Made by a program: the position numbers and the translations under genes
Part shown: positions 1 through 64,000 of the stretch, piece after piece
How the letters are laid out: each line of letters opens with the position of its first letter
Position numbering within the stretch: the stretch's first letter is position 1
Notes under the pieces: generated by a model
Told to the model about the DNA's origin: nothing
Databases searched by the model: none
What the model saw: only the letters and a program-made list of their open reading frames with translations
Assembly: GCF_000169435.1 (NCBI RefSeq)
Contig: NZ_AAYB01000001.1
Location: forward strand, 558,001-622,000
DNA from: Roseobacter sp. CCS2
GTDB taxonomy: Bacteria; Pseudomonadota; Alphaproteobacteria; Rhodobacterales; Rhodobacteraceae
DNA: 64,000 bases
Direction of reading: 5' to 3'

Positions 1-875
1 TGGCATCACGGGAAGCGATGCTGCGATTGAACGATGACCACGGCTTTAAAACGCATTTTGCCGATCAAAACATCGACAGCATTCAGCGGCTTGAGGAAAA
101 TGCGACCAATGAACAAGCTTTTGGGCTGTACACCGATCACGTAAAGATCAGCTATGACCCCACCGAAGGATTGATCCGGATGGAGGTGATCGCCGCCGAT
201 CCGGTCAAAAGCTACGAATTTTCCGAAGCGTTGATCGGCTATGCGGAAGAACAGGTTGACCAACTGACAGGGCGTTTGCGCGAAGATCAGATGCGCGGTG
301 CCTTGCAAAGCTATGAAGAGGCCGAGGAACGCCGTGCAGAGGCGCTGGCCACATGGCTTGCTATTCAAGAGGACGTTCGCCAGATCGATCCGCAAAGCGA
401 AAGTGCGGCACGCATGGGGCAGATCAACACGCTTGAAAGCGAAAAACAAAGGCTGGAGCTGGTCTTGCAATCGCGGCTGAATGTTGACCGCCCAAGCGAA
501 GTGCAGGTGCAGTCACTACGTGATCAGATCGCCAATATAGAGGCATTGATCGCCGAACTGCGCGATCAGCTTGTGGGTGGTGCGGGTGAAGAAGTATCTT
601 TAGCTGCGCGCAACACAGAACTCCGGACTGCTGAAGAAAACTACACCTTCCAGACCGCGATGGTCCAACAGGCGCTGACACAAATGGAAACCGCCCGCAT
701 TGAAGCCAACCGTCAGGTCCGTTACCTGTCGCAAAGCGTGCGCCCGATTATTCCCGATCAGGCGACTTATCCACGTGCCTTTGAAAACACGATTTTGGCA
801 TTTTTGATCTTTGCAGGCATCTATCTGATGGTTTCAATAACTGCCTCAATCCTTCGCGAACAGGTCAGCTCTTGA
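1..875 (+). CDS. Capsule polysaccharide export inner-membrane protein (KpsE/CtrB-like), 5' truncated
   Basis: The reading frame is open through the left edge of the window, so the N-terminus is missing. The visible part begins ASREAMLRL, has a long coiled-coil-rich periplasmic section (many E/Q/R heptads over roughly residues 70-235), and ends in one hydrophobic helix ([19 protein letters not shown]) followed by a short cytoplasmic tail. This is the layout of the C-terminal part of KpsE/CtrB/BexC polysaccharide co-polymerases, which join the inner-membrane ABC exporter to the outer-membrane channel. The stop TGA overlaps the start of kdsA, whose product makes KDO-8-P. KDO is the linker or building block of group 2-type capsules, so the context agrees. 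The first TM helix and Wzz-like domain would lie outside the window. Confidence 0.75.
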
Positions 876-1708
876 TGCATACAGTCAATATCGGTGATTT
901 AGCGGTCAGCAATGACCTGCCCCTTTTGGTCATTGCAGGGCCTTGCCAGTTGGAAGGGGCCGACCACGCCCAGATGATCGCTGGCAAGATGGCAGAGATT
1001 TGTGCGGAACACGGTGCACAGTTCGTCTTCAAAGGGTCCTATGACAAGGCCAACCGCACATCATTGGGCGGTAAACGCGGGCTTGGGATGGATGAAGGCC
1101 TGAAGGTCATGCAATCGGTTAAAGACAGCATCGGCTGCCCTGTATTGACCGACATTCACGCCCCCGATCAATGCGCGACAGTGGCAGAGGTTTGCGACAT
1201 CTTGCAGATCCCGGCCTTCCTGTGCCGCCAAACCGATCTGTTGCTTGCGGCCGGCGAAACCGGTGCTGTGATCAACGTCAAAAAGGGCCAGTTCCTTGCG
1301 CCATGGGACATGCCCAATGTGGTGTCCAAAATCGAAAGCACAGGAAATAAGCGCATCCTGCTGACCGAGCGTGGCGCATCCTTTGGTTACAACACCCTCG
1401 TGGCTGATATGCGGTCGTTGCCCACAATGGCGCGCACCGGTTATCCCGTGGTGATGGACGCGACCCATTCGGTGCAACAGCCCGGCGGTATGGGTGGATC
1501 ATCCGGCGGGCAACGTGAATTCGCCCCGGTGATGGCGCGGGCGGCTGTATCCTTGGGCATTGCTGCTGTCTTTATCGAAACGCATGAAGACCCCGATCAT
1601 GCGCCGTCAGATGGGCCCAATATGATCCCGCTTGATCAAATGCATGGTGTCATCAAAAGCCTGATGGCGTTTGATGGGCTGGCCAAAGCCGATCCATTGC
1701 GTGTGTGA
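875..1708 (+). CDS. kdsA: 3-deoxy-8-phosphooctulonate synthase (KDO-8-phosphate synthase)
   Basis: KdsA condenses phosphoenolpyruvate with D-arabinose 5-phosphate to give KDO-8-phosphate, the committed precursor of the KDO of lipid A core and of some capsules. The 277-residue protein has the family blocks [68 protein letters not shown] and [12 protein letters not shown], and is normal in length. ATG at 875 is preferred over TTG at 872 because it overlaps the upstream stop as TGATG, which suggests translational coupling to the capsule-export gene. A capsule-dedicated paralogue of a second chromosomal kdsA is possible and cannot be excluded from one window. Confidence 0.95.
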
Positions 1709-1760
1709 CCCCCCGCGAATTCCCAGCTATGCTGTAATTTTTCCTGGTAGATTAATTTCC

Positions 1761-3047
1761 ATGCGCTTTTTGATGATCCTTGTCCTGTTTCTATCGCTTG
1801 CCATGCCTGTCACGGCGCAAGAGGCGAATGGCACCATCACCACCGAAAATTCGGCGCAGCAGGACGCGGCGATTGCGATGCGTATCCGCGAAATCCTTGG
1901 CGAGCTGGGAAACTACAACGATGTCAGTGTAACCGTGAATGAAGGGGTTGTGACCCTGCGCGGAACAACAGCATCCGCGATCGAGGCTGTCGAACTTGAA
2001 CCCTTGGCATCCCGTGTTGAAGGTGTTGTCGCGGTCCGCAATCAAGTGACCGAAACCACAGATATCGGCGAACGGCTTAATCCCGCAATCGAACGGTTCC
2101 GGGCACGCATTGATCAGCTGGTTATCTTTCTCCCGCTTGCTTTGATTGCGGGTGCGGCCTTTGCGCTTGTCGTCTTGCTTGGCTTCGCGCTTGCGCGGAT
2201 GCGCCAACCTTGGGAACGGCTGGCCCCCAACACGTTTATTGCTGAAATTTACCGGCAACTCTTGCGTATCGCCTTTGTGATTTTCGGCATTGTCATCGCC
2301 TTGGATATTCTCAATGCGACAGCCCTTCTCAGCACGATCCTTGGGGCTGCAGGTATTATCGGTCTGGCCTTGGGTTTCGCAGTCAAAGACACGGTTGAGA
2401 ACTTTATCGCCTCGGTCATGCTCTCATTCCGCCAACCCTTTCGGCCCAATGACACGGTCGAAATTAACGGCGATATCGGCAAAGTCATTCGCCTGACCAG
2501 CCGCGCCACGATCCTGCTGTCCTTTGATGGCAACCACATTCGTATCCCCAATGCGACCGTCTTCAAAAGCCGGATTATTAACTACACGCAAAACACAGAA
2601 CGCCGGTTCATGTTTTCGATCATGGTTGAACGGGACGCGGACCTGCAAGAAACCCGCGCGATGGTGGCCAAAACGGTGCAGGACCTGCCTTTCGTATTAA
2701 GTGAACCCGCCGCGCAAACTTGGATCGAGGCGCTTCACCCTGCCGGGGTCGAACTGGTGATCACCGGATGGGTCGATCAAAACGAAACCTCAATTGTTTT
2801 GGGCAAAGGCGAAGCGCTGCGTCAGGTCAAACTGGCGATCCAAGCTGCTGGGGTTGTGATCCCAGATGCGACGCAGGCCATTCATCTTTCGCGAGATATA
2901 AAACCCGTCACAACCGAACCACTTGAGACCACACAAGTTGAAACCGTGGATGCCAGCGAAGACGCCGCCCTTGACCGGATTGTAGATGCGGAACGGCAAG
3001 AGGAAATCGCAGAAGACCTGCTGCGCGAAGACAGCCTGAAAGAATAG
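1761..3047 (+). CDS. BON-domain MscS-type mechanosensitive channel
   Basis: The 428-residue product starts with a signal peptide (MRFLMILVLFLSLAMPVTAQ). A periplasmic BON domain follows (about residues 30-105, with the VNEGVVTLRGTT motif), then three or more TM helices and the MscS core. The pore-lining helix is the Gly/Ala-rich stretch LGAAGIIGLALGFAVKDTVEN, followed by the beta domain (FRQPFRPNDTVEINGDIGKV). Such channels release osmolytes on hypo-osmotic shock. BON domains usually bind membranes or peptidoglycan-linked ligands. The C-terminal tail is acidic (about 50 residues ending EDLLREDSLKE). The longer reading frame from 1671 overlaps kdsA; ATG 1761 is chosen because it gives a clean signal peptide. 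Confidence 0.9.
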   Translation: MRFLMILVLFLSLAMPVTAQEANGTITTENSAQQDAAIAMRIREILGELGNYNDVSVTVNEGVVTLRGTTASAIEAVELEPLASRVEGVVAVRNQVTETTDIGERLNPAIERFRARIDQLVIFLPLALIAGAAFALVVLLGFALARMRQPWERLAPNTFIAEIYRQLLRIAFVIFGIVIALDILNATALLSTILGAAGIIGLALGFAVKDTVENFIASVMLSFRQPFRPNDTVEINGDIGKVIRLTSRATILLSFDGNHIRIPNATVFKSRIINYTQNTERRFMFSIMVERDADLQETRAMVAKTVQDLPFVLSEPAAQTWIEALHPAGVELVITGWVDQNETSIVLGKGEALRQVKLAIQAAGVVIPDATQAIHLSRDIKPVTTEPLETTQVETVDASEDAALDRIVDAERQEEIAEDLLREDSLKE

Positions 3048-3110
3048 ACATTTCTTTGCAAAACGGGGCTTGAACCAATCTCGCCTTCGCAGTATCTAGC
3101 GCTTCGCTGC

Positions 3111-3185
3111 TGGGATGTAGCCAAGTGGTAAGGCAACTGTTTTTGGTACAGTGTACCGTAGGTTCGAATCCTACCATCCCAGCCA
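3111..3185 (+). tRNA. tRNA-Gln (anticodon TTG), CCA encoded
   Basis: A full cloverleaf can be folded. The acceptor stem is TGGGATG with CATCCCA, the D-arm holds AGCCAAGTGGTAAGGC, and the anticodon stem ACTGT/ACAGT carries loop TTTTGGT with anticodon TTG at 3143-3145. The T-arm contains GGTTCGAATCC. The discriminator G (3182) and a genomically encoded CCA (3183-3185) follow. A transposon-like left end begins only 11 bases downstream (3197), so the gene may mark the attachment neighbourhood of the accessory block. Confidence 0.96.
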
Positions 3186-3196
3186 GCTTTTCGGAT

Positions 3197-3266
3197 TGTG
3201 CCGTCCGGCGTGAATCGCAACTTGTCCGGCGAGAAACGCGACTTATGTCGGGTAAGACAGCAACTT
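3197..3266 (+). repeat. Left end of element A: terminal repeat plus two further internal copies
   Basis: The first 39 bases are identical to the left end of element B at 12237-12275. Three successive similar motifs can be read: GAATCGCAACTT (about 3212), GAAACGCGACTT (about 3233) and AAGACAGCAACTT (about 3254), spaced about 21 bases apart. Tandem terminal motifs at this spacing are typical of Tn7-like transposase binding sites. Confidence 0.75.
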
Positions 3267-3362
3267 CTACTGAATTTGTCGTATTTGAGGGTCGTATCTT
3301 CACTCAGGTGGTGTGATTTCGCATTTCCAAGAACCGCCCCCGATAGACAGGGCCCGCTCGAT

Positions 3363-3473
3363 ATGAATTCGGCACCTAGGCATCTGATCCCATGGTTTGA
3401 TGGTGCGATCTATTCTTGGGAATGGAAGGAAGCATTGTGGCGCATTGGTGCAAACCTCATAGTAGAGGTATGA
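3363..3473 (+). CDS. Small ORF (36 aa), hypothetical, coupled to next ORF
   Basis: This ORF reads MNSAPRHLIPWFDGAIYSW and continues to 36 residues. It has no recognisable family. Its stop overlaps the start of the next ORF as ATGA, which argues for translational coupling and is the only real support. No strong Shine-Dalgarno sequence is visible, and the ORF lies in the otherwise empty left flank of element A. It could be chance. Confidence 0.3.
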   Translation: MNSAPRHLIPWFDGAIYSWEWKEALWRIGANLIVEV

Positions 3474-3694
3474 GTGGATATACATTTAAAGTAGTGACGC
3501 AGCGGTTGGGTGGTGGTGAGCTAGATCGGGCGATTTATCATGTGTTCGGTGAGACCCAGCAGGACGCTGCACAAAGGCTATCGGCTTTCATTGGTGGCAG
3601 GCTTGATGAAGAAATTCGCTGTGTTCGCGAGTTGACCGAGAACGAGATTGAAGGTCTCGACCTCGCAAATCTCAAGGTGGTTCCATCCGGCTAG
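3470..3694 (+). CDS. Hypothetical 74-aa protein in element A
   Basis: The 74-residue product begins MSGYTFKVVTQRLGGGELD and is rich in charged residues, with no TM helix or signal peptide. ATG 3470 is chosen over the earlier in-frame codon at 3416 because an AGAGG sits just upstream (about 3463) and because it overlaps the stop of the 36-aa ORF. No family is recognised. It faces the big helicase gene convergently. Its compact alternating helix/strand pattern and good start context suggest a real small cargo protein, perhaps accessory to the defence module, but no function can be assigned. Confidence 0.5.
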   Translation: MSGYTFKVVTQRLGGGELDRAIYHVFGETQQDAAQRLSAFIGGRLDEEIRCVRELTENEIEGLDLANLKVVPSG

Positions 3695-3726
3695 TTGCGA
3701 CCGGGCTAGGGTTTGTTGATCAGGGA

Positions 3727-3804
3727 TTATGCGTTCAACTGCGCAAGTTGGGCATCAATCTCAGCAAGTGCAACAGTACGGCTGTTCAAGACTTCTCTGC
3801 GCAT
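3727..3804 (-). CDS. Possible 25-aa ORF downstream of the helicase fusion
   Basis: On the minus strand, 27 bases after the stop of the helicase gene, an AGAAGG-like ribosome site is followed by a short ORF (MRREVLNSRTVALAEIDAQ and on to a leucine/alanine-rich end). The sequence could form one amphipathic helix. It may be a true micro-ORF cotranscribed with the helicase or the tail of a lost gene. Only reading frame, RBS and position support it. Confidence 0.25.
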   Translation of the reverse strand: MRREVLNSRTVALAEIDAQLAQLNA

Positions 3805-3831
3805 TGCTGAAATACACACCTTCTCGCACTC

Positions 3832-6800
3832 TTAGTCTTCGATCAGATCGAAATCGTCCCCACTCGACTGCTTTCCAGAGCTCCTCTTCTTTTTCGGCCG
3901 CTTGGAACCCTTTGGCACGTATTCATCGCTTAACGCACGCTCAACAAGCCATTTGGCGGTGTGCTTGGGAAAACCCTCACCGTAGTGGCGGATAAGACTG
4001 ATATAGCTAAGCTTGAGCGCTGAGAGCTTACAAAGTTCTTCGTCGGTGTCTGAATTGCTGACCACCAGGCCTCCACCTTTTGGTGCAAGTTTGATGTTGC
4101 TGTTACTTAGACGTTCAGAAAGCTCACCCCATGTCCTCGTTTGGGCAACAGCATTCTCCACGATTCCTTTCAGAACATCCAATTGGAGGTCGTCCGCATC
4201 GTTGGTCTCCAGTGTTTCGACAGCAACGGTTTCAACGCCTTCCTCTTCGGAAACACTATTTTCGGGCTCAACTCGGGCGGTGTTGCTTACGTTGACCACT
4301 GCCGGGCAGCTGCCAGAAACACTCTCTAATTCAAAGGTCATTTCGGGCAGCACGGTTTCCCAATTGTCACGTTTGAGGTACTGAACAAACTCCTTCTCAT
4401 TATCCGCCTTGCCCCAGCGAATGACCGCACCGACGTGTCCCGCCACGAAGACATGCCCTTTTGGCGGTTGCCACGCTTTGGCCATGCGACCTAGCGTTTG
4501 GCCTTGAAGGTTCTCCAACGTCCATCGACCATCACGTTGGATCAATCGGATCTCATACCCCACTTCTGCAGCGGCGATGGCAAGGTGTGCAGGATGATTT
4601 TGGCCAAGGCGTCCCGCGAAGGAAAGATCTACTGATGCTGTGTCCGGCAATTCGTAATGCTTCATTGCGGGTAACTCTGTCCGCATGTCGGCTGCAATCG
4701 GTCGCCGGATGACGCTATTACCTTCCGGCTTCAGGAAAAGGTGTTGGCCGGTAGTCGTCAAGGCCAAGGTCTTTTGAGCGCGTGTCATAGCAACATAAAA
4801 GAGACGCCTGGGCGCGTCCGCGTCTTCGTTGTCAGATTTGCCCTGCCAGCCACCATCCAGAATGACAACATGATCAAATTCCAGTCCCTTCGCACGATGG
4901 GCGCTGAGTAAAAGCAACCCACGTTGGTCACCGCGCGTGTCGCGTGACCACTCTGCCAACCATTCGATCACATCAAGGGCTGGCATCGTGCCTTTGCCAA
5001 GCTCGCGCGCCAGAGCGGCAATGCCTTCGGCGATCATGTCGATCCATCGGTTTCCGGGCTGCTTGTTTAATATCGCAATGATGTCTTCTACCGACAGCAG
5101 CAGCCCCGGATCCTGTCGCATATCGGCAATGAGAGTTTGCATTTCCCTCAGACGCCAAATGCTGGGCAAGGCCTCGTTTGCCAACTCAACCGTGATGTCC
5201 AGCTTTTCAGCGTAGGACCGCACAGGGCCTAGCCGCTTCCATTCACGCGCTATGATTGCGGTCCGATCCCAGCGAAAATCAGGGTCCAGCTTTGATATAC
5301 GGACCAATTCATCAAGCGCCGCCATAGCGTGAGGCACATCCCCAGTCGCGCAGTCTAAAAGCTGTACCCGCCCTTGCGCCACGGCATCATGTCGGGCCAT
5401 TGCGCCACCAGCGGCCTCAGAATGCCTGCCGCGATTGACGGTGATGTCATGTTCGGCCTTCATGCGATCTTTACCCGATCGGATCACCGCATTCGCCGCA
5501 GTGATGATAGCCTGCGTTGACCGATAGTTTTCTGTCAGAAAAGCGGGGCGCGCGTTATAGTCTTCATCAAATTTGCGGATGTATTGAATGGAAGCACCCT
5601 TGAAAGCGTAGATATTCTGATCATCATCGCCGACGGCAAACAGACTTAGCTTCAGGTCGGGATCGACCAATGACCGCCCGGCAACCGCTGAAATCAATTC
5701 ATATTCGTGTGGGCCAATGTCTTGGTATTCATCGACAAGGATCCAGCGGTAGCCTTGGATCAGGGCGTCACGCTGTGCCTCGGCATCGCTGGGACTCAGG
5801 CCTTCGCCTTTCAACTGCCGGATGGCCTCTAGGATTACACCGTCAAAATCATGATCCTCGGATTTTTGGCCCGCAAAACTTGTCCCGACAAGACGCATGG
5901 CCAGTGCGTGGCAAGTGGATACCGTGACCCCGTTTACGTCATCACCGACCAGTGCGCGTAGACGTGCCCGGACTTCAGTCGCCGCATGGCGGTTATAGGT
6001 GAGAACCAAAATGCCGTTTGCGTCTTCGCGTTTTATCCGCAAGAGGTAGGCAATCCTGTGTACCAGCACCCGCGTCTTGCCGGAGCCCGGCCCGGCAAGC
6101 ACAAGAACATTTGTTTGCTCGCGCGCATCGGTCACAATTTTTTGATGCACCGCATTTTCCAGCACATCGACGATCGCTTTCCACGAGGCGCTTGTCGTTT
6201 GTCGCTTGATCTCGCGGCTTCTGCCCGGCATCCAACGATCCAGAAATGTATCATTGTCGCTGGTAAAATAATCTCCTGATAGTTGCTCTGCGTCTTTCAT
6301 TGCGACCAAGCCAAGCTCGGCATAGGCCGCCATGACATGCGTCTGCATCGTCTGCTCGGCGTAGTGGTCTTCTAGCGGTGCAAAATGGGCTTGCGTGAAC
6401 CGACCCGCGTCTGGTTTCAGGTGAACGGTCATCGCGGGCCGAAAGACCGTCAGCCCCTTGCCAAGCGTGACAATGCTTTGTTCATGAAGCCACAACAATG
6501 CGCGCTCCAAAAGCTTCGTCATGTCGCGCACGTTGCTTGATTGCAGTTCGATATCGCCGGTCAATGTCTGCAACAGGTCACCCACCGTCGTCTCGACCTG
6601 AATGTCCTTGCCGCGCGTCCCTGCAGGAACGAGACCGATTAGATATTCCAGCAGGCTTGCTGCCGCCTTTTGACGAATTTCAGCCGTTTGGTCGATTGAG
6701 CCCCACGTACGATTGAGCGTGATCGACAGTGCATTTCGCGAGGCTTTTCTGATGCTGATATTGCCTAGGCCGCCGTCTTGGCCCCTGCCGTCTCGGGCCA

Positions 6801-9453
6801 TCCCGCGCAGCAGTTTTTCGATCACATCCGGGCGCGCGGCAGTCTGATCTTTGTCACGCAAATGTTGGCATGTTTCGGACAGATGCAGTGGAACCGCCTC
6901 TGACTGGGCTGTATCGGGGGCCGCTTCACGTAGAGCCGCGATCAGGTTTTTCTCAAGGGCTGCGACCTGTGTCAGGCGACCAGCAGAATGGCCTTCAACA
7001 CCGATATGCACGAAAAGCGTCACGGCAAGGTCATTGCGTGCAACCCCAAAGGTTTCCAAATCGGCCATCGCCTTGTTCAATTCGTTCGGCCAAAGCCCGC
7101 TGACCCCACACAGCTGATCGGTCGAAATGCCTTCATCGGCAGGTGCGTCTATCAGGTGTTGGACGATAGCAATCAACGCCTTGCGTCGCTTATCGCTGAT
7201 TTGCAGGCCGTTAAGCTTACGCTTTGCTTCAGAAACAGTGCTGACAGTCAGCGAAGAAGGATAGACTTGGACGCGGTTTTCTTCCCGGCTAAGCAGCGTG
7301 GCCTCTTCCAGCCAAGACACGGCCGTCTTGACCCTCGTATCGTCAGTGACGCTATCGCGCTGAAAGTCCCGGTCTTTTTCTTCCTGAACGATTTCTCCGG
7401 CCGTGGCCACGACCTTTCCGGTCTTTTTTGTCCGTTCGTCAATGCGCCGAATTGCCTTGAGGATTGCGCCGATTTCGTGGCGGGCGAGCCGCGAACGGGC
7501 CGACAATTGAAACTGCCGTTCGACGTCATCAATGGCGTACAGCAGCACGCAGTTTGCATCCTGGCGGTCACGCCCTGCGCGGCCAGCCTCCTGTAGGTAG
7601 TTTTCAAGCGAGCCTGGAATATCGCAGTGGATCACAAGCCGAATGTCGGGCTTGTCGATCCCCATGCCAAACGCATTCGTCGCGGCAATCACCCGCAGAT
7701 CGCCAATACGAAATTTCTCTTGGGTATCTTTCTTCTCATCTGGACTTAACCCGGCATGGAAATGTGCAGCCGCCATGCCCTGATGCGCCAGAAATGCGGC
7801 GACGCGTTCGGTCGATTTCCTGCTTGAACAATAAACAACCGCACCTGAACGCCCATCCTGTGGCAGCATTTCTGATATGACATCATAGATGTCACCCAGT
7901 TTGGCTTCTTTCCGCGTTGATCGCACATCAAATGTCAGGTTGTGGCGGGCCGCACCGCCATCCAATAACTTCAGATCGACGCCAACCCGGTCTGCAAAAT
8001 GTGCCGTGATATCGTAAACGACCTCTGGCTTTGCGGTTGCGGTCAGACAAAGGACTGGTGCGGGCGGTTCATCGCCGGAAAATTCTTTGATGAAGCGTGC
8101 AACATAGCGGTAGTCGGGTCTGAAATCATGCCCCCACTTGGAAACACAATGGGCCTCATCAAGCACCCAAAACCCGATTTCGCGTTGCTTTAATATGTTG
8201 CGTATCGAAGTGCTACGAAGCTGTTCGGGCGAAATGATCAGGATGGACGCATCTCCCATGCGCACCTTTTCGAGCGCGTCCTGACGTTCCGGCATGGACA
8301 TCATACCGTTGATCGTGACCGAGGATGAAATCCCAGCGCGTTCCATCCCATGCACTTGATCGGCCATCAGCGCCACAAGTGGCGATACCACGACGGTCAA
8401 TGCGCCTGTCTTATCAAACCGGGACAACGCCGGGATTTGATAGCAAACAGACTTGCCCGTGCCCGTGGGCAGGATGCCCAAAACGCTCCTACTGCCCATG
8501 GTTTCGCCGACAATACGTTCCTGCAAGGAATACCCACTGCAGTCTTTTGGTTCCGGCCTGAATGCTTCGAACCCAAACCATCTTTGCAGTGCTGCGGTCG
8601 GGTCATTTTGTTCGGCACACCACTGGCAGCTTGGATCCTTGCAGGAGGTATCGCGCAGATGCCCTACGATGAGAGACGCTTCTTTGAATTTGGCACGTAC
8701 CCATGGCGGCATGACGGAGTCGCCACCCGCGACGGAGATCCAAGACAACGCATAGGCCATCGGCCAACCTATGTTTGCGTCATCCAGGCGAACGAAGACT
8801 TGTTCGAGGCGGTTCTCGCAAACCTTTTTTCTGACCAGACGACCAATAGCCGCGAACACCTCTTGCTGTGCTGGCCTCACCGCCCCTCTGACGTGATTGA
8901 ACACAGCGTCAAATCCGGGCGACAGATCGCCGCGTGTCGTAAGCCAGTGATAAGCCAACAGGGCATCGGGGGTGTCTCGATTGAGCTGAGCGAACGCCTC
9001 CAGCTGGTTCGCCAAAACCTGAAAAACCAGTTTTGCATCAAGCTCCGGGTCATTCAATCGTCCGGCCTGTAGCCGCCCGTCATGGTAATGTTTGACGAGG
9101 TGGTGATAAGGATTGCGTGGAAAGGCCAGCGGATTCAGCCAAAGTGTGTCGATGGGAGCCTGCATGATTTGGGCCAGACGCGGTCGTAACGCCACAAGGT
9201 GCGCCATATCATGTTGCAGGAAGTTATGGCCAATCGGATGTTCAATGCCATCGATTGCCTGTTCCAAACGATCAAGCCCCGCTTCAATCTGTTCGTTTTT
9301 CGAGACAATTGACGGGCTTTGGTCGAATGGGACCGCCGCGAACGCAAAGACCCGTGCCGTCTTTGGGTTGACTTCTAAATCAACCGACAAACACCGCTTC
9401 AAAAAAGCGCGGTGCTTCTCGGGCAATGAAGATGAGGTATCTGAGTCAATCAT
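3832..9453 (-). CDS. Giant fusion: DnaQ-like exonuclease + RecQ (SF2) helicase + UvrD (SF1) helicase
   Basis: The 1873-residue protein has three engines. Residues about 20-170 look like a DEDD 3'-5' exonuclease (LSVDLEV with D25/E27, GHNFLQHD with D82, ELDAKL further on). A Cys cluster (CKDPSCQWC, about 270-280) follows. Residues about 310-800 are a RecQ helicase: LPTGTGKSVCYQ (about 330), DEAHCVSKWGHDFRP (432 on), CLTATA, FGMGIDKPDIR and LQEAGRAGRD. Residues about 1110-1600 are a UvrD/PcrA helicase: LAGPGSGKT (about 1120), ILVDEYQD (about 1240), VGDDDQNIYAFKG, LTENYRST, SAHRAKGLEFD and YVAMTRAQ. The last 270 residues are unassigned with a basic KKKR-rich tail. All Walker motifs look intact. 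The gene is the largest cargo of element A, on the same strand as the HNH and XRE genes. A role in anti-phage or plasmid DNA processing is inference. Confidence 0.85.
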   Translation of the reverse strand: MIDSDTSSSLPEKHRAFLKRCLSVDLEVNPKTARVFAFAAVPFDQSPSIVSKNEQIEAGLDRLEQAIDGIEHPIGHNFLQHDMAHLVALRPRLAQIMQAPIDTLWLNPLAFPRNPYHHLVKHYHDGRLQAGRLNDPELDAKLVFQVLANQLEAFAQLNRDTPDALLAYHWLTTRGDLSPGFDAVFNHVRGAVRPAQQEVFAAIGRLVRKKVCENRLEQVFVRLDDANIGWPMAYALSWISVAGGDSVMPPWVRAKFKEASLIVGHLRDTSCKDPSCQWCAEQNDPTAALQRWFGFEAFRPEPKDCSGYSLQERIVGETMGSRSVLGILPTGTGKSVCYQIPALSRFDKTGALTVVVSPLVALMADQVHGMERAGISSSVTINGMMSMPERQDALEKVRMGDASILIISPEQLRSTSIRNILKQREIGFWVLDEAHCVSKWGHDFRPDYRYVARFIKEFSGDEPPAPVLCLTATAKPEVVYDITAHFADRVGVDLKLLDGGAARHNLTFDVRSTRKEAKLGDIYDVISEMLPQDGRSGAVVYCSSRKSTERVAAFLAHQGMAAAHFHAGLSPDEKKDTQEKFRIGDLRVIAATNAFGMGIDKPDIRLVIHCDIPGSLENYLQEAGRAGRDRQDANCVLLYAIDDVERQFQLSARSRLARHEIGAILKAIRRIDERTKKTGKVVATAGEIVQEEKDRDFQRDSVTDDTRVKTAVSWLEEATLLSREENRVQVYPSSLTVSTVSEAKRKLNGLQISDKRRKALIAIVQHLIDAPADEGISTDQLCGVSGLWPNELNKAMADLETFGVARNDLAVTLFVHIGVEGHSAGRLTQVAALEKNLIAALREAAPDTAQSEAVPLHLSETCQHLRDKDQTAARPDVIEKLLRGMARDGRGQDGGLGNISIRKASRNALSITLNRTWGSIDQTAEIRQKAAASLLEYLIGLVPAGTRGKDIQVETTVGDLLQTLTGDIELQSSNVRDMTKLLERALLWLHEQSIVTLGKGLTVFRPAMTVHLKPDAGRFTQAHFAPLEDHYAEQTMQTHVMAAYAELGLVAMKDAEQLSGDYFTSDNDTFLDRWMPGRSREIKRQTTSASWKAIVDVLENAVHQKIVTDAREQTNVLVLAGPGSGKTRVLVHRIAYLLRIKREDANGILVLTYNRHAATEVRARLRALVGDDVNGVTVSTCHALAMRLVGTSFAGQKSEDHDFDGVILEAIRQLKGEGLSPSDAEAQRDALIQGYRWILVDEYQDIGPHEYELISAVAGRSLVDPDLKLSLFAVGDDDQNIYAFKGASIQYIRKFDEDYNARPAFLTENYRSTQAIITAANAVIRSGKDRMKAEHDITVNRGRHSEAAGGAMARHDAVAQGRVQLLDCATGDVPHAMAALDELVRISKLDPDFRWDRTAIIAREWKRLGPVRSYAEKLDITVELANEALPSIWRLREMQTLIADMRQDPGLLLSVEDIIAILNKQPGNRWIDMIAEGIAALARELGKGTMPALDVIEWLAEWSRDTRGDQRGLLLLSAHRAKGLEFDHVVILDGGWQGKSDNEDADAPRRLFYVAMTRAQKTLALTTTGQHLFLKPEGNSVIRRPIAADMRTELPAMKHYELPDTASVDLSFAGRLGQNHPAHLAIAAAEVGYEIRLIQRDGRWTLENLQGQTLGRMAKAWQPPKGHVFVAGHVGAVIRWGKADNEKEFVQYLKRDNWETVLPEMTFELESVSGSCPAVVNVSNTARVEPENSVSEEEGVETVAVETLETNDADDLQLDVLKGIVENAVAQTRTWGELSERLSNSNIKLAPKGGGLVVSNSDTDEELCKLSALKLSYISLIRHYGEGFPKHTAKWLVERALSDEYVPKGSKRPKKKRSSGKQSSGDDFDLIED

Positions 9454-9609
9454 TTGGGAGGATGGAACACAAATCTTAGGATGTGTGCAACTGGAACGTT
9501 ATTGCTGCCGAATGCAGGCCAAACCGCGCAACAAATATATTTCAATGGCTGCTTTCAGGTCTAAGTCTAAGGGCTGCCGCTCGTAGCTCAGATTTGGCGT
9601 GGTTCACAG

Positions 9610-10509
9610 CTAGTGCTTGAAGCAGTGCTCCCTATGCCACGACACAAACTCTGCTCTCGGGTGTTCCGCCGCCCTTTCTGGCACCAAAAGCTTGCCCGAT
9701 GAATTGATCATTGACGTCACCGCATCCGGATCGTTGGCCTGTCTCGATACCAAAACCGATAAATCATCAGACAGGCCGACAAGTCCCCTGTCGAACATCC
9801 AATGAGCCGTACCAGACAATGCGATACCATTGCTGATGATGTCGGGACCATCGTGTTCAACCGGCCTAATATGTGCAGCTTCTACTTCTGCACGTCCGCC
9901 ACCGTTGATGAGACGCAGACCGGTTATCGCGCAGCGTTCGCCATAGGCACGGAGAACGGTTTTGCGGAAGTTGCGGTCGCGCACCGCCCTGTTGGTTAGT
10001 TGATTGATGCGTTCTCTGGCGGTTGGCAACTGGAAGGGCACTTGATCTTCTTTGAACCCGCCATTTTCGCTGAGCCGACCGACCCGAGGAAGGATGTCGT
10101 GATCTGTCCCGAGGCCGAGCTCCACGATCCGGGCAAAATCAGTTGGTGATAGCGGTCGGACAGCCGCTTGAGCCCGTCCGGAGATCTTCCCGACATCATT
10201 GAGCAAACCTTGCTCGACAATCTTGTGTTCAAAGCGAAACGGCACCGGATCGCCAAAGTCGAGATATGTCCCCGGTTCAATCACCGCTAAGTGCATGTCC
10301 GCATTCCTGTGATCAGGAATGACCTCCTGCACTTTGGCGACGGCGAAATAGCCCTTAGTGTTTCTGACCTTGCTGGGCTCGAGGTAGACAATCCAGTCAC
10401 CCTCACATTGCTGAACCCGTGTCAGATACTGCTTTGGGAACTGGTATCGCTTCGACGGCACGTCGTCATAAATGGAGTCAGTCCGGTGGATGAAAACGCC
10501 AAATCCCAT
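9610..10509 (-). CDS. HNH endonuclease with N-terminal PUA/EVE-like domain
   Basis: The 299-residue protein has an N-terminal region (about 1-130: VFIHRTDSIYDDVPSKRYQ, GDWIVYLEP, GYFAVAKVQEVIPD) that resembles PUA/EVE-type folds, which in type IV restriction enzymes read modified bases. The C-terminal part holds an HNH nuclease: CAITGL, EAAHIRPVEHDG, and NGIALSGTAHWMFDRG, with the conserved His pair, Asn and Asp in place. The gene stands between the XRE regulator and the helicase fusion, all on the minus strand, so the three may form one operon. The expected activity is cleavage of foreign, perhaps base-modified DNA; the nuclease call is firm, while the modified-base sensing is inference. Confidence 0.8.
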   Translation of the reverse strand: MGFGVFIHRTDSIYDDVPSKRYQFPKQYLTRVQQCEGDWIVYLEPSKVRNTKGYFAVAKVQEVIPDHRNADMHLAVIEPGTYLDFGDPVPFRFEHKIVEQGLLNDVGKISGRAQAAVRPLSPTDFARIVELGLGTDHDILPRVGRLSENGGFKEDQVPFQLPTARERINQLTNRAVRDRNFRKTVLRAYGERCAITGLRLINGGGRAEVEAAHIRPVEHDGPDIISNGIALSGTAHWMFDRGLVGLSDDLSVLVSRQANDPDAVTSMINSSGKLLVPERAAEHPRAEFVSWHREHCFKH

Positions 10510-10771
10510 GATTTGGAAGATGACGATAAAGGACTACGATGCCAACCCGCCAAACCATTTGAAGGTCAGCGAAGAATGTGATGCGAAACCAATGATTGCG
10601 TCAGCATGGAAACAAGTTGCCCGTTTTATACAACATGTTTCCGTACCTGGTGTGCTATACTGAATCGACGCGATAACTGGACGCCACCAAACGGGATGGG
10701 CCCCGAGACGGCTGTCACTAAGTTGCACTATCTGACGGAGCGGCGAGTAACTGCGGCTATGAGGCGTTGGT

Positions 10772-10999
10772 CTAAGACCTAACCAACAGAGTATGGGCTT
10801 CGACACGCATCGCTGAGGCAAGTCTGGCAATGTTGTCGACAGAAATGTTCTGCTCAGAGCGCTCAACGGCACTAAGATAGGTCCTATTGAGGCCTGCCTC
10901 ATGGGCAAGACGTTCTTGCGACCAACCTTTCTCGGCTCGATAGAGCCGGAGGTTCCGTGCAAGCACATCTCTCAGTTCACTTTTGGGCGTTCGTTCCAC
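10772..10999 (-). CDS. XRE-family HTH regulator (C-protein-like)
   Basis: The 75-residue product is almost only an HTH_3 domain (LRLYRAEKGWSQERLAHEA, then GLNRTYLSAVERSEQNISV). It has the size and form of controller proteins that govern restriction-modification and other toxic defence genes. It starts with GTG at 10999, with another GTG twelve codons later as alternative. A perfect 8-bp dyad overlaps the proposed start, which suggests autoregulation. A 262-base gap to the HNH gene (10510-10771) holds no ORF I can support and may contain the promoter of the effector genes. Confidence 0.85.
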   Translation of the reverse strand: MERTPKSELRDVLARNLRLYRAEKGWSQERLAHEAGLNRTYLSAVERSEQNISVDNIARLASAMRVEAHTLLVRS

Positions 11000-11020
11000 A
11001 AACGGTAAAGTGCCGTTTGT
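10998..11020. promoter_or_regulatory. Dyad operator at the XRE gene start
   Basis: ACAAACGG and CCGTTTGT form perfect 8-base arms around the 7-base spacer TAAAGTG. The dyad covers the GTG start and the leader of the XRE gene. HTH controllers commonly bind such sites to repress themselves. The rest of 11000-11203 is AT-richer and holds no gene I can support. Confidence 0.5.
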
Positions 11021-11203
11021 TGGTTTTAACTCTACCTGTTTTAAGATACATTACATCTGTGAAGTTACATTTCATCATAACTCTTGCGCCCAGTGAAGAC
11101 GCTAGCCCAACCGCGGCCATCGTGGCGTTGGCATTCGCCGTTGTCGAAAGGGACAGCTTGGTAGGCGGCGACCGCGTGCTGAATCGTACAAGTACAATTT
11201 GAA

Positions 11204-11479
11204 ATGGAACCAAACCTGCAAATGATCTCATGCCTCGGTTTCAAGGGTGGGGCCGGTCGGACAACTACAGCGGCTGCGTTGGCTGTCGGCCTAGCATCAA
11301 TTGGTCAGCGGGTGGCTCTTATTGATGCAGGATATGCGGTTCCGCTTGAGGAAGGATTTGTCTCAACAGGGCGCGCCCACGGCGCTGTGCCGGATCATAG
11401 CGTCCTTGGGGGTGAAGGGCTTCGGCAGCCTAGTCCACGATGGAATTCTGAGCCCTATCAAATCTCAGGTTTATGTTAA
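11204..11479 (+). pseudogene. ParA-type ATPase, N-terminal fragment
   Basis: The first 40-odd residues carry the deviant Walker A region of ParA/MinD ATPases (CLGFKGGAGRTTTAAALAVG, then QRVALIDAG). After about position 11345 all similarity ends and the frame closes at 11479, while a TniQ-like remnant continues in another frame. So only the first strand, P-loop and second strand of a roughly 250-residue ATPase survive. The abrupt switch looks like a deletion joining a parA 5' end to a tniQ 3' end. It cannot be a working partition ATPase. Confidence 0.65.
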
Positions 11480-12053
11480 GCCGAGGTTCGACATGGTCGA
11501 TCTCGACACGCTAATGGCCAGAGTTCAGCGGCACATGCATCCAAACCTCGCGTGCCGCTCCGCTGAATTCGCCTCCATCCCGAAAGCTTGTTTTGAGGTA
11601 TCGTGCGCGACATCGACGGTCATCAATCTGCTGATGGACGGGCATTTGAAATCCGCCGCCTGGACGCACCAGGGCAAAGGGCTTGCTGGGATCGTCATTG
11701 ATCCGGTCGAGCTTAAATCAAAACTCGCGTCGTTTTCGAAAACTGGCCTGACTATCGAGGATTTGAGGGACAGGCTTGGTCTCCAATACACGCAGGTCAA
11801 AAAGCTGATCGCGCGCGATCTCTTGCCCGCATTTACGGGCCGAAAGAGCAGTAGTGGCCGGAGGGCGGTGCTTGTCGACCCGTCTGATCTCGCCGCTTTC
11901 TTGGATGATTTTCAAACCATCCGGACAGCTGCTGCTCGGCTCGGCATCAGCGAAAATGCCGTTCGAGCCGGAATTTCTAACGGCAGCATTGTGCGAGCGC
12001 CCGACGGCGGCGGCCTGCCCATCTATCGAACTGCCGTGATTATCACCATCTAA
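11301..12053 (+). pseudogene. TniQ/TnsD-like protein, C-terminal remnant of element A
   Basis: The frame is open over 250 codons, but its first 25 or so are out-of-frame parA sequence. From about 11370 it contains repeated HTH-like units: IIASLGVKGFGSLVHDGIL, LRDRLGLQYTQVKKLIARD and AAARLGISENAVRAGISN, and ends GGGLPIYRTAV. A clearly homologous remnant lies at 17493-17819 in the same position relative to the right end of element B. A target-selection protein of the TniQ/TnsD kind would be expected here in Tn7/Tn5053-like elements, but the N-terminal zinc-finger region is missing. The family name is an inference; the homology of the two remnants is visible directly. Confidence 0.5.
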
Positions 12054-12079
12054 CGCGTGTCAAAATGGCCGAATTTCTG

Positions 12080-12101
12080 CACCGCCGCTGGTGGTTTTTT
12101 T
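12080..12101 (+). terminator. Possible terminator after the TniQ remnant of element A
   Basis: A short CACC...GGTG hairpin is followed by a run of seven T. The corresponding place in element B has a better hairpin (17849-17868), so the position is conserved between the elements. Confidence 0.45.
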
Positions 12102-12116
12102 GTGCCTGCATCGCAC

Positions 12117-12232
12117 CCAAGTTGCAGTCTTGCCCGGACGAAGTTGCATTTCTAAATGGTCGACGGAACTTTTTCACTTCAACATCAGAGGCTTAGAAAA
12201 TCGCCAGACTCTAATTCATGCCGGACGCCACA
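12117..12232 (-). repeat. Right end of element A with three terminal-repeat motifs
   Basis: Read inward on the minus strand from 12232, the end starts TGTGGCGTCCGGCATGAAT. Two more copies of the motif follow after a gap: AGAAATGCAACTT (about 12140-12153) and CAAGACTGCAACTT (about 12120-12134). They match the internal motifs of the left end and, more loosely, those of the right end of element B. Confidence 0.7.
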
Positions 12233-12236
12233 CTAT

Positions 12237-12275
12237 TGTGCCGTCCGGCGTGAATCGCAACTTGTCCGGCGAGAA
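12237..12275 (+). repeat. Left end of element B (identical to left end of A)
   Basis: These 39 bases are an exact copy of 3197-3235; identity stops at the next base. The third motif of the A left end is not present here. From 12276 to about 12430 I see no gene: the stretch holds only the junction to the damaged azoreductase. Confidence 0.75.
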
Positions 12276-12484
12276 TGCGGGCTGCAACCGCAGCATCATG
12301 AACGGCTGGTCAATGGCGGGTTTGGGCCGAGTGAGCCCAAACTAAACCGCACCTTGTTCGTCGGAAACCCAGAAGTAAGTATGTTGGGTTTGTAAAAGAA
12401 GGGGCAACTCAGATTGCATTGGGCTATTACTGTTTTTGAAGTCTTTTTAGGAGCCAGCGCCCAGCAGGACCCGGCTGGCAATCC

Positions 12485-13042
12485 TTGATAACCAAGCGCT
12501 TTATCGAAGACTGGCGAGGCGCGCATCACAATGGCGAGATCGTTAGTCGCGACCTGACCGAAACGCCGCTCGAGTTCGTCACCGCACCATGGCTGCAAGC
12601 GTATTTTACGCCACCAGATGCTCAAACGCCCCAGATGCGAGACGCACTGGCATTGTCTGACACCCTTGCAAATGAGGTACTGGCGGCAGACGAAATTGTT
12701 ATCGCAACGCCAATTTACAACTACAACGTCCCCGCATTGCTCAAGGCGTGGATCGACCACATCGTTCGAAAAGGGATGACCCTGGGGTTCGACGACCAAG
12801 GTCTCGTGAAAGACACCAAAGCCACGGTGATCTTTGCGGCTGGAGGTGCATACGGACCGGATTCACCTATCGCAGACCGCGCAGTCGCTCAGCACTACAT
12901 GAAGGTCGTTCTGGGTGTGATCGGGATCGACGATGTCACGATTATCGCGGGCGAAAACGCCAAGCTTGTGGATATGGGTGAAACCACCATGGATGCATTC
13001 GTGGATACCCATGGAAGCGCATTGGCCGAAGCGGCCGCGTGA
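12485..13042 (+). pseudogene. FMN-dependent NADH-azoreductase/quinone reductase, N-terminally truncated
   Basis: The frame from about 12485 reads ITKRFIEDWRGAH and continues through the flavodoxin-fold core of the AzoR family: ADEIVIATPIYNYNVPALLKAWIDH and FAAGGAYG, then a normal C-terminus. The first beta strand and the phosphate-binding loop of FMN, which precede this point in AzoR proteins, are absent in this frame. The only start is a TTG with no ribosome site. Upstream codons in the neighbouring frame (ASAQQDPAGNP) run into a double stop at 12486. The 5' end therefore looks frameshifted or cut. Family members reduce azo dyes and, physiologically, quinones. The stop overlaps the next gene's start by one base. 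Confidence 0.65.
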
Positions 13043-13554
13043 TGGCCACGCGTTATCAAGCGCCGGTCGGAACCGGGGTCGGCCACGTGCATTTACGCGT
13101 GGCCGATCTCGACCGTGCACTGGCATTCTATGAGGGGGTTCTCGGCTTCCATGTTCAGGCACGGGTAGGAAACGCCGCCGCCTTTCTTGGAGCGCGCATG
13201 GCCGGTGGGACGGTGTATCACCACCACATCGGCCTGAACACGTGGGAAAGCCGTGGCAGCACACCGCCACCGCGTGGACATACTGGCCTTTACCACGCGG
13301 AAATATTGTACCCGTCTCGCGCTGACTTTGCAGAAGCGGTATCTCGCATACTCGGAGCTGGATGGCAGCTAACCGGGTCCACGGATCATGGCATTTCTGA
13401 AGCAGTCTACCTTGATGATCCCGACGGCAACGGCTTGGAACTCTACCGCGATCGCGCCCCGGCCGATTGGCCCCGCACGGCGGCAGGAGACCTCGTCATG
13501 GATCTCAAGCCGCTTGATGTAGACCGTCTTTTGACCGACCGGAACTCGATCTAA
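13042..13554 (+). CDS. VOC-family protein, CatE-like (glyoxalase / extradiol dioxygenase fold)
   Basis: The 170-residue protein has the beta-alpha-beta-beta-beta modules of the vicinal-oxygen-chelate fold: HVHLRVADLDRALAFYEGV near the start, HHHIGLNTWES in the middle, and YLDDPDGNGLELYRDR late. The His and Glu residues at the usual metal positions are present. Sequence style is that of CatE-type proteins, which in other bacteria sit in catechol/quinone stress regulons, often beside azoreductases as here. It overlaps the azoreductase stop by one base (TGATG), so the two were one transcript. The exact substrate cannot be told. Confidence 0.85.
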   Translation: MATRYQAPVGTGVGHVHLRVADLDRALAFYEGVLGFHVQARVGNAAAFLGARMAGGTVYHHHIGLNTWESRGSTPPPRGHTGLYHAEILYPSRADFAEAVSRILGAGWQLTGSTDHGISEAVYLDDPDGNGLELYRDRAPADWPRTAAGDLVMDLKPLDVDRLLTDRNSI

Positions 13555-13573
13555 AGACCTCTGTCCCATCCTC

Positions 13574-14446
13574 CTACGAAAACGCTGGCTTCAGCTCGTC
13601 CTCGACCCAACTGCGGAAGCTCGTGGGACTCGCGTCTCGCGGGACACTCGGTTTTATTTCATCGAGGCCAGCGTATTTGGCAGTCATCATAGCAGCGTAG
13701 TCATGGACCATACCGTCGGAAGCACCCATGTTGCGTAACATCGCTGCGAAATCAGGCATAGGCGTTTCGTGGAACGCGACAGAACGGCCCAAGACATCTG
13801 ACAGTATCTCTGCCATTTGCGCATGAGATAGGTTCTCCGGACCAACCATTGGCACCTCTTCAACTCCGGTCCAGTCTTTGTCTGTCAAGAGACGCACAGC
13901 TTCTCTCGCGACATCGGCTTTCGCGACCAGCGGCATGATCCGGTCCGGTGGAGCCAGCGCGTAGAGCGCGCCGCCACGGATTGCCTCAAGCTGGCGCATG
14001 AGATTGTCCATGAGAGATGCGCAGCAAAGGGCGCGATAGGCCACCCCGGTTTTTCCAATCAGATCGTCCATAGCGATGCTCGCTGTGACCAGTCCTGCGG
14101 GCCCCGGCCAGCCGCGTCCGAGCGCAGAAATGCCCACTACATGCGTGACGTCCGATCCTGGCAACGCCTTAGCAAATGCGCGCGAGAAGTCCACATAGGC
14201 GGCATGGGCACTGGCTTCAATTGGACTGCCAGGTGGAAGCCAGAATACCGCGCGCACTCCGGTCAAAGCTGATCCGATTACGTCCGCATCTCCATGAGAA
14301 CCCTCTACTATGTCGATACGATCCCTCAACGCGGTCGGCAGCTTTGCGGGATCGCGGGCGATGACCCGGAGAGGAATGTCAGTTTCTGACAGGCTGCGAA
14401 AAACGCGCGAACCGATGTCGCCGGTAGGTGTCGTAATAAGGATCAT
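13574..14446 (-). CDS. NmrA-type NAD(P)-binding reductase (QorB-like)
   Basis: The 290-residue protein begins with a Rossmann motif (MILITTPTGDIGSRVFRSL) and follows the NmrA/HSCARG pattern of atypical short-chain dehydrogenases: VRAVFWLPPGSP, VVGISALGRG, RALCCASLMDNLM and a C-terminal cap with VGPENLSHAQMAEI. There is no YxxxK catalytic pair. Relatives act as NADPH sensors or NAD(P)H:quinone reductases. It is convergent with the VOC gene and shares the electrophile/redox theme of the element. Start ATG 14446 follows a GGAGC-like ribosome site. Confidence 0.8.
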   Translation of the reverse strand: MILITTPTGDIGSRVFRSLSETDIPLRVIARDPAKLPTALRDRIDIVEGSHGDADVIGSALTGVRAVFWLPPGSPIEASAHAAYVDFSRAFAKALPGSDVTHVVGISALGRGWPGPAGLVTASIAMDDLIGKTGVAYRALCCASLMDNLMRQLEAIRGGALYALAPPDRIMPLVAKADVAREAVRLLTDKDWTGVEEVPMVGPENLSHAQMAEILSDVLGRSVAFHETPMPDFAAMLRNMGASDGMVHDYAAMMTAKYAGLDEIKPSVPRDASPTSFRSWVEDELKPAFS

Positions 14447-14529
14447 TTGAATAGCTCCAGAAATATGAATTCAGAATTGTTTAGGAAGTCGTCCAGACTC
14501 CCGTCAGCGGGTTCGGATCCGACTGATCC

Positions 14530-15117
14530 TCATTGGCTTGACGGCGTCAGGTTCATCAGAGCTTCGCCGCTTGCGAAATTGATCGGTACCGATACGTGGT
14601 CGTGAACAACCAACCAGTCTCCGTCGACCCGACGCAGAACATTGGTCTCGCGGGCCCACATATCGATGTATTGGCCAAACGCCGTGCCTTCGAGACGGGT
14701 CAGTCCGCGCACGGTTGCGATATCGCCCGACTGATAGACTGTGAGGTTCTCGATAGTGACTTCCAGGTCGTCCTCGAACATCTCGAAGAAGCTGACCCAG
14801 TTCGCCCGCCAGATCGGCTCGCCATCAAAGGCCATAGCAAGACCATCATCGGTCGGCGCCGCCATCATGTCATAGGAGTAGATCTCATCTACATAGAAGG
14901 ACATGATGCTTTCAACATTTTGATTTTCGAACGCTTCGACCCAAGATGCGCGTGCGGCTGCTATTTCATAGGCGGCGTCCACGTCCTCTGTGTATTCCGG
15001 TACAATAACCTCAAACGGCAGCTTGTCGGACACGTCCTGAGCGATCGCTTGGCTTGACATTGTTAAACCCAGAGCCACCGCGACTGGTGGCAGAAGTCGA
15101 TTAATTGGTTTGTGCAT
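14530..15117 (-). CDS. Secreted SnoaL/NTF2-like protein
   Basis: The 195-residue product starts with a signal peptide (HKPINRLLPPVAVALGLTM, then SSQAIAQ), followed by an NTF2-like fold of the SnoaL/DUF4440 group: AARASWVEAFENQNVESIM, IWRANWVSFFEMFED, and VRGLTRLEGTAFG with W and D residues lining the cone. ATG 15117 is preferred over a codon 30 residues earlier because it has AGGAGAG just upstream and gives the signal peptide. Function is unknown; the periplasmic place suggests ligand binding or isomerisation. It is divergent from the AraC gene, a usual arrangement for a regulator and its target. Confidence 0.75.
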   Translation of the reverse strand: MHKPINRLLPPVAVALGLTMSSQAIAQDVSDKLPFEVIVPEYTEDVDAAYEIAAARASWVEAFENQNVESIMSFYVDEIYSYDMMAAPTDDGLAMAFDGEPIWRANWVSFFEMFEDDLEVTIENLTVYQSGDIATVRGLTRLEGTAFGQYIDMWARETNVLRRVDGDWLVVHDHVSVPINFASGEALMNLTPSSQ

Positions 15118-15214
15118 ACTCTCTCCTACTGCTGTCTCCGTGAACACATAGCCTCGACCTTTGGAACGAAAAATGGCTATATGTTCGCATTTCTGTAGCG
15201 AGCGTTCTTAGGTC

Positions 15215-16120
15215 ATGGACCCATTGTCGGATATTGTGTCGATGCTCCGCCCTCATGACTGCGTTGCTGCTGGTCTTGATGCCGGTGGCCATTGGGCGAT
15301 CCGATTCGGAGCCCACGAAGGGTTGAAGTGCAACGCAATCATCAATGGAACATGCTGGATCACCGTCGAAGGCGAGACCCCGGTTCGCCTCCAACAAGGC
15401 GATTGCGCGGTACTTCCTCACGGGCTGCCATTTATCCTGTCATCGAAAAAAACGCGGCAGGGCCGCGATGCCGAAACGGTCTACGCGCCTGTCCGACATG
15501 GCGGTACAGCGACCTATGGAAGTGGCGGTGAGTTCTTTATGACTGGTGCGCGATTCCGCCTCGATGGAGCTGCTTCGAAGACATTATTGCGGTCATTGCC
15601 CGCACTTGTTGTTTTGCGAGATGGGCCGACGAGCAGGACAATCCAATGGACACTTCAACACATAGCAGACGAGCTCAGGACGCCTCGCCCTGGAGGCGCG
15701 CTTACAATTACTCATCTTTCGCATGTGTTGCTCCTTCAGGTGCTGCGGGATCATCTTGTAGGTCTAGAAAAGAACAAAGCTGGCTGGTTGCATGCACTCG
15801 CCGACCCACAACTCTGCGCTGCCCTCGTCGCGCTTCACAATGATCCGGCACGTAAATGGACGTTGGAAGCATTAGCCTCTGAGGCGAGCCTTTCCCGCAC
15901 TGTGTTCGCGGTGCGGTTCCGCAAAGTGGCCGGGCAGACACCGATGGCCTATCTGACCGAATGGCGCATGCTGCTGGCAGCCGACCGGCTCAGACGCAGC
16001 CGTACGTCCGTCGCACGGATCGCCGCAGAGGTTGGTTATGGTTCGGAAAGCTCTTTTGGCGCGGCATTTCAACGTGTGATGGGGAGCTCACCGCGCCGCT
16101 TCGCACAAGAGAAAATTTAA
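15215..16120 (+). CDS. AraC-family regulator with cupin sensor domain
   Basis: The 301-residue protein has an N-terminal cupin part (about 1-180; MDPLSDIVSMLRP, then GETPVRLQQGDCAVLPHG) of the Cupin_6 type and a C-terminal AraC domain with two HTH units (about 200-300: WTLEALASEASLSRTVFAV and RIAAEVGYGSESSFGAAF, then PRRF). Such regulators often sense small hydrophobic or electrophilic compounds. The divergent region 15118-15214 to the SnoaL-like gene is the likely control region. It is the only transcription factor of element B and a good candidate to govern its redox genes. Confidence 0.9.
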   Translation: MDPLSDIVSMLRPHDCVAAGLDAGGHWAIRFGAHEGLKCNAIINGTCWITVEGETPVRLQQGDCAVLPHGLPFILSSKKTRQGRDAETVYAPVRHGGTATYGSGGEFFMTGARFRLDGAASKTLLRSLPALVVLRDGPTSRTIQWTLQHIADELRTPRPGGALTITHLSHVLLLQVLRDHLVGLEKNKAGWLHALADPQLCAALVALHNDPARKWTLEALASEASLSRTVFAVRFRKVAGQTPMAYLTEWRMLLAADRLRRSRTSVARIAAEVGYGSESSFGAAFQRVMGSSPRRFAQEKI

Positions 16121-16239
16121 ATACGTCTCAGTTTCTAGAACAGCGATGCATTCATTAGGGCCAGTGGAACCGCCGCGAATGTCTCGAAAGAGCCCAAATT
16201 CACCAATGCCGCAACTTGTACGAACGGCCGCTTCACAAC

Positions 16240-16902
16240 TTAAAGTCGTCCAGTACTTGTCGCGAGGGTACGGCTGATTTTCTTCAGCGAATATCCAGTT
16301 TCGGCATGCCAAGTGGAGAACGCATCCTGAATGGTACGCAAACCTTTGGCAGAGTACGTCACTTTCTCAACAACCCCTTCTGCCACCAGACGGGCCGAAA
16401 CATCACGGGAAAGAATCCATCCGTCTACACCAACAGAACGCAGAAAGTACTGGCCCGTAGTGCCCCCAAGGCGAGAGCCATCCGATTTCAAAGCAAGAAG
16501 CAGTTTAGCAAAGTGATCCGGATTAAACTCGGCGACCCATGCCGCAAAATCCGATTTCGATTGTATAAGGGACGCGTTCTGCGCAACGGCCTGAATTTTC
16601 GGGCCGTGCCGCACAATCGCTTTTTTGCCAATCAATGCATCAAAACGTTCGTCTTCTATGTGCGCGCACCAGCCGGGATCAAACCCACTAAATGCGTCCT
16701 CGAAACCCGGCCACATGCGGTCCACGACTTTCCAGTTGAAGCCCGCCTGAAAAATGGCACGTGTCATCTCTGCCAGCCACCTGTCGCTGGGGATTGCCCT
16801 CATCTCGCGGGAAGACAGCGACGGGGTAAGGTCGCCTAAGACCGCCTCTGTTCCTCCCTTCCGCTCAGCGGAAATAGCGAGGATTTGCTCAATGCTGCGC
16901 AT
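16240..16902 (-). CDS. tag: DNA-3-methyladenine glycosylase I
   Basis: The 220-residue protein follows the Tag/Adenine_glyco family: FQAGFNWKVVDRMWPGFED, FDALIGKKAIVRHGPKI and a region GGTTGQYFLRSVGVDGW that matches the helix-hairpin-helix-like part. Tag excises 3-methyladenine from alkylated DNA. The N-terminal CxWC zinc site of E. coli Tag is lacking, as in a sub-branch of the family. It stands with reverse orientation to the AraC gene in element B. DNA-alkylation repair next to electrophile detoxification makes functional sense. Confidence 0.8.
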   Translation of the reverse strand: MRSIEQILAISAERKGGTEAVLGDLTPSLSSREMRAIPSDRWLAEMTRAIFQAGFNWKVVDRMWPGFEDAFSGFDPGWCAHIEDERFDALIGKKAIVRHGPKIQAVAQNASLIQSKSDFAAWVAEFNPDHFAKLLLALKSDGSRLGGTTGQYFLRSVGVDGWILSRDVSARLVAEGVVEKVTYSAKGLRTIQDAFSTWHAETGYSLKKISRTLATSTGRL

Positions 16903-16926
16903 AGCTGCACTCCTTCTTGAAAATTG

Positions 16927-17427
16927 CTACCATAAAACGCCGATCAGGATTTGGTGAATAGAAGACAAGCCACTGCAAGTGGTGATTCCCAACAGCAAAA
17001 AGGCAACGCCCGACCATATGGTGGTCAAGCCGAAGTTATAGAAGAAAGGCAAACCCATCAGGGGCATCAATGCACCCATTAGAATGATCCAAGCGATCGA
17101 TGCGATCGCCACGGCTAAGATGGCCTTTGTCGGTTGCGGATATTTTCCAGCGACAAACTGCCATGACAGCGGAATCACGAAGACGAAGAGCAACCAATGC
17201 ACCGCCGTTCCCACGCTTGTTGGCACCGGAGAGCCAATGATGGACTTCAACATAAACGCGTAAATAGCTGATGCAGAGAAGGTGGCTCCTGTCAGTAAAA
17301 TTGCCATGGGATCCATGATCAGCCGAACCATCAAGGCCGCGATCAAGCCTGCGGCGCAGGTTAACAGGATGGGTAACAACGGCCCAACTAACGATATTGC
17401 TGGTCGCAGGGCTATTGCCTTCTTCAA
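16927..17427 (-). CDS. Small polytopic membrane protein, unknown
   Basis: The 166-residue protein has about five hydrophobic helices (SLVGPLLPILLTCAAGLIAA, MAILLTGATFSASAIYAFM, TAVHWLLFVFVIPLSWQFV, AILAVAIASIAWIILMGA, and a C-terminal one). No catalytic motif or known family is recognised. It starts at ATG 17427 and is followed by tag 24 bases downstream in the same direction, so both may be cotranscribed. Its 5' part is close to the TniQ-like remnant on the other strand, so its start region could be partly derived from element backbone. Confidence 0.6.
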   Translation of the reverse strand: MKKAIALRPAISLVGPLLPILLTCAAGLIAALMVRLIMDPMAILLTGATFSASAIYAFMLKSIIGSPVPTSVGTAVHWLLFVFVIPLSWQFVAGKYPQPTKAILAVAIASIAWIILMGALMPLMGLPFFYNFGLTTIWSGVAFLLLGITTCSGLSSIHQILIGVLW

Positions 17428-17492
17428 AACAAATTGCCGGTATCCCGGGATTTTTGGGCGTCCGGGTAAAGCGCAATGAGGTCACTGCTGCG

Positions 17493-17819
17493 ATGAAAGT
17501 CTTCACCGATGATCAAATTACACCTCGTGCCCTAAGTCAGCACCTTGGTTTGACATTCGACGAGTTGCGATGCCTGCGCGAACTACGGCTTCTTCCAAGT
17601 TTTCCTGCCCCGGCTGATCATGCGTATCGATCCAAAAAGTCTGTTGGTAAAACGGTGCTCGCCCGGTTCTTGGCCGTTTATCAAACCGTTACGACTGCAG
17701 CGCGTCACTTGGGCATCGAGAAGAACGAACTTCGGTCAAAGATTTCTAGGGCCAGCATTCAGCCTGCGAAAGAGGGTGCTGGTTTGCCGATGTACTACCG
17801 GTCTGACCTAATCGACTGA
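17493..17819 (+). pseudogene. TniQ/TnsD-like C-terminal remnant of element B
   Basis: The 108-codon piece aligns along its whole length with the end of the element A remnant: ALSQHLGLTFDELRCLREL with LRDRLGLQYTQVKKLIARD, AVYQTVTTAARHLGIEKNE with DFQTIRTAAARLGISENAV, and GAGLPMYYRSDLI with GGGLPIYRTAVI. The frame stays open about 100 bases further upstream but shows no similarity. It sits next to a T-rich hairpin and the right end, as in element A. It is too short to be a working targeting protein; whether the end is kept for another reason is unknown. Confidence 0.5.
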
Positions 17820-17848
17820 CCAATTTCCGAAATTGCCGATGCAGACAC

Positions 17849-17868
17849 GCCGCCATGAGCGGCTTTTT
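17849..17868 (+). terminator. Intrinsic terminator after the TniQ remnant of element B
   Basis: GCCGC and GCGGC pair around a 5-base loop and are followed by TTTTT. The place relative to the right end is the same as in element A. Confidence 0.7.
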
Positions 17869-17888
17869 ATTTGCCTCCTTGATCGGCA

Positions 17889-18001
17889 GAGTCAGCTCTT
17901 GCCCGGATAAAACTCCGTTTCTAAATGAATGATTTTAAAAATATCATTTATTATCAATATGTTAAAACTTATCCAGACTCCGATTCATACCGGACTCAAC
18001 A
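17889..18001 (-). repeat. Right end of element B with terminal-repeat motifs
   Basis: Inward from 18001 on the minus strand the terminus reads TGTTGAGTCCGGTATGAATC. After an AT-rich gap come AGAAACGGAGTTTTATCCGG (about 17905-17924) and CAAGAGCTGACTC, in the same order and spacing class as the right end of A, but more diverged. From 18002 to 18081 there is no gene. Confidence 0.65.
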
Positions 18002-18081
18002 TCTATACTCGAAATCGGTCGTTCACGGACCCGGTGCGACAAACGTTTATTTGCCGTTTCACCGCGTGTCTTGAACCTGTG

Positions 18082-18990
18082 CTAAGCTTTCAATGAAAAT
18101 GGATCATTGGCGGTGTGCAGTCGCAGATGTCGCATAAATGCGCGTGCAATGCTGGGGACCGGGGAATGGTCGGGTGTCACGAAATAGCTGCGATATACGA
18201 TCTGCGATGCAAATGGCCGGAACACGACGTCATCAGACCGATACTGCACAACCGGAAACGGGTTGATGATCGCAAGGCCCAGTCCTTCCTTAGCCAGATC
18301 CACCGCAGTGACCGCGGTTGACGTTTCGGCGACCACGCGCGGTGTTACACCGCAACTATGCAGCACTTTCTCCAACTGGGCGCGGCGGGCATGCCGATGG
18401 GTCAATGCAATGAGTGGTTGGTCATCAAGGTCTTCGGGATGAACCGTTTCACGTTGCGCGAGTGCGTGGGTACTAGCCATGGCACAAACCGCGCTGGATT
18501 TACGGTAGGGGGTCAGCCTTACACCATCGCGCGACAGTTCCACCCCTGTGACGCCAAGATCAAACCGCCCTTCTAGTATGCCGCGTATGACATCCTCTGA
18601 TGGAGCAACCTCAAGACTGACAAAAAAATGCGGATTGATCCGCAGGAATGTTGCGACGTGATGCACCAGAAAGCGATGTGCATATGTTGGCGGCGCAATC
18701 AAACGCAAGGTTTCCTTGGCGACCTCTGGCGGGCCATCAATCCGGTCAAGTGCTGCAAAAAGCGGGTCCAGGCGGCGATTCATCTGGGCGGCTTCGCTGG
18801 TCGGGCGCAAACGCCCGCCATCTCGTTCAAATAAAATGCGGCCGGTGCGCGCCTCTAAGCTGGCGATAGAGCGGCTGATAGCGGATTGAGACAATCCCAA
18901 TCTTATGGCGGCGTTTGATGTTGTCCCGCTTTCCATCAACGCGCGCAGTGCTTGGTATTCCGGCAGGCTGTGCCAAGATTTAGCGGCCAT
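18082..18990 (-). CDS. LysR-family regulator, divergent from the dipeptidase/peptide-transport operon
   Basis: The 302-residue protein has the LysR winged HTH at residues about 8-65 (ALRALMESGTTSNAAIRLG, then LSQSAISRSIASLEARTG) and a periplasmic-binding-protein-like effector domain after residue 90. It is transcribed away from the M19 dipeptidase gene with a 110-bp shared region that contains a T-N11-A dyad. This layout suggests that it controls the 19101-25391 operon, probably in response to the imported peptide or its product. It is the first host gene after element B. Confidence 0.9.
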   Translation of the reverse strand: MAAKSWHSLPEYQALRALMESGTTSNAAIRLGLSQSAISRSIASLEARTGRILFERDGGRLRPTSEAAQMNRRLDPLFAALDRIDGPPEVAKETLRLIAPPTYAHRFLVHHVATFLRINPHFFVSLEVAPSEDVIRGILEGRFDLGVTGVELSRDGVRLTPYRKSSAVCAMASTHALAQRETVHPEDLDDQPLIALTHRHARRAQLEKVLHSCGVTPRVVAETSTAVTAVDLAKEGLGLAIINPFPVVQYRSDDVVFRPFASQIVYRSYFVTPDHSPVPSIARAFMRHLRLHTANDPFSLKA

Positions 18991-19019
18991 TATGCCCTCT
19001 GCGAAACCTTCATGACTCT

Positions 19020-19034
19020 ATGAGATAATATCAT
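19020..19034. promoter_or_regulatory. Candidate LysR box (T-N11-A)
   Basis: ATGAGATAATATCAT has 4-base inverted arms ATGA/TCAT around 7 bases and fits the T-N11-A form. It lies between the divergent LysR and dipeptidase starts. Confidence 0.4.
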
Positions 19035-19100
19035 TGTCTTTGATCTCGTCTATGAAAATAACTGCAGTAAGGTGACAGGACTCAGATTAAGGTAGACAGT

Positions 19101-20162
19101 TTGACTGATCCGGTGTTCCCAATCATCTTTGACGGCCACAATGATGTTCTGTCCAAACTCTACAGACAAGGCGGCCTATCCGTTTCCGAAAGCTTCGTCA
19201 CCGGACGTTCCGGCGCGATCGACCTGCCTCGCGCCAAAGCGGGTGGTTTAGGCGGCGGCTTTTTTGCAGTCTACGTCCCATCCCCCAGTAATCTTGAATC
19301 CAAGATGGCCGCGATGGCCAAGCCATCTTATGATCTTCCGCTCCCGGAACAGATCGACTGGGAAGATGCTTTTCCTGTTGTGATGGCGCAGGCCGCCATT
19401 TTGTTTGATCTGGAAAAACGCGGTGGTCTTAAGGTTTGTCGCAGCGTGCGGGAATTACGGGCGACCTTGGCAGCCGGTCAAATCGCTGCGATTTTCCATA
19501 TGGAGGGCGCAGAGGCCATTGATCCAGACCTGCACACCATTGATGTTCTATATCAGGCGGGCCTACGATCCCTTGGTCCAGTGTGGAGCAGGCCGACTAT
19601 CTTTGGGCATGGTGTGCCCTTTCGCTATCCCAGCGGGCCTGACACCGGTGATGGGCTGACCGATCATGGCATAAGGCTGGTGCGACATTGCGATGAACTG
19701 GGTATCATGGTGGACCTGTCGCACCTGAATGAAGCCGGATTTTGGGATGTGGCGCGTCATTCCACAAAGCCGCTTGTCGCAACACATTCCAACGCGCATG
19801 CCATTTGTCCACACAGCCGAAACCTGACCGACAAACAGTTGGCTGCAATTCGCGAAAGTGATGGTATGGTTGGTGTCAACTTTGCTGTTGCGTTTTTGCG
19901 CGACGATGGTCGGATGTTGGCGGATGTGCCGATTGAACAGATGCTAAAGCATTTTGATTACCTGATTACACATTTGGGCGAAGACAGGGTTGGACTGGGA
20001 TCTGATTATGATGGTGCGGTGGTGCCAGAGGTGCTTACTTCTTGTTCAGCACTGCCCAAATTAAGGATCGCGATGGCAGAACATGGCTATGACGACGCGT
20101 TGATGGCCAAATTATGTCACGGGAACTGGTTGCGTGTGCTTGAAAAAACATGGGGAGAATAA
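19101..20162 (+). CDS. Membrane dipeptidase (peptidase family M19)
   Basis: The 353-residue protein has the M19 metal-site blocks: FDGHNDVLSKL (HxD, first metal), FHMEGAEAI (bridging Glu), MVDLSHLNEAGF and THSNAHAICPHSRNL (His ligands), and GLGSDYDGA (Asp). M19 enzymes cleave dipeptides, including those with D- or unusual residues. Start is TTG 19101 (ORF reads DPVFPIIFDGHND soon after), with an AAGGTAG upstream as ribosome site. It leads an operon with a peptide ABC transporter, so transport and cleavage of a defined dipeptide class is likely. There is no signal peptide, so it acts in the cytoplasm. Confidence 0.9.
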   Translation: MTDPVFPIIFDGHNDVLSKLYRQGGLSVSESFVTGRSGAIDLPRAKAGGLGGGFFAVYVPSPSNLESKMAAMAKPSYDLPLPEQIDWEDAFPVVMAQAAILFDLEKRGGLKVCRSVRELRATLAAGQIAAIFHMEGAEAIDPDLHTIDVLYQAGLRSLGPVWSRPTIFGHGVPFRYPSGPDTGDGLTDHGIRLVRHCDELGIMVDLSHLNEAGFWDVARHSTKPLVATHSNAHAICPHSRNLTDKQLAAIRESDGMVGVNFAVAFLRDDGRMLADVPIEQMLKHFDYLITHLGEDRVGLGSDYDGAVVPEVLTSCSALPKLRIAMAEHGYDDALMAKLCHGNWLRVLEKTWGE

Positions 20163-20216
20163 CCCCAGAAGGCGCGCGCAGACATAATTCGAAACAGAAC
20201 AGGAGAGGTTCTAAGA

Positions 20217-21812
20217 ATGACTATGTTATCGAAACTACTGACCGGGGCATCACTTGCCCTAGCGGTTGGAGTGACGTCATTTCCAGTATACGCGGAAACA
20301 CCTGCGAACATGCTGGTCATTGCAAACCGCATTGATGATGTGACGACAATTGATCCGGCTGAAAGCTTTGAATTTGCCGGATCTGATATCAGCCGCAACG
20401 TTTACAGCCGTTTGGTCATCCTTGACCCGCTGGATCTAGAGGCAGGCTATAAACCTGACCTTGCTGAAAGCTGGGACGTATCAGAGGATGGTAAGACAAT
20501 TACCTTCACAATGCGTGATGACGCCACATTCCATTCGGGCAACCCTGTGCGCGCCGAAGACGCCGCATTTTCCCTGCAACGGGCCGTCATCCTGAATAAG
20601 ACGCCTGCATTTATTCTGACACAGTTCGGCTTTACGCCTGAAAATGTCACTGAAACCATCAGAGCGGATGGCAACAAACTGATCATCACAACCGATCAGC
20701 GCTATGCAACGTCATTTGTCCTGAACTGTCTGACCGCCACAATAGGTGGTGTTGTCGACAAAGAAACAGTCATGGCGAATGAAGTCGACGGTGACATGGG
20801 GAACGTCTGGCTAAGAACGAATTCGGCCGGTTCAGGCCCCTATATGTTGGATCGTTGGACACCAAATGACAATGTAACCCTGTCATCCAACCCGGATTAT
20901 TATGGCGGTGCCCCTGCCATGGAACGCGTTATCGTGCGCCATGTGATTGAAAGCGCGTCACAGCGGTTGTTGCTGGAACGTGGCGATATCGACGTCGCAC
21001 GCAATTTGAACCCCGAAGATATTGCAGGTGTTTCAGATGCTGATGGTATTCAGGTGGTAGATGAGCTGAAAGGCCGCCTGATGTATCTGGCGCTCAATCA
21101 GCAACACCCGGAACTGTCCAAACCCGAAGTACGTCAGGCGTTCAAATACCTTGTCGATTACGAGGGGATGCAGAACAGCTTTCTGAATGGTCAATATACG
21201 ATCCACCAGAATTTCCTGCCCGCAACTTATCTGGGCGCGTCAGATGAGAACCCGTTCTCTTATGACCTCGACAAGGCGCGCGAACTGCTGGAAGCCGCTG
21301 GCGTTGAAAACCTGGAAATCGAAATAGGCGTCCGTGAAGCGCAAGAGCGTATGGAAATTGCGCAGTCTTTCCAAAACTCTGCCGCCCAAGTTGGCATAAC
21401 AGTTAACATCACAGTGGGCACAGCCAAGCAAATCCTTGATCGTTACCGCGCACGGGAATTAGATGTCTATCTTGGTGCTTGGGGTCCGGATTATCCTGAC
21501 CCCCAGACGAATGCAGGTACGTTCGCCTATAACCCCGACAACTCTGATGAGGCCAACGCAACAGGCCTTCTTGCATGGCGGAATTCTTGGGATACTGGCG
21601 GTTTGACCGAAAAGGTCGATGCAGCCGTTGTCGAAGGTGACCGTGAGAAGCGGGTTCAAATGTATCTGGATATTCAAGAGGAATTCCGCGAAACCTCACC
21701 GTTCGTGATCATGTTTCAGCAGATTGAGCAGTCGGCGATGCGCGATAACGTCACTGATTTCTCAACCGGTCAGGCTGTCACAAACGCCGCTTATTGGCAG
21801 GTCACAAAGTAA
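20217..21812 (+). CDS. Peptide ABC transporter substrate-binding protein (DppA/OppA type)
   Basis: The 531-residue protein has a signal peptide (LLTGASLALAVGVTSFPVYA) and the SBP_bac_5 fold: VTTIDPAESFEFAGSDISR, LAESWDVSEDGKTITFTMR and GAWGPDYPDPQTNAGTF. It binds peptides in the periplasm and hands them to the permease pair encoded downstream. Start ATG 20217 has AGGAGAGG a few bases upstream. The acidic, DPQTNAG-containing tail part is typical of dipeptide or opine-like binders; the ligand cannot be read from sequence. Confidence 0.93.
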   Translation: MTMLSKLLTGASLALAVGVTSFPVYAETPANMLVIANRIDDVTTIDPAESFEFAGSDISRNVYSRLVILDPLDLEAGYKPDLAESWDVSEDGKTITFTMRDDATFHSGNPVRAEDAAFSLQRAVILNKTPAFILTQFGFTPENVTETIRADGNKLIITTDQRYATSFVLNCLTATIGGVVDKETVMANEVDGDMGNVWLRTNSAGSGPYMLDRWTPNDNVTLSSNPDYYGGAPAMERVIVRHVIESASQRLLLERGDIDVARNLNPEDIAGVSDADGIQVVDELKGRLMYLALNQQHPELSKPEVRQAFKYLVDYEGMQNSFLNGQYTIHQNFLPATYLGASDENPFSYDLDKARELLEAAGVENLEIEIGVREAQERMEIAQSFQNSAAQVGITVNITVGTAKQILDRYRARELDVYLGAWGPDYPDPQTNAGTFAYNPDNSDEANATGLLAWRNSWDTGGLTEKVDAAVVEGDREKRVQMYLDIQEEFRETSPFVIMFQQIEQSAMRDNVTDFSTGQAVTNAAYWQVTK

Positions 21813-22886
21813 ATGGCCCTCACGGAAGATAACAAACAAAGGCGCCCTACCAGGGCGCCTTTTTCCAACCACGTCTGGCCGATCCTTAAGACGGCTTTAC
21901 TGACATTAGGGTCTATCGCAGTCACGTTGATTGGGCTGGTTTTCATCACTTTTGTCATCGGTCGGGTGATGCCAATCGACCCTGTGCTGGCCATCGTCGG
22001 TGAGCGGGCGTCGCAAGCGACCTATGACGAAGTCTATTTTCAGTTGGGTCTCGATAAACCAGTTATCGTACAGTTTTTGTATTATTTGTGGGACGTCGTG
22101 CACCTTGATTTCGGCATCTCACTTTTGAACGCACGGCCTGTTTCTGAAGACATCGCACGGGTGTTTCCTGCCACGCTTGAACTGGCTACTTTGGGTATCT
22201 TTTTTGGCGTCGTCTTGGGCATTCCGCTGGGCGTTTTAGCTGCTGTCCACAAAGGATCATGGATTGATCAGATTGCACGTGTTGTCGCGCTGGTTGGATA
22301 CTCAATGCCGATTTTCTGGCTGGGTCTGATGGGCCTGTTGGTTTTCTACGGCATTCTTGGCTGGGTTGGCGGGCCAGGTCGCGTTGGTATTTTCTATATT
22401 GATGTTGTGCCCAGCGTCACCGGACTGATCCTTGTTGACACGGCCTTGGCGGGAAACTGGGACGCATTTAAAAATGCTTTTTCCCATATCATCCTACCGG
22501 CATCATTACTGGGCTACTTTTCACTGGCCTATATCAGCCGGATGACCCGATCCTTCATGCTGGAACAGCTGAGCGCTGAATACATCACGACGGCGCGGGT
22601 GAAGGGTATGTCGGAATGGAACGTTGTATGGAAACACGCCTTCAAGAATATCCGCGTGCAGCTGATCACTGTTATAGCGCTAAGTTATGCAAACCTGCTG
22701 GAAGGGTCTGTCCTGACCGAGATTATCTTTTCATGGCCTGGTATCGGCAGCTATATCACCACGGCTTTGCTCAGTGCTGATATGAATGCTGTTTTGGGCG
22801 GTACAGTCGTGGTGGGGCTGATATTTATCCTGCTCAACATTTTTTCCGACCTGCTTTACAGGGTTTTTGACCCGAGGGCGAAATAA
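21813..22886 (+). CDS. Peptide ABC transporter permease (DppB type)
   Basis: The 357-residue protein has six predicted TM helices and the binding-protein-dependent transport motif near the C-terminal third (EYITTARVKGMSEWNVVWKH), which contacts the ATPases. A large periplasmic loop follows helix 1, as in DppB. Its ATG follows the stop of the binding-protein gene directly with no gap, and its last base overlaps the ATG of the next permease. It forms the membrane channel together with the DppC-type partner. Confidence 0.93.
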   Translation: MALTEDNKQRRPTRAPFSNHVWPILKTALLTLGSIAVTLIGLVFITFVIGRVMPIDPVLAIVGERASQATYDEVYFQLGLDKPVIVQFLYYLWDVVHLDFGISLLNARPVSEDIARVFPATLELATLGIFFGVVLGIPLGVLAAVHKGSWIDQIARVVALVGYSMPIFWLGLMGLLVFYGILGWVGGPGRVGIFYIDVVPSVTGLILVDTALAGNWDAFKNAFSHIILPASLLGYFSLAYISRMTRSFMLEQLSAEYITTARVKGMSEWNVVWKHAFKNIRVQLITVIALSYANLLEGSVLTEIIFSWPGIGSYITTALLSADMNAVLGGTVVVGLIFILLNIFSDLLYRVFDPRAK

Positions 22887-23797
22887 TGGCTGATACTCAA
22901 ACGCTCCGCCAATGGCTGCTCACAGAAACGCCAACCTCGCGCAGGCATGCAAAGCTATCAGCTATCTATCAGGGATGGTTGTCCTTTCGGTCAAATACAA
23001 TGGCGATGATCGGTCTGGTGATTTTGCTGTTGCTCTTGTTCGTCGCTATTGCGGCACCGCTTATCGCGCCGCATGATCCGTTTGCACAGGATCTGGGCAA
23101 CCGGCTCGCGCCGCTGGGTACAGATGGCCATATCTTTGGCACCGACAGCCTTGGCCGCGATATCCTGTCGCGACTGATCTATGGCGCGCGCATCACGCTC
23201 TATATCGTGGCGTTAGTCGCGTTGATTGCACCTATTGCAGGGTTATTGATGGGAACGATCGCGGGATATGTCGGCGGATGGACCGATACTGTTCTGATGC
23301 GGATCACCGACATATTTCTTGCCTTTCCCCGATTGGTACTGGCGCTCGCTTTTGTCGCAGCTTTGGGCGCTGGCATTGAAAATGCCGTATTGGCCATTTC
23401 GCTGACGGCGTGGCCGCCCTATGCCCGTATTGCCCGCGCCGAAACACTGACCATCAGATCATCTGATTATATCAGCGCAATTAAACTACAAGGCGCAGGC
23501 CCATTGCGGATCATCACCAAGCACATCTGGCCTTTGTGCATTTCATCACTGATCGTCAGGGTAACCTTGGACATGGCGGGGATTATCCTTGCCGCTGCCG
23601 GTCTTGGGTTTCTCGGGCTTGGCGCACAGCCCCCCAGCCCTGAATGGGGTGCGATGATTTCCGAAGGACGGCGGTTTATTCTTGATCATTGGTGGGTAGC
23701 GACTGTGCCCGGCTTGGCGATCTTCACAGTCTCGCTGGCGTTTAATCTGCTAGGTGATGGATTACGCGACATTCTTGACCCAAAGGCAAGTGAATAA
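22886..23797 (+). CDS. Peptide ABC transporter permease (DppC type)
   Basis: The 303-residue protein has the N-terminal OppC_N region (RSNTMAMIGLVILLLLLFVA) and the BPD_transp_1 domain with motif SDYISAIKLQGAGPLRIITK. DPFAQDLGNRLAPLG and GTDSLGRDILSRLIYGAR are the usual DppC signature blocks. Start and end overlap neighbours by one base (TAATG type), so the five transport genes are tightly coupled. Confidence 0.93.
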   Translation: MADTQTLRQWLLTETPTSRRHAKLSAIYQGWLSFRSNTMAMIGLVILLLLLFVAIAAPLIAPHDPFAQDLGNRLAPLGTDGHIFGTDSLGRDILSRLIYGARITLYIVALVALIAPIAGLLMGTIAGYVGGWTDTVLMRITDIFLAFPRLVLALAFVAALGAGIENAVLAISLTAWPPYARIARAETLTIRSSDYISAIKLQGAGPLRIITKHIWPLCISSLIVRVTLDMAGIILAAAGLGFLGLGAQPPSPEWGAMISEGRRFILDHWWVATVPGLAIFTVSLAFNLLGDGLRDILDPKASE

Positions 23798-24654
23798 TGG
23801 AAACGCTGTTGGATGTTGAAAATCTTTGGGTGAAGTTTCCATCGCGTCACGGCGTGTTTGATGCGGTGCGTGGTGTGTCATTCACATTAGGTCGCGAGCG
23901 GTTGGGCATTGTGGGCGAAAGCGGCTCAGGCAAGTCAATGACGGGCCGCGCCATACTGCGCTTGATCCGCCCACCCGGTATTGTGGAGGCAGATCAGATC
24001 AGCCTTGAAGGTGTTGACCTGATGAAATTGCCTGAAAAAGACATGCGATCAGTGCGGGGGCAACGGATCAGCATGGTGATGCAGGATCCAAAATTCTCGC
24101 TCAACCCGGTTATGACGATCGGCGATCAGATTATAGAAGCCTATCGGCTACATACCACTGCGACCAAAACACAAGCTTATGAAAAGTCTCTTGAGATGCT
24201 TGAGGCCGTGTCGATCCGCGATCCTGAACGGGTGATGCGCGCGTATCCACATGAAATGTCGGGCGGGATGGGACAGCGGATCATGATTGCCATGATGTTG
24301 ATCCCTAACCCCGAAATCCTGATTGCCGATGAACCCACAAGTGCGCTTGATGTGTCGGTTCAACGACAGGTTTTGGATATTATGGACAAACTGGTGAAGG
24401 ACCGCGGTATGGGTCTGATCTTTATCAGCCATGACCTGAACCTTGTCGCTGATTTCTGTGATCGGGTTCTTATCATGTATGCCGGCCGCATTGTTGAAGT
24501 GTGTGATGCCGACAAACTGCACGAAGCCCAACACCCCTATACACGCGGTTTGTTGAATTCATTACCGCGGCTTGATCAACCGCGTGATCGATTGGACGTG
24601 TTGAAGCGGGACCCGGATTGGTCCATAGCCCCCAGTGTGAGTGCGCGCTTATGA
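23797..24654 (+). CDS. Peptide ABC transporter ATPase (DppD type)
   Basis: The 285-residue ATPase has Walker A GESGSGKS, a Q-loop (VMQDPKFSLNP), signature MSGGMGQRIMIAM, Walker B ILIADEPTSALD and the H-loop FISHDL, followed by an oligopeptide-type C-terminal extension (HPYTRGLLNSLPRLD). It drives import with the DppF-type partner. Its stop overlaps the next ATG as ATGA. Confidence 0.94.
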   Translation: METLLDVENLWVKFPSRHGVFDAVRGVSFTLGRERLGIVGESGSGKSMTGRAILRLIRPPGIVEADQISLEGVDLMKLPEKDMRSVRGQRISMVMQDPKFSLNPVMTIGDQIIEAYRLHTTATKTQAYEKSLEMLEAVSIRDPERVMRAYPHEMSGGMGQRIMIAMMLIPNPEILIADEPTSALDVSVQRQVLDIMDKLVKDRGMGLIFISHDLNLVADFCDRVLIMYAGRIVEVCDADKLHEAQHPYTRGLLNSLPRLDQPRDRLDVLKRDPDWSIAPSVSARL

Positions 24655-25391
24655 GCATGCTTCAAATAAACGGCCTTAACGTTTGGTTCGGTAAAAATCA
24701 AAACCGGGTCGATGCCGTCAGACAGGCAAAATTCACCGTGGCCAAAGGGGAAAGCTTTGGGCTGGTGGGCGAAAGCGGATCGGGCAAATCGACCGTTTTA
24801 CGCGCGATCACCGGGCTAGCGCCGAATTGGTCAGGGACGATGGACATTGATGGCCAATCGCTGACCCGAACGCGCCCCAAGTCATTCTTCAAAACCGTCC
24901 AAATGGTGTTTCAAGATCCCTATGCATCATTACACCCGCGTCATTCGGTCGATCAAGTACTCGGAGAGACGCTATATTTGCATGGTTTCAGCGATATCGA
25001 TGCCCGGGTCGTGAAGCTGCTGGACGATGTCGGCCTGGGGCAAAAGTTTCGTTTTCGGTATCCACATCAATTATCCGGCGGCCAGCGCCAACGCGTTGCC
25101 ATCGCCCGTGCATTGGCGCCAGAGCCGCGTCTGCTTTTGCTGGACGAGCCGACCTCTGCGCTTGACGTTTCAGTGCAGGCTGAAATCCTGAACTTGCTGG
25201 CCGATCTCAGGGCAGATCGCGGTTTGACTTATCTGATGGTGTCGCATGATTTATCCGTCGTCGGACATATGTGTGACAGACTGGCGGTGATGAATAACGG
25301 CGAAATCGTTGAGATTTTGGACGTTGACGCCTTGCGCGCGATGAAAGCATCACATCCGTATTCTCAACATTTGCTCGAGGCGTCTTTGTAG
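24651..25391 (+). CDS. Peptide ABC transporter ATPase (DppF type)
   Basis: The 246-residue ATPase carries GESGSGKST, FQDPYASLHPRHSV, LSGGQRQRVAIARAL, LLLDEPTSALD and VSHDLSVV, all intact. ATG 24651 is chosen over the upstream codon at 24618 because it overlaps the preceding stop as ATGA and the protein then begins MSMLQINGLNVWFGK, the normal N-terminus. It closes the transport operon. It is shorter than E. coli DppF (about 330 residues) because the C-terminal extension is reduced. Confidence 0.93.
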   Translation: MSMLQINGLNVWFGKNQNRVDAVRQAKFTVAKGESFGLVGESGSGKSTVLRAITGLAPNWSGTMDIDGQSLTRTRPKSFFKTVQMVFQDPYASLHPRHSVDQVLGETLYLHGFSDIDARVVKLLDDVGLGQKFRFRYPHQLSGGQRQRVAIARALAPEPRLLLLDEPTSALDVSVQAEILNLLADLRADRGLTYLMVSHDLSVVGHMCDRLAVMNNGEIVEILDVDALRAMKASHPYSQHLLEASL

Positions 25392-25432
25392 CTGGGACAC
25401 CATACCCTGTCATCAAAGATAACGGCCACATC

Positions 25433-26203
25433 CTAGCCCATCACGCCCCGTCGGATCAGGTTTCCTCCGGCAATGATCAAGACCCATAATGTTACTCGCC
25501 GGAACCGTTCCTGATCAAATCTGTCGCCAAGGCGAAACCCCAGCCACATCCCGATCAATGCAGGCGGCACAAGCGCTGCCGAAAAGGTCCAGGTTTGTGC
25601 GTTTAGAATGCCCGACTGCAAATGCCCAAGCAAAAGCATGACGGACCCCAGCCCATAGATAACCCCCTGCACGGACATTTGCCTGTCGCGCGGCGTGTTC
25701 AATGCAAGCAAATACAGCACCGTTGGCGGCCCCCACGTGCCGGACAGCCCGCCCAGCACGCCGGCCAGCCAACCCGCCACCCACTCAAACGGTCGGCGCA
25801 GATGTGGTTTGATCTGCGGGCGCCAGCCAATCAGCTGAACAAAACATAACCCAACGACTGGCACACCGAGAACCACAAACATCAAATTACCCGGAATGCT
25901 GCGCACGAACTGCGCTGCCACCAAGATCATCACACAAACCACAAGCACATAGCGCCAATGCTCTTTCAGCGCGATTTGTGCATTGCCAAGGCCTGATCGC
26001 GCCACCTGCAAACCATTGCTGATCACAATCGGAATAATGATGCCCGCAACCACCAGTTCAGGTGGGATCACAATGCCCATGCCTGAAATCATGATCAGCG
26101 GCATCGCGAAGCCAACCGCACCTTTGACAAATCCACCAACCAACGTCACCGCAAAGGCGAATGCAAAGATCGCTGGTGTGATAAGGGGTGCAAACTCTGG
26201 CAT
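25433..26203 (-). CDS. TauE/SafE-family membrane transporter
   Basis: The 256-residue protein has about eight TM helices and the TauE/SafE half-motifs: FVKGAVGFAMPLIMISGMG in the first repeat and WLAGVLGGLSGTWGPPTVL in the second. The family exports sulfite, sulfoacetate or other organic anions. The start MPEFAPLITPAIF at 26203 is preferred; the frame is open further upstream but that part is hydrophilic. It is divergent from mcd, and the 26204-26350 region serves both. Confidence 0.88.
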   Translation of the reverse strand: MPEFAPLITPAIFAFAFAVTLVGGFVKGAVGFAMPLIMISGMGIVIPPELVVAGIIIPIVISNGLQVARSGLGNAQIALKEHWRYVLVVCVMILVAAQFVRSIPGNLMFVVLGVPVVGLCFVQLIGWRPQIKPHLRRPFEWVAGWLAGVLGGLSGTWGPPTVLYLLALNTPRDRQMSVQGVIYGLGSVMLLLGHLQSGILNAQTWTFSAALVPPALIGMWLGFRLGDRFDQERFRRVTLWVLIIAGGNLIRRGVMG

Positions 26204-26300
26204 ACTTTGTCTTACGACATTGCGTCGGACATGCCAGTGCGAATTTACTTGCGACACTTTTGTGCGCTATCAATCCTTTTTGTGAATAATTATTGCGCTG

Positions 26301-26313
26301 CACTTGCAAAGTG
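26301..26313. promoter_or_regulatory. TTGCAA-centred dyad upstream of mcd
   Basis: CACTTGCAAAGTG is a perfect dyad (CACTT/AAGTG around GCA), 38 bases before the mcd start. A second half-like CTGCAAATTG lies at about 26327. TTTGCAAA-type sites are known for RamB/short-chain-acyl regulators of acetate and C3 metabolism, so this could be an operator; that link is inference. Confidence 0.4.
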
Positions 26314-26350
26314 ATTATCTCTGCGACTGCAAATTGATAGGAGTCGCGAA

Positions 26351-28036
26351 ATGGCGCATGATGGTCAAGATATGACGTTGAAGCAAAACCCCATTCTGGC
26401 TGACTTGCTGGCGACGACAGCGGCTGCGATCCCAGCGGTAGAAGACATCTTGACCCGTGCCAAAGGCGCGGTGCGTGCCATAGTGACAGAAGGCGAACGT
26501 ATTTCTGGCAAGCTGATTGAAGAACACCAGACAGCGGCGCATGGCCTTGCCTGGTTGGCCACCTATGCGCAATCCTTGCAGCAAATGCAAAACTGGGCCG
26601 CGCGCCTGCAAGAGGCTGGCAAGTTTGGTGAGGTGGAACAGTTGATCCACCAGATCGCCTTTGGTGAATACCTGTGGCAGATTTACGGCGGCATCCCGAT
26701 GAGCCAAGGCGAAATTTTGCGCCTGCAAGATATCGGCCTGTCACAGGACGATATGCGCGCATTGATGCAGCCCGCAGTTGCGACACTGACCCAAGAAGGC
26801 AACACCCAAGCCGCGCGGATGCGTCTTGTGGATCTGATGCAAGAGCAATCTGCAAACATCACCGTTGGCGCGTCGGGCCTTGATGAAGAGCTTGAAATGA
26901 TCCGCGAACAGTTCCGCCGTTTCAGCATTGAACGTGTGGAACCCGATGCACATGACTGGCATCTGAAAGACGAACTGATCCCGCTTGAGATTATCGACGA
27001 GATGGCCGAAATGGGCGTCTTTGGCCTGACGATCCCCGAAGAATACGGTGGGTTTGGCCTGTCAAAAGCATCCATGTGTGTTGTGTCCGAAGAACTATCG
27101 CGCGGCTACATCGGTGTCGGCTCACTTGGCACCCGGTCTGAAATCGCGGCAGAGCTGATCTTGTGTGGTGGCACCGAAGAGCAAAAGCAGAAATGGCTAC
27201 CCGGTCTTGCCTCGGCCGAGGTTTTGCCGACAGCCGTGTTCACTGAACCCAATACTGGATCAGACCTTGGCAGTTTGCGCACCCGTGCGGTCAAACAAGG
27301 CGATGATTGGAAGGTGACGGGCAATAAAACATGGATCACGCATGCGACCCGCACCCACGTCATGACCATGCTGGCACGCACAGACCCAGACACGACTGAC
27401 TATCGCGGCCTGTCCATGTTTCTTGCCGAAAAAACACCCGGAACCGAAGAAAAACCCTTCCCCACCCCCGGCATGACCGGCGGTGAGATCGAGGTGCTGG
27501 GTTATCGCGGCATGAAAGAATATGAACTGGCCTTTGATGGTTTTGCGATCAAGGATGAAAACCTGTTAGGCGGCGAAACCGGCAAAGGCTTCAAGCAGTT
27601 GATGCAGACGTTTGAAAGCGCCCGCATCCAAACCGCGGCCCGCGCTGTTGGTGTGGCACAATCAGCTTTGGACGTTGGGATGCAGTATGCACAAGACCGC
27701 AAGCAGTTTGGCAAATCGCTGATCAGCTTTCCGCGCGTAGCAGGTAAGCTTGCCATGATGGCGGTTGAGATCATGGTCGCACGGCAACTGACCTATTTCA
27801 GCGCGGATGAAAAAGACAATGATCGCCGCTGCGACCTTGAGGCTGGCATGGCCAAGCTGTTGGGCGCGCGCGTCGCGTGGGCTTGTGCGGACAATGCATT
27901 GCAAATCCACGGCGGCAACGGGTTTGCCCTTGAGTATAAGGTCAGCCGTATTCTGTGCGATGCACGTATCCTCAACATCTTTGAAGGTGCCGCAGAAATT
28001 CAGGCGCAGGTGATCGCACGACGTCTGCTTGACTAG
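26351..28036 (+). CDS. mcd: (2S)-methylsuccinyl-CoA dehydrogenase
   Basis: The 561-residue flavoprotein is an acyl-CoA dehydrogenase with a long N-terminal extension (about 150 residues, AIPAVEDILTRAKGAVRAI and on), which distinguishes Mcd from ordinary 380-residue members. Core motifs are PEEYGGFGLSKASMCVVSE, FTEPNTGSDLGSLRT, RAVGVAQSALDVGMQYAQD, and the catalytic-Glu region ILNIFEGAAEIQAQ. Mcd oxidises (2S)-methylsuccinyl-CoA to mesaconyl-CoA in the ethylmalonyl-CoA pathway for acetate assimilation. ATG 26351 follows a TAGGAG ribosome site. Other pathway genes (ccr, ecm, mch) are not in the window, as is common in Rhodobacteraceae. Confidence 0.9.
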   Translation: MAHDGQDMTLKQNPILADLLATTAAAIPAVEDILTRAKGAVRAIVTEGERISGKLIEEHQTAAHGLAWLATYAQSLQQMQNWAARLQEAGKFGEVEQLIHQIAFGEYLWQIYGGIPMSQGEILRLQDIGLSQDDMRALMQPAVATLTQEGNTQAARMRLVDLMQEQSANITVGASGLDEELEMIREQFRRFSIERVEPDAHDWHLKDELIPLEIIDEMAEMGVFGLTIPEEYGGFGLSKASMCVVSEELSRGYIGVGSLGTRSEIAAELILCGGTEEQKQKWLPGLASAEVLPTAVFTEPNTGSDLGSLRTRAVKQGDDWKVTGNKTWITHATRTHVMTMLARTDPDTTDYRGLSMFLAEKTPGTEEKPFPTPGMTGGEIEVLGYRGMKEYELAFDGFAIKDENLLGGETGKGFKQLMQTFESARIQTAARAVGVAQSALDVGMQYAQDRKQFGKSLISFPRVAGKLAMMAVEIMVARQLTYFSADEKDNDRRCDLEAGMAKLLGARVAWACADNALQIHGGNGFALEYKVSRILCDARILNIFEGAAEIQAQVIARRLLD

Positions 28037-28094
28037 GTTGCTTTTGCGTTACCTGTCGCTAAGTGCAAGAGGGTAGCACAAAGAGGAGCGACAG

Positions 28095-29123
28095 GTGCCA
28101 ACGACTGTATTACTAACCGGGTCTTCCGGATATATTGCCAAACACATCGTGTTACAGCTGTTGAACGCAGGGTATCACGTGCGCGGTACAGTCCGCAGCA
28201 TGGACCGTGGGGCAGAGGTGACAGAGGCAGTACGCCCACACGTAAATGATGCCGCTGACCTCGACACCCGGCTAACATATGTCGCGCTGGACCTGTCTTC
28301 TGACGCGGGTTGGGATGCTGCGATGGAAGGTGTTGACGTATTGATGCACACTGCGTCGCCCTTTCCACTGACACAGCCCAAGAACGAAGATGACCTGATC
28401 CGCCCTGCCGTCGACGGCGCGTTGCGCGCATTGCGGGCCGCACATAAGGCGGGGGTAACGCGTGTTATCTTTACATCATCAACTGTCGCCATCTCTGGCT
28501 CTGCTTTGCCACCGGGTGACAGTTCTTTTGATGAAACCAATTGGACCGATCCGGCCGACCCTGATGTATCGGCCTATACCCGGTCAAAAACACTGGCCGA
28601 ACAAGCCGCATGGGATTTCATCCGCGACGAAGCACCTGACATGCAGCTGACCGTAATCAATCCTGGTTTTGTGCTGGGCGCGCCATTGGACAAAAACTTT
28701 GGTACGTCTGTGCAAGTGATTGAACGCCTGCTGCGTGGCAAAGACCCGATGCTGCCCAACATCGGCTTTGGCACTGTTGACGTGCAAGACGTTGCTGAAA
28801 TGCATGTTATTGCTATCGACAAGCCGGAAACCCACGGACAACGCATTATGACGGTCGACAGCTTTATCAGCTTTAAAGAGCTCGCTCTCTCGATCAAAGC
28901 GGCCCACCCTAATCGCAAGATCCCAACACGCGTTGCGCCGGACTTTCTGATCCGTTTTTTGGGGCGGTTCGACCCTGCCATCAAATCTATCATCCCCAGC
29001 CTTGGGCGTGTGGACAAGATGGACAATGCACGTGCCATATCTACGTTGGGTCGCGGGATGCGACGGGGCCAAAAGGCGGCGGCGGCCTCTGCGACTTATC
29101 TGATTGAAAACAAATTGGTCTAA
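28095..29123 (+). CDS. NAD(P)-dependent epimerase/dehydratase-family reductase (extended SDR)
   Basis: The 342-residue protein has the nucleotide motif [39 protein letters not shown], and the active-site [13 protein letters not shown] (YxxxK). It follows the dihydroflavonol-4-reductase/aldehyde-reductase branch, which reduces ketones or aldehydes with NADPH. It starts with GTG 28095 behind AGAGGAGC. Its 3' end overlaps recO (opposite strand) by four bases. The substrate is not evident. Confidence 0.85.
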
Positions 29124-29854
29124 GTGCGCTCTGCGCGCATGATGGCGTCAAGTAATCTGGTGCGGGCGGCGGGCATGGGGCGATCACCCAATCCTTTGAT
29201 CAAGCGATGTTCGATAAAATATCCTGTCGTTCCCAAAGCCTTTGCAATTTGCGCGTTCGATGCATCTCCCTTGCCAGTCAAGACCTCTGGCAGTGGCAAC
29301 ATGCGGTCAGCCCATTCGCCAGCGGCCTCACGACTGACGGCGCGACCGGATTTAGGCGAGACATAGATCAGATCTTCGTTCACGCCGCGCACAGCACAGG
29401 CAGACAAATCCATGGCAAACCCCATTTCCTCTAACAAGGCTTGTTCCCACCGCAAATAGGCCAATGGCCAAACGTCCTGCTGTCCCAACAAGTCCAGCAG
29501 CGCAATTGTGCGCTCATAAAGCGGTTCATGCGCCTCGCGTTCAGGCAGGACCATCGCCAACAGGCTACAAACAGCATTAAGGCCCGCCAGTGCAAGCCGG
29601 TCACCCATCGCAGCCGCCGCCCGGCTGCGGATCGGTTCAACAGCGAAGCTGCCAAGATGGCTTTCAAGGCGCGCTTTCCACGCCACAGAAAGCTGCGCAC
29701 CGGGCTGTAAAACAGGCGCCAGCTTACGGCTCGCACCGCCGCGGACAACACCCGCGTGACGCCCGTGCAACGCGCTAAACACCTCGATGATCACGCCGTT
29801 TTCGCCAAAGGGGCGGCTTGACAGCAGCGCCGCTTCCGAACGCCATTCAATCAT
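29120..29854 (-). CDS. recO: DNA repair protein RecO
   Basis: The 244-residue protein has the N-terminal OB fold ([31 protein letters not shown]) and the RecO helical C-domain ([19 protein letters not shown]). RecO with RecR and RecF loads RecA at gaps. It is downstream of era, with the DUF1491 gene between, in a typical alphaproteobacterial order (rnc-era-recO). Confidence 0.93.
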
Positions 29855-29959
29855 TTTGGATCGCCCATGACATGCGGTCTATAACAGACCGGTTGCACGT
29901 TAGTTGCAAGCCGATGTCCGGCTTGGAATAGCAGAAGCCTCCGGCGGGAGGCATAAACG

Positions 29960-30286
29960 TCAATCAAGCCCCGGTTCATCCAACAAGTGTCGGCCCTGTT
30001 TGTCCTCCACCTCGATCACCCAAAGATCGGGATCAAAGCTGCATTGCTTTGATACCGATTGGTCAACCTCTGCCTCATCGCCCTCGGCCAATACCATCCA
30101 CTTACGATCGCCAGTCATCAGATCAAAGCTGCGCTGATAACAGCACGCTTTGCCATCAAGTGTGTTTATTTTGACCAAAACAGCGCCTGCGGTTCCATCA
30201 CCGCGCTGAACGATAAAGGCAGGAATTTCGACAAGTCGCAGCCGCGTCAGATAGGCCGAAACCCAGATGTCTGCCGTCAGCTTCAA
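29960..30286 (-). CDS. DUF1491 family protein
   Basis: The 108-residue cytoplasmic protein reads AYLTRLRLVEIPAFIVQRG and later DPDLWVIEVEDKQGRHLLDEP, the pattern of DUF1491, a family seen beside era in alphaproteobacteria. It overlaps the end of era by four bases (ATGA), so both are cotranscribed. Function is unknown. Confidence 0.85.
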   Translation of the reverse strand: MKLTADIWVSAYLTRLRLVEIPAFIVQRGDGTAGAVLVKINTLDGKACCYQRSFDLMTGDRKWMVLAEGDEAEVDQSVSKQCSFDPDLWVIEVEDKQGRHLLDEPGLD

Positions 30287-31200
30287 GCGTTACCATCTTT
30301 GAAATCGAGACCCATTTCCGAATACCGCTCTGATTCTTCCAGCCAATTCGGGCGCACCTTGACCTTCACAAACAGATGCACGCGGCGGCCCAAAAACTCT
30401 TCTAATTCCAAGCGCGATGCCTGACTGATGGCCTTGACCGTTTCGCCACCTTTGCCCAGCACAATCCCCTTGTGGCCATCGCGCGCGACATAGATCAGCT
30501 GATCAATCCGCGCCGATCCATCAGGGCGTTCTTCCCAGTTTTCCGTCTCAACCGTCAGTTCGTAGGGCAATTCCTGATGCAAACGCAGCGTCAGTTTTTC
30601 GCGCGTCATTTCAGCGGCGATCATCCGCATGGGCAGGTCCGCGATCTGGTCTTCGGGATAAAGGAACGGGCCTTCCGGCACCTGTGTTGTCAGCCAATCG
30701 CGCAGGGCATCACAGCCATGTCCACGTTCTGCCGAGATCATGAAGGTTTCGGCAAAAGGATAGGCGTCATTCATCTGCTGGGTCAGCGCCAGCAGAACTT
30801 CGGACTTGACCTTGTCGATCTTGTTGATGGCCAGTGCGACAGGGGATTTGCCAGCACGTTCGGATAGCGTTTCCAAAATCGCCTTCACACCGTCCGTGAC
30901 CCCGCGATGTGCCTCGATCATCAACACCACGACATCCGCATCGGCGGCCCCACCCCACGCGGCGGCGATCATGGCGCGGTCCAGACGGCGGCGCGGCTTG
31001 AACAGGCCGGGCGTGTCGATAAAGATCAGTTGCGCATTCTCTGCCATCGCAACACCCCGAATGCGCGCACGTGTCGTTTGCACCTTATGCGTCACAATCG
31101 ATACTTTCGCGCCGACCATCCGGTTCAGCAGCGTCGATTTCCCGGCATTTGGTTCGCCAATAAGCGCAACAAAGCCAGCTTTGGTTGGGGCGTCGGTCAT
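30283..31200 (-). CDS. era: GTPase Era
   Basis: Era binds the 3' end of 16S rRNA and assists 30S assembly. The 305-residue protein has G1 [16 protein letters not shown], the G2 T in the switch region, G3 DTPG ([12 protein letters not shown]), G4 NKID, and a C-terminal KH domain ([12 protein letters not shown]). The start overlaps the end of rnc as ATGA. All residues expected for GTP binding are present. Confidence 0.96.
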
Positions 31201-31877
31201 GTATCGACTTTCTTTAAAAGGGCCGTTGCCGCGGCCTGCTCGGCCTGACGTTTGGACCCGGCTGTGGCTTGCTCGGACGGGCCAGAGGCCAAACGTGCCT
31301 CAATGGTAAACACGGGCTGATGGTCTGGTCCAGTGCGGGCAACCTCCACATACTGCGGTGGTACTTCACCACGCGCCTGCGCCCATTCTTGTAACGCAGT
31401 CTTCGCGTCACGTGCATCAGCGGCAACATTATGGATCCGGTCGCCCCAAAGGCGTAGGATGGCTGCGCGCGCGGCATCAAACCCGCCATCCTGATAGACA
31501 GCTGCAATAACCGCTTCCATCGCGTCTGCCAGCAGCGCCTCTTTGCGGCGCCCGCCGGATTTCATCTCGGACCGACCCAATTTCAGGACCGCGCCTAGAT
31601 CAATCTGGCGGGCCACCTCAGCACAGGCCTCACGGCGCACCAATGCGTTATAGCGGGGGGCAAGCAAGCCTTCGGGCGCGGAAGGATCCGCCTTTAACAA
31701 AGCCTCGGCCATCACCAGACCCAAAACCCGGTCGCCCAGAAATTCCAGCCGCTGATTGTCATCGCGGTGCGGGCTGACGATGGATGAATGCGTGACCGCG
31801 CGGATCAGGATTTCGGGCTTGTCAAAGCTATGCCCCAGCCTTTGGGAAAAGGCCGTCAGTTCAGCTGAGAGTTTCAA
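31197..31877 (-). CDS. rnc: Ribonuclease III
   Basis: The 226-residue enzyme has the RNase III signature [19 protein letters not shown] with catalytic Glu/Asp, a second acidic site in [19 protein letters not shown], and a C-terminal dsRNA-binding domain. It processes rRNA precursors and cleaves dsRNA. Start overlaps lepB as ATGA. Nothing unusual. Confidence 0.96.
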
Positions 31878-32716
31878 TCAAGCGCCTTAAAGAAACGATC
31901 AGACCGCCATGTCCAGAAGGCCAGCATTGACCGACCCGCAGACGAGAACATCACACGGTCTGCACGTCCAACGATATCTTTGCGCTCAACAAACCCAACA
32001 CCGCGGGCCGCTTGTGCCACACGGCTATCGCTTGAGTTGTCACGGTTGTCCCCCATGAAGAAAAATTGCCCTTCCGGCACAGTGAAAACGCCAGTATTGT
32101 CCGTTGGGCGCGGCGCGATATCCAAAATCGCGTGGCTGGCCCCATTGGGCAGCGTTTCAATATACCGCTGTTTTTCGCAAATCGCGTCTCGACCGGGATT
32201 GTTCGAACATGATGGCGCTGTGCCAAGTGGCCCCTGCGGTTCAAAAACCTCGGTGAATGTCCCTGCCGGTTCAACCTCGACCGGTTCGTCATTGATCTGC
32301 AAAACACCGTCAATCATCTGAACGCGGTCGCCCGGCACCCCGACCAAGCGCTTGATAAAGTCACGCCCATCAACCGGGTGGCGGAAAACAACAATATCAC
32401 CGCGTTCTGGGTCACTGCCGAAAATCCGCTCTTCACGGTCTTCAAGAAATCCGCAAAAATCATCTGCACCCAGATCAATCCCGACTTGTGGAATACGGAT
32501 AGAGGGGCAGGACGCGTAGGAATACCCATAGGCCATCTTGTTGACGAATAGGAAATCACCAATCAGCAACGTGTCTTTCATCGACCCTGACGGAATCCAG
32601 AATGGCTGAAAGAAAACGGTGCGAAAGATACCGGCAATCACCAGTGCCCAAAACACTGTCTTTACTGTCTCAATGAGCCAAGGGAAAAATCCTGTCTGCT
32701 CAGTCTTATCAGCCAT
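31874..32716 (-). CDS. lepB: Signal peptidase I
   Basis: LepB cleaves signal peptides at the outer face of the inner membrane. The 280-residue protein has an N-terminal TM segment ([19 protein letters not shown]), the catalytic Ser in [15 protein letters not shown], the catalytic Lys in [14 protein letters not shown] and the [11 protein letters not shown] box. A Cys-containing insert ([16 protein letters not shown]) may form a disulphide, as in other Rhodobacteraceae. Confidence 0.96.
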
Positions 32717-32769
32717 TGCCTGATCCTTGAATGTGGTTTGAGGCTACATGAGGGCGCAGGCCTGTGCTG

Positions 32770-33171
32770 TCAAGCGATGGGGCGCGCCTCGATCACCACA
32801 AAGGCCTGTGCCCAAGGGTGATCATCGGTCAACGTTACGTGAATAATTGCCTCGTGCCCTGGGGGGGTCATCTGGTCCAGCCGTTCCTTGGCCCAGCCGG
32901 TGACCGCCATTACCGGCTGTCCGGTGCGTAAGTTGGACACCGCCATGTCTTTCCACGAAATCCCCATGCGCAGGCCAGTGCCCAGCGCCTTGGAACATGC
33001 TTCTTTCGCAGCCCAGCGTTTGGCGTAAGTGCCTGCGACGTCTTTACGCCGCTCTGCTTTGCGCTGTTCGATATCGGTAAACACCCTATTGCGAAAACGA
33101 TCGCCGAACCGATCAAGCGTTCCAGCGATCCGGTCAATATTCGCCAGGTCAGTACCAACCCCCAAGATCAC
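32770..33171 (-). CDS. acpS: Holo-[acyl-carrier-protein] synthase
   Basis: AcpS transfers 4'-phosphopantetheine from CoA to ACP. The 133-residue protein shows [12 protein letters not shown] (metal-binding Asp) and [17 protein letters not shown] (catalytic Glu/Lys). The start overlaps the end of pdxJ by four bases. Confidence 0.95.
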
Positions 33172-33911
33172 GCGCGTGCCTGATCCATGACGCGGCGCAT
33201 TTCCGATATCGCTGGCGCAAGCCCGCGAAAGATCGCTTCGCCAATGATGAAATGTCCAATGTTCAATTCAACGACCTGCGGCAGGGCCGCCACCGGACCT
33301 ACGCAATCATAGGTCAGCCCGTGCCCGGCATGAACCTCTAACCCCAAGTCATCCGCAAACGCGGCCATATCGGTAAGCTTACGCAGCTCATCATCACGTT
33401 CATCAAAGCGACCTTCTGCATGTGCGTCACAATAGGCGCCTGTGTGCAGTTCAATCACCTCCGCGCCAATACGGTGGGCCGCCTCGATCTGGCGTTGATC
33501 GGCGGCGATAAAGATGGATACGCGACAGCCTGCTTCACGCAATGGCGCTATGTAATGTGCCAGGGAATTCTCTTCGCGCGCAACCTCTAGTCCGCCTTCT
33601 GTGGTCCGTTCTTCACGCTTTTCGGGGACGATGCAAACCGCATGCGGTTTGTGGCGCAGTGCAATCTGCTGCATTTCCTTGGTCGCTGCCATTTCAAAGT
33701 TCAACGGACCTTTCAGTGCCGCCATCAGCCCTTCAATATCCGCGTCAGAGATGTGGCGACGATCCTCGCGCAGATGCGCGGTGATGCCATCGGCCCCTGC
33801 CTCTTCTGCAATTACGGCGGCACGGATGGGATCAGGCATCGCACCACCACGCGCATTACGCACGGTCGCAACATGGTCGATGTTCACGCCAAGGCGTAAG
33901 TTCTTGGTCAT
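33168..33911 (-). CDS. pdxJ: Pyridoxine 5'-phosphate synthase
   Basis: PdxJ makes pyridoxine 5'-phosphate from 1-deoxyxylulose 5-phosphate and 3-amino-2-oxopropyl phosphate. The 247-residue TIM barrel has [33 protein letters not shown] and [17 protein letters not shown] 33911 (MTKNLRLGV) with AAAGGAAC upstream is preferred to a TTG two codons earlier. PLP is the cofactor of several enzymes in this window (BhcA, BhcB, BhcC). Confidence 0.96.
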
Positions 33912-33938
33912 CTTCAACGTTCCTTTGTCGTCCGCAGC

Positions 33939-34580
33939 CTAGTTGCTGGATTGATCGCTAGGTGATGTCTTTTTCTTCAACTGGTCAAGCTTTGCCAGCA
34001 ACGCTTTTTTCCGGCGTGTCTGGTAGGCGCTAATCACAGGCACCGATAGATAATATGCGATTGTCGCAGTGATCAGGCCAGGAACTATGCCGCCGATAAG
34101 GTAAGGAAAGAACACATCGTCGTAAAAAACCTGCAACCCCCGCCAGTTGATGTGATCGGGGGTAAAGACCGCGACAATGTTGTTCCACAAATCAAAACTG
34201 GCGTCTGCGAATTTCTGACCAAGGTGATCATTCCGGCCCGGCGGCAGGCCCAACATCCACGACCCAAGGCTAATCGACAAATAACCAATAGGCGGGAATG
34301 TCAGCGGATTGCCAAAGAACGTCGCCATCAATGCGGCAAAGATATTGCCACGCAGCAGCCGTGCGATGATAGCGCCAAAAACGAAATGCAGGCCAAAGAG
34401 CGGGGTAAAGCAGATAAACACACCCGCCCAAATCCCGCGACTGATCTTTTGCGGCGTATCTGGCAGACGGCGCACCCGGTGTTTGACGTATTCAAACGCA
34501 CGGGTCCAGCCGCCGCGGGGATAAAAGAAATCCAGCACGATCTGCCAGATCGCGCGTCTATCCCTGCGTTTGAAGACCAA
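33939..34580 (-). CDS. DUF2062 membrane protein
   Basis: The 213-residue protein has the DUF2062 pattern: IWAGVFICFTPLFGLHFVFG, GNIFAALMATFFGNPLTFP, and a last TM helix (LIGGIVPGLITATIAYYLS), with a basic, KKK-rich end. The family is of unknown function and in alphaproteobacteria often lies between rsh and pdxJ, as here. Confidence 0.88.
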   Translation of the reverse strand: MVFKRRDRRAIWQIVLDFFYPRGGWTRAFEYVKHRVRRLPDTPQKISRGIWAGVFICFTPLFGLHFVFGAIIARLLRGNIFAALMATFFGNPLTFPPIGYLSISLGSWMLGLPPGRNDHLGQKFADASFDLWNNIVAVFTPDHINWRGLQVFYDDVFFPYLIGGIVPGLITATIAYYLSVPVISAYQTRRKKALLAKLDQLKKKTSPSDQSSN

Positions 34581-34586
34581 TACTCG

Positions 34587-36737
34587 TCATCCTTCTCTGC
34601 GGGGTGTTCCCGCGCCCAGTGCCGCAAGCCCCGGATCCTTGTGCCGTACAATTGTCGACACGTTACTTTCTGCCTCAAGCGCGGTCTGAATGCGGTGCAA
34701 GTGTTCCGCGTCGCGCAAATCTACGTCTATCAGTAACCTAAAATAGTCTGGTTTCCGGTCAATGAACTTAAGGTCAGAGATATTGGCGTTCTGTTCGCCG
34801 ATCAATGTGCAAATTCGTCCCAATACGCCAGAATCGTTGGCAATCGTGGCATCAAAGGTCACTGTATTCACGGCACCGTGTGTGCCGTCCTGCCAGCGCA
34901 GGTCAATCCAGCGTTCCGGCTGGTCTTCGTAATCGGCCAAGGCTGCGCAATCAATGGCATGCACCACAACGCCATGACCCCGGAACGTGATGCCAAGAAT
35001 ACGCTCGCCCGGTACGGGCTGGCAGCAGGCGCCGCGCTGTTGGATTTGATCAGGTGTCAGACCGACAACAGCGCGCCCTTGGTCAATTTCTTCACCTTGC
35101 GCGTGCTCCAACTCTGGATATATCGCTGTGACAACCTTGCGCCCGGTAATCTCGGCGCTTCCAAGACGGGCAAGCAGTTCTTCGACACCATCAATCGCCA
35201 AAGCCTTTGCTGCCGTTCCCAGCGCTTTCTCTGTGCTTTTCTTGCCAACATTTTCGAAGGCCACGCGCGCCAGCTCGCGCCCCAAGCGCACAAAGCGTTC
35301 GCGATCCTCTTCGCGTAGTGACCGCCGGATCGCCGTTTTGGCGCGGCCCGTAACCGCAATATCAATCCAGGTCGCCTGCGGCGTTTGCCCTTCGGCTGTG
35401 ATCACCTCGACCGACTGGCCGTTCTTTAATCGCGTCCAAAGCGGGACGCGCAGCCCATCAACCTTGGCCCCAACGCATGCCGACCCGATGCGCGTGTGGA
35501 TCGCATAGGCGAAATCAATCGGGGTCGCCCCACGCGGCAGCTTGATCACGTCACCCTTGGGCGTGAAGCAGAACACTTGGTCTTGATACATCTCAAGCTT
35601 CACAGCTTCGAGAAATTCATCATGATCCTGATCTTCGTCCAACCGTTCGGTCAGCGAGGAAATCCATTTCACCGGATCAACCGCAAAGCGGTTCTCTACC
35701 CGCTCACCGTTTTTGTAAGACCAGTGCGCGGCAACACCAGTCTCTGCGACCTCGTGCATTTCTCGGGTCCTAATCTGGACTTCAACCTGCTTACCGTCGC
35801 GCCCGGACACGGTTGTGTGGATCGAGCGATAGCCGTTAGACTTTGGCTGACTGATGTAGTCCTTAAACCGCCCTGGAACTGCGCGCCACCGCTGGTGGAT
35901 CGCCCCTAGGACGCGATAGCAATCAGCCTCGGTCGCGACGATAATGCGGAAGCCGTAGATATCAGCAAGACGGCTGAACCCCTGTTCTTTCTCCTGCATC
36001 TTACGCCAGATCGAATAGGGCTTTTTGGCACGGCCAATAACATCAGCGGTGATATTCGCCTTCTCCATCTCAACCCGCATGTCAGCGGTGATTTTTTGGA
36101 TCACATCGCCTGTTTCGCGTTGCAGCGTAATAAAGCGGCGGATGATTGAATTGCGGCCTTCAGGGTTCAGCACACGGAATGATAAATCTTCCAACTCTTC
36201 GCGCATCCACTGCATACCCATACGGCCCGCAAGTGGCGCAAAGATATCCATTGTTTCACGCGCCTTCTGGGCCTGCTTTTCGGGCCGCATAGATTTGATC
36301 GTGCGCATGTTGTGCAGACGGTCGGCCAGTTTCACCAAAGTCACCCGCAGATCGCGAGACGTCGCCATAAAGAGCTTGCGAAAGTTTTCGGCCTGTTTTG
36401 TCTGGGTCGAGGTCAGCTGCAAATTGGTCAGCTTGGTCACACCATCGACAAGTTCGGCAATCTCGCGGCCAAACCGCTTTTCAACCACGCCAAAGGACGC
36501 TTTGGTATCCTCTATCGTGTCATGCAGCAGTGCAGTGACCAGCGTCGCGTCATCCATCTGCTGTTCGGCCAGAATACCAGCGACCGCAACAGGGTGCGTA
36601 AAATATGGTTCACCTGAATGGCGGAATTGCCCTTCGTGCATTTCGGCACCAAAGGCAAAAGCATCGCGCAACAGCGCCTGATTTGAGTTGGGGTTGTAGG
36701 TGCGGACCAGTGCAATCAGATCATCTGCTGTCGTCAT
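34587..36737 (-). CDS. rsh: Bifunctional (p)ppGpp synthetase/hydrolase (RelA/SpoT homologue)
   Basis: The 716-residue protein has the HD hydrolase domain (HPVAVAGILAEQ, LLHDTIEDT with intact HD), the synthetase domain (YGFRIIVATEADCYRVLG, SKGNGYRSIHTTV-like block SNGYRSIHTTV), a TGS domain (FTPKGDVIKLPRGATPIDF) and a C-terminal ACT domain. Both active sites look intact, so it can make and destroy the stringent-response alarmone. Alphaproteobacteria usually have this single long RSH. rpoZ lies upstream on the same strand, as is common. Confidence 0.96.
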   Translation of the reverse strand: MTTADDLIALVRTYNPNSNQALLRDAFAFGAEMHEGQFRHSGEPYFTHPVAVAGILAEQQMDDATLVTALLHDTIEDTKASFGVVEKRFGREIAELVDGVTKLTNLQLTSTQTKQAENFRKLFMATSRDLRVTLVKLADRLHNMRTIKSMRPEKQAQKARETMDIFAPLAGRMGMQWMREELEDLSFRVLNPEGRNSIIRRFITLQRETGDVIQKITADMRVEMEKANITADVIGRAKKPYSIWRKMQEKEQGFSRLADIYGFRIIVATEADCYRVLGAIHQRWRAVPGRFKDYISQPKSNGYRSIHTTVSGRDGKQVEVQIRTREMHEVAETGVAAHWSYKNGERVENRFAVDPVKWISSLTERLDEDQDHDEFLEAVKLEMYQDQVFCFTPKGDVIKLPRGATPIDFAYAIHTRIGSACVGAKVDGLRVPLWTRLKNGQSVEVITAEGQTPQATWIDIAVTGRAKTAIRRSLREEDRERFVRLGRELARVAFENVGKKSTEKALGTAAKALAIDGVEELLARLGSAEITGRKVVTAIYPELEHAQGEEIDQGRAVVGLTPDQIQQRGACCQPVPGERILGITFRGHGVVVHAIDCAALADYEDQPERWIDLRWQDGTHGAVNTVTFDATIANDSGVLGRICTLIGEQNANISDLKFIDRKPDYFRLLIDVDLRDAEHLHRIQTALEAESNVSTIVRHKDPGLAALGAGTPRREG

Positions 36738-36777
36738 CTGGTCCCGCGCCTATCTTTGTAAGGCCGGTCAGGCGGCC

Positions 36778-37131
36778 TTAGCGCTGCCCTTGCGCATCCA
36801 TCAATGCGCGCAGCAATTTCTCTTCTGACATATCATCTTCGGCAGGCTTGTCAGTCTCAGCACCCATAAGAAGGGACATGCTGTCCTCTTCGGGTTCATC
36901 CACCTCGATCTGTGTCTGGTTCGCTTCGATCATACGTTCGCGCAGATCAGCGGCCTGTTGTGTTTCCTCGGCGATTTCACGCAAGGATACGACCGGGTTC
37001 TTGTCATTGTCACGGCTCACGGTGATCGGCGCACCAGAGGAAATTTCACGGGCACGATGTGCCGCGAGCATCACAAGCTCAAAACGGTTTGGAACTTTAT
37101 CGACGCAATCTTCTACGGTGACGCGGGCCAT
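36778..37131 (-). CDS. rpoZ: RNA polymerase omega subunit
   Basis: The 117-residue protein has [19 protein letters not shown] and ARDN-type continuation ([19 protein letters not shown]), the omega hallmark. It aids beta' folding and is part of the ppGpp site. It precedes rsh with a 40-base gap. The C-terminal half is acidic and longer than in E. coli, as in other Rhodobacteraceae. Confidence 0.96.
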
Positions 37132-37231
37132 GGGCGAACTCCAGTCGGGGTCATAGGGGCTTTGGAAGCCGCCTACTTAGAGCCTTCGGGCCAGATTGAC
37201 AAGGGCTAGAGGCGCGCGAGACCTTAGTTTT

Positions 37232-37819
37232 CTAAAGGCCACCCTTATCGGTTAGCCGTGTGACATCCGCGCGTAAACTGTCGGGTAGATTGGCGCAGAT
37301 TTGCGCGATTGAAAGATGCAGTAGCGGATGCGTCCAATCGGGTGCGACATCCAGCAACGGCACCAACACAAACGCCCGATCCTGAAGACGCGGATGTGGC
37401 AAGATCAATTGCTCTGGCGTCATGCGCTGCTGCTCTGACAGTGGCAGATCGCGCCACTTTTGCTGTGTTGCGACATCTGGCATCACAAGGTCACCAAGTG
37501 CGATCAGGTCCAGATCAAGCGTGCGCTGCCCCCACCTTTGGCTGCGTTTTCGCCCTGCCTTGGCTTCGATTTCGTGTAAAACACTCAGCAATTCTCGCGC
37601 TGAAAGCGCTGTTTCAAACGCCATCGCAGCATTCACATAGTCCGGCCCCGCACCCACAGGAAACGCAGGTGTCACGAAAAGCCCACTCGTCTTTATCGTG
37701 GACGACGCGAGTTCTGCGACCAAATGCATGGCCTTTTGTACAGTTTCCCTTGCGTCACCCCAGACCGAATTTTCATTGCTGCCAAAGGCGATAAGCGCAC
37801 ATTGGCCTATAGGCGGCAT
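37232..37819 (-). CDS. folK: 2-amino-4-hydroxy-6-hydroxymethyldihydropteridine pyrophosphokinase
   Basis: FolK transfers pyrophosphate from ATP to the pterin in folate synthesis. The 195-residue protein has IAFGSNENSVWGDARETV, FPVGAGPDYVNAA and RWGQRTLDLDLIALGD, with the metal-binding DLDL. ATG 37819 (MPPIGQCAL) is chosen over a codon six residues earlier, as the family starts near the GSN motif. The 3' part is followed by rpoZ after 100 bases. Confidence 0.94.
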   Translation of the reverse strand: MPPIGQCALIAFGSNENSVWGDARETVQKAMHLVAELASSTIKTSGLFVTPAFPVGAGPDYVNAAMAFETALSARELLSVLHEIEAKAGRKRSQRWGQRTLDLDLIALGDLVMPDVATQQKWRDLPLSEQQRMTPEQLILPHPRLQDRAFVLVPLLDVAPDWTHPLLHLSIAQICANLPDSLRADVTRLTDKGGL

Positions 37820-37931
37820 ATTCGACTCTTGTCTCAATCGTGAAAACCTTTAGATAAGTTTCAATCTTGCTGTTTTCATAACACTCACGAACAATAATTA
37901 CGCGCAAGACCACATTTGGAAGGACGACCCT

Positions 37932-38513
37932 ATGTTTTATCGGGACGAGCGATTGGCGCTCTTCATCGATGGATCAAACCTATATGCAGCGGCAAAGTCG
38001 CTTGGTTTTGACATCGATTACAAACTTTTGCGACAGGAATTCATGCGTCGCGGAAAAATGCTTCGGGCTTTCTACTATACGGCATTACTTGAAAACGACG
38101 AATACTCACCAATACGCCCGTTGGTTGATTGGCTGAACTACAACGGTTTCACCATGGTGACGAAACCTGCGAAAGAATACACAGACAGCATGGGCCGCCG
38201 GAAGGTAAAGGGCAACATGGACATCGAACTTGCCGTCGATGCAATGGAACTCGCCCCTTATGTTGACCATGTGGTGCTGTTTTCCGGCGATGGTGATTTC
38301 CGACCATTGGTTGAGTCGCTGCAACGCAAAGGGGTTCGCGTCTCAGTGGTTTCAACGATTCGCAGCCAACCACCAATGATTGCTGATGAACTGCGGCGTC
38401 AGGCTGACAACTTCATCGAACTTGATGAGTTGCGCGATGTTGTGGGTCGCCCGACACGCGAACCACGTCAGGAAACGCAGCAACAGCAAGAAGAAGTCAC
38501 GCAAGAGACGTGA
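37932..38513 (+). CDS. NYN-domain (LabA/DUF88) ribonuclease-like protein
   Basis: The 193-residue protein has the PIN/NYN acidic residues: LFIDGSNLYAAAKSLG, KGNMDIELAVDAMELA, and VVLFSGDGDFRPLVE. Such proteins are RNases or RNA-processing factors. The end is rich in Gln/Glu (ETQQQQEEVTQET). An ORF of 29 codons follows at 38518-38607 but is too short to be supported. Start ATG 37932 has GGAAGGACG just before it. Confidence 0.9.
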   Translation: MFYRDERLALFIDGSNLYAAAKSLGFDIDYKLLRQEFMRRGKMLRAFYYTALLENDEYSPIRPLVDWLNYNGFTMVTKPAKEYTDSMGRRKVKGNMDIELAVDAMELAPYVDHVVLFSGDGDFRPLVESLQRKGVRVSVVSTIRSQPPMIADELRRQADNFIELDELRDVVGRPTREPRQETQQQQEEVTQET

Positions 38514-38624
38514 TCTTATGAGTGCAACGGCGCGCAGTCCTGCGCGCCTCAATGGGTCGCAGCAACTGGCGCTGGACCTGTCCGCGCCAAACCCTTACCT
38601 CTGGTAGCATAACCGGAGCATATA

Positions 38625-39575
38625 ATGACGAAACCACCCCTCACCCTTTATCTTGCAGCCCCCAGGGGGTTCTGCGCTGGCGTCGACCGCGCGATCAAGA
38701 TTGTTGAGATGGCGTTGGAAAAATGGGGCGCACCTGTCTACGTCCGCCATGAGATCGTACATAACAAATTTGTTGTTGATGCATTGCGCGATCAAGGTGC
38801 TGTGTTCGTCGATGAACTGGACGAATGCCCAGATGACCGCCCTGTCATCTTTTCTGCGCATGGTGTGCCGAAATCCGTTCCAGCCGCAGCCGCAAAGCGC
38901 GAGATGGTCTTTGTGGATGCCACCTGCCCTCTTGTCAGCAAGGTACATATTGAAGCGCAGCGGCACGCTGACAATGGTCTGCAAATGATCATGATCGGCC
39001 ATGAAGGCCACCCTGAAACTGTCGGAACCATGGGGCAATTGCCCGAAGGCGAAGTGCTTTTGGTCGAAACCGTGGCTGATGTGGCGACCGTCGCCGTGCG
39101 CGATCCTGACAAACTGGCCTTTGTCACTCAGACCACACTGTCGGTTGATGATACCGCTGATATTGTTGCTGCCCTATACGACCGTTTTCCCAATATCGTG
39201 GGACCGCATAAGGAAGACATCTGTTACGCTACGACAAACAGACAAGAAGCAGTCAAGGCGATGGCCCCCAAATGCGATGCAATGCTGGTCGTGGGTGCCC
39301 CGAACTCGTCCAACTCCAAACGTCTGGTCGAAGTGGGCGCGCGTGCGGGCTGTAATTATGCGCAGCTGGTGCAGCGGGCGACTGACATCGACTGGCGTGC
39401 GCTGGAAGGGATCACATCGATGGGGATTACAGCCGGTGCATCAGCCCCCGAAGTGCTGATCGCCGAGGTTATTGATGCCTTCAAGGACAGGTTTGATACC
39501 ACCGTCGAAATGGTGGTGACCGCAGAAGAAAACGTCGAATTCAAAGTGCCGCGGGTACTGAGGGAGCCTGCCTGA
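38625..39575 (+). CDS. ispH: 4-hydroxy-3-methylbut-2-enyl diphosphate reductase
   Basis: IspH is the [4Fe-4S] enzyme that makes IPP and DMAPP in the last step of the MEP pathway. Three cluster cysteines sit in [25 protein letters not shown], and [15 protein letters not shown], and the [12 protein letters not shown] block is intact. The length of 316 residues is normal. It begins a tightly spaced run of genes that goes to 43066; the stop overlaps the next start (TGATG). Confidence 0.96.
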
Positions 39576-40189
39576 TGATCAGTCTGCAATTTTTGCTTAC
39601 CGCCATTGTCGTCTGTATCGCACCGGGCACCGGCGTGATTTATACGCTTGCTTTAGGGGTGGGACAGGGACGACGGGCAGCTATCGCCGCAGCCTTTGGT
39701 TGCACGATCGGGATAATTCCCCACCTCGCCGCAGCAACATTGGGTTTGGCCGCCCTTTTGCATACCAGCGCGCTACTGTTCCAGATCGTCAAGTTCGCAG
39801 GTGTGGCTTATCTGCTATATCTTGCGTGGCAGGCACTGAAGTCAGACGGTGCTTTGGCAATCCGCCCAAACGCGGCCAGCCAGCCACTATTCAAAATTGC
39901 TAAACGCGGTGCGCTGATCAATATCTTGAACCCAAAGCTGTCGATTTTCTTTCTGGCGCTGCTGCCACCTTTCCTGTCCGGCAGCCCCACGACCGCAACA
40001 GCCGAAATGATTATGTTGGGCATTGTCTTTATGGCGCTGACCTTTGTTATCTTCGTTTTCTACGGGGTCTTTGCCGCACTCGCACGTGACAAGCTGCTAC
40101 AGAGTGAAACCGTGATGCGCTGGCTTAGCCGATCATTTGCAAGTATCTTTGCGGCACTCGGATTGCGATTGGCCTTCGAAAAAGCATGA
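39575..40189 (+). CDS. LysE/RhtB-family exporter
   Basis: The 204-residue protein has six TM helices and the LysE family opening (FLLTAIVVCIAPGTGVIYTL, then GVGQGRRAAIAAAFGCTIG) with later FKIAKRGALINILNPKLSIFF. Family members export amino acids or homoserine lactones. Starts at the stop of ispH and ends over the next ATG, so cotranscription is likely. The substrate is not evident. Confidence 0.9.
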   Translation: MISLQFLLTAIVVCIAPGTGVIYTLALGVGQGRRAAIAAAFGCTIGIIPHLAAATLGLAALLHTSALLFQIVKFAGVAYLLYLAWQALKSDGALAIRPNAASQPLFKIAKRGALINILNPKLSIFFLALLPPFLSGSPTTATAEMIMLGIVFMALTFVIFVFYGVFAALARDKLLQSETVMRWLSRSFASIFAALGLRLAFEKA

Positions 40190-40635
40190 ACACAATCCCG
40201 CGCTCTGCACTGATCCTTGGGCTGGCCGGCCTGTTGCCCTTTGCTTGGGGGGCAGCGACCGTCATGATCCCGGATCTTGCCTTTTGGGGGCAAATGAACC
40301 TCGGCGGTCGCTTTATCGGACCTTATGTGCAGCTTTTCTACGGGGCTATTATATTGTCGTTCATGTCAGGCGTGCTTTGGGGGTTTGCCACCAAAGCAAC
40401 CGGTCAGATCGCCACTGCAAGCTATATTCTATCGGTGATCCCGGCGCTTTGGGCTTTTTTCATGACAGGCGGCGGCCCGACCACAGCGGCCGTTAATCTG
40501 ATCGTCGGTTTCCTAGGACTGTTACTGCTGGATTGGCATTTCTGGCGGCTGGGCCTTGCGCCGCCTTGGTGGATGTATCTCCGCGGGCTGCTTACAGTGA
40601 TCGTTATCATCACATTTTTGCCTTTGGTGTTTTGA
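40186..40635 (+). CDS. DUF3429 membrane protein
   Basis: The 149-residue protein has about five TM helices (LILGLAGLLPFAWGAATVM, LFYGAIILSFMSGVLWGFA and others) typical of DUF3429, of unknown function. It overlaps both neighbours by a few bases (ATGA and TGATG). Confidence 0.85.
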   Translation: MNTIPRSALILGLAGLLPFAWGAATVMIPDLAFWGQMNLGGRFIGPYVQLFYGAIILSFMSGVLWGFATKATGQIATASYILSVIPALWAFFMTGGGPTTAAVNLIVGFLGLLLLDWHFWRLGLAPPWWMYLRGLLTVIVIITFLPLVF

Positions 40636-41228
40636 TGACCGACGCCCGCACCATCGCAACTTACGACGAAAGAGCCGCGGAATACGCACAGATCGTAACG
40701 CAGGATGCACCCGACGAAAGCCTGCAAGGCTTTATCGACCTTATCCCGAAGGGTGGCAAAGTGTTGGACCTTGGCTGCGGCCCCGGTGCCGCGTCATTTC
40801 ATATGCAAAACGCGGGACTTATCCCTGATCCCATTGATGCCTCAGAAGGGATGATTACGATCGCACGGGAAAAATATGCCTTAAACGCCCGCGTTGGCCG
40901 TTTTGACGACGTGACAGAGCAAGAGATTTACGATGGTGTCTGGGCCAATTTCTGTTTGCTTCATGCACCCCGCGATCATCTTGCACGTTACTTTGCAGCA
41001 CTGTTTGCAGCGACCAAGCCGGGCGGTATTTTGCACGTCGGCATGAAAACGGGCATGGGAACAGGGCGCGACACGATCAACAGGTTGTATACATATGTAA
41101 CTGTCGATGAACTGTCAGTCTTGTTCACGGGTGCTGGGTATACGGTCACCTATGTCAGGGAAGGCAAAGAAGCCGGCCTTGCTGGCACAATAGATCCCTT
41201 TGTGATCATGCGCGGAAAGAAGCCCTGA
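40635..41228 (+). CDS. SAM-dependent class I methyltransferase
   Basis: The 197-residue protein has the SAM-binding motif [17 protein letters not shown], motif II-like DASEGMI, and [19 protein letters not shown]. The frame is open upstream inside DUF3429, but ATG 40635 ([19 protein letters not shown]) overlaps that gene's stop and gives the normal N-terminus. The target molecule is unknown. Confidence 0.88.
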
Positions 41229-41229
41229 A

Positions 41230-41682
41230 ATGCCAGACCTATTTGCCTATACAGACGGTGCCTGTTCAGGCAATCCCGGTCCCGGCGGCTGGGGCGCGCT
41301 ACTGGTGGCACGCGACGGCGACAAGGTGCTGAAAGAACGCGAACTGTGCGGTGGCGAAGCCGATACAACGAACAACCGCATGGAGCTGCTTGCAGCCATC
41401 AGCGCGCTGGAAACGCTCGACCGGTCTACGGCGCTAACGATTGTCACGGACAGTTCCTATGTCAAAGACGGCATCACCCAATGGATTCATGGCTGGAAAG
41501 CGCGCGGTTGGAAGACGGCAGCCAAAAAACCCGTAAAGAACGAAGATCTGTGGAAACGCCTTGATGAGGTGACCGCGCGCCATGACGTGACGTGGGAATG
41601 GGTCAAAGGCCACGCGGGGCACCCTGAAAACGAAAAGGCTGACGAACTGGCCCGCGCAGGAATGGAGCCGTTTAAGCCATGA
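41230..41682 (+). CDS. rnhA: Ribonuclease HI
   Basis: RNase HI removes the RNA strand of RNA:DNA hybrids. The 150-residue enzyme has [40 protein letters not shown] and [15 protein letters not shown], with the D-E-D-D carboxylates in place. It follows the methyltransferase gene after one base and overlaps the next start. Confidence 0.96.
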
Positions 41683-42374
41683 AAGAGCCCCTTCTGCTGC
41701 TACCCGGCATGATGTGTGACGCCCGCCTTTACGGCCCGCAGATCGAAGCATTTTCGCATGAGCGACCAATTGTAACCGCGCCGCTGAATGACCACGCCAC
41801 TGTTGAAGCGTTGGCGCGCGACATTCTTGATACTGCGCCCCAACAGTTCGCGCTTGCTGGCTTGTCGATGGGTGGGATTGTCGCGATGGAAGTGATCCGC
41901 CAAGCCCCGGATCGCGTTACCCGGTTGGCATTACTTGATACCAACCCAAAGGCTGAACATCCCACGGTCGCGCAAAACCGCGAACCACAAATGCAAAAAG
42001 TGCGCGACGGGCATCTGCGTGCTGTCATGCGTGATGAGATGAAACCGAATTATCTGACCGATGGTCCCCGTATGGGCCAAATCCTTGATTTATGCATGGC
42101 GATGGCCGACGCGCTTGGCCCTGACGTTTTCATCAACCAGTCCCGCGCGCTGCAATCGCGCCCCGACCAGCAAGACACCTTGCGTTCGGTCAATGTGCCG
42201 ACCCTGATCCTTTGTGGCGAAGATGATGCCCTCTGCCCGATCCACCGGCACACGCTGATGCATGAGCTGATCCCGGGGTCGGCCCTGAAAATTATCAAGA
42301 ATGCGGGCCACCTGCCGACACTTGAACAACCCCAAATAACAAACGAGGCTTTGGCACAATGGCTGAACCAGTAA
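41679..42374 (+). CDS. Alpha/beta hydrolase
   Basis: The 231-residue protein has the nucleophile elbow [16 protein letters not shown] (GxSxG), an Asp in [12 protein letters not shown] and a His in [13 protein letters not shown], thus an intact triad. Start overlaps rnhA as ATGA; the end overlaps the RraA-like gene by 16 bases. The substrate is unknown. Confidence 0.9.
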
Positions 42375-43066
42375 TCTCCGCCGACCTTCTCGCGCTGCTG
42401 CAACGGGTCGACACGCCCACGGTATGCAACGCCATTGAAGTGGCGCAAGGCAAACGCGGCTTTGACGCCTATACCAAAGGCACAATGCAATGCTCTGCCC
42501 CGGGTCAATCCATGGTTGGTTTTGCGCGCACAGCCAAGATCGCAGGACGCGAGGCCCCGACCGAAGCCCCAGACGTGATCCGTGCCCGGCGTCTGGATTA
42601 TTTCCGCAACATGGCAGGCGGACCACGCCCTGCCATCGCGGTGCTGGAGGACATCGACTATCCCCACTGCGTTAGCGCCTGGTGGGGCGAGGTACATACG
42701 AACGTGCATAAGGGGCTGGGCCTGAACGGTGCGCTGACCAATGGCGTGATGCGTGATCTGGGTGATCTGGCACAGGGGTTTCCCGTTGTTGCGGGCTCTA
42801 TCGGGCCCAGCCATGCGTTTGTGCATGTGCGCGAATTGGGAACACCAGTGAACGTGATGGGTATGACAGTGAACCAAGGTGATCTGGTGCATGCCGATCA
42901 GCACGGCGGTTTAGTGATCCCACCCAAAGTCATCCCTGATCTGAAGACCGCGATTGAAAAGATGTGGGCGGGCGAGCAAATTATCCTCGGGCCAGCAAAA
43001 GAGGCTGATTTTAATTTGGATAAGCTGCTTGAAGCGTGGGCTGCGTTTGAAAAGGCGCGCACCTGA
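42359..43066 (+). CDS. RraA-like family protein (HMG/CHA aldolase type)
   Basis: The 235-residue protein has the RraA-like fold: VDTPTVCNAIEVAQGKRGF, GALTNGVMRDLGDLAQG (GG/NGxxRD motif) and PVNVMGMTVNQGDLVHADQHG. These proteins include 4-hydroxy-4-methyl-2-oxoglutarate/oxaloacetate aldolases as well as RNase E regulators. The GVMRD Arg-Asp needed for aldolase activity is present. It is the last gene of the operon-like run. Confidence 0.85.
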   Translation: MAEPVISADLLALLQRVDTPTVCNAIEVAQGKRGFDAYTKGTMQCSAPGQSMVGFARTAKIAGREAPTEAPDVIRARRLDYFRNMAGGPRPAIAVLEDIDYPHCVSAWWGEVHTNVHKGLGLNGALTNGVMRDLGDLAQGFPVVAGSIGPSHAFVHVRELGTPVNVMGMTVNQGDLVHADQHGGLVIPPKVIPDLKTAIEKMWAGEQIILGPAKEADFNLDKLLEAWAAFEKART

Positions 43067-43072
43067 CGCGGT

Positions 43073-44044
43073 CTAGCTGACCTTCAGAACAATCTTGCCA
43101 ATATGTGCGCTGCTTTCCATGCGCGCATGTGCGGCGGCGGCATCTTCCAGCGTGAACTCCTGATCCATGACCGGGGCCACTTTACCCGCCGTGATCAACG
43201 GCCAGACATGCGTGCGCAGTTCATCCGCGATCCGCGCTTTTGCCAGATCGGACTGCGGACGCAGCGTTGAACCAGTGATCGTCAACCGCCGTGTCATCAA
43301 TTGTACGAAGTTCAATTCAACCTTCGGTCCTTGCAGAAACGCGATCTGCACCAGCGTTCCGTCATCTGCCAGCGCCTTTAGGTTACGCGGGATGTAGGAC
43401 CCACCAACCATATCAAGGATCAGATCGGCCCCGCCAACCGCACGCATCTGTTCAACAAAATCCGCGTCACGGTAGCTGAAAGCAGCCTCGGCCCCCAAAG
43501 CAATGCACGCCTTACATTTCTCATCCGACCCAGCCGTCGTGAAAACACGCGCACCAAACGCCTTCGCCAGTTGAATGGCGGTTGTTCCAATCCCGGAACT
43601 GCCACCATGTACCAGAAATCTTTGCCCGGCCTGCAAACCACCGCGCATAAAGACATTGGACCACACAGTAAAAAAGGTCTCTGGCAGGCAGGCTGCTTGT
43701 TTCAATGTCAAACCATCGGGGATCGGCAGACAGTGTGCGGCGGGCGTCGCCACATACTCTGCATATCCGCCGCCGGGCAGCAGCGCGCAGACTTGATCAC
43801 CGGGCTTCAGATTTGCCACACCAGCGCCGCAGGCAGCAACCTCGCCTGCGGCCTCAAGCCCGGGCAGGTCACTGGCCCCTTTTGGCGGATTATAAAGCCC
43901 GGCCCGTTGCAAGGCATCGGGGCGATTTACACCCGCGTAGGCCACTTTGATGACGACCTGATCATAATCAGGTTCCGGCATGGGCCGATCCGCCAGCGTC
44001 AACACCTCGGGTCCACCAGCCTGAGAAATTTCAATCGCCTTCAT
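43073..44044 (-). CDS. NAD(P)H quinone oxidoreductase (PIG3 type)
   Basis: The 323-residue protein is a zinc-less medium-chain dehydrogenase: MKAIEISQAGGPEVLTLAD, GVNRPDALQRAGLYNPPKG, LPETFFTVWSNVF and the NADPH-binding HGGSSGIGTTAIQLAKAFG. The Q-type pattern follows TP53I3/PIG3 homologues, which reduce quinones in one-electron steps. It is convergent with the RraA-like gene and follows the COQ9 gene, a possible link to quinone metabolism. Confidence 0.9.
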   Translation of the reverse strand: MKAIEISQAGGPEVLTLADRPMPEPDYDQVVIKVAYAGVNRPDALQRAGLYNPPKGASDLPGLEAAGEVAACGAGVANLKPGDQVCALLPGGGYAEYVATPAAHCLPIPDGLTLKQAACLPETFFTVWSNVFMRGGLQAGQRFLVHGGSSGIGTTAIQLAKAFGARVFTTAGSDEKCKACIALGAEAAFSYRDADFVEQMRAVGGADLILDMVGGSYIPRNLKALADDGTLVQIAFLQGPKVELNFVQLMTRRLTITGSTLRPQSDLAKARIADELRTHVWPLITAGKVAPVMDQEFTLEDAAAAHARMESSAHIGKIVLKVS

Positions 44045-44056
44045 GAATACGCGTCC

Positions 44057-44755
44057 TTACTGCGGGTCGCGCCAAACGCCGGGCAAATTGGGGTCAGAGA
44101 CCGCCCCCGGTGCTTTGACAGAGGCCATCATCCGCTCCAACGTGCTTGTCAGCGGTTTCAGCAAAGGGTTGGCCTTGGCCTGCGCCTTGAGCTTTTCAAA
44201 CTGCATGACGTTATCAATACGGCGGTCGATGAAGGCATCGGTTGCCTGCAAATCGAGACTGTCATCACCCAGCCAATATAGCACGACCGAGCTGTAGACA
44301 CCCGACAACGTCATCCGCTTTGTATACCAATTCACATCGCGCGATGTATCACCAAGCGCGTTCCAAATCGCATCAGCGGTGCCCCAAATCAGCTTGGCCC
44401 CATCAGCTGCCATATGTGGCAAGGCAAAAAGCGTAGTGCCACGGCGCACAGCTTCTTTATCGTCGATCACCTGCAAGCGCAGGCGAATAGCATGGGCAAC
44501 CTTGTCACGAAAGCGCATGTTGGTCAGATCGGCTGCTTTCAGGGATGTAACCATCGCTGCATCACCGCGATGATGATAAGCGATAGCCAAATCCACTGCA
44601 CCACGCGGACACATCGTTTTGGCGACTGCTGGATCAATGTCAGCATCCGCAACAGCGGCCTTGAACGTGGCTGGCGACCAGCCATCAAAGGCGACATGCG
44701 GCAAGGCCGCGTCCAAAAGCTGGTTCAAAATCGGGTCGAGAGGGGCATTTGTCAT
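44057..44755 (-). CDS. COQ9-family protein
   Basis: The 232-residue protein has the COQ9 domain (AALPHVAFDGWSPATFKAAV, then MCPRGAVDLAIAYHHRGD). In mitochondria and alphaproteobacteria it binds lipids and supports ubiquinone hydroxylation. It is transcribed away from rpsU, with the qor-like gene 12 bases downstream. Confidence 0.92.
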   Translation of the reverse strand: MTNAPLDPILNQLLDAALPHVAFDGWSPATFKAAVADADIDPAVAKTMCPRGAVDLAIAYHHRGDAAMVTSLKAADLTNMRFRDKVAHAIRLRLQVIDDKEAVRRGTTLFALPHMAADGAKLIWGTADAIWNALGDTSRDVNWYTKRMTLSGVYSSVVLYWLGDDSLDLQATDAFIDRRIDNVMQFEKLKAQAKANPLLKPLTSTLERMMASVKAPGAVSDPNLPGVWRDPQ

Positions 44756-44848
44756 TGGTCACTCCTGCAATCCGTGCGCACTGGACAAACTAGCCCGCCT
44801 TTGCTATCTGCCCACTTCCTGCAATTTTTGCAAATTTAACTTAGAGAG

Positions 44849-44862
44849 GTGGTGAAAACCAC
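44849..44862 (+). promoter_or_regulatory. GAAA-capped hairpin just before the rpsU start
   Basis: GTGGT and ACCAC pair around the GNRA tetraloop GAAA and end right at the ATG. The Shine-Dalgarno GAGAGG lies at the 5' foot of the stem (44844-44849). The hairpin could control ribosome loading on rpsU mRNA. Confidence 0.5.
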
Positions 44863-45069
44863 ATGCAGGTTAGTGTTCGTGATAACAACGTCGATCAGGC
44901 GTTGCGTGCTCTGAAGAAAAAGCTTCAGCGTGAGGGCGTTTTTCGTGAAATGAAGCTTAAGCAGCATTTCGAAAAGCCGTCCGTGCGTAAAGCGCGTGAA
45001 AAAGCAGAAGCGATCCGTCGTCAGCGCAAGCTGGCACGTAAGAAGCTCCAGCGTGAAGGTCTGCTGTAA
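44863..45069 (+). CDS. rpsU: 30S ribosomal protein S21
   Basis: The 68-residue basic protein reads [19 protein letters not shown] with [19 protein letters not shown] later, the bacterial S21 pattern. It joins the 30S subunit late and aids initiation. A strong terminator follows. It is monocistronic between COQ9 and the copper module. Confidence 0.96.
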
Positions 45070-45094
45070 GGCGACCCTTCGACGTTACGATCAA

Positions 45095-45129
45095 GAAACC
45101 CCCGGCTGAGAGATCAGGCGGGGGTTTTT
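45095..45129. terminator. Strong intrinsic terminator between rpsU and cueR
   Basis: AACCCCC (45097-45103) pairs with GGGGGTT (45120-45126) around GGCTGAGAGATCAGGC-like sequence and is followed by TTTTT. AAA precedes the stem, so it can work on both strands for the converging genes. Confidence 0.85.
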
Positions 45130-45130
45130 C

Positions 45131-45526
45131 TTATGCAGGGCGCGGATCACCCAAGGAATTCAGAATTGGACAATCGGGTCGATCATCACCCGCACAGTCA
45201 CGCACCAAAGTCGTGAGCGTGTCGCGCATGTTCTGCAAATCCGCGATCTTATCCTCAATCCGCTGTAGATGTTCCTGCGCAATACGGCGTACGTCCGCGC
45301 TTGCCCGCTGTGTATCCTCCCACAGCGCCAACAGATCGCGGCAGTCTTCAATGGAAAATCCCAAGGCCCGCGCATGTGCCAGAAATGTCAGCTTGTGAAT
45401 ATCCTTGTCACCAAAGGCGCGATAGCCGTTTGTGTCGCGCCCCGGTTTCACCAGCCCGATATCCTCGTAATAGCGGATGGTCTTGGGCGGTAGACCTGCT
45501 TGTTCTGCCGCTTGTCCGATGTTCAT
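45131..45526 (-). CDS. cueR: Cu(I)-responsive MerR-family regulator
   Basis: The 131-residue protein has a MerR HTH ([30 protein letters not shown]) and the CueR metal loop: [13 protein letters not shown] with the two cysteines in C-x7-C spacing. CueR bends the promoter upon Cu(I) binding. Start is ATG 45526, which overlaps the stop of copA as ATGA, so copA and cueR are one transcript under the promoter at 48042. Frame upstream of it is copA DNA. Confidence 0.9.
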
Positions 45527-48015
45527 GCTGTCACCTCCTGATAAGGTATCTGCTGGGGCGCAGCCCCAGCCCCATGTTGTGGTGCCACCCACCGCAATCG
45601 CAGTGCATTGGATAAAACAAACACGCTGGATAGCGCCATGGCACCGGCGGCCAGCATCGGCGACAACAGCGGCCCGCCAAACAGATAAAGCACACCCGCC
45701 GCTACTGGAATAAGTGCCGTATTATAGGCAAAGGCCCAGAACAGATTTTGCCGGATGTTACGCATCGTGCGTTGGCTGATCTCAAATGCATTACAGACGC
45801 CGTTGATGTCACCTGACATCAGGACCACATCGGCGCTTTCTATCGCGACATCCGTTCCGGTGCCGATGGCAATGCCGACGTCGGCGGCGGCCAATGCCGG
45901 GGCATCGTTAATGCCATCTCCGACAAATGCGATCTTTTCGCCCTCGCGGGTCAGATCGCGTAGCGCGGCGACTTTTCCGTCGGGCAACACCTCAGCGACG
46001 ACTGTGTCGATACCCAATTCAGCGGCAATCGCCTGAGCGGTTTTTTTGTTGTCTCCGGTGATCAAGGCGACGCGCAAACCCATCTGATGCAGGGCTTTGA
46101 TTGCAGTAGGTGTTGTCGGTTTGATGGGATCAGAAATACCAATCAGTCCTGCCAGCTGTCCATCAATCGCAGCATAAAACGGTGTCTGACCTTCCTGCGC
46201 GATTTTGGCAGCAAGGGTCGCAAGCGTATCAATCGCTATCCCTTCGCGCTGCATAAGCCGGTCCGCACCGACCACAACGCGATGACCGGCAACAACACCG
46301 CTGACCCCAAAACCGGGCTCTGCGCTAAAATCATCCACATCCTGCAATGCATAACCCCGCCCTTGCGCCATACGCACGATGGCCGTGGCAATCGGATGCT
46401 CGGATAGGGCCTCAACACTGGCGATCAGCCCAAGCGCGTTTGCCTCATCGGTGCCGGGAACAAATGATAGGGCGCTGACTTCTGGCCGCCCTTCGGTCAG
46501 CGTGCCTGTCTTATCAAAGGCCACAATGCCAACGGACCTTAAGGCCTGCAATGCGTCACCCTTGCGAAACAGCACGCCCAGATCTGCCGCGCGCCCGGTG
46601 CCGACCATAATGGACGTTGGTGTGGCCAGCCCCATCGCGCAAGGACATGCCACGATCAGAACAGACACACCGGCGACCAAAGCAAAGCTAAGTGCGGGAT
46701 CAGGCCCAAAGATCAGCCAAGCCCCGATTGTCAGCGCTGCAATGACCAATACAATCGGGACAAACCACAATGTGATCTTATTCACGAGATCCTGAATTGG
46801 CAGTTTCGCGCCTTGCGCGTCCTCTACCATGCGGATGATCTGGGCAAGCATGGTATCAGCGCCGACCTGTGTAACACGGAACGTAAATGACCCAGATCCA
46901 TTCACGGTGCCGCCTGTAACAACGTCACCGCTGATTTTTTCTGCTGGCAAAGGTTCACCCGTGATCATGCTTTCATCCACGAAGGCCGTGCCATCCAGCA
47001 CCACACCGTCCACCGCGATTTTTTCACCTGGTCGTACCCGGATAATGTCATCGACAACGATGTCAGCAATGGCAACCTCAGCGGCAAGGCCATTTCGTAC
47101 GACGGTCGCGTTTTGTGGCTGCAAGCCGACCAACCGGCGGATCGCTTCACCGGTTTTGCCTTTCGCGCGTGCCTCAAGGAAACGACCAAGCAGGATCAGT
47201 GTCACGATGACGGCGGCAGCCTCAAAATAAACAGCGCGTGTGCCAGCAGGCAGCATAGCAGGAAAGAAGGTCGCGACGGTGGAAAACGCCCAGGCCGCAC
47301 CTGTCCCGATCGCCACCAATGCGTTCATATCCGGGGCCCCTTTGAATAAGGCAGGCAACCCTTGGACGAAAAACATGCGTCCGGGGCCAATCAGGACCAG
47401 CGTGACAACCGCAAACTGAAACAGCCAACTGGTTTGCATCCCAATATTTTGATGCACCCAAGCATGAACGCCCGGGATAAAGTGACTGCCCATTTCCAAC
47501 ACAAAGACAGGCGCCGTCAAAATAGCAGCAATTGTGAACTGGCGGCGCAGGGCGTCAATGCGGGCGTCTTTCCGGTCCGCATGCACGTCTGCCGCTTCAC
47601 GCAATTGCGCGGGATAACCAGCATCTGTCGCAGCTTGCGCAATCGACCTTGGGGAACCGGCCCCCGCCAAATAGGTCACTTTGGCCGTTTCAGCCGCCAA
47701 ATTGACCGAGGCGTCTGTCACCATGGGGACCGCAAGCAACGCTTTTTCGACCAGCCCGACACAAGACCCGCAATGCATACCCCCGATATCAAGGGTAATC
47801 TGTGCGACACGGGCTGGATAACCCGCCTTTTCCAGCGCTTTTATCAATTGGGCAGGCGTGGCCGTAGGCGCAAAGGTTACTTTGGCTGTTTCCGCGGCCA
47901 AGTTGACAGACACATCAGTGACGCCACTGACGTCACGCAGTGCCTTTTCCACCCTGTCAACGCAGGAACCGCATGAAAGCTTGGTGATTTGAAGGGTAAG
48001 AGACGTATCAGACAT
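45523..48015 (-). CDS. copA: Cu(+)-exporting P1B-type ATPase
   Basis: The 830-residue pump has two N-terminal HMA domains ([16 protein letters not shown]15/C18; [16 protein letters not shown]), a CPC in TM6 ([13 protein letters not shown]), the phosphorylation site [11 protein letters not shown] locus (EALSEHPIA) and [18 protein letters not shown]. It exports Cu(I) from the cytoplasm. ATG 48015 (MSDTSLTLQ) is preferred over a codon 14 residues upstream because it leaves the MerR promoter before the gene. Genes: cueR cotranscribed downstream. Confidence 0.95.
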
Positions 48016-48041
48016 GGGCGTGCTACCTTTGGTACACGCTT

Positions 48042-48072
48042 TAGATAGGCCTTCCACTCACTGGAAGGTCAA
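48042..48072 (-). promoter_or_regulatory. CueR/MerR-type promoter of copA-cueR
   Basis: On the minus strand a -35 TTGACC and a -10 TATCTA are parted by 19 bases, the over-long spacer typical of MerR-controlled promoters. The spacer holds the dyad CCTTCC...GGAAGG (arms CCTTCCA/TGGAAGG), which fits the CueR box. It lies 27 bases before the copA start. Confidence 0.85.
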
Positions 48073-48075
48073 GGC

Positions 48076-48804
48076 CTAATTGTTTTCTTCATCCGCACGC
48101 GCATCGGCGATAAGCCCTTGCAAGTCAGAAAGCGGTACAGCACCCGGCACCAATGCATCACCAATCACAAATGCAGGTGTTCCGGTAAACCCAAGGGTTC
48201 GCGCCAATTGTTGAGATGTGGCAAGGTGGCTGTTGACCTCTTCGCTTTGCATATCCGCCACCAGTTGATCCACATCCAGCCCAACCGACCGTGCCAAAGC
48301 CAAAACAGAGGCCTCTTCAGCGCGACCGCGCATTTCCATCAGACCCCAGTGCATGTCTTCATATTTGCCCTGCGCGCGCGCAGCCAATGCTGCACGGGCC
48401 GCAAATTCAGACCCGTCACCCAAAATCGGCCATTCACGGTAGACGATACGCAGATCATCATCTGCTGCGATCAGCGCCTTGACGTTGTCAGCAGCGCGTT
48501 TGCAGTAGGGGCAGTTGTAGTCAAAAAACTCGACAACAACGGTTTCACTATCGGCATTGCCGACGAAGGGCGCATTGGGATCACTTTCCAACGCCGCGCG
48601 TTGCCGCACCAAGGCCTCGGCCTGCGCTGCCGCCTCTGCTACGTTGCGCTCTTCTCGCAAAACGGACAGAGCCTCTGCAATGATTTCTGGGTTTTCACGG
48701 ATCGCCTCAAGCGCCAGCGCCTTGATCTGATCCTCAGACAATTCCTGCGCCACAGCGCCGAACGGCAACAGTGTCATCAAAGCGACTGCAAGCAATTTGC
48801 GCAT
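48076..48804 (-). CDS. DsbA-family thiol:disulfide oxidoreductase
   Basis: The 242-residue periplasmic protein has a signal peptide (LLAVALMTLLPFGAVAQ) and a thioredoxin fold with VEFFDYNCPYCKRAADNVK, active site CPYC, and GFTGTPAFVIGD with the cis-Pro. An N-terminal helical stalk precedes it, as in Com1/BdbD-type proteins. It lies just upstream of the copper promoter; copper damages disulphides, so the neighbourhood makes sense, but the stop at 48076 separates it from the copA transcript. Confidence 0.9.
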   Translation of the reverse strand: MRKLLAVALMTLLPFGAVAQELSEDQIKALALEAIRENPEIIAEALSVLREERNVAEAAAQAEALVRQRAALESDPNAPFVGNADSETVVVEFFDYNCPYCKRAADNVKALIAADDDLRIVYREWPILGDGSEFAARAALAARAQGKYEDMHWGLMEMRGRAEEASVLALARSVGLDVDQLVADMQSEEVNSHLATSQQLARTLGFTGTPAFVIGDALVPGAVPLSDLQGLIADARADEENN

Positions 48805-48992
48805 GTTTCATCCACATCATTGGGTTGGTTCAAAATACATCCGCATAGAAACATTTTGGGGGCGTGATGACCACACACATCTGCGTAATATCTGCGGCGC
48901 AAGGACGCGGTTGGGGATAGCCACAAGGATGCTGGTGTTGCAGACGCGCCTGCTGCTTGCCCCTCTGCCCTACATTCGATTAGGTGCACCCT

Positions 48993-50651
48993 ATGGAGCA
49001 GCGCCTTTCATCACGAACATCTCGCAGAGCAGGTCTGAGCCTTGGGTTCAAAGCCGTGGCGATTTTTGTCATGCTTGTCTGCGTCATTCCTTATCTGGGT
49101 GTGCTGGCAGCCGCGTTTTCCGGATCGTTTGAAACGCTTGGGCACCTCGCCGATACAGTTCTGGCACGCTATACGTTCACAACCTTGATCCTTGTTAGTT
49201 TAGTCATGGTGGGAACCGCGTTTATCGGGGCCGGGGCGGCATGGTTGGTCACGATGACAGATTTCCCCGGGCGGCGCTGGGTCGAGATTGCTTTGGCATT
49301 GCCATTGGCGTTCCCCGCCTACGTCCTTGCCTATGGATACACGCACGTGCTGGACCACCCCGGCATCGTGCAAACGCTACTACGCGACATGACCGGGTGG
49401 GGACCCCGCAATTACTGGTTCCCAGAAATTCGGTCGCTCGGTGGGGCGGCGGTGATGTTAACGCTGGTCCTGTATCCTTATGTTTACCTGCTGGCCCGCG
49501 CCGCCTTTGCAGCACAAGGGGCCAGCACATTTTTGGCAGCGCGCGTTTTGGGGCGGTCGCCCCTTGCGGCGTTTATGCATGTCTCGCTTCCGATGGCGCG
49601 CCCCGCAATTGCATCAGGTGTGATGCTTGTTGCGATGGAAACGATCGCTGATTTCGGCACGGTCGCCTATTTTGGTGTCCAGACCTTTGCTGTTGGCATT
49701 TACACAAGCTGGTTCACGCTGGCAGACCGGGCGGCAGCCGCACAGCTGGCGCTCGGTCTGCTTAGCTTTGCCCTGCTGCTGGTCATGCTGGAACGCTACA
49801 GCCGTGGGGACGCGAAATATGCCAGCGGGCGGCGGAATGCGCCACTGCAACGGCTGGCCCTGACCAAGGGGCAGAAGGTCGGCGCGTTGATTTTTTGCCT
49901 GACGCCCGTTCTGCTGGGTGTTGTGTTACCTGTCATCGCACTTAGCGCCATGGCGTTGGGATCAGAGCAAGACCTGTTTAGCCCGCGTTACGTGGGCTTT
50001 ATTCGTAATTCACTGACACTGGCAAGCATCGCCGCTGTTCTGACTGTGCTTGCTGCCCTGATCCTTGGCACGCTGCACCGCGTCAGTACAAGCAGGCTGA
50101 CGGGCACATCGCTTTATCTTGCGCGGATTGGTTACGCAGTGCCAGGTGGCGTTATTGCGGTCGGCCTTTTGGTACCATTTGCCGCTTTCGATAACGCATT
50201 GGATGCTTGGATGCGGGCGACGTTTGATATCTCGACCGGGCTTTTGTTCACCGGATCGATCTGGCTTTTGATCTCTGCCTATCTGATCCGCTTTCTGGCG
50301 GCCGCAATTGGCGCATATGAAGGTGGTATCGCGTCGGTCGCGCCAAACATGGACGCAGCAGCACGCACTTTGGGCCAAGACATGCCGGGATTGGTGCGGC
50401 GTGTACATATGCCGCTGTTACGGACCAGTCTGCTGACCGCCGGGCTGATCGTCTTTGTCGACGTCATGAAGGAATTGCCAGCAACCTTGATCATGCGCCC
50501 CTTCAATTACGACACGCTGGCAGTGCAGGCCTACAGATTGGCGTCGGATGAACGGCTGGAAGGTGCGGCAGTGCCAAGCCTTGTCATTGCCGCCATTGGA
50601 TTAATCCCCGTCATCCTGCTATGTCGCAAGATTGGCACGGGGCGCGCTTGA
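48993..50651 (+). CDS. fbpB: Iron(III) ABC transporter permease (FbpB type)
   Basis: The 552-residue protein has about 12 TM helices in two homologous permease halves, each with a BPD_transp EAA-like loop (AARVLGRSPLAAFMHVSLP and AARTLGQDMPGLVRRVHMP). Fe(III) importers of the FbpB/SfuB kind are fused like this. ATG 48993 is preferred over GTG 48984. The ATPase gene (fbpC) is not next to it. The binding-protein gene converges from the other side. A region of about 110 bases (48870-48983) upstream contains no ORF I can support. Confidence 0.9.
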   Translation: MEQRLSSRTSRRAGLSLGFKAVAIFVMLVCVIPYLGVLAAAFSGSFETLGHLADTVLARYTFTTLILVSLVMVGTAFIGAGAAWLVTMTDFPGRRWVEIALALPLAFPAYVLAYGYTHVLDHPGIVQTLLRDMTGWGPRNYWFPEIRSLGGAAVMLTLVLYPYVYLLARAAFAAQGASTFLAARVLGRSPLAAFMHVSLPMARPAIASGVMLVAMETIADFGTVAYFGVQTFAVGIYTSWFTLADRAAAAQLALGLLSFALLLVMLERYSRGDAKYASGRRNAPLQRLALTKGQKVGALIFCLTPVLLGVVLPVIALSAMALGSEQDLFSPRYVGFIRNSLTLASIAAVLTVLAALILGTLHRVSTSRLTGTSLYLARIGYAVPGGVIAVGLLVPFAAFDNALDAWMRATFDISTGLLFTGSIWLLISAYLIRFLAAAIGAYEGGIASVAPNMDAAARTLGQDMPGLVRRVHMPLLRTSLLTAGLIVFVDVMKELPATLIMRPFNYDTLAVQAYRLASDERLEGAAVPSLVIAAIGLIPVILLCRKIGTGRA

Positions 50652-50653
50652 AG

Positions 50654-50684
50654 CAAAAAAGGGGCGCCATTCACATGGCACCCC
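50654..50684 (-). terminator. Intrinsic terminator of fbpA (minus strand)
   Basis: Read on the minus strand, GGGGTGCCAT pairs with ATGGCGCCCC (one mismatch) and is followed by TTTTTT. It lies 25 bases after the fbpA stop, between the convergent genes. Confidence 0.8.
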
Positions 50685-50708
50685 TCGCGTTTGTCTATTG
50701 GGTCAGAT

Positions 50709-51743
50709 TTATTCCCAGCCAACCTGATTAAAGATTTGCTGCGCGACCGGGACGTTCTGGGCTACCGCACTCAGGTCGACCGCGTCAGGGCGGAACAGCC
50801 CCATGGCCGCAACGGATGGCGACAGACCAACACCCGCAACTGCCGGGTATTCATCGTTGCCTGCACTAAAGTATTCCTGCGCCTGATCAGAGGCCAGATA
50901 TTCCATGAACAAAACCGCATTTTCACGGTTTGGCGCATTCGCGGCCACACCACCACCAGACAGGTTCATATGCGCGCCTTCGGCGTTTTGTGCGGGGAAA
51001 ATCCAGCCGATGTTTTCCATCGCATCTGAATCAAGGCCGTCGACCTCTTTGCGCAGTGCGCGGGCGAAGTAATATGTGTTCGAAATCGAGATATCACATT
51101 CGCCTGACACCAGACCGCGCAACTGATCCGTATCGCCGCCCTGCGGGTCGCGGGCAAAGTTGTTTACAAAACCCTGCGCCCATTCCGTGGCTGCTTCCTC
51201 ACCGTGGTTTTCGATCACGGCGGACAGCAGCGTCTGCGAATAGACATTGGTAGAAGAGCGGTGGCAAATCATGCCTTCATAAGCCGGATCAGCAAGTGCG
51301 ACATAATCCGCCGGCGGGTTGTCGACCTCGGTCTTGTCATAAAAGATGATGCGCGCGCGCTGGCTAAAGCCGAACCATTGGTTGTCAGCATCTTGCAGGC
51401 TGTCTGGAATACGCGCTTCCAGCACATCGCTTTCGATGGGTTGCAGCACACCGGCTGCCTTGGCCCGTTCCAGACGCGAGGTATCGACGGTCAGCAAAAT
51501 ATCAGCGGGCGAATTCACGCCTTCGGCCTGCATTCGGGCAATCAGCTCATCTGCGTTGGCTTCGATGCGATTGATGGTGATTCCGGTCAGATCAGTAAAG
51601 TCAGAATACAGACGTTCATCCGTATCATAGTGGCGCGATGAGTAGAGGTTCAGTTCACCTGCATGGCTTTCGGCATAAACAGCCGTGGCGAGCGAGGAGA
51701 CCGCAGTCATAAGAATAAACGAAGTTTTAAGTGGCTTACGCAT
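50709..51743 (-). CDS. fbpA: Fe(III) ABC transporter substrate-binding protein
   Basis: The 344-residue protein has a signal peptide (TSFILMTAVSSLATAVYA) and the bacterial-transferrin fold: ELNLYSSRHYDTDERLY, GITINRIEANADELIARM, and SNTYYFARALRKEVDGLDS with Tyr ligands (YY). It binds Fe(III) in the periplasm for the FbpB permease. ATG 51743 (MRKPLKTSF) lies behind GAGAGG-like sequence (TCGCAAGGAACCTC on the minus strand). An iron-box-like dyad lies 40-90 bases upstream. Confidence 0.92.
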   Translation of the reverse strand: MRKPLKTSFILMTAVSSLATAVYAESHAGELNLYSSRHYDTDERLYSDFTDLTGITINRIEANADELIARMQAEGVNSPADILLTVDTSRLERAKAAGVLQPIESDVLEARIPDSLQDADNQWFGFSQRARIIFYDKTEVDNPPADYVALADPAYEGMICHRSSTNVYSQTLLSAVIENHGEEAATEWAQGFVNNFARDPQGGDTDQLRGLVSGECDISISNTYYFARALRKEVDGLDSDAMENIGWIFPAQNAEGAHMNLSGGGVAANAPNRENAVLFMEYLASDQAQEYFSAGNDEYPAVAGVGLSPSVAAMGLFRPDAVDLSAVAQNVPVAQQIFNQVGWE

Positions 51744-51783
51744 GAGAGGTTCCTTGCGATGGGTTGTAGTCACGCGCAGAACC

Positions 51784-51830
51784 TGACAAAAAAAATCAGG
51801 TTAAGCAAGATATCCTGATACTTTTTGTCG
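51784..51830. promoter_or_regulatory. Iron-box-like dyad upstream of fbpA (RirA type)
   Basis: TGACAAAAAAAATCA (51784-51798) has the TGA-N9-TCA form of the RirA iron-responsive operator. A near copy in inverse direction, CGACAAAAAGTATCA read on the minus strand, covers 51816-51830. Together they form a long dyad in the fbpA promoter. Rhodobacteraceae use RirA/Irr more than Fur for such genes, so the assignment is plausible. Confidence 0.6.
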
Positions 51831-51865
51831 GAATAATTTTTAGACCATATTTTTATGGCTCTAGA

Positions 51866-52165
51866 TTACTTTCCCTTCCAGACCGGATCGCGTTTTTCCG
51901 CAAAAGCGAGCGCGCCTTCTCGCTGATCTTCCGAATTATAGAGCGTTTCAACCGTCGCAAACTGGCTTTTCGTAATGCGATTCATGGCATCCTGAAATTT
52001 CATATCTTCGGCTTCCCGCACGACCTCTTTCAGCGCGGCATAAACAAGCGGCGGACCCGATGCGATCAACGCTGCCAACTTACGCGCCTCATTCATCAGT
52101 TGATCGGCAGGCACGACACTGTTGATCAACCCCCATAACCACATGCAACAATTTGAGTTTTTAAA
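51866..52165 (-). pseudogene. Enoyl-CoA hydratase/isomerase, C-terminal fragment
   Basis: The frame (through 52231 but ECH-like only from about 52140) reads INSVVPADQLMNEARKLAA, ALKEVVREAEDMKFQDAMN and ends EKRDPVWKGK, the C-terminal third of a crotonase-family protein. The N-terminal two thirds, with the oxyanion hole, are gone. It is joined directly to acyl-CoA-ligase sequence, which shows a deletion. Confidence 0.75.
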
Positions 52166-52900
52166 CGAACGCCGAAAGCGAAGTGACGCACCCAATCCCC
52201 AGCCGTTCAAATAACGCAGTTGCCCCCGCATCGTTGCCCGTTAAAGACGCCGTATGCGATAGTGCCGCCTGCTGCGCCTGTTCGGATTGTCCGGTTTTCA
52301 GCGCGATGATTGGCTTGCCCAACGCGCGCGCCGTTTCCGCCAGTGCAACCATTGCCGCGAGATCATCAATATCTTCAATATAAAGGCCCAGCGCCGTCAC
52401 TTTAGGGTTGGTCAACAGCGTCTTGCCAATCTCGGAAAGCCCCGTTTGCGCCTGATTGCCCACGGTCACCACATAGGCCATAGGCAGCCCGCGCGCCTGC
52501 ATCGTCAGATTGATCGCAATATTCGACGATTGCGCAGGATCGCCACACCGCTGTCAGCCTGCAACTCACCGTGCTGATCCGGCCACAGGGCCACATTGTC
52601 CAGATAATTCAGGAAGCCATAGCAATTGGGGCCTAGATCGGCATCTCACCAGCGGCATCAAGCAAAGCAGCTTGCAACGTATCGCTGTCAGACACCTCAT
52701 GCGTGGCTTCTCGAAACCCCGATGCAAAACAAACGGCACCACCCGCGCCAATCTGCGACAGCGCTTGCACCGCTTCAACCGTCGCATGGCGATTGACCCC
52801 GATGAACACCGCATCCGGCGCGGCGGGCAAGTCCGCAATCGCACGGTAAGGCACAAGGCCCGCGACATTATATTTTGTTGGGTGCACCACCAAATATCAC
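52161..52900 (-). pseudogene. Acyl-CoA synthetase (ADP-forming type), broken fragments
   Basis: From 52893 to 52633 one frame encodes the CoA-binding domain (VHPTKYNVAGLVPYRAIAD, FIGVNRHATVEAVQALSQIG). Similarity then shifts frame (LGPNCYGFLNYLDNVALWP) and shifts again near 52535, with 52161-52502 encoding the succinyl-CoA-ligase-like flavodoxin domain (VVTVGNQAQTGLSEIGKTL, KTGQSEQAQQAALSHTASLT). The ATP-grasp domain is missing. At least two frameshifts and one large deletion make this nonfunctional. Confidence 0.8.
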
Positions 52901-53122
52901 CGGCAAAACCAATCTTCTGGCATTGGCGGATCACTTCGCTTCCCCATGTGCCACCTCTTTGGAAACCTCACCACTCCGCTCAATCGCGTCTTCATGCGGA
53001 TAAATCTCATGCTCGACAAAGGACCGGACCGTATCCACGATCATTTGCTGTTCATCGGTCAGACAAACTGCATCAGGCAAGCTCCGTTCTGCATTTTCCG
53101 AAGAAAACCCTAAGAAGCGCAT
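52880..53122 (-). pseudogene. Acyl-CoA dehydrogenase, N-terminal fragment
   Basis: The frame begins MRFLGFSSENAERSLPDAV and contains LTDEQQMIVDTVRSFVEHEI, the N-terminal helix pair of CaiA/ACAD proteins. It stops at 52931, while IRQCQKIGFAGDIW in the next frame continues the similarity to about 52890. The flavin and catalytic parts are absent. It would have been the first gene of a dehydrogenase-ligase-hydratase operon. Confidence 0.7.
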
Positions 53123-53236
53123 TTCAAAATGTCATGCAGAATTCCGTGGACGATTGTACTTTCTCAGCCGATCCGTGGTTTGCTGTTCTTGAACGACACC
53201 GCTAGACTGATCCGGAAAAAGAAAGGGCGCACAGCT

Positions 53237-53515
53237 ATGTTTGGCGATTGCACAGAAACGGTCAGCATTCTTTATGCCATCGTGTTCGGCGCGGATGGGG
53301 CCTGCATCGAGATGAGCACCACATCCATTCTGACCGCCTTTGGGGCTTTCATGGTATTGGTGGTGATCCTGCAATTCTTTGCGCGTTGGCTTTGGCGTAA
53401 ACTCATACAGCGTCCCGATCCAATTGCACAAGACTATGTCGATCCACCACGCGACACGCCCTATCATGATAATCCTCAGTATCGAAACAGCGCTATTCGA
53501 TCCAGCAAACGCTAA
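53237..53515 (+). CDS. Small single-TM membrane protein, unknown
   Basis: The 92-residue product has one long hydrophobic helix (SILTAFGAFMVLVVILQFF) followed by a basic and then polar, proline-rich cytoplasmic tail (PPRDTPYHDNPQYRN). ATG 53237 is chosen, with GAAAGGGCG upstream; the open frame before it lies in the decayed operon. It overlaps the end of the IclR gene by four bases on the other strand. No family is recognised. Confidence 0.5.
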   Translation: MFGDCTETVSILYAIVFGADGACIEMSTTSILTAFGAFMVLVVILQFFARWLWRKLIQRPDPIAQDYVDPPRDTPYHDNPQYRNSAIRSSKR

Positions 53516-54339
53516 CCCGCAGGTCGGTTATTACCGCCAATTGCGCGGGTCAGACGGGCGGCTGCATCCATGACGGGCGTCGCCAGTTCTTCAATGCGAT
53601 CTTCGGTGATCCGCGATGTAGGACCAGATACGGAAATACCGGCAACGGCTTCGCCGAATACGTTGTAAACCGGGGCCGCGATACAGCGCATACCAATGTT
53701 ACGTTCCTCTCCATCAATGGCATAGCCACGCGCCTTGGTCGCGTGCAAATCAGCGATCATCGCTTCGGGATCGGTCAGGGTGAAAGGGGTGTACTGTTCT
53801 AACTGACTGGCAGCGAGGACTTCGCGTTGGCGCTTATCATCCATACGGCACAGCAAAGCCTTGCCAATCCCTGAAGAGTGCATCGAAGACGCCGTGCCGG
53901 GGGCAAAGAAGGCGCGGATCGTGGCATGGGTTTCGACCTGACCAAGGAACAGCACCTTACCATCACGTTCTATGCCAAGGTTGGCCGTTTCGCCTGTTGC
54001 TTCCATCAGATCGCGCATGATCGGGCGTGCGCGTTCAACCAGGGACGTGCGCCGCAGGAAATGTGATCCTGTCAGAAACGCGGCGGGACCAATGCTCCAG
54101 GTTTGGGCTTGCTCATCAAAATCGGCAAAGCCGCGCCCCTGAAATGTCGTAAGCACACGGTAGACCGTTGCCGGCGATTGATCCAAGGCAACCGCGATTT
54201 CTGACAAAGTGCTGCCTTGCATTTCGCCAAGTTGCACCAAAACCTCTAGCGCGCGATCAAGCGATTTGATGGTGTTCTGTGCTGCCTTGTTATCCCATGA
54301 TTTGGGGCGCCCGCGGCCTCTTTTGACATCGTCTTGCAT
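53512..54339 (-). CDS. bhcR: IclR-family regulator of the beta-hydroxyaspartate cycle
   Basis: The 275-residue protein has the IclR winged HTH (ALEVLVQLGEMQGSTLSEI, DQSPATVYRVLTTFQGRGF) and the effector domain (SGIGKALLCRMDD, GYAIDGEERNIGMRCIAAP). It is divergent from bhcABCD, the place of BhcR, which senses glyoxylate and controls the cycle genes in Paracoccus. The assignment as BhcR rests on that context. The 160-bp shared region holds AT-rich dyads. Confidence 0.88.
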   Translation of the reverse strand: MQDDVKRGRGRPKSWDNKAAQNTIKSLDRALEVLVQLGEMQGSTLSEIAVALDQSPATVYRVLTTFQGRGFADFDEQAQTWSIGPAAFLTGSHFLRRTSLVERARPIMRDLMEATGETANLGIERDGKVLFLGQVETHATIRAFFAPGTASSMHSSGIGKALLCRMDDKRQREVLAASQLEQYTPFTLTDPEAMIADLHATKARGYAIDGEERNIGMRCIAAPVYNVFGEAVAGISVSGPTSRITEDRIEELATPVMDAAARLTRAIGGNNRPAG

Positions 54340-54355
54340 TATTTTTCTCGTTTGT

Positions 54356-54443
54356 GAAATTGTATTTCATCTTATGAAAAATACAACCCACTGACAATAA
54401 ACAATTTATTTTGTATTATTCGTTTTGAAAAATAATTTCAAAA
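54356..54443. promoter_or_regulatory. bhcR-bhcA intergenic operators (two dyad clusters)
   Basis: Cluster 1 has GAAAT/ATTTC around TGT (54356-54368), which overlaps TTTCAT/ATGAAA around CTT (54365-54379). Cluster 2 has a perfect 8-base dyad TTTTGAAA/TTTCAAAA around AATAA (54423-54443). They are 17-16 bp from bhcR start and 57 bp from bhcA start, respectively. Palindromes with TTTCA/TGAAA arms are typical of IclR-family sites. Confidence 0.6.
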
Positions 54444-54499
54444 AAATATGCAGACGCGGGTCACTCTGACAAAACACACTCAACCCAATGGAGGATTGG

Positions 54500-55693
54500 A
54501 TGATGAGCTTTCAGAACCCCGTATTTATTCCCGGCCCAACGAATATGCCCGAAGCTATTCGCAAGGCGTGCGATATGCCAACAATTGACCACCGGTCGCC
54601 ATTGTTCGGTCAGATACTGCACCCGGCCCGTGCGGGCGTTCAGGAAATACTGAAATCTGAAACAGCCGAGATTTTTATCTTTCCCTCTACCGGCACGGGG
54701 GGCTGGGAAACAGCGCTGACAAACACATTGTCCGCAGGTGATACGATACTTGCCGCACGCAACGGCATGTTCAGCCACCGCTGGATTGATATGTGCCTAC
54801 GCCATGAGTTGAACGTGAAGATCGTTGAAACGCCATGGGGTCATGGTCTTCCGGCGGATCGTTATGCAGAAATCCTGAAGGCTGATACCGAACATAAAAT
54901 CAAAGCCGTTCTTGCCACACACAATGAAACGGCAACGGGCGTGAAATCCGACATCGCCGCAGTGCGCAAGGCACTGGATGCTGCCAACCACCCTGCCATG
55001 TTGTTTGTTGATGGTGTCAGCTCAATCGGGTCTATGGACTTTCGCTTTGACGAATGGGGTGTTGATGTTGCTGTGACGGGTTCGCAAAAAGGCTTTATGC
55101 TGCCAGCGGGTCTGGCCATCGTTGGGTTCAGTCAAAAAGCACTAGACGCCAGCAAGACAGCCGGTTTGCCGCGCACCTTTTTTGACATTGCCGATATGAG
55201 CAAAGGTTACGCTGCGAACGCCTATCCCTACACGCCTGCTGTTGGCTTGATGAATGGCCTTCTTTTGGCGACCGAGACGTTGTTGAAAGAAGGTTTGGAT
55301 AATGTATTTGCCCGCCACACCCGCATTGCATCTGGTGTGCGTGCTGCGGTTGACGGATGGGGTTTGGAACTTTGCGCGGCAACGCCGGATATATATTCTG
55401 ACACGGTCAGCGCGATCAAAACGCCTGAAGGCTTTAACGCCACCGATATCGTGACCCATGCTGCGGACAAATATGGCGTCGCCTTTGGTGTGGGCCTTGG
55501 CGAAGTGGCCGGTAAGGTGTTCCGTATCGGCCACTTGGGTAGCATGACCGATGTCATGGCCCTGTCCGGGATTGCCACAGCCGAAATGTGCATGGTGGAC
55601 CTTGGGCTTGATATCAAATTGGGGTCAGGTGTTGCCGCAGCGCAGGAATACTATCGCACCAGCACCGGCCTCAGCCTTGAGGATGCAGCGTAA
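54500..55693 (+). CDS. bhcA: L-aspartate:glyoxylate aminotransferase
   Basis: BhcA transaminates glyoxylate to glycine with aspartate as donor, giving oxaloacetate: the last and regenerating step of the beta-hydroxyaspartate cycle. The 397-residue PLP enzyme is of the class V (AGXT-like) kind, with NPVFIPGPTNMPEAIRKAC, FIFPSTGTGGWETALTNTL, and the PLP lysine in VAVTGSQKGFMLPAGL. ATG 54500 (or 54503) is preferred over 54488, because GGAGG lies between. The stop overlaps bhcB as TAATG. Confidence 0.93.
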   Translation: MMSFQNPVFIPGPTNMPEAIRKACDMPTIDHRSPLFGQILHPARAGVQEILKSETAEIFIFPSTGTGGWETALTNTLSAGDTILAARNGMFSHRWIDMCLRHELNVKIVETPWGHGLPADRYAEILKADTEHKIKAVLATHNETATGVKSDIAAVRKALDAANHPAMLFVDGVSSIGSMDFRFDEWGVDVAVTGSQKGFMLPAGLAIVGFSQKALDASKTAGLPRTFFDIADMSKGYAANAYPYTPAVGLMNGLLLATETLLKEGLDNVFARHTRIASGVRAAVDGWGLELCAATPDIYSDTVSAIKTPEGFNATDIVTHAADKYGVAFGVGLGEVAGKVFRIGHLGSMTDVMALSGIATAEMCMVDLGLDIKLGSGVAAAQEYYRTSTGLSLEDAA

Positions 55694-56679
55694 TGAAAGA
55701 TCAAAACGATATGTACATCCCAACGTATCAAGACGTGTTGGACGCGCATGAGCGTATTAAGCCCTATATCCACCGCACCCCGGTACTAACGTCGGAGTAT
55801 TTGAACAACCTCACCGGGGCAGACCTTTTTTTTAAGTGTGAAAACTTTCAAAAAGCCGGTGCCTTCAAGGTTCGTGGCGCCTCAAATGCTGTATTTGGGC
55901 TGTCTGAAGAAGCCGCCAAGAACGGCGTCTGCACACATTCGTCGGGCAATCACGCCCTATCGCTGTCTTATGCAGCAGGCCGCCGGGGCATTCCGTGCAA
56001 TGTCGTCATGCCGCGCACAGCGCCGCAAGCGAAGAAAGATGCGGTAAAAGGCTATGGCGGGATCATCACTGAATGCGAACCCTCAACAAGTTCCCGCGAA
56101 GCAGTCTTTGCTGGTGTGCAGGCTGAAACAGGCGGGGACTTCGTACACCCTTATAATGACCCACGGGTTGTCGCGGGTCAGGGAACTTGCAGCAAAGAAC
56201 TGATGGAGCAGATGCACGAAGAGCACGGGGGTGGCCTTGATATGGTCGTAGCCCCCATCGGCGGCGGCGGCATGATTTCAGGCACCTGCCTGACGTCGTC
56301 AAACATTGCGCCAGATGTGCAGATCATCGCGGCAGAGCCTGAGCAGGCCGATGACGCCTATCGTAGCTTCAAGGCCGGTCACATCATCGCCGATGATGCG
56401 CCCGTCACTGTGGCGGATGGGTTGAAAGTGCCGCTGAAAGACCTGACATGGCATTTTGTCAGCAACCATGTGTCCGAGATTTTCACAGCTTCCGAGAAGG
56501 AAATCATCGATGCGATGAAATTGACATGGCAGCGGATGAAGATCGTGATGGAACCCAGCTGCGCTGTGCCGCTTGCCGTCATCATCAAGAACAAAGACTT
56601 TTTCAAAGGCAAACGCGTCGGTGTCGTTGTGACCGGCGGTAATGTAGACCTCGACAAACTACCTTGGATGCAAGGTTAA
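55693..56679 (+). CDS. bhcB: beta-hydroxyaspartate dehydratase
   Basis: BhcB converts (2R,3S)-beta-hydroxyaspartate to iminosuccinate. The 328-residue fold-type II PLP enzyme, close to serine racemase/threonine dehydratase, has NFQKAGAFKVRGASNAVFG (PLP Lys), SSGNHALSLSYAAG, the glycine loop PIGGGGMISGTCL and a C-terminal VVTGGNVDL. It lies between bhcA (overlap of one base) and bhcC (12 bases). Confidence 0.93.
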   Translation: MKDQNDMYIPTYQDVLDAHERIKPYIHRTPVLTSEYLNNLTGADLFFKCENFQKAGAFKVRGASNAVFGLSEEAAKNGVCTHSSGNHALSLSYAAGRRGIPCNVVMPRTAPQAKKDAVKGYGGIITECEPSTSSREAVFAGVQAETGGDFVHPYNDPRVVAGQGTCSKELMEQMHEEHGGGLDMVVAPIGGGGMISGTCLTSSNIAPDVQIIAAEPEQADDAYRSFKAGHIIADDAPVTVADGLKVPLKDLTWHFVSNHVSEIFTASEKEIIDAMKLTWQRMKIVMEPSCAVPLAVIIKNKDFFKGKRVGVVVTGGNVDLDKLPWMQG

Positions 56680-56691
56680 AGGGAGAAAACC

Positions 56692-57855
56692 ATGAACGAT
56701 ATGAGCAACCTCAAAAACCTCGAAGTCGGCTATGACGTTCCTGCCCTGCCCGGCATGGACGAAGCGGACATCCAGACACCGTGCCTTGTGCTGGATCTGG
56801 ACGCGCTGGAGCGCAACATCAAAAAGATGGGCGATTTTGCGAAATCCCACGGCATGCGGCACCGCGTGCATGGCAAGATGCACAAATCCGTCGATGTAGC
56901 CCTGTTGCAGGAAAAGCTGGGCGGGTCCGTTGGTGTCTGCTGCCAGAAGGTATCTGAGGCAGAGGTCTTTGCCCGTGGTGGCATCAAAGACGTGCTGGTA
57001 TCGAACCAAGTGCGTCAGCCCGAAAAGATCGACCGTCTGGCACGTCTGCCCAAACTGGGCGCGCGCGCCATCTGCTGTGTCGACGACATCGACAATGTCG
57101 CGGACCTGTCAGCTGCGGCGATGAAGCACGGAACGCAGATTGAATGCCTTGTGGAAATCGACGTCGGCGCAGGCCGTTGCGGTGTGCAGTACGGTCAGCC
57201 CGTTGTTGATCTTGCCAAAGCAATTGATGCCGCTGACGGCCTAAAGTACGCAGGCATTCAGGCCTATCAGGGCGCCATGCAGCACCTCGATTCATATGAA
57301 GAGCGTCAGAGCAAAACCCAGATCGCGATTGATCAGGTGGCAGAGACGCTAGAAATGCTGAAAGCCGAAGGGATCGAAAGTGATATCGTTGGCGGTGGCG
57401 GCACAGGGTCCTACTACTTTGAAAGTGCCTCTGGTGTGTTCAACGAATTGCAGTGCGGATCATACGCATTCATGGACGCGGATTATGGTCGCATCCTGGA
57501 CAAGGACGGCAATCGCATCGACCGTGGCGAATGGGAAAACGCGCTGTTCATTCTGACGTCCGTGATGAGCCACGCCAAGGCTGACAAAGCCATCGTTGAT
57601 GCTGGCCTGAAAGCACAGTCCGTAGATAGCGGCCTGCCGACCATCTTTGGTCGTACTGACGTAGAATACGTGAAGTGTTCGGATGAACACGGCGTTGTGG
57701 CTGACCCTGACGGTGTGCTGAAGGTCAATGACAAGCTGAAACTAGTGCCTGGTCACTGTGACCCGACCTGCAACGTACATGACTGGTACGTCGGTGTGCG
57801 CAACGGCAAGGTTGAAACGCTGTGGCCTGTATCTGCACGCGGCAAAGCCTACTAA
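56692..57855 (+). CDS. bhcC: beta-hydroxyaspartate aldolase
   Basis: BhcC condenses glycine and glyoxylate to (2R,3S)-beta-hydroxyaspartate, the entry step of the cycle. The 387-residue protein is a D-threonine-aldolase-like fold-type III PLP enzyme with DIQTPCLVLDLDALERNI, the Lys motif HGKMHKSVDVALLQ, VEIDVGAGRCGVQYG, and metal ligands in the C-terminal PGHCDPTCNVHDWYVGVR. An RBS (GGGAGAAA) precedes the start. A hairpin separates it from bhcD. Confidence 0.94.
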   Translation: MNDMSNLKNLEVGYDVPALPGMDEADIQTPCLVLDLDALERNIKKMGDFAKSHGMRHRVHGKMHKSVDVALLQEKLGGSVGVCCQKVSEAEVFARGGIKDVLVSNQVRQPEKIDRLARLPKLGARAICCVDDIDNVADLSAAAMKHGTQIECLVEIDVGAGRCGVQYGQPVVDLAKAIDAADGLKYAGIQAYQGAMQHLDSYEERQSKTQIAIDQVAETLEMLKAEGIESDIVGGGGTGSYYFESASGVFNELQCGSYAFMDADYGRILDKDGNRIDRGEWENALFILTSVMSHAKADKAIVDAGLKAQSVDSGLPTIFGRTDVEYVKCSDEHGVVADPDGVLKVNDKLKLVPGHCDPTCNVHDWYVGVRNGKVETLWPVSARGKAY

Positions 57856-57873
57856 GCGCTCTTCCCTCCCTAA

Positions 57874-57919
57874 CGGTCGCTCATCGCGAAGAATGCCCGC
57901 AAGGGCTGATGAGCGACCG
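57874..57919 (+). promoter_or_regulatory. GCAA-capped long hairpin between bhcC and bhcD
   Basis: CGGTCGCTCATC (57874-57885) pairs perfectly with GATGAGCGACCG (57908-57919). Within the loop, GCCC and GGGC (57895-57906) pair around a GCAA tetraloop. There is no T-run after it, so it is no plain terminator. It lies 17 bases before the bhcD start and could alter mRNA stability or bhcD translation. Confidence 0.7.
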
Positions 57920-57936
57920 ACAAAGAAAGAACACCC

Positions 57937-58902
57937 ATGATTATCGTTCCCGAAAAAGAAATGGCGGGTCTGCTGAACCGCGCTGATGCGTTTACCGCCG
58001 TTGAGAATGTGTTCGCGTCGATGTCCAAAGGCGACGCTTATAATTTTCCTGTGATCCGCGAAGCGATCAGCCACGAAGATGCGCTTTATGGCTTCAAAGG
58101 CGGGTTCGACAAGGCGGGCATGGCGCTAGGCCTCAAGGCAGGTGGCTATTGGCCGAACAACCTTGAAAAGCACGGGCACATCAACCACCAGTCCACGGTG
58201 TTCCTGTTTGATCCAGATACAGGCATGGTCAAGGCGATGGTTGGGGGCAACCTTTTGACAGCGCTGCGCACAGCCGCGGCATCGTCCGTTTCAATCAAGC
58301 ATCTGGCGCGCAAGGATGCACGCGTCATGGGCATGGTTGGTGCCGGCCATCAGGCCACCTTCCAATTGCGTGCCGCACTTGAGCAGCGTGAATTCGAAAA
58401 AGTGATCGGTTGGAACTACCACCCCGAAATGCTGCCCAATATCGAAAAAGTCGCTGACGAGGCTGGCGTTCCATTCGAAGCAGTCCCACTCGAAGGTATG
58501 GTCGAAGCCGACGTCGTCATCTCGATCACCTCGACATTTGCACCGACCATTATGGCGGATCACATCAGCCCCGGCACGCACATCGCTTGCATGGGTACAG
58601 ACACCAAAGGCAAGCAAGAGATTGAGGCCGCGTTGCTGGCGCAGACCACCGTTTTCACCGACGAAGTTGCGCAATCCATCAGCATTGGTGAGGCACAGCA
58701 CGCCATCGCGGAAGGCATGATCCAGCAAAGCGATGTGAACGAACTTGGTGCCGTAATCAACGGCACCCATCCGGGCCGGACGTCTGATGACGAAATCACG
58801 CTTTTTGATGGGACCGGCGTTGGCTTGCAGGATCTCGCAGTCGCTGCTTCTATCGTCGATGTGGCCGTCGAAAAGGGCATCGCGACAATCGTTGAATTCT
58901 AG
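57937..58902 (+). CDS. bhcD: Iminosuccinate reductase
   Basis: BhcD reduces iminosuccinate to L-aspartate with NAD(P)H, which then feeds BhcA. The 321-residue protein belongs to the ornithine cyclodeaminase/mu-crystallin family: GNLLTALRTAAASSVSIKH, ARVMGMVGAGHQATFQLRA (Rossmann), and FTDEVAQSISIGEAQHA. Start ATG 57937 with AAGAAAGAA before it. It is the last gene of the cycle operon and is followed by a strong terminator. Confidence 0.93.
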   Translation: MIIVPEKEMAGLLNRADAFTAVENVFASMSKGDAYNFPVIREAISHEDALYGFKGGFDKAGMALGLKAGGYWPNNLEKHGHINHQSTVFLFDPDTGMVKAMVGGNLLTALRTAAASSVSIKHLARKDARVMGMVGAGHQATFQLRAALEQREFEKVIGWNYHPEMLPNIEKVADEAGVPFEAVPLEGMVEADVVISITSTFAPTIMADHISPGTHIACMGTDTKGKQEIEAALLAQTTVFTDEVAQSISIGEAQHAIAEGMIQQSDVNELGAVINGTHPGRTSDDEITLFDGTGVGLQDLAVAASIVDVAVEKGIATIVEF

Positions 58903-58925
58903 ACGTGTCTCGCGGTGCGCAACTG

Positions 58926-58956
58926 GCCTTCGTTCTTCAAGAACGGGGGCTTTTTG
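58926..58956 (+). terminator. Intrinsic terminator of the bhc operon
   Basis: GCCTTCGTTC and GAACGGGGGC form a 10-bp stem (two G-T wobbles) around TTCAA, followed by TTTTT. It lies 23 bases after bhcD and just before the converging kinase gene. Confidence 0.8.
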
Positions 58957-58965
58957 TTGCCCGGT

Positions 58966-59892
58966 CTAAAAGACAATCTCGAACACAGCACCCGGACTGT
59001 CCAGCAGTCTGATGTCGGCACCCTGGCTTTGCAGCATCCGCCGCACAATCGGCAGGCCCATGCCGGTGCCCCCGTCTTCGCGTCGCGTGGTAAAAAACGG
59101 ATCGAAGATGCGCGCGCGGTTGCCTTCGCTGATCCCTGCGCCGTCATCCGAAACCAACAGACGCGCGCCTTGAACGTCGAATGTCACAGTCTTTGCGCCA
59201 TGCGCCAGGGCATTCCCCACCAGATGGGTCGCAACCACGTTCATGACCTCTCGCGGCAAGGGGACCTCGCCATCGGTCACGATCACTGCACCTGCGACAC
59301 CGGCCAAAACGTCAGATAAACGGCAAACCCCCGGCGGAATAACCTCCTGCGCCTGCGCCAAGGCGCGTTGCCCGTCCAAAAGCGCCTCCATCCGGCGGGT
59401 ATTATCCGTGATACCCTGCAATAACTTGGCGCGATCCGCTTCGTTCAGGTCAGGGTTTTCTAACAGCTCAGCGGCCCCTTGGATAACCGTGAGCGGGGAC
59501 TTCAATTCATGTGTCACATGATCCGCATAAGACCGCAAAACCGCCTCACGGCCGCGCAAAGCCGATGTCATCTCAAGCACGGCCTGCCCCAATTGTGAAA
59601 ATTCCGGTGTGCCGAAGTGCGACGGTGCGACGGTTTCGCCCTCGCTTTCGGCATAGGCCGTCAGCGTGCGCACGGGCCGCAATACCAAGCGCCACAATAG
59701 CGCACCAAGAATAACGGTCGCCACAAAGGCCATCCAACCGATCATCCACGACGTTTCAGCCCAGCCCAGCACGCCACCCGCAACCCGAAAATAGCCGATA
59801 CCCATCAGCGGAAGAAAGAACACCGCTGCCAAAGTCCCCCCCAGCACCAGCGCCAAAGGGGGGCGCCATTTTCGGATTACCCGCCGCGGCAT
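58966..59892 (-). CDS. Sensor histidine kinase
   Basis: The 308-residue kinase has two TM helices (LALVLGGTLAAVFFLPLMGI and WMIGWMAFVATVILGALLW) with a very short periplasmic loop, a HAMP-like piece, H-box VTHELKSPLTVIQGAAELL, N-box LVGNALAHGAKTV, and G-boxes DDGAGIS and GTGMGLPIV. The short loop suggests sensing within the membrane or via the DUF4153/4173 protein encoded upstream. It overlaps the response regulator gene by 16 bases. Confidence 0.92.
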   Translation of the reverse strand: MPRRVIRKWRPPLALVLGGTLAAVFFLPLMGIGYFRVAGGVLGWAETSWMIGWMAFVATVILGALLWRLVLRPVRTLTAYAESEGETVAPSHFGTPEFSQLGQAVLEMTSALRGREAVLRSYADHVTHELKSPLTVIQGAAELLENPDLNEADRAKLLQGITDNTRRMEALLDGQRALAQAQEVIPPGVCRLSDVLAGVAGAVIVTDGEVPLPREVMNVVATHLVGNALAHGAKTVTFDVQGARLLVSDDGAGISEGNRARIFDPFFTTRREDGGTGMGLPIVRRMLQSQGADIRLLDSPGAVFEIVF

Positions 59893-60557
59893 GCGCCCAT
59901 CCTGATGCCAACACCATGCACGGTTTCAATTGCATCAGCACAACCCGCTTTGCCCAGCTTACTGCGCAGGTTGCGCAGGTGGCTGTCCATCGTCCGGTCG
60001 CTGACATTGACGTTAGTGCCATAGATCGCATCCACCAGTTGCGGGCGCGACATGACGTGATCAGGCCGTGCGATCAGACGTTCCAGCAAGTCCATCTCGC
60101 GCGAGGTCAGCGTGACTGTGGCATCTTTCACATGACAAAGATGACGCGCCGGATCGACACTGATAACACCGCGGCGCATCACGACCTGTTCAGCCACTTC
60201 GCCATTGCTGCGCTTGAGGATCGCACGCACACGCGCCACCAGCTCGCGCGGTGAGAACGGTTTAGAGACATAATCATCCGCCCCCAGTTCCAGACCAACA
60301 ACGCGGTCAATCTCATCCGCCCGCGCCGTCAAAAACAGGATTGGCACATCCGAGGTTTTGCGCAACGCGCGGCAAACCTCCAGTCCGTCCATCTCTGGCA
60401 TACCGATATCAAGGATAATCAGATCAGGGCGCAAGCTTTCGGCCTTTTCCAGTGCCGCACGCCCATCGCCCGCCTCGGCCACGCCAAAACCCGCTTGGGT
60501 CAGCCCAATCCGCACCACATCGCGGATCTGCGCATCATCATCAGCAACAAGGATCAT
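59877..60557 (-). CDS. OmpR-family response regulator
   Basis: The 226-residue protein has a receiver domain (ILVADDDAQIRDVVRIGL, phospho-Asp in LIILDIGMPEMDG, Lys in VSKPFSPRELV) and a C-terminal winged helix (TLTSREMDLLERLIARPDH, VNVSDRTMDSHLRNLRSKL). Start overlaps the DUF4153/4173 gene stop as ATGA; the kinase gene follows. The three genes form one operon. Confidence 0.93.
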   Translation of the reverse strand: MILVADDDAQIRDVVRIGLTQAGFGVAEAGDGRAALEKAESLRPDLIILDIGMPEMDGLEVCRALRKTSDVPILFLTARADEIDRVVGLELGADDYVSKPFSPRELVARVRAILKRSNGEVAEQVVMRRGVISVDPARHLCHVKDATVTLTSREMDLLERLIARPDHVMSRPQLVDAIYGTNVNVSDRTMDSHLRNLRSKLGKAGCADAIETVHGVGIRMGACRGG

Positions 60558-61990
60558 TGTTCAATCTCCATCGTCGCCAAACTACGGTGCAGGCGCGCGT
60601 TACGGTAGCCCCATTCGCGCCAATCGGTGCGTTGTGACACCTGAACGCGATACGGATCGCAAATTTCCCTACCTATTGCCACTTGGTGGGCGCGAATTGC
60701 AGGGGCGGCACCTTCGCTTAGCCCGCAAAGATAGTAATCATTGTCGCGGTCATCGGCGAGGTTGTGTCGCGCGATATGGCCATCAATGTTCACCAAATTA
60801 CACAGGTAAATCGCTAATAGCCCCAAACCGAACGCCCGTTGAAAAAACCATCCAACCGTTTGGCGCCCCATCAATTGCATGATGATCAGCACCAAACCCA
60901 AGGCGACGACGGTCATCCAGACAAAGGCCGCAAAGCGCAGCCGGGTCAGGCCATAGAAATCGACATAAAGATCCAGCCGCAGGATGGACGAAATCACCAA
61001 GACGACGTTCTGCGCGATCCATAGATACAGCAACCGCCGCATGCCAGACCCTGCGCCAAGGTAGGGCTGCGTCAGCAATGCAAACACCCCGGCAAGCAAG
61101 GCTGTTGCCAACAGCGGATAGGCCCCACGATGCGCATATTCGGCGTAGGTCATCCCTTCGGGCAAGGCCACGCCACCCCAAAGATAGCCTACATCAAGGG
61201 TCGTCTGGATCAGGAAGATCAGGTTAAAGACGACCAATGCCCGGCGCACCGAACGCTCATTCAGAAACCCTGACTGAAAGCTGCGTTTGCGCGCAGGTCG
61301 TGCCCGCATTAAGGCCGGCATCATCGTGGTCAATCGCAGCAATGGCCAGATCGCAAGCGCTAAAAGGCCCCAGAAAATTACCCGCTCAATGCGCGGCAGG
61401 AAATTGGGTTCAAGATGCGCGATGGCCAGCATCCATTGATCCACCAAAGGGTTTGCCGTCGCGAAAAGGATCAAGAACACACCACCGACGCCGACAGGCA
61501 GCGCCCAATCAAACAGCACGCCACGTAGGCTGCCCTTGGACGGTGCTGACACCCGCATCGCAAAGGCGTCGCGGACTGTTTGCACCACACCGTAACCGGG
61601 GATCCGTCCGATGGCGCGCAAAATATCGGCCATGTTCCATTTGTCAGTTGTGATGATCACACCAAAGGCAAGTAGCCCGAGCAGTGCAATCATAACTGTG
61701 CTGAATTGCACGATCTCTACCAAAGGAAGGACAGCAACAACCAGCACCGCTGACGCCTTCAATAAACGCCTCGCATCCGTGGTTTTCACAACCGTCAGCG
61801 CAATCGCCGCACCCATTGCCACAAGCCAAAGTGCCAAGCCCAGCCCCGGTCGCAAACCCCACATCAGCGTATCGGCCAGAAACAGGGCGACGATCAGAAT
61901 TGGGCCCGCCCGCACCCCTTTTGGTGGGTCCGTATCATCCAGCCACCACGCATCTTTTGCAATCCGATGCGGTACACCTCGCACAACCAT
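60554..61990 (-). CDS. DUF4153/DUF4173 polytopic membrane protein
   Basis: The 478-residue protein has about 10-12 TM helices (PILIVALFLADTLMWGLRP, LALWLVAMGAAIALTVVK, AFVWMTVVALGLVLIIMQL and others) and ends in a soluble tail (WREWGYRNARLHRSLATME), typical of DUF4173. ATG 61990 (MVVRGVPHRIAKD) with AAAGGGACAG upstream is chosen over a codon 17 residues earlier. It is cotranscribed with a response regulator and a kinase, so a signalling role is possible. Function is unknown. Confidence 0.82.
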   Translation of the reverse strand: MVVRGVPHRIAKDAWWLDDTDPPKGVRAGPILIVALFLADTLMWGLRPGLGLALWLVAMGAAIALTVVKTTDARRLLKASAVLVVAVLPLVEIVQFSTVMIALLGLLAFGVIITTDKWNMADILRAIGRIPGYGVVQTVRDAFAMRVSAPSKGSLRGVLFDWALPVGVGGVFLILFATANPLVDQWMLAIAHLEPNFLPRIERVIFWGLLALAIWPLLRLTTMMPALMRARPARKRSFQSGFLNERSVRRALVVFNLIFLIQTTLDVGYLWGGVALPEGMTYAEYAHRGAYPLLATALLAGVFALLTQPYLGAGSGMRRLLYLWIAQNVVLVISSILRLDLYVDFYGLTRLRFAAFVWMTVVALGLVLIIMQLMGRQTVGWFFQRAFGLGLLAIYLCNLVNIDGHIARHNLADDRDNDYYLCGLSEGAAPAIRAHQVAIGREICDPYRVQVSQRTDWREWGYRNARLHRSLATMEIEQ

Positions 61991-62080
61991 ATCTGTCCCT
62001 TTCTGCTTTTGTTGTGAAAGGTCTATCGGTGCGCCGTGCAAAGGCGCTTGTGCAAATGTGCAGGTTTTGTGCAGAGGTTC

Positions 62081-62764
62081 TTAGACCGCAGCAGCAGCCC
62101 GGATCGCGCGGATGTTGTCGCCATAAGGGGCCGGATCGGTCACAGACCCGCCGCGAAACACCGCAGAGCCTGCCACAAGAACATCCGCCCCGGCCGCGGC
62201 AACCAAGGGTGCGGTCGCAGGATCGACCCCGCCATCAATTTCGATATGAATGGGTCGGTCCCCGATCATCGCGCGTAACTCGCGGACCTTTTCGATCTGA
62301 CTATAAATGAACTTTTGCCCCCCAAAGCCGGGGTTCACTGTCATCACGCAAACCAGATCAACCATGTCCAGCAGCATCTCAACCGATGCGGCTGGCGTGC
62401 CAGGGTTCAGCGCGACACCGGCCTTGGCCCCTGCCCCACGGATTGCCTGCAAGGTGCGGTGAATATGTGGACCAGCCTCAACATGGGCGGTGATCACATC
62501 GGCACCGGCTTTGGCAAACCCTTCAATATAGGGATCAACCGGGGCAATCATCAGATGCACATCCATCACGCCTTTGATGTGAGGGCGGATCGCAGCACAG
62601 GTCGCAGGGCCAAAGGTGATGTTGGGCACAAAGTGGCCATCCATGACATCCACATGCACCCAGTCAGCGCCCTGCGCCTCAATCGCTTCGCATTCCGCGC
62701 CAAAGTTGGCGAAATCTGCGGATAGGATGGATGGGGCAATCTTGATGGAACGGTCAAATGACAT
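62081..62764 (-). CDS. rpe: Ribulose-phosphate 3-epimerase
   Basis: Rpe interconverts ribulose 5-phosphate and xylulose 5-phosphate. The 227-residue TIM barrel has [50 protein letters not shown] and [12 protein letters not shown], with catalytic Asp residues intact. ATG 62764 (MSFDRSIKI) is preferred over a codon 22 residues upstream. Confidence 0.95.
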
Positions 62765-62885
62765 GAGGGCACCTTTGTAGCAGCTAAAGGGGCCATAGCA
62801 TGATGACACAAGGGTTCGGAATACCCGCATTACCCAAAATGCAGACGACTTGCATCGTTCTGCTATATTGTGAGGACAATTTTCG

Positions 62886-63079
62886 ATGAATATGCTCTTT
62901 CTTTCTCTAACAGTGATGATTATCGGCGTTGTGGCGGTGCTGGCTTTTCAGGCATCTTGAACGCCGCGCTGATCATCGACACGAGCTGTCTGCTGGGGTT
63001 AGCAACCCAAAAGATCAGCATTGCGCGTATGACATCCATCGTCTTGGTCGCAATCGGCGTCATTCTGTCATACCGATAA
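62886..63079 (+). pseudogene. DMT/YdcZ-like transporter remnant (internal deletion)
   Basis: A first TM helix ([19 protein letters not shown]) runs to a stop at 62960. In another frame (62930-63079) comes ILNAALIIDTSCLLGLATQ and VLVAIGVILSYR, the end of a YdcZ/DMT-type small transporter. The two are joined by a deletion with frame change, so the gene is dead. Confidence 0.6.
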
Positions 63080-63120
63080 ATTCGTGCTGCAATGCAGCAA
63101 TTCATGTGTTATTCGGATGT

Positions 63121-63954
63121 ATGGTTCAGAAATTGCTTTATAAAGATATCCTGCAACCGGGCAGACAAGTGCGCCTGACGCGTGCGACTTTGACCCCTGC
63201 ACGTCCGAAGTCCCTGCATGATCACGACTTTTTTGAACTGTTTTGGGTGCTAAACGGCACTATTCGGCACCATCTGACCAGCGGGGCCGAGACATTGAAG
63301 GAAGGTAGCGTCGTTTTCATCCGCCCAGGTCAGGAACATGCGCTACAAGGGCGCGGCGAACACGCACTTGTTGTTTCGCTCTGCATTCATCCTGATACGG
63401 TTAAATCGCTCGCCAAGCGCCACCCCAACTTGAAAGGTCATCTTTTTTGGTCACACGGTGACCCGGTCAAGGCACACCGTGACATCAGGCAAATGACCGC
63501 ATTGAACCAAGGTGCGGTTCAACTTGAAAACAGCCCCTGCGATACGCTCGCAACAGAGGCATTTTTATTGCCTTTATGTGCCGAACTGACCGCCGCCAGC
63601 TTTGCGGAAGACGTTCCCGTTTGGCTGGCGAATGCTTGCGCGGCGGCTAAATCGCCTGATGTGTTCCGTGATGGCTCTGCCGGTTTGGTCGCAATCGCTG
63701 GCAAGGCGCACTCTCATGTCAGTCGGATGATGCGCAAGCACCTGGGGCAAACGCCGTCTGATTACGTGAACAATATACGCATGCAGCACGCGGCCCGGGC
63801 ACTGACCACAGACGATCAGGCCATCAGCGAAATTGCTGCCGATTGCGGCATTCCCAACATGTCACATTTCCATAAACTCTTTCGGGCGGCGTATGGCCTG
63901 ACACCACTGCAATACCGGCAAAAATTCCAACGGCAGGTTGCCCAACCAACCTAA
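63121..63954 (+). CDS. AraC-family regulator with cupin domain
   Basis: The 277-residue protein has an N-terminal cupin (HDHDFFELFWVLNGTIRHH, VVFIRPGQEHALQG) and a C-terminal AraC domain with two HTH motifs (AHSHVSRMMRKHLGQTPSD, ISEIAADCGIPNMSHFHKL) ending PLQYRQKFQRQ. ATG 63121 (MVQKLLYKD) is chosen; the frame upstream runs through the transporter remnant. It may once have controlled that transporter. The last 46 bases of the window hold no gene. Confidence 0.9.
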   Translation: MVQKLLYKDILQPGRQVRLTRATLTPARPKSLHDHDFFELFWVLNGTIRHHLTSGAETLKEGSVVFIRPGQEHALQGRGEHALVVSLCIHPDTVKSLAKRHPNLKGHLFWSHGDPVKAHRDIRQMTALNQGAVQLENSPCDTLATEAFLLPLCAELTAASFAEDVPVWLANACAAAKSPDVFRDGSAGLVAIAGKAHSHVSRMMRKHLGQTPSDYVNNIRMQHAARALTTDDQAISEIAADCGIPNMSHFHKLFRAAYGLTPLQYRQKFQRQVAQPT

Positions 63955-64000
63955 GGGACGCGACGGCACACGACATAGTATTTGACCAAACGGTCAAAAC

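Follow-up and report, generated by a model that had tools for sequence, protein, structure and literature searches.

Two probable stacked and defective Tn7-like elements downstream of tRNA-Gln(TTG) in Roseobacter sp. CCS2

What are the short repeats found at positions 12117-12275 of a 64,000-nucleotide stretch of the Roseobacter sp. CCS2 genome (contig NZ_AAYB01000001.1, positions 558,001 to 622,000; hereafter, the window), and to which kind of mobile DNA do they belong? This range comprises the right end of a first segment, A (3197-12232, with a TGTG start and an ACA end), and the remnant of the left end of a second one, B (12237-18001). The preliminary description reported a motif, GARA-N2-3-GCAACTT, in all the ends of A and B, and took the asymmetry of these ends, dense on one side and spaced on the other, to be the feature with which Tn7-type transposases set orientation. 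Here, we argue that A and B are, with high probability, a stacked pair of defective elements from one Tn7-like family that homes, via a TnsD-type TniQ, just downstream of tRNA-Gln(TTG), and that the repeated unit is most likely the binding site of TnsB. In the convention given in PMC11406308, the right end is the one that lies upstream of the tns genes, and what was initially called the left end of A is therefore the conventional right end; we refer to tRNA-proximal and distal ends throughout. The features are collected in Table 1.

Table 1. Features of the A/B locus in the window. E-values of the four ends are from end profiles built without the window.
Feature	Position	Strand	Basis or remark
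tRNA-Gln(TTG), attachment-site gene	3111..3185	+	ARAGORN; precedes the end in G257, G171, G218 and G404 too
A, left 5-bp flank CGGAT	3192..3196	+	differs from right flank CTATT
A, proximal dense end (right by convention)	3197..3272	+	TGTG terminus, abutting ~21-bp units at 3203, 3224, 3246; unit profile, 18-end alignment, E=8.1e-24
A, cargo: 1873-aa protein, RecQ-like and UvrD-like helicase parts	3832..9453	-	Pfam DEAD, Helicase_C, UvrD
A, cargo: HNH endonuclease-like protein	9610..10509	-	Pfam HNH_2
A, 5' fragment of ParA-like gene, cut by internal deletion	11204..11409	+	Pfam CbiA in open frame
A, deletion junction, 6-bp microhomology CCTTGG	11404..11409	+	common to both ends of the ~10.06 kb present in G171 and missing in A
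A, 3' fragment of tniQ (C-terminal helix-turn-helix part), open frame	11410..12053	+	profile E=8.5e-100, positions 383-598
A, distal spaced end (left by convention)	12116..12232	-	units 12119-12139, 12141-12161; degenerate terminal unit 12206-12226; E=2.3e-28
A, candidate IHF-like site CATCAGAGGCTTA in gap of distal end	12183..12195	+	8/9 specified positions
A, right 5-bp flank CTATT	12233..12237	+	last T is first base of B
B, proximal-end remnant, 39 bp	12237..12275	+	full unit 12243-12263 and truncated second; exact repeat of A's end; E=8e-12
B, cargo: flavodoxin-fold reductase, glyoxalase, NmrA-like, SnoaL-like, AraC regulator, methyladenine glycosylase-like	12485..16902	.	Pfam
B, 3' remnant of a different tniQ	17373..17813	+	profile E=2.0e-30
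B, distal spaced end, diverged	17885..18001	-	E=5.9e-15
B, candidate IHF-like site TATCAATATGTTA in distal end	17952-17964		consensus match
B, right 5-bp flank TCTAT	18002..18006	+	last four match the CTAT between A and B

The repeated unit is about 21 bp long, with the rough consensus GTCCGG...GAA..GCAACTT, of which the motif first noted forms part. Written literally, GARA-N2-3-GCAACTT has no exact match in the window; as a loose part of the longer unit it does recur, and profiles of the ends recover all four of them. A 21-bp unit profile, trained on 51 units of 17 ends that all lie outside the window, places its six best matches in the 64 kb in both ends of A and in the first end of B, at 12243 (plus strand, score 31.3), 3203 (plus, 31.3), 3224 (plus, 29.7), 12139 (minus, 21.1), 3246 (plus, 20.5) and 12161 (minus, 14.9), followed by a seventh at 52170 with a score of 12.2. 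Simulating the window 40 times with a first-order Markov model gave best unit scores with a mean of 12.7 and a maximum of 18.5, so that five of the six sites exceed every simulation and the sixth, taken by itself, lies within the simulated range. That sixth score and the missing literal match are what could be said for a cluster produced by chance or base composition, an explanation that is hardly credible against the five sites above all the simulations, the 34 invariant columns out of 76 in the alignment of 18 proximal ends, and the recovery of all four ends by whole-end profiles (17 proximal and 5 distal ends) built without the window, in which the match of the proximal end of B spans 40 of 76 positions only. 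The alignment and the two kinds of profile refute it. A scan of the whole genome with the models of the aligned ends, at E<=0.01 and with strict filters, returned these four ends and no others.

The layout first described for the proximal end of A, three copies about 21 bp apart, is confirmed (3203-3223, 3224-3244 and 3246-3266, with spacings of 21 and 22 bp). The distal end of A does carry two adjacent minus-strand copies and then a 44-bp gap, and the third motif attributed to it is a degenerate terminal unit, GTCCGGCATGAATTAGAGTCT, which scores 2.9 and reads GAGTC in place of the CAACT of the unit; this GAGTC is common to all seven aligned distal ends, and GAGTCT to six of them. As to whether the spaced motifs do better than shuffled sequence, the first of them (12139) surpasses the 40 simulations, and neither the second (12161) alone nor the terminal unit does so. 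That B repeats the layout of A in a more diverged form is true of its distal end, identical to that of A at 69 of 117 positions, and not of its proximal end, where one full site is followed by a broken second.

The nature of these ends is revealed by relatives in which they enclose complete elements. In a survey of 394 genomes of the family, an even sample of the larger group, the 38-base proximal end was found with <=3 mismatches in four, namely that of the window, G257, G171 (Litoreibacter roseus K6) and G218 (an uncultured Pelagimonas; like the former, of the Roseobacteraceae, Rhodobacterales, in the NCBI taxonomy), and a TniQ profile built from the three relatives selected the identical four at E<=1e-50. 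In all of them a tRNA-Gln(TTG) gene directly precedes the end, at a distance of 11 to 13 bp (12-13 bp in the three relatives), and in the window this is the single tRNA gene. A survey of 390 genomes of the order, a set overlapping the family sample, gave TniQ matches at E<=1e-25 in 25 genomes and at E<=1e-50 in six: those of the window, G171 and G257, together with G602, which has a complete element, G404, in which tnsA and tnsB are absent and tniQ is broken, and G561, where the 5 kb that were read hold a fragment. In the four complete elements (G171, G257, G218 and G602) the set tnsA-tnsB-tnsC-tniQ is enclosed by these same ends, the genes adjoining the distal one in the first three, and all four elements are flanked by exact 5-bp duplications (TATTT in G171, CTTGT in G257, TCAAT in G218 and TCTCG in G602). 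The termini of the complete relatives are inverted TGT/ACA, with inverted arrays of ~20-bp sites, and the tRNA gene is left intact.

The proteins agree with this gene order. A Pfam domain run on one complete element, that of G171, assigned Tn7_TnsA-like_N to TnsA (E=6.8e-06, just above the cut-off), Mu-transpos_C to TnsB (rve being below its cut-off), TniB, the AAA+ protein TnsC, to the third product (E=2.2e-17) and TniQ to the fourth (E=3.1e-10). By inspection, E, D and K positions are conserved in TnsA, and acidic residues with DD(35)E spacing line up in four TnsB proteins. Searched against the PDB, a profile of four TnsB proteins (three from the tRNA-Gln family and one encoded beside a tRNA-Arg in the genome of the window) had the PseTnsAB and Tn6677 TnsB chains as best matches (E=3.7e-38 to 1.2e-33), PseTnsAB being of type I-F3; the TnsA and TniQ profiles gave only chance-level matches, with no TnsA of the PDB among them, and the TnsC profile none. 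In a plasmid collection, three records contained tniQ (one over 96% of its length in two pieces, at 37.7% identity, and two over 36% of its length) and none matched the end sequence. A contig scan with a single protein query, that is, with no alignment, gave only 2 loci.

The same ends at tRNA-Gln(TTG), the 5-bp duplications and the tnsA-tnsB-tnsC-tniQ sets of the relatives thus identify A and B as stacked defective Tn7-like elements, and the initial assignment to the Tn7 type is borne out. What speaks against this reading is the unmatched flanks of A, the mosaic proximal end of B, the location of the G602 element away from a tRNA gene and the weak distal units of A (14.9 and 2.9).

Compared with Tn7 itself, the family shares TnsABC with a TniQ/TnsD-type protein, TGT/ACA termini and a 5-bp duplication, as well as arrays of ~20-bp sites with the dense end beside the attachment site (PMC11406308). 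In contrast to Tn7, the family targets tRNA-Gln rather than glmS, its dense end is built of three abutting units instead of four overlapping sites, and in the complete relatives tniQ adjoins the distal end, with the cargo located between tnsA and the tRNA-proximal end. Tn6677 and the type I-F3 CASTs are similar in having three ~20-bp sites per end and an uneven left end with an IHF site (PMC13370975), and differ from the relatives of A and B, where tnsA and tnsB are separate and a tniQ of ~600 aa directly follows tnsC. TnsD-type homing downstream of tRNA genes also occurs in type I-B2 and I-D CASTs (PMC10293859 and PMC11406308), in which, by the latter source, TnsA and TnsB are fused, contrary to the separate genes found here; moreover, CyCAST inserted 30-33 nt past tRNA-Leu (PMC10293859), against a gap of 11-14 bp in the A/B family. 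This is a further Tn7-like family of an already known kind, and in the open-licence literature we found no published description of a tRNA-Gln-homing Tn7-like family in Rhodobacteraceae. Its small natural ends are suited to testing.

How did A become defective? Relative to G171, ~10.06 kb are missing, including tnsA, tnsB, tnsC and the front of tniQ, so that the 5' part of a parA-like gene is joined to the 3' part of tniQ, from about residue 368 of 599 onward; DNA identity to G171 is 85% over 11195-11409 and 93% over 11404-12237. A single insertion followed by one simple deletion explains this junction and its 6-bp microhomology. It is quite possible, without being probable, that A is instead a hybrid produced by recombination between two stacked elements: no matching 5-bp duplication surrounds A, and the same is true of the element of G404 that has lost tnsA and tnsB (CATTT left, CCATA right), whereas the flanks match in four of four complete elements, and the exact proximal end of A recurs at B. 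Against this, the deletion alone accounts for the parA-tniQ junction, and point changes or swaps of flanking DNA could also have erased the 5-bp match.

The tniQ fragment of A, taken alone, seems constrained, with a pN/pS of 0.25 against G171. When the changes are assigned to lineages, 8 in A fall at third positions and 7 at first or second positions (one-sided binomial against one third, P=0.09), compared to 16 and 8 in G171 (P=0.0009) and to 11 and 11 in the broken tniQ of G404 (P=0.08), and the low ratio is therefore mostly due to G171, A not being distinguishable from relaxed selection. A retained function of this C-terminal fragment is not supported by these codon-position counts.

The genes carried by A, which encode a fused RecQ-UvrD-like helicase and an HNH protein (3832-10509), are possibly defence genes. 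The PADLOC models DpdF and GajB match parts of the 1873-aa helicase protein, and the HNH protein resembles a phosphorothioate-DNA restriction enzyme below the cut-off (110 bits against NF045808, with a cut-off of 180). Among five cargo proteins of complete elements covered by PADLOC, two from G171 match the defence models HamB (L008:1047-3740, in part) and MzaC (L008:12332-15187, E=2.3e-261).

B begins with an exact 41-bp direct repeat of the proximal end of A (3195-3235 = 12235-12275), beyond which the two are unrelated. Because its proximal end is identical to that of A over 41 bp and its distal end diverges as much as reported above, B is a mosaic, and its TniQ remnant shares 39% amino-acid identity over 146 aa with the TniQ of G218. 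A and B contain one tniQ fragment each, no tnsA, tnsB or tnsC match at E<=0.05 was found in positions 3001-43000 of the window, and, lacking tnsABC of their own, they cannot move by themselves. The 1.2 kb to the right of B, used as a probe for an empty site, matched no fetched locus except that of the window. Stacking of such elements probably happened more than once, as suggested by a diverged second proximal end in G218 (E=3e-13), whose start coincides with the final base of the right-hand duplication, and by a fainter one in G257, read by eye. The locus illustrates how Tn7-like elements accumulate and degenerate next to a single tRNA gene.

The gap within the distal end contains a candidate site for IHF. 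The best match to the IHF consensus, with 7 to 9 of 9 specified bases, lies at the same gap position in seven of seven distal ends, tied in G218 with another place. Shuffled gaps, taken singly, reach the same score with a frequency of 0.008 to 0.40, so the support derives from the shared position, in ends that are related to each other. For comparison, PMC13370975 places the IHF site of Tn6677 between the first two sites of the left end.

Where such elements insert, and in which orientation, was surveyed in 56 genomes of the genus with the proximal-end model (E<=0.01), which detected 22 places in 18 genomes. Twelve of these adjoin a tRNA-Gln called by ARAGORN, with a gap of 11-14 bp, and a diverged end in G677 is next to a tRNA-Gln as well. 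Three more, in G431, G462 (C8) and G678 (C4) (loci L154, L155 and L164 for G431, G678 and G462, in this order), adjoin tRNA-Gln-like sequences that ARAGORN does not call, each with a called tRNA-Lys(TTT) 200-300 bp upstream. The remaining places, besides three discussed below, are B behind A, a weak partial match in G602 C4 (E=0.0049) and, in G602 C5 (L049-L050), the complete element with the TCTCG duplication, which is within an N-6 DNA methylase gene with no tRNA. This site includes a 36-bp stretch similar to the tRNA-Gln segment that spans the anticodon loop to the T arm, a modest resemblance that 3 of 1000 shuffles equalled, and the methylase gene may, on this basis, be a near-cognate target. 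Taken together, the tRNA-Gln sites and the methylase-gene site suggest which DNA TniQ reads.

The last three places, in G671, G294 and G458, follow one shared flank, which in G294 (L167, L168) is the far edge of a ~38-kb stretch that opens at tRNA-Gln with a gene for a serine recombinase (Pfam Resolvase, Recombinase); judging by the flank, G671 and G458 presumably share this history. In G294, with the recombinase gene right after tRNA-Gln and the Tn7-like end ~38 kb further on, mobile elements of different kinds apparently compete for a single tRNA gene. The same arrangement could be read as a sign that the repeats serve as attachment sites for a tRNA-located genomic island of the recombinase type and not as arrays bound by a transposase, but this is very unlikely, given that the complete elements carry tnsA, tnsB, tnsC and tniQ and combine inverted TGT/ACA termini and 5-bp duplications with an intact tRNA. 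The tns genes and the duplications led us to reject the attachment-site reading.

When the genus sites are counted together with those of G171, G257, G218 and G404, all 20 occupied sites (17 tRNA-Gln and 3 tRNA-Gln-like) have the dense proximal end directed toward the tRNA, the proximal ends of G406 and G677 being without three good units. Nineteen of the 20 were found via the proximal end or by reading the 3' side of the tRNA, and G404 via TniQ; with this ascertainment, a reversed insertion would be detected only by a distal-end search or by reading tRNA genes, in the genus alone. The distal-end model matched 6 places in 5 of the 56 genomes, none adjoining tRNA-Gln, and 60 of 63 places 3' of the tRNA were read. 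As stated in PMC11406308, many Tn7-like elements have overlapping sites at one end and spaced sites at the other, the end with overlapping sites appears closest to the attachment site, the spacing of TnsB sites is important for distinguishing the two ends, and orientation control by Tn7-like elements is incompletely understood. The tRNA-Gln family fits this description, with a dense end in which the sites abut, compared with the overlapping ones of that source. The claim that asymmetric ends set orientation therefore stands as regards the asymmetry, which is conserved, and the uniform position of the dense end, and we infer by analogy that the asymmetry would control orientation in the A/B family. 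These 20 natural insertions, all with the dense end toward the target gene, add data on orientation control by Tn7-like elements.

A working model can be proposed for intact relatives, in which three abutting units form the tRNA-proximal end and, in the distal end, a gap containing an IHF-like site separates a degenerate terminal unit from two further units. TnsB would occupy the arrays at the two ends, with IHF bending the distal array; TnsA and TnsB would make the cuts, and the position and orientation of the insertion would be set by TnsC together with TniQ bound at the tRNA gene.

Many proximal ends in the genus lack a detectable partner. Among the 13 ends adjacent to tRNA-Gln, two (G602 C15 and G677) reach the end of the contig within 1 kb; for the other 11, the search covered 30-40 kb of downstream sequence, and a distal end is present there in A alone. 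The other ten (G648, G406, G652, G663, G670, G427, G400, G448, G601 and G462 C14) show, once the proximal end is set aside, no distal-end match in these 30-40 kb with an E-value better than 2, and none at E<=0.01 in a stricter scan of their genomes, the distal model resting on 7 ends and thus letting a strongly diverged one escape. No tns genes of the A/B family were found in the ten at E<=1e-5, except for a 100-aa TnsB fragment in G400; G427 carries a different tnsABC-tniQ set. Decay by deletion is the plain reading of these orphan ends. In six of the ten the first unit still scores 31.3, the value found in intact relatives (five of these six also contributed to the training of the profile), so that a retained role is possible, and it is conceivable, albeit improbable, that a solo array beside the attachment site is kept on purpose as a lasting immunity mark that would call TnsB and block new insertions.

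The genome of the window also harbours a different Tn7-like element. Its only TnsB match at E<=0.001 has 29% identity and lies 177 kb beyond A, beside tRNA-Arg. This second element (G000:C11:741477-752182; L013, L015) has tnsA-tnsB-tnsC-tniQ downstream of tRNA-Arg(ACG), and a direct tandem repeat of ~100 bp, starting TGTGAGACGACACATAG, is present right after the tRNA.
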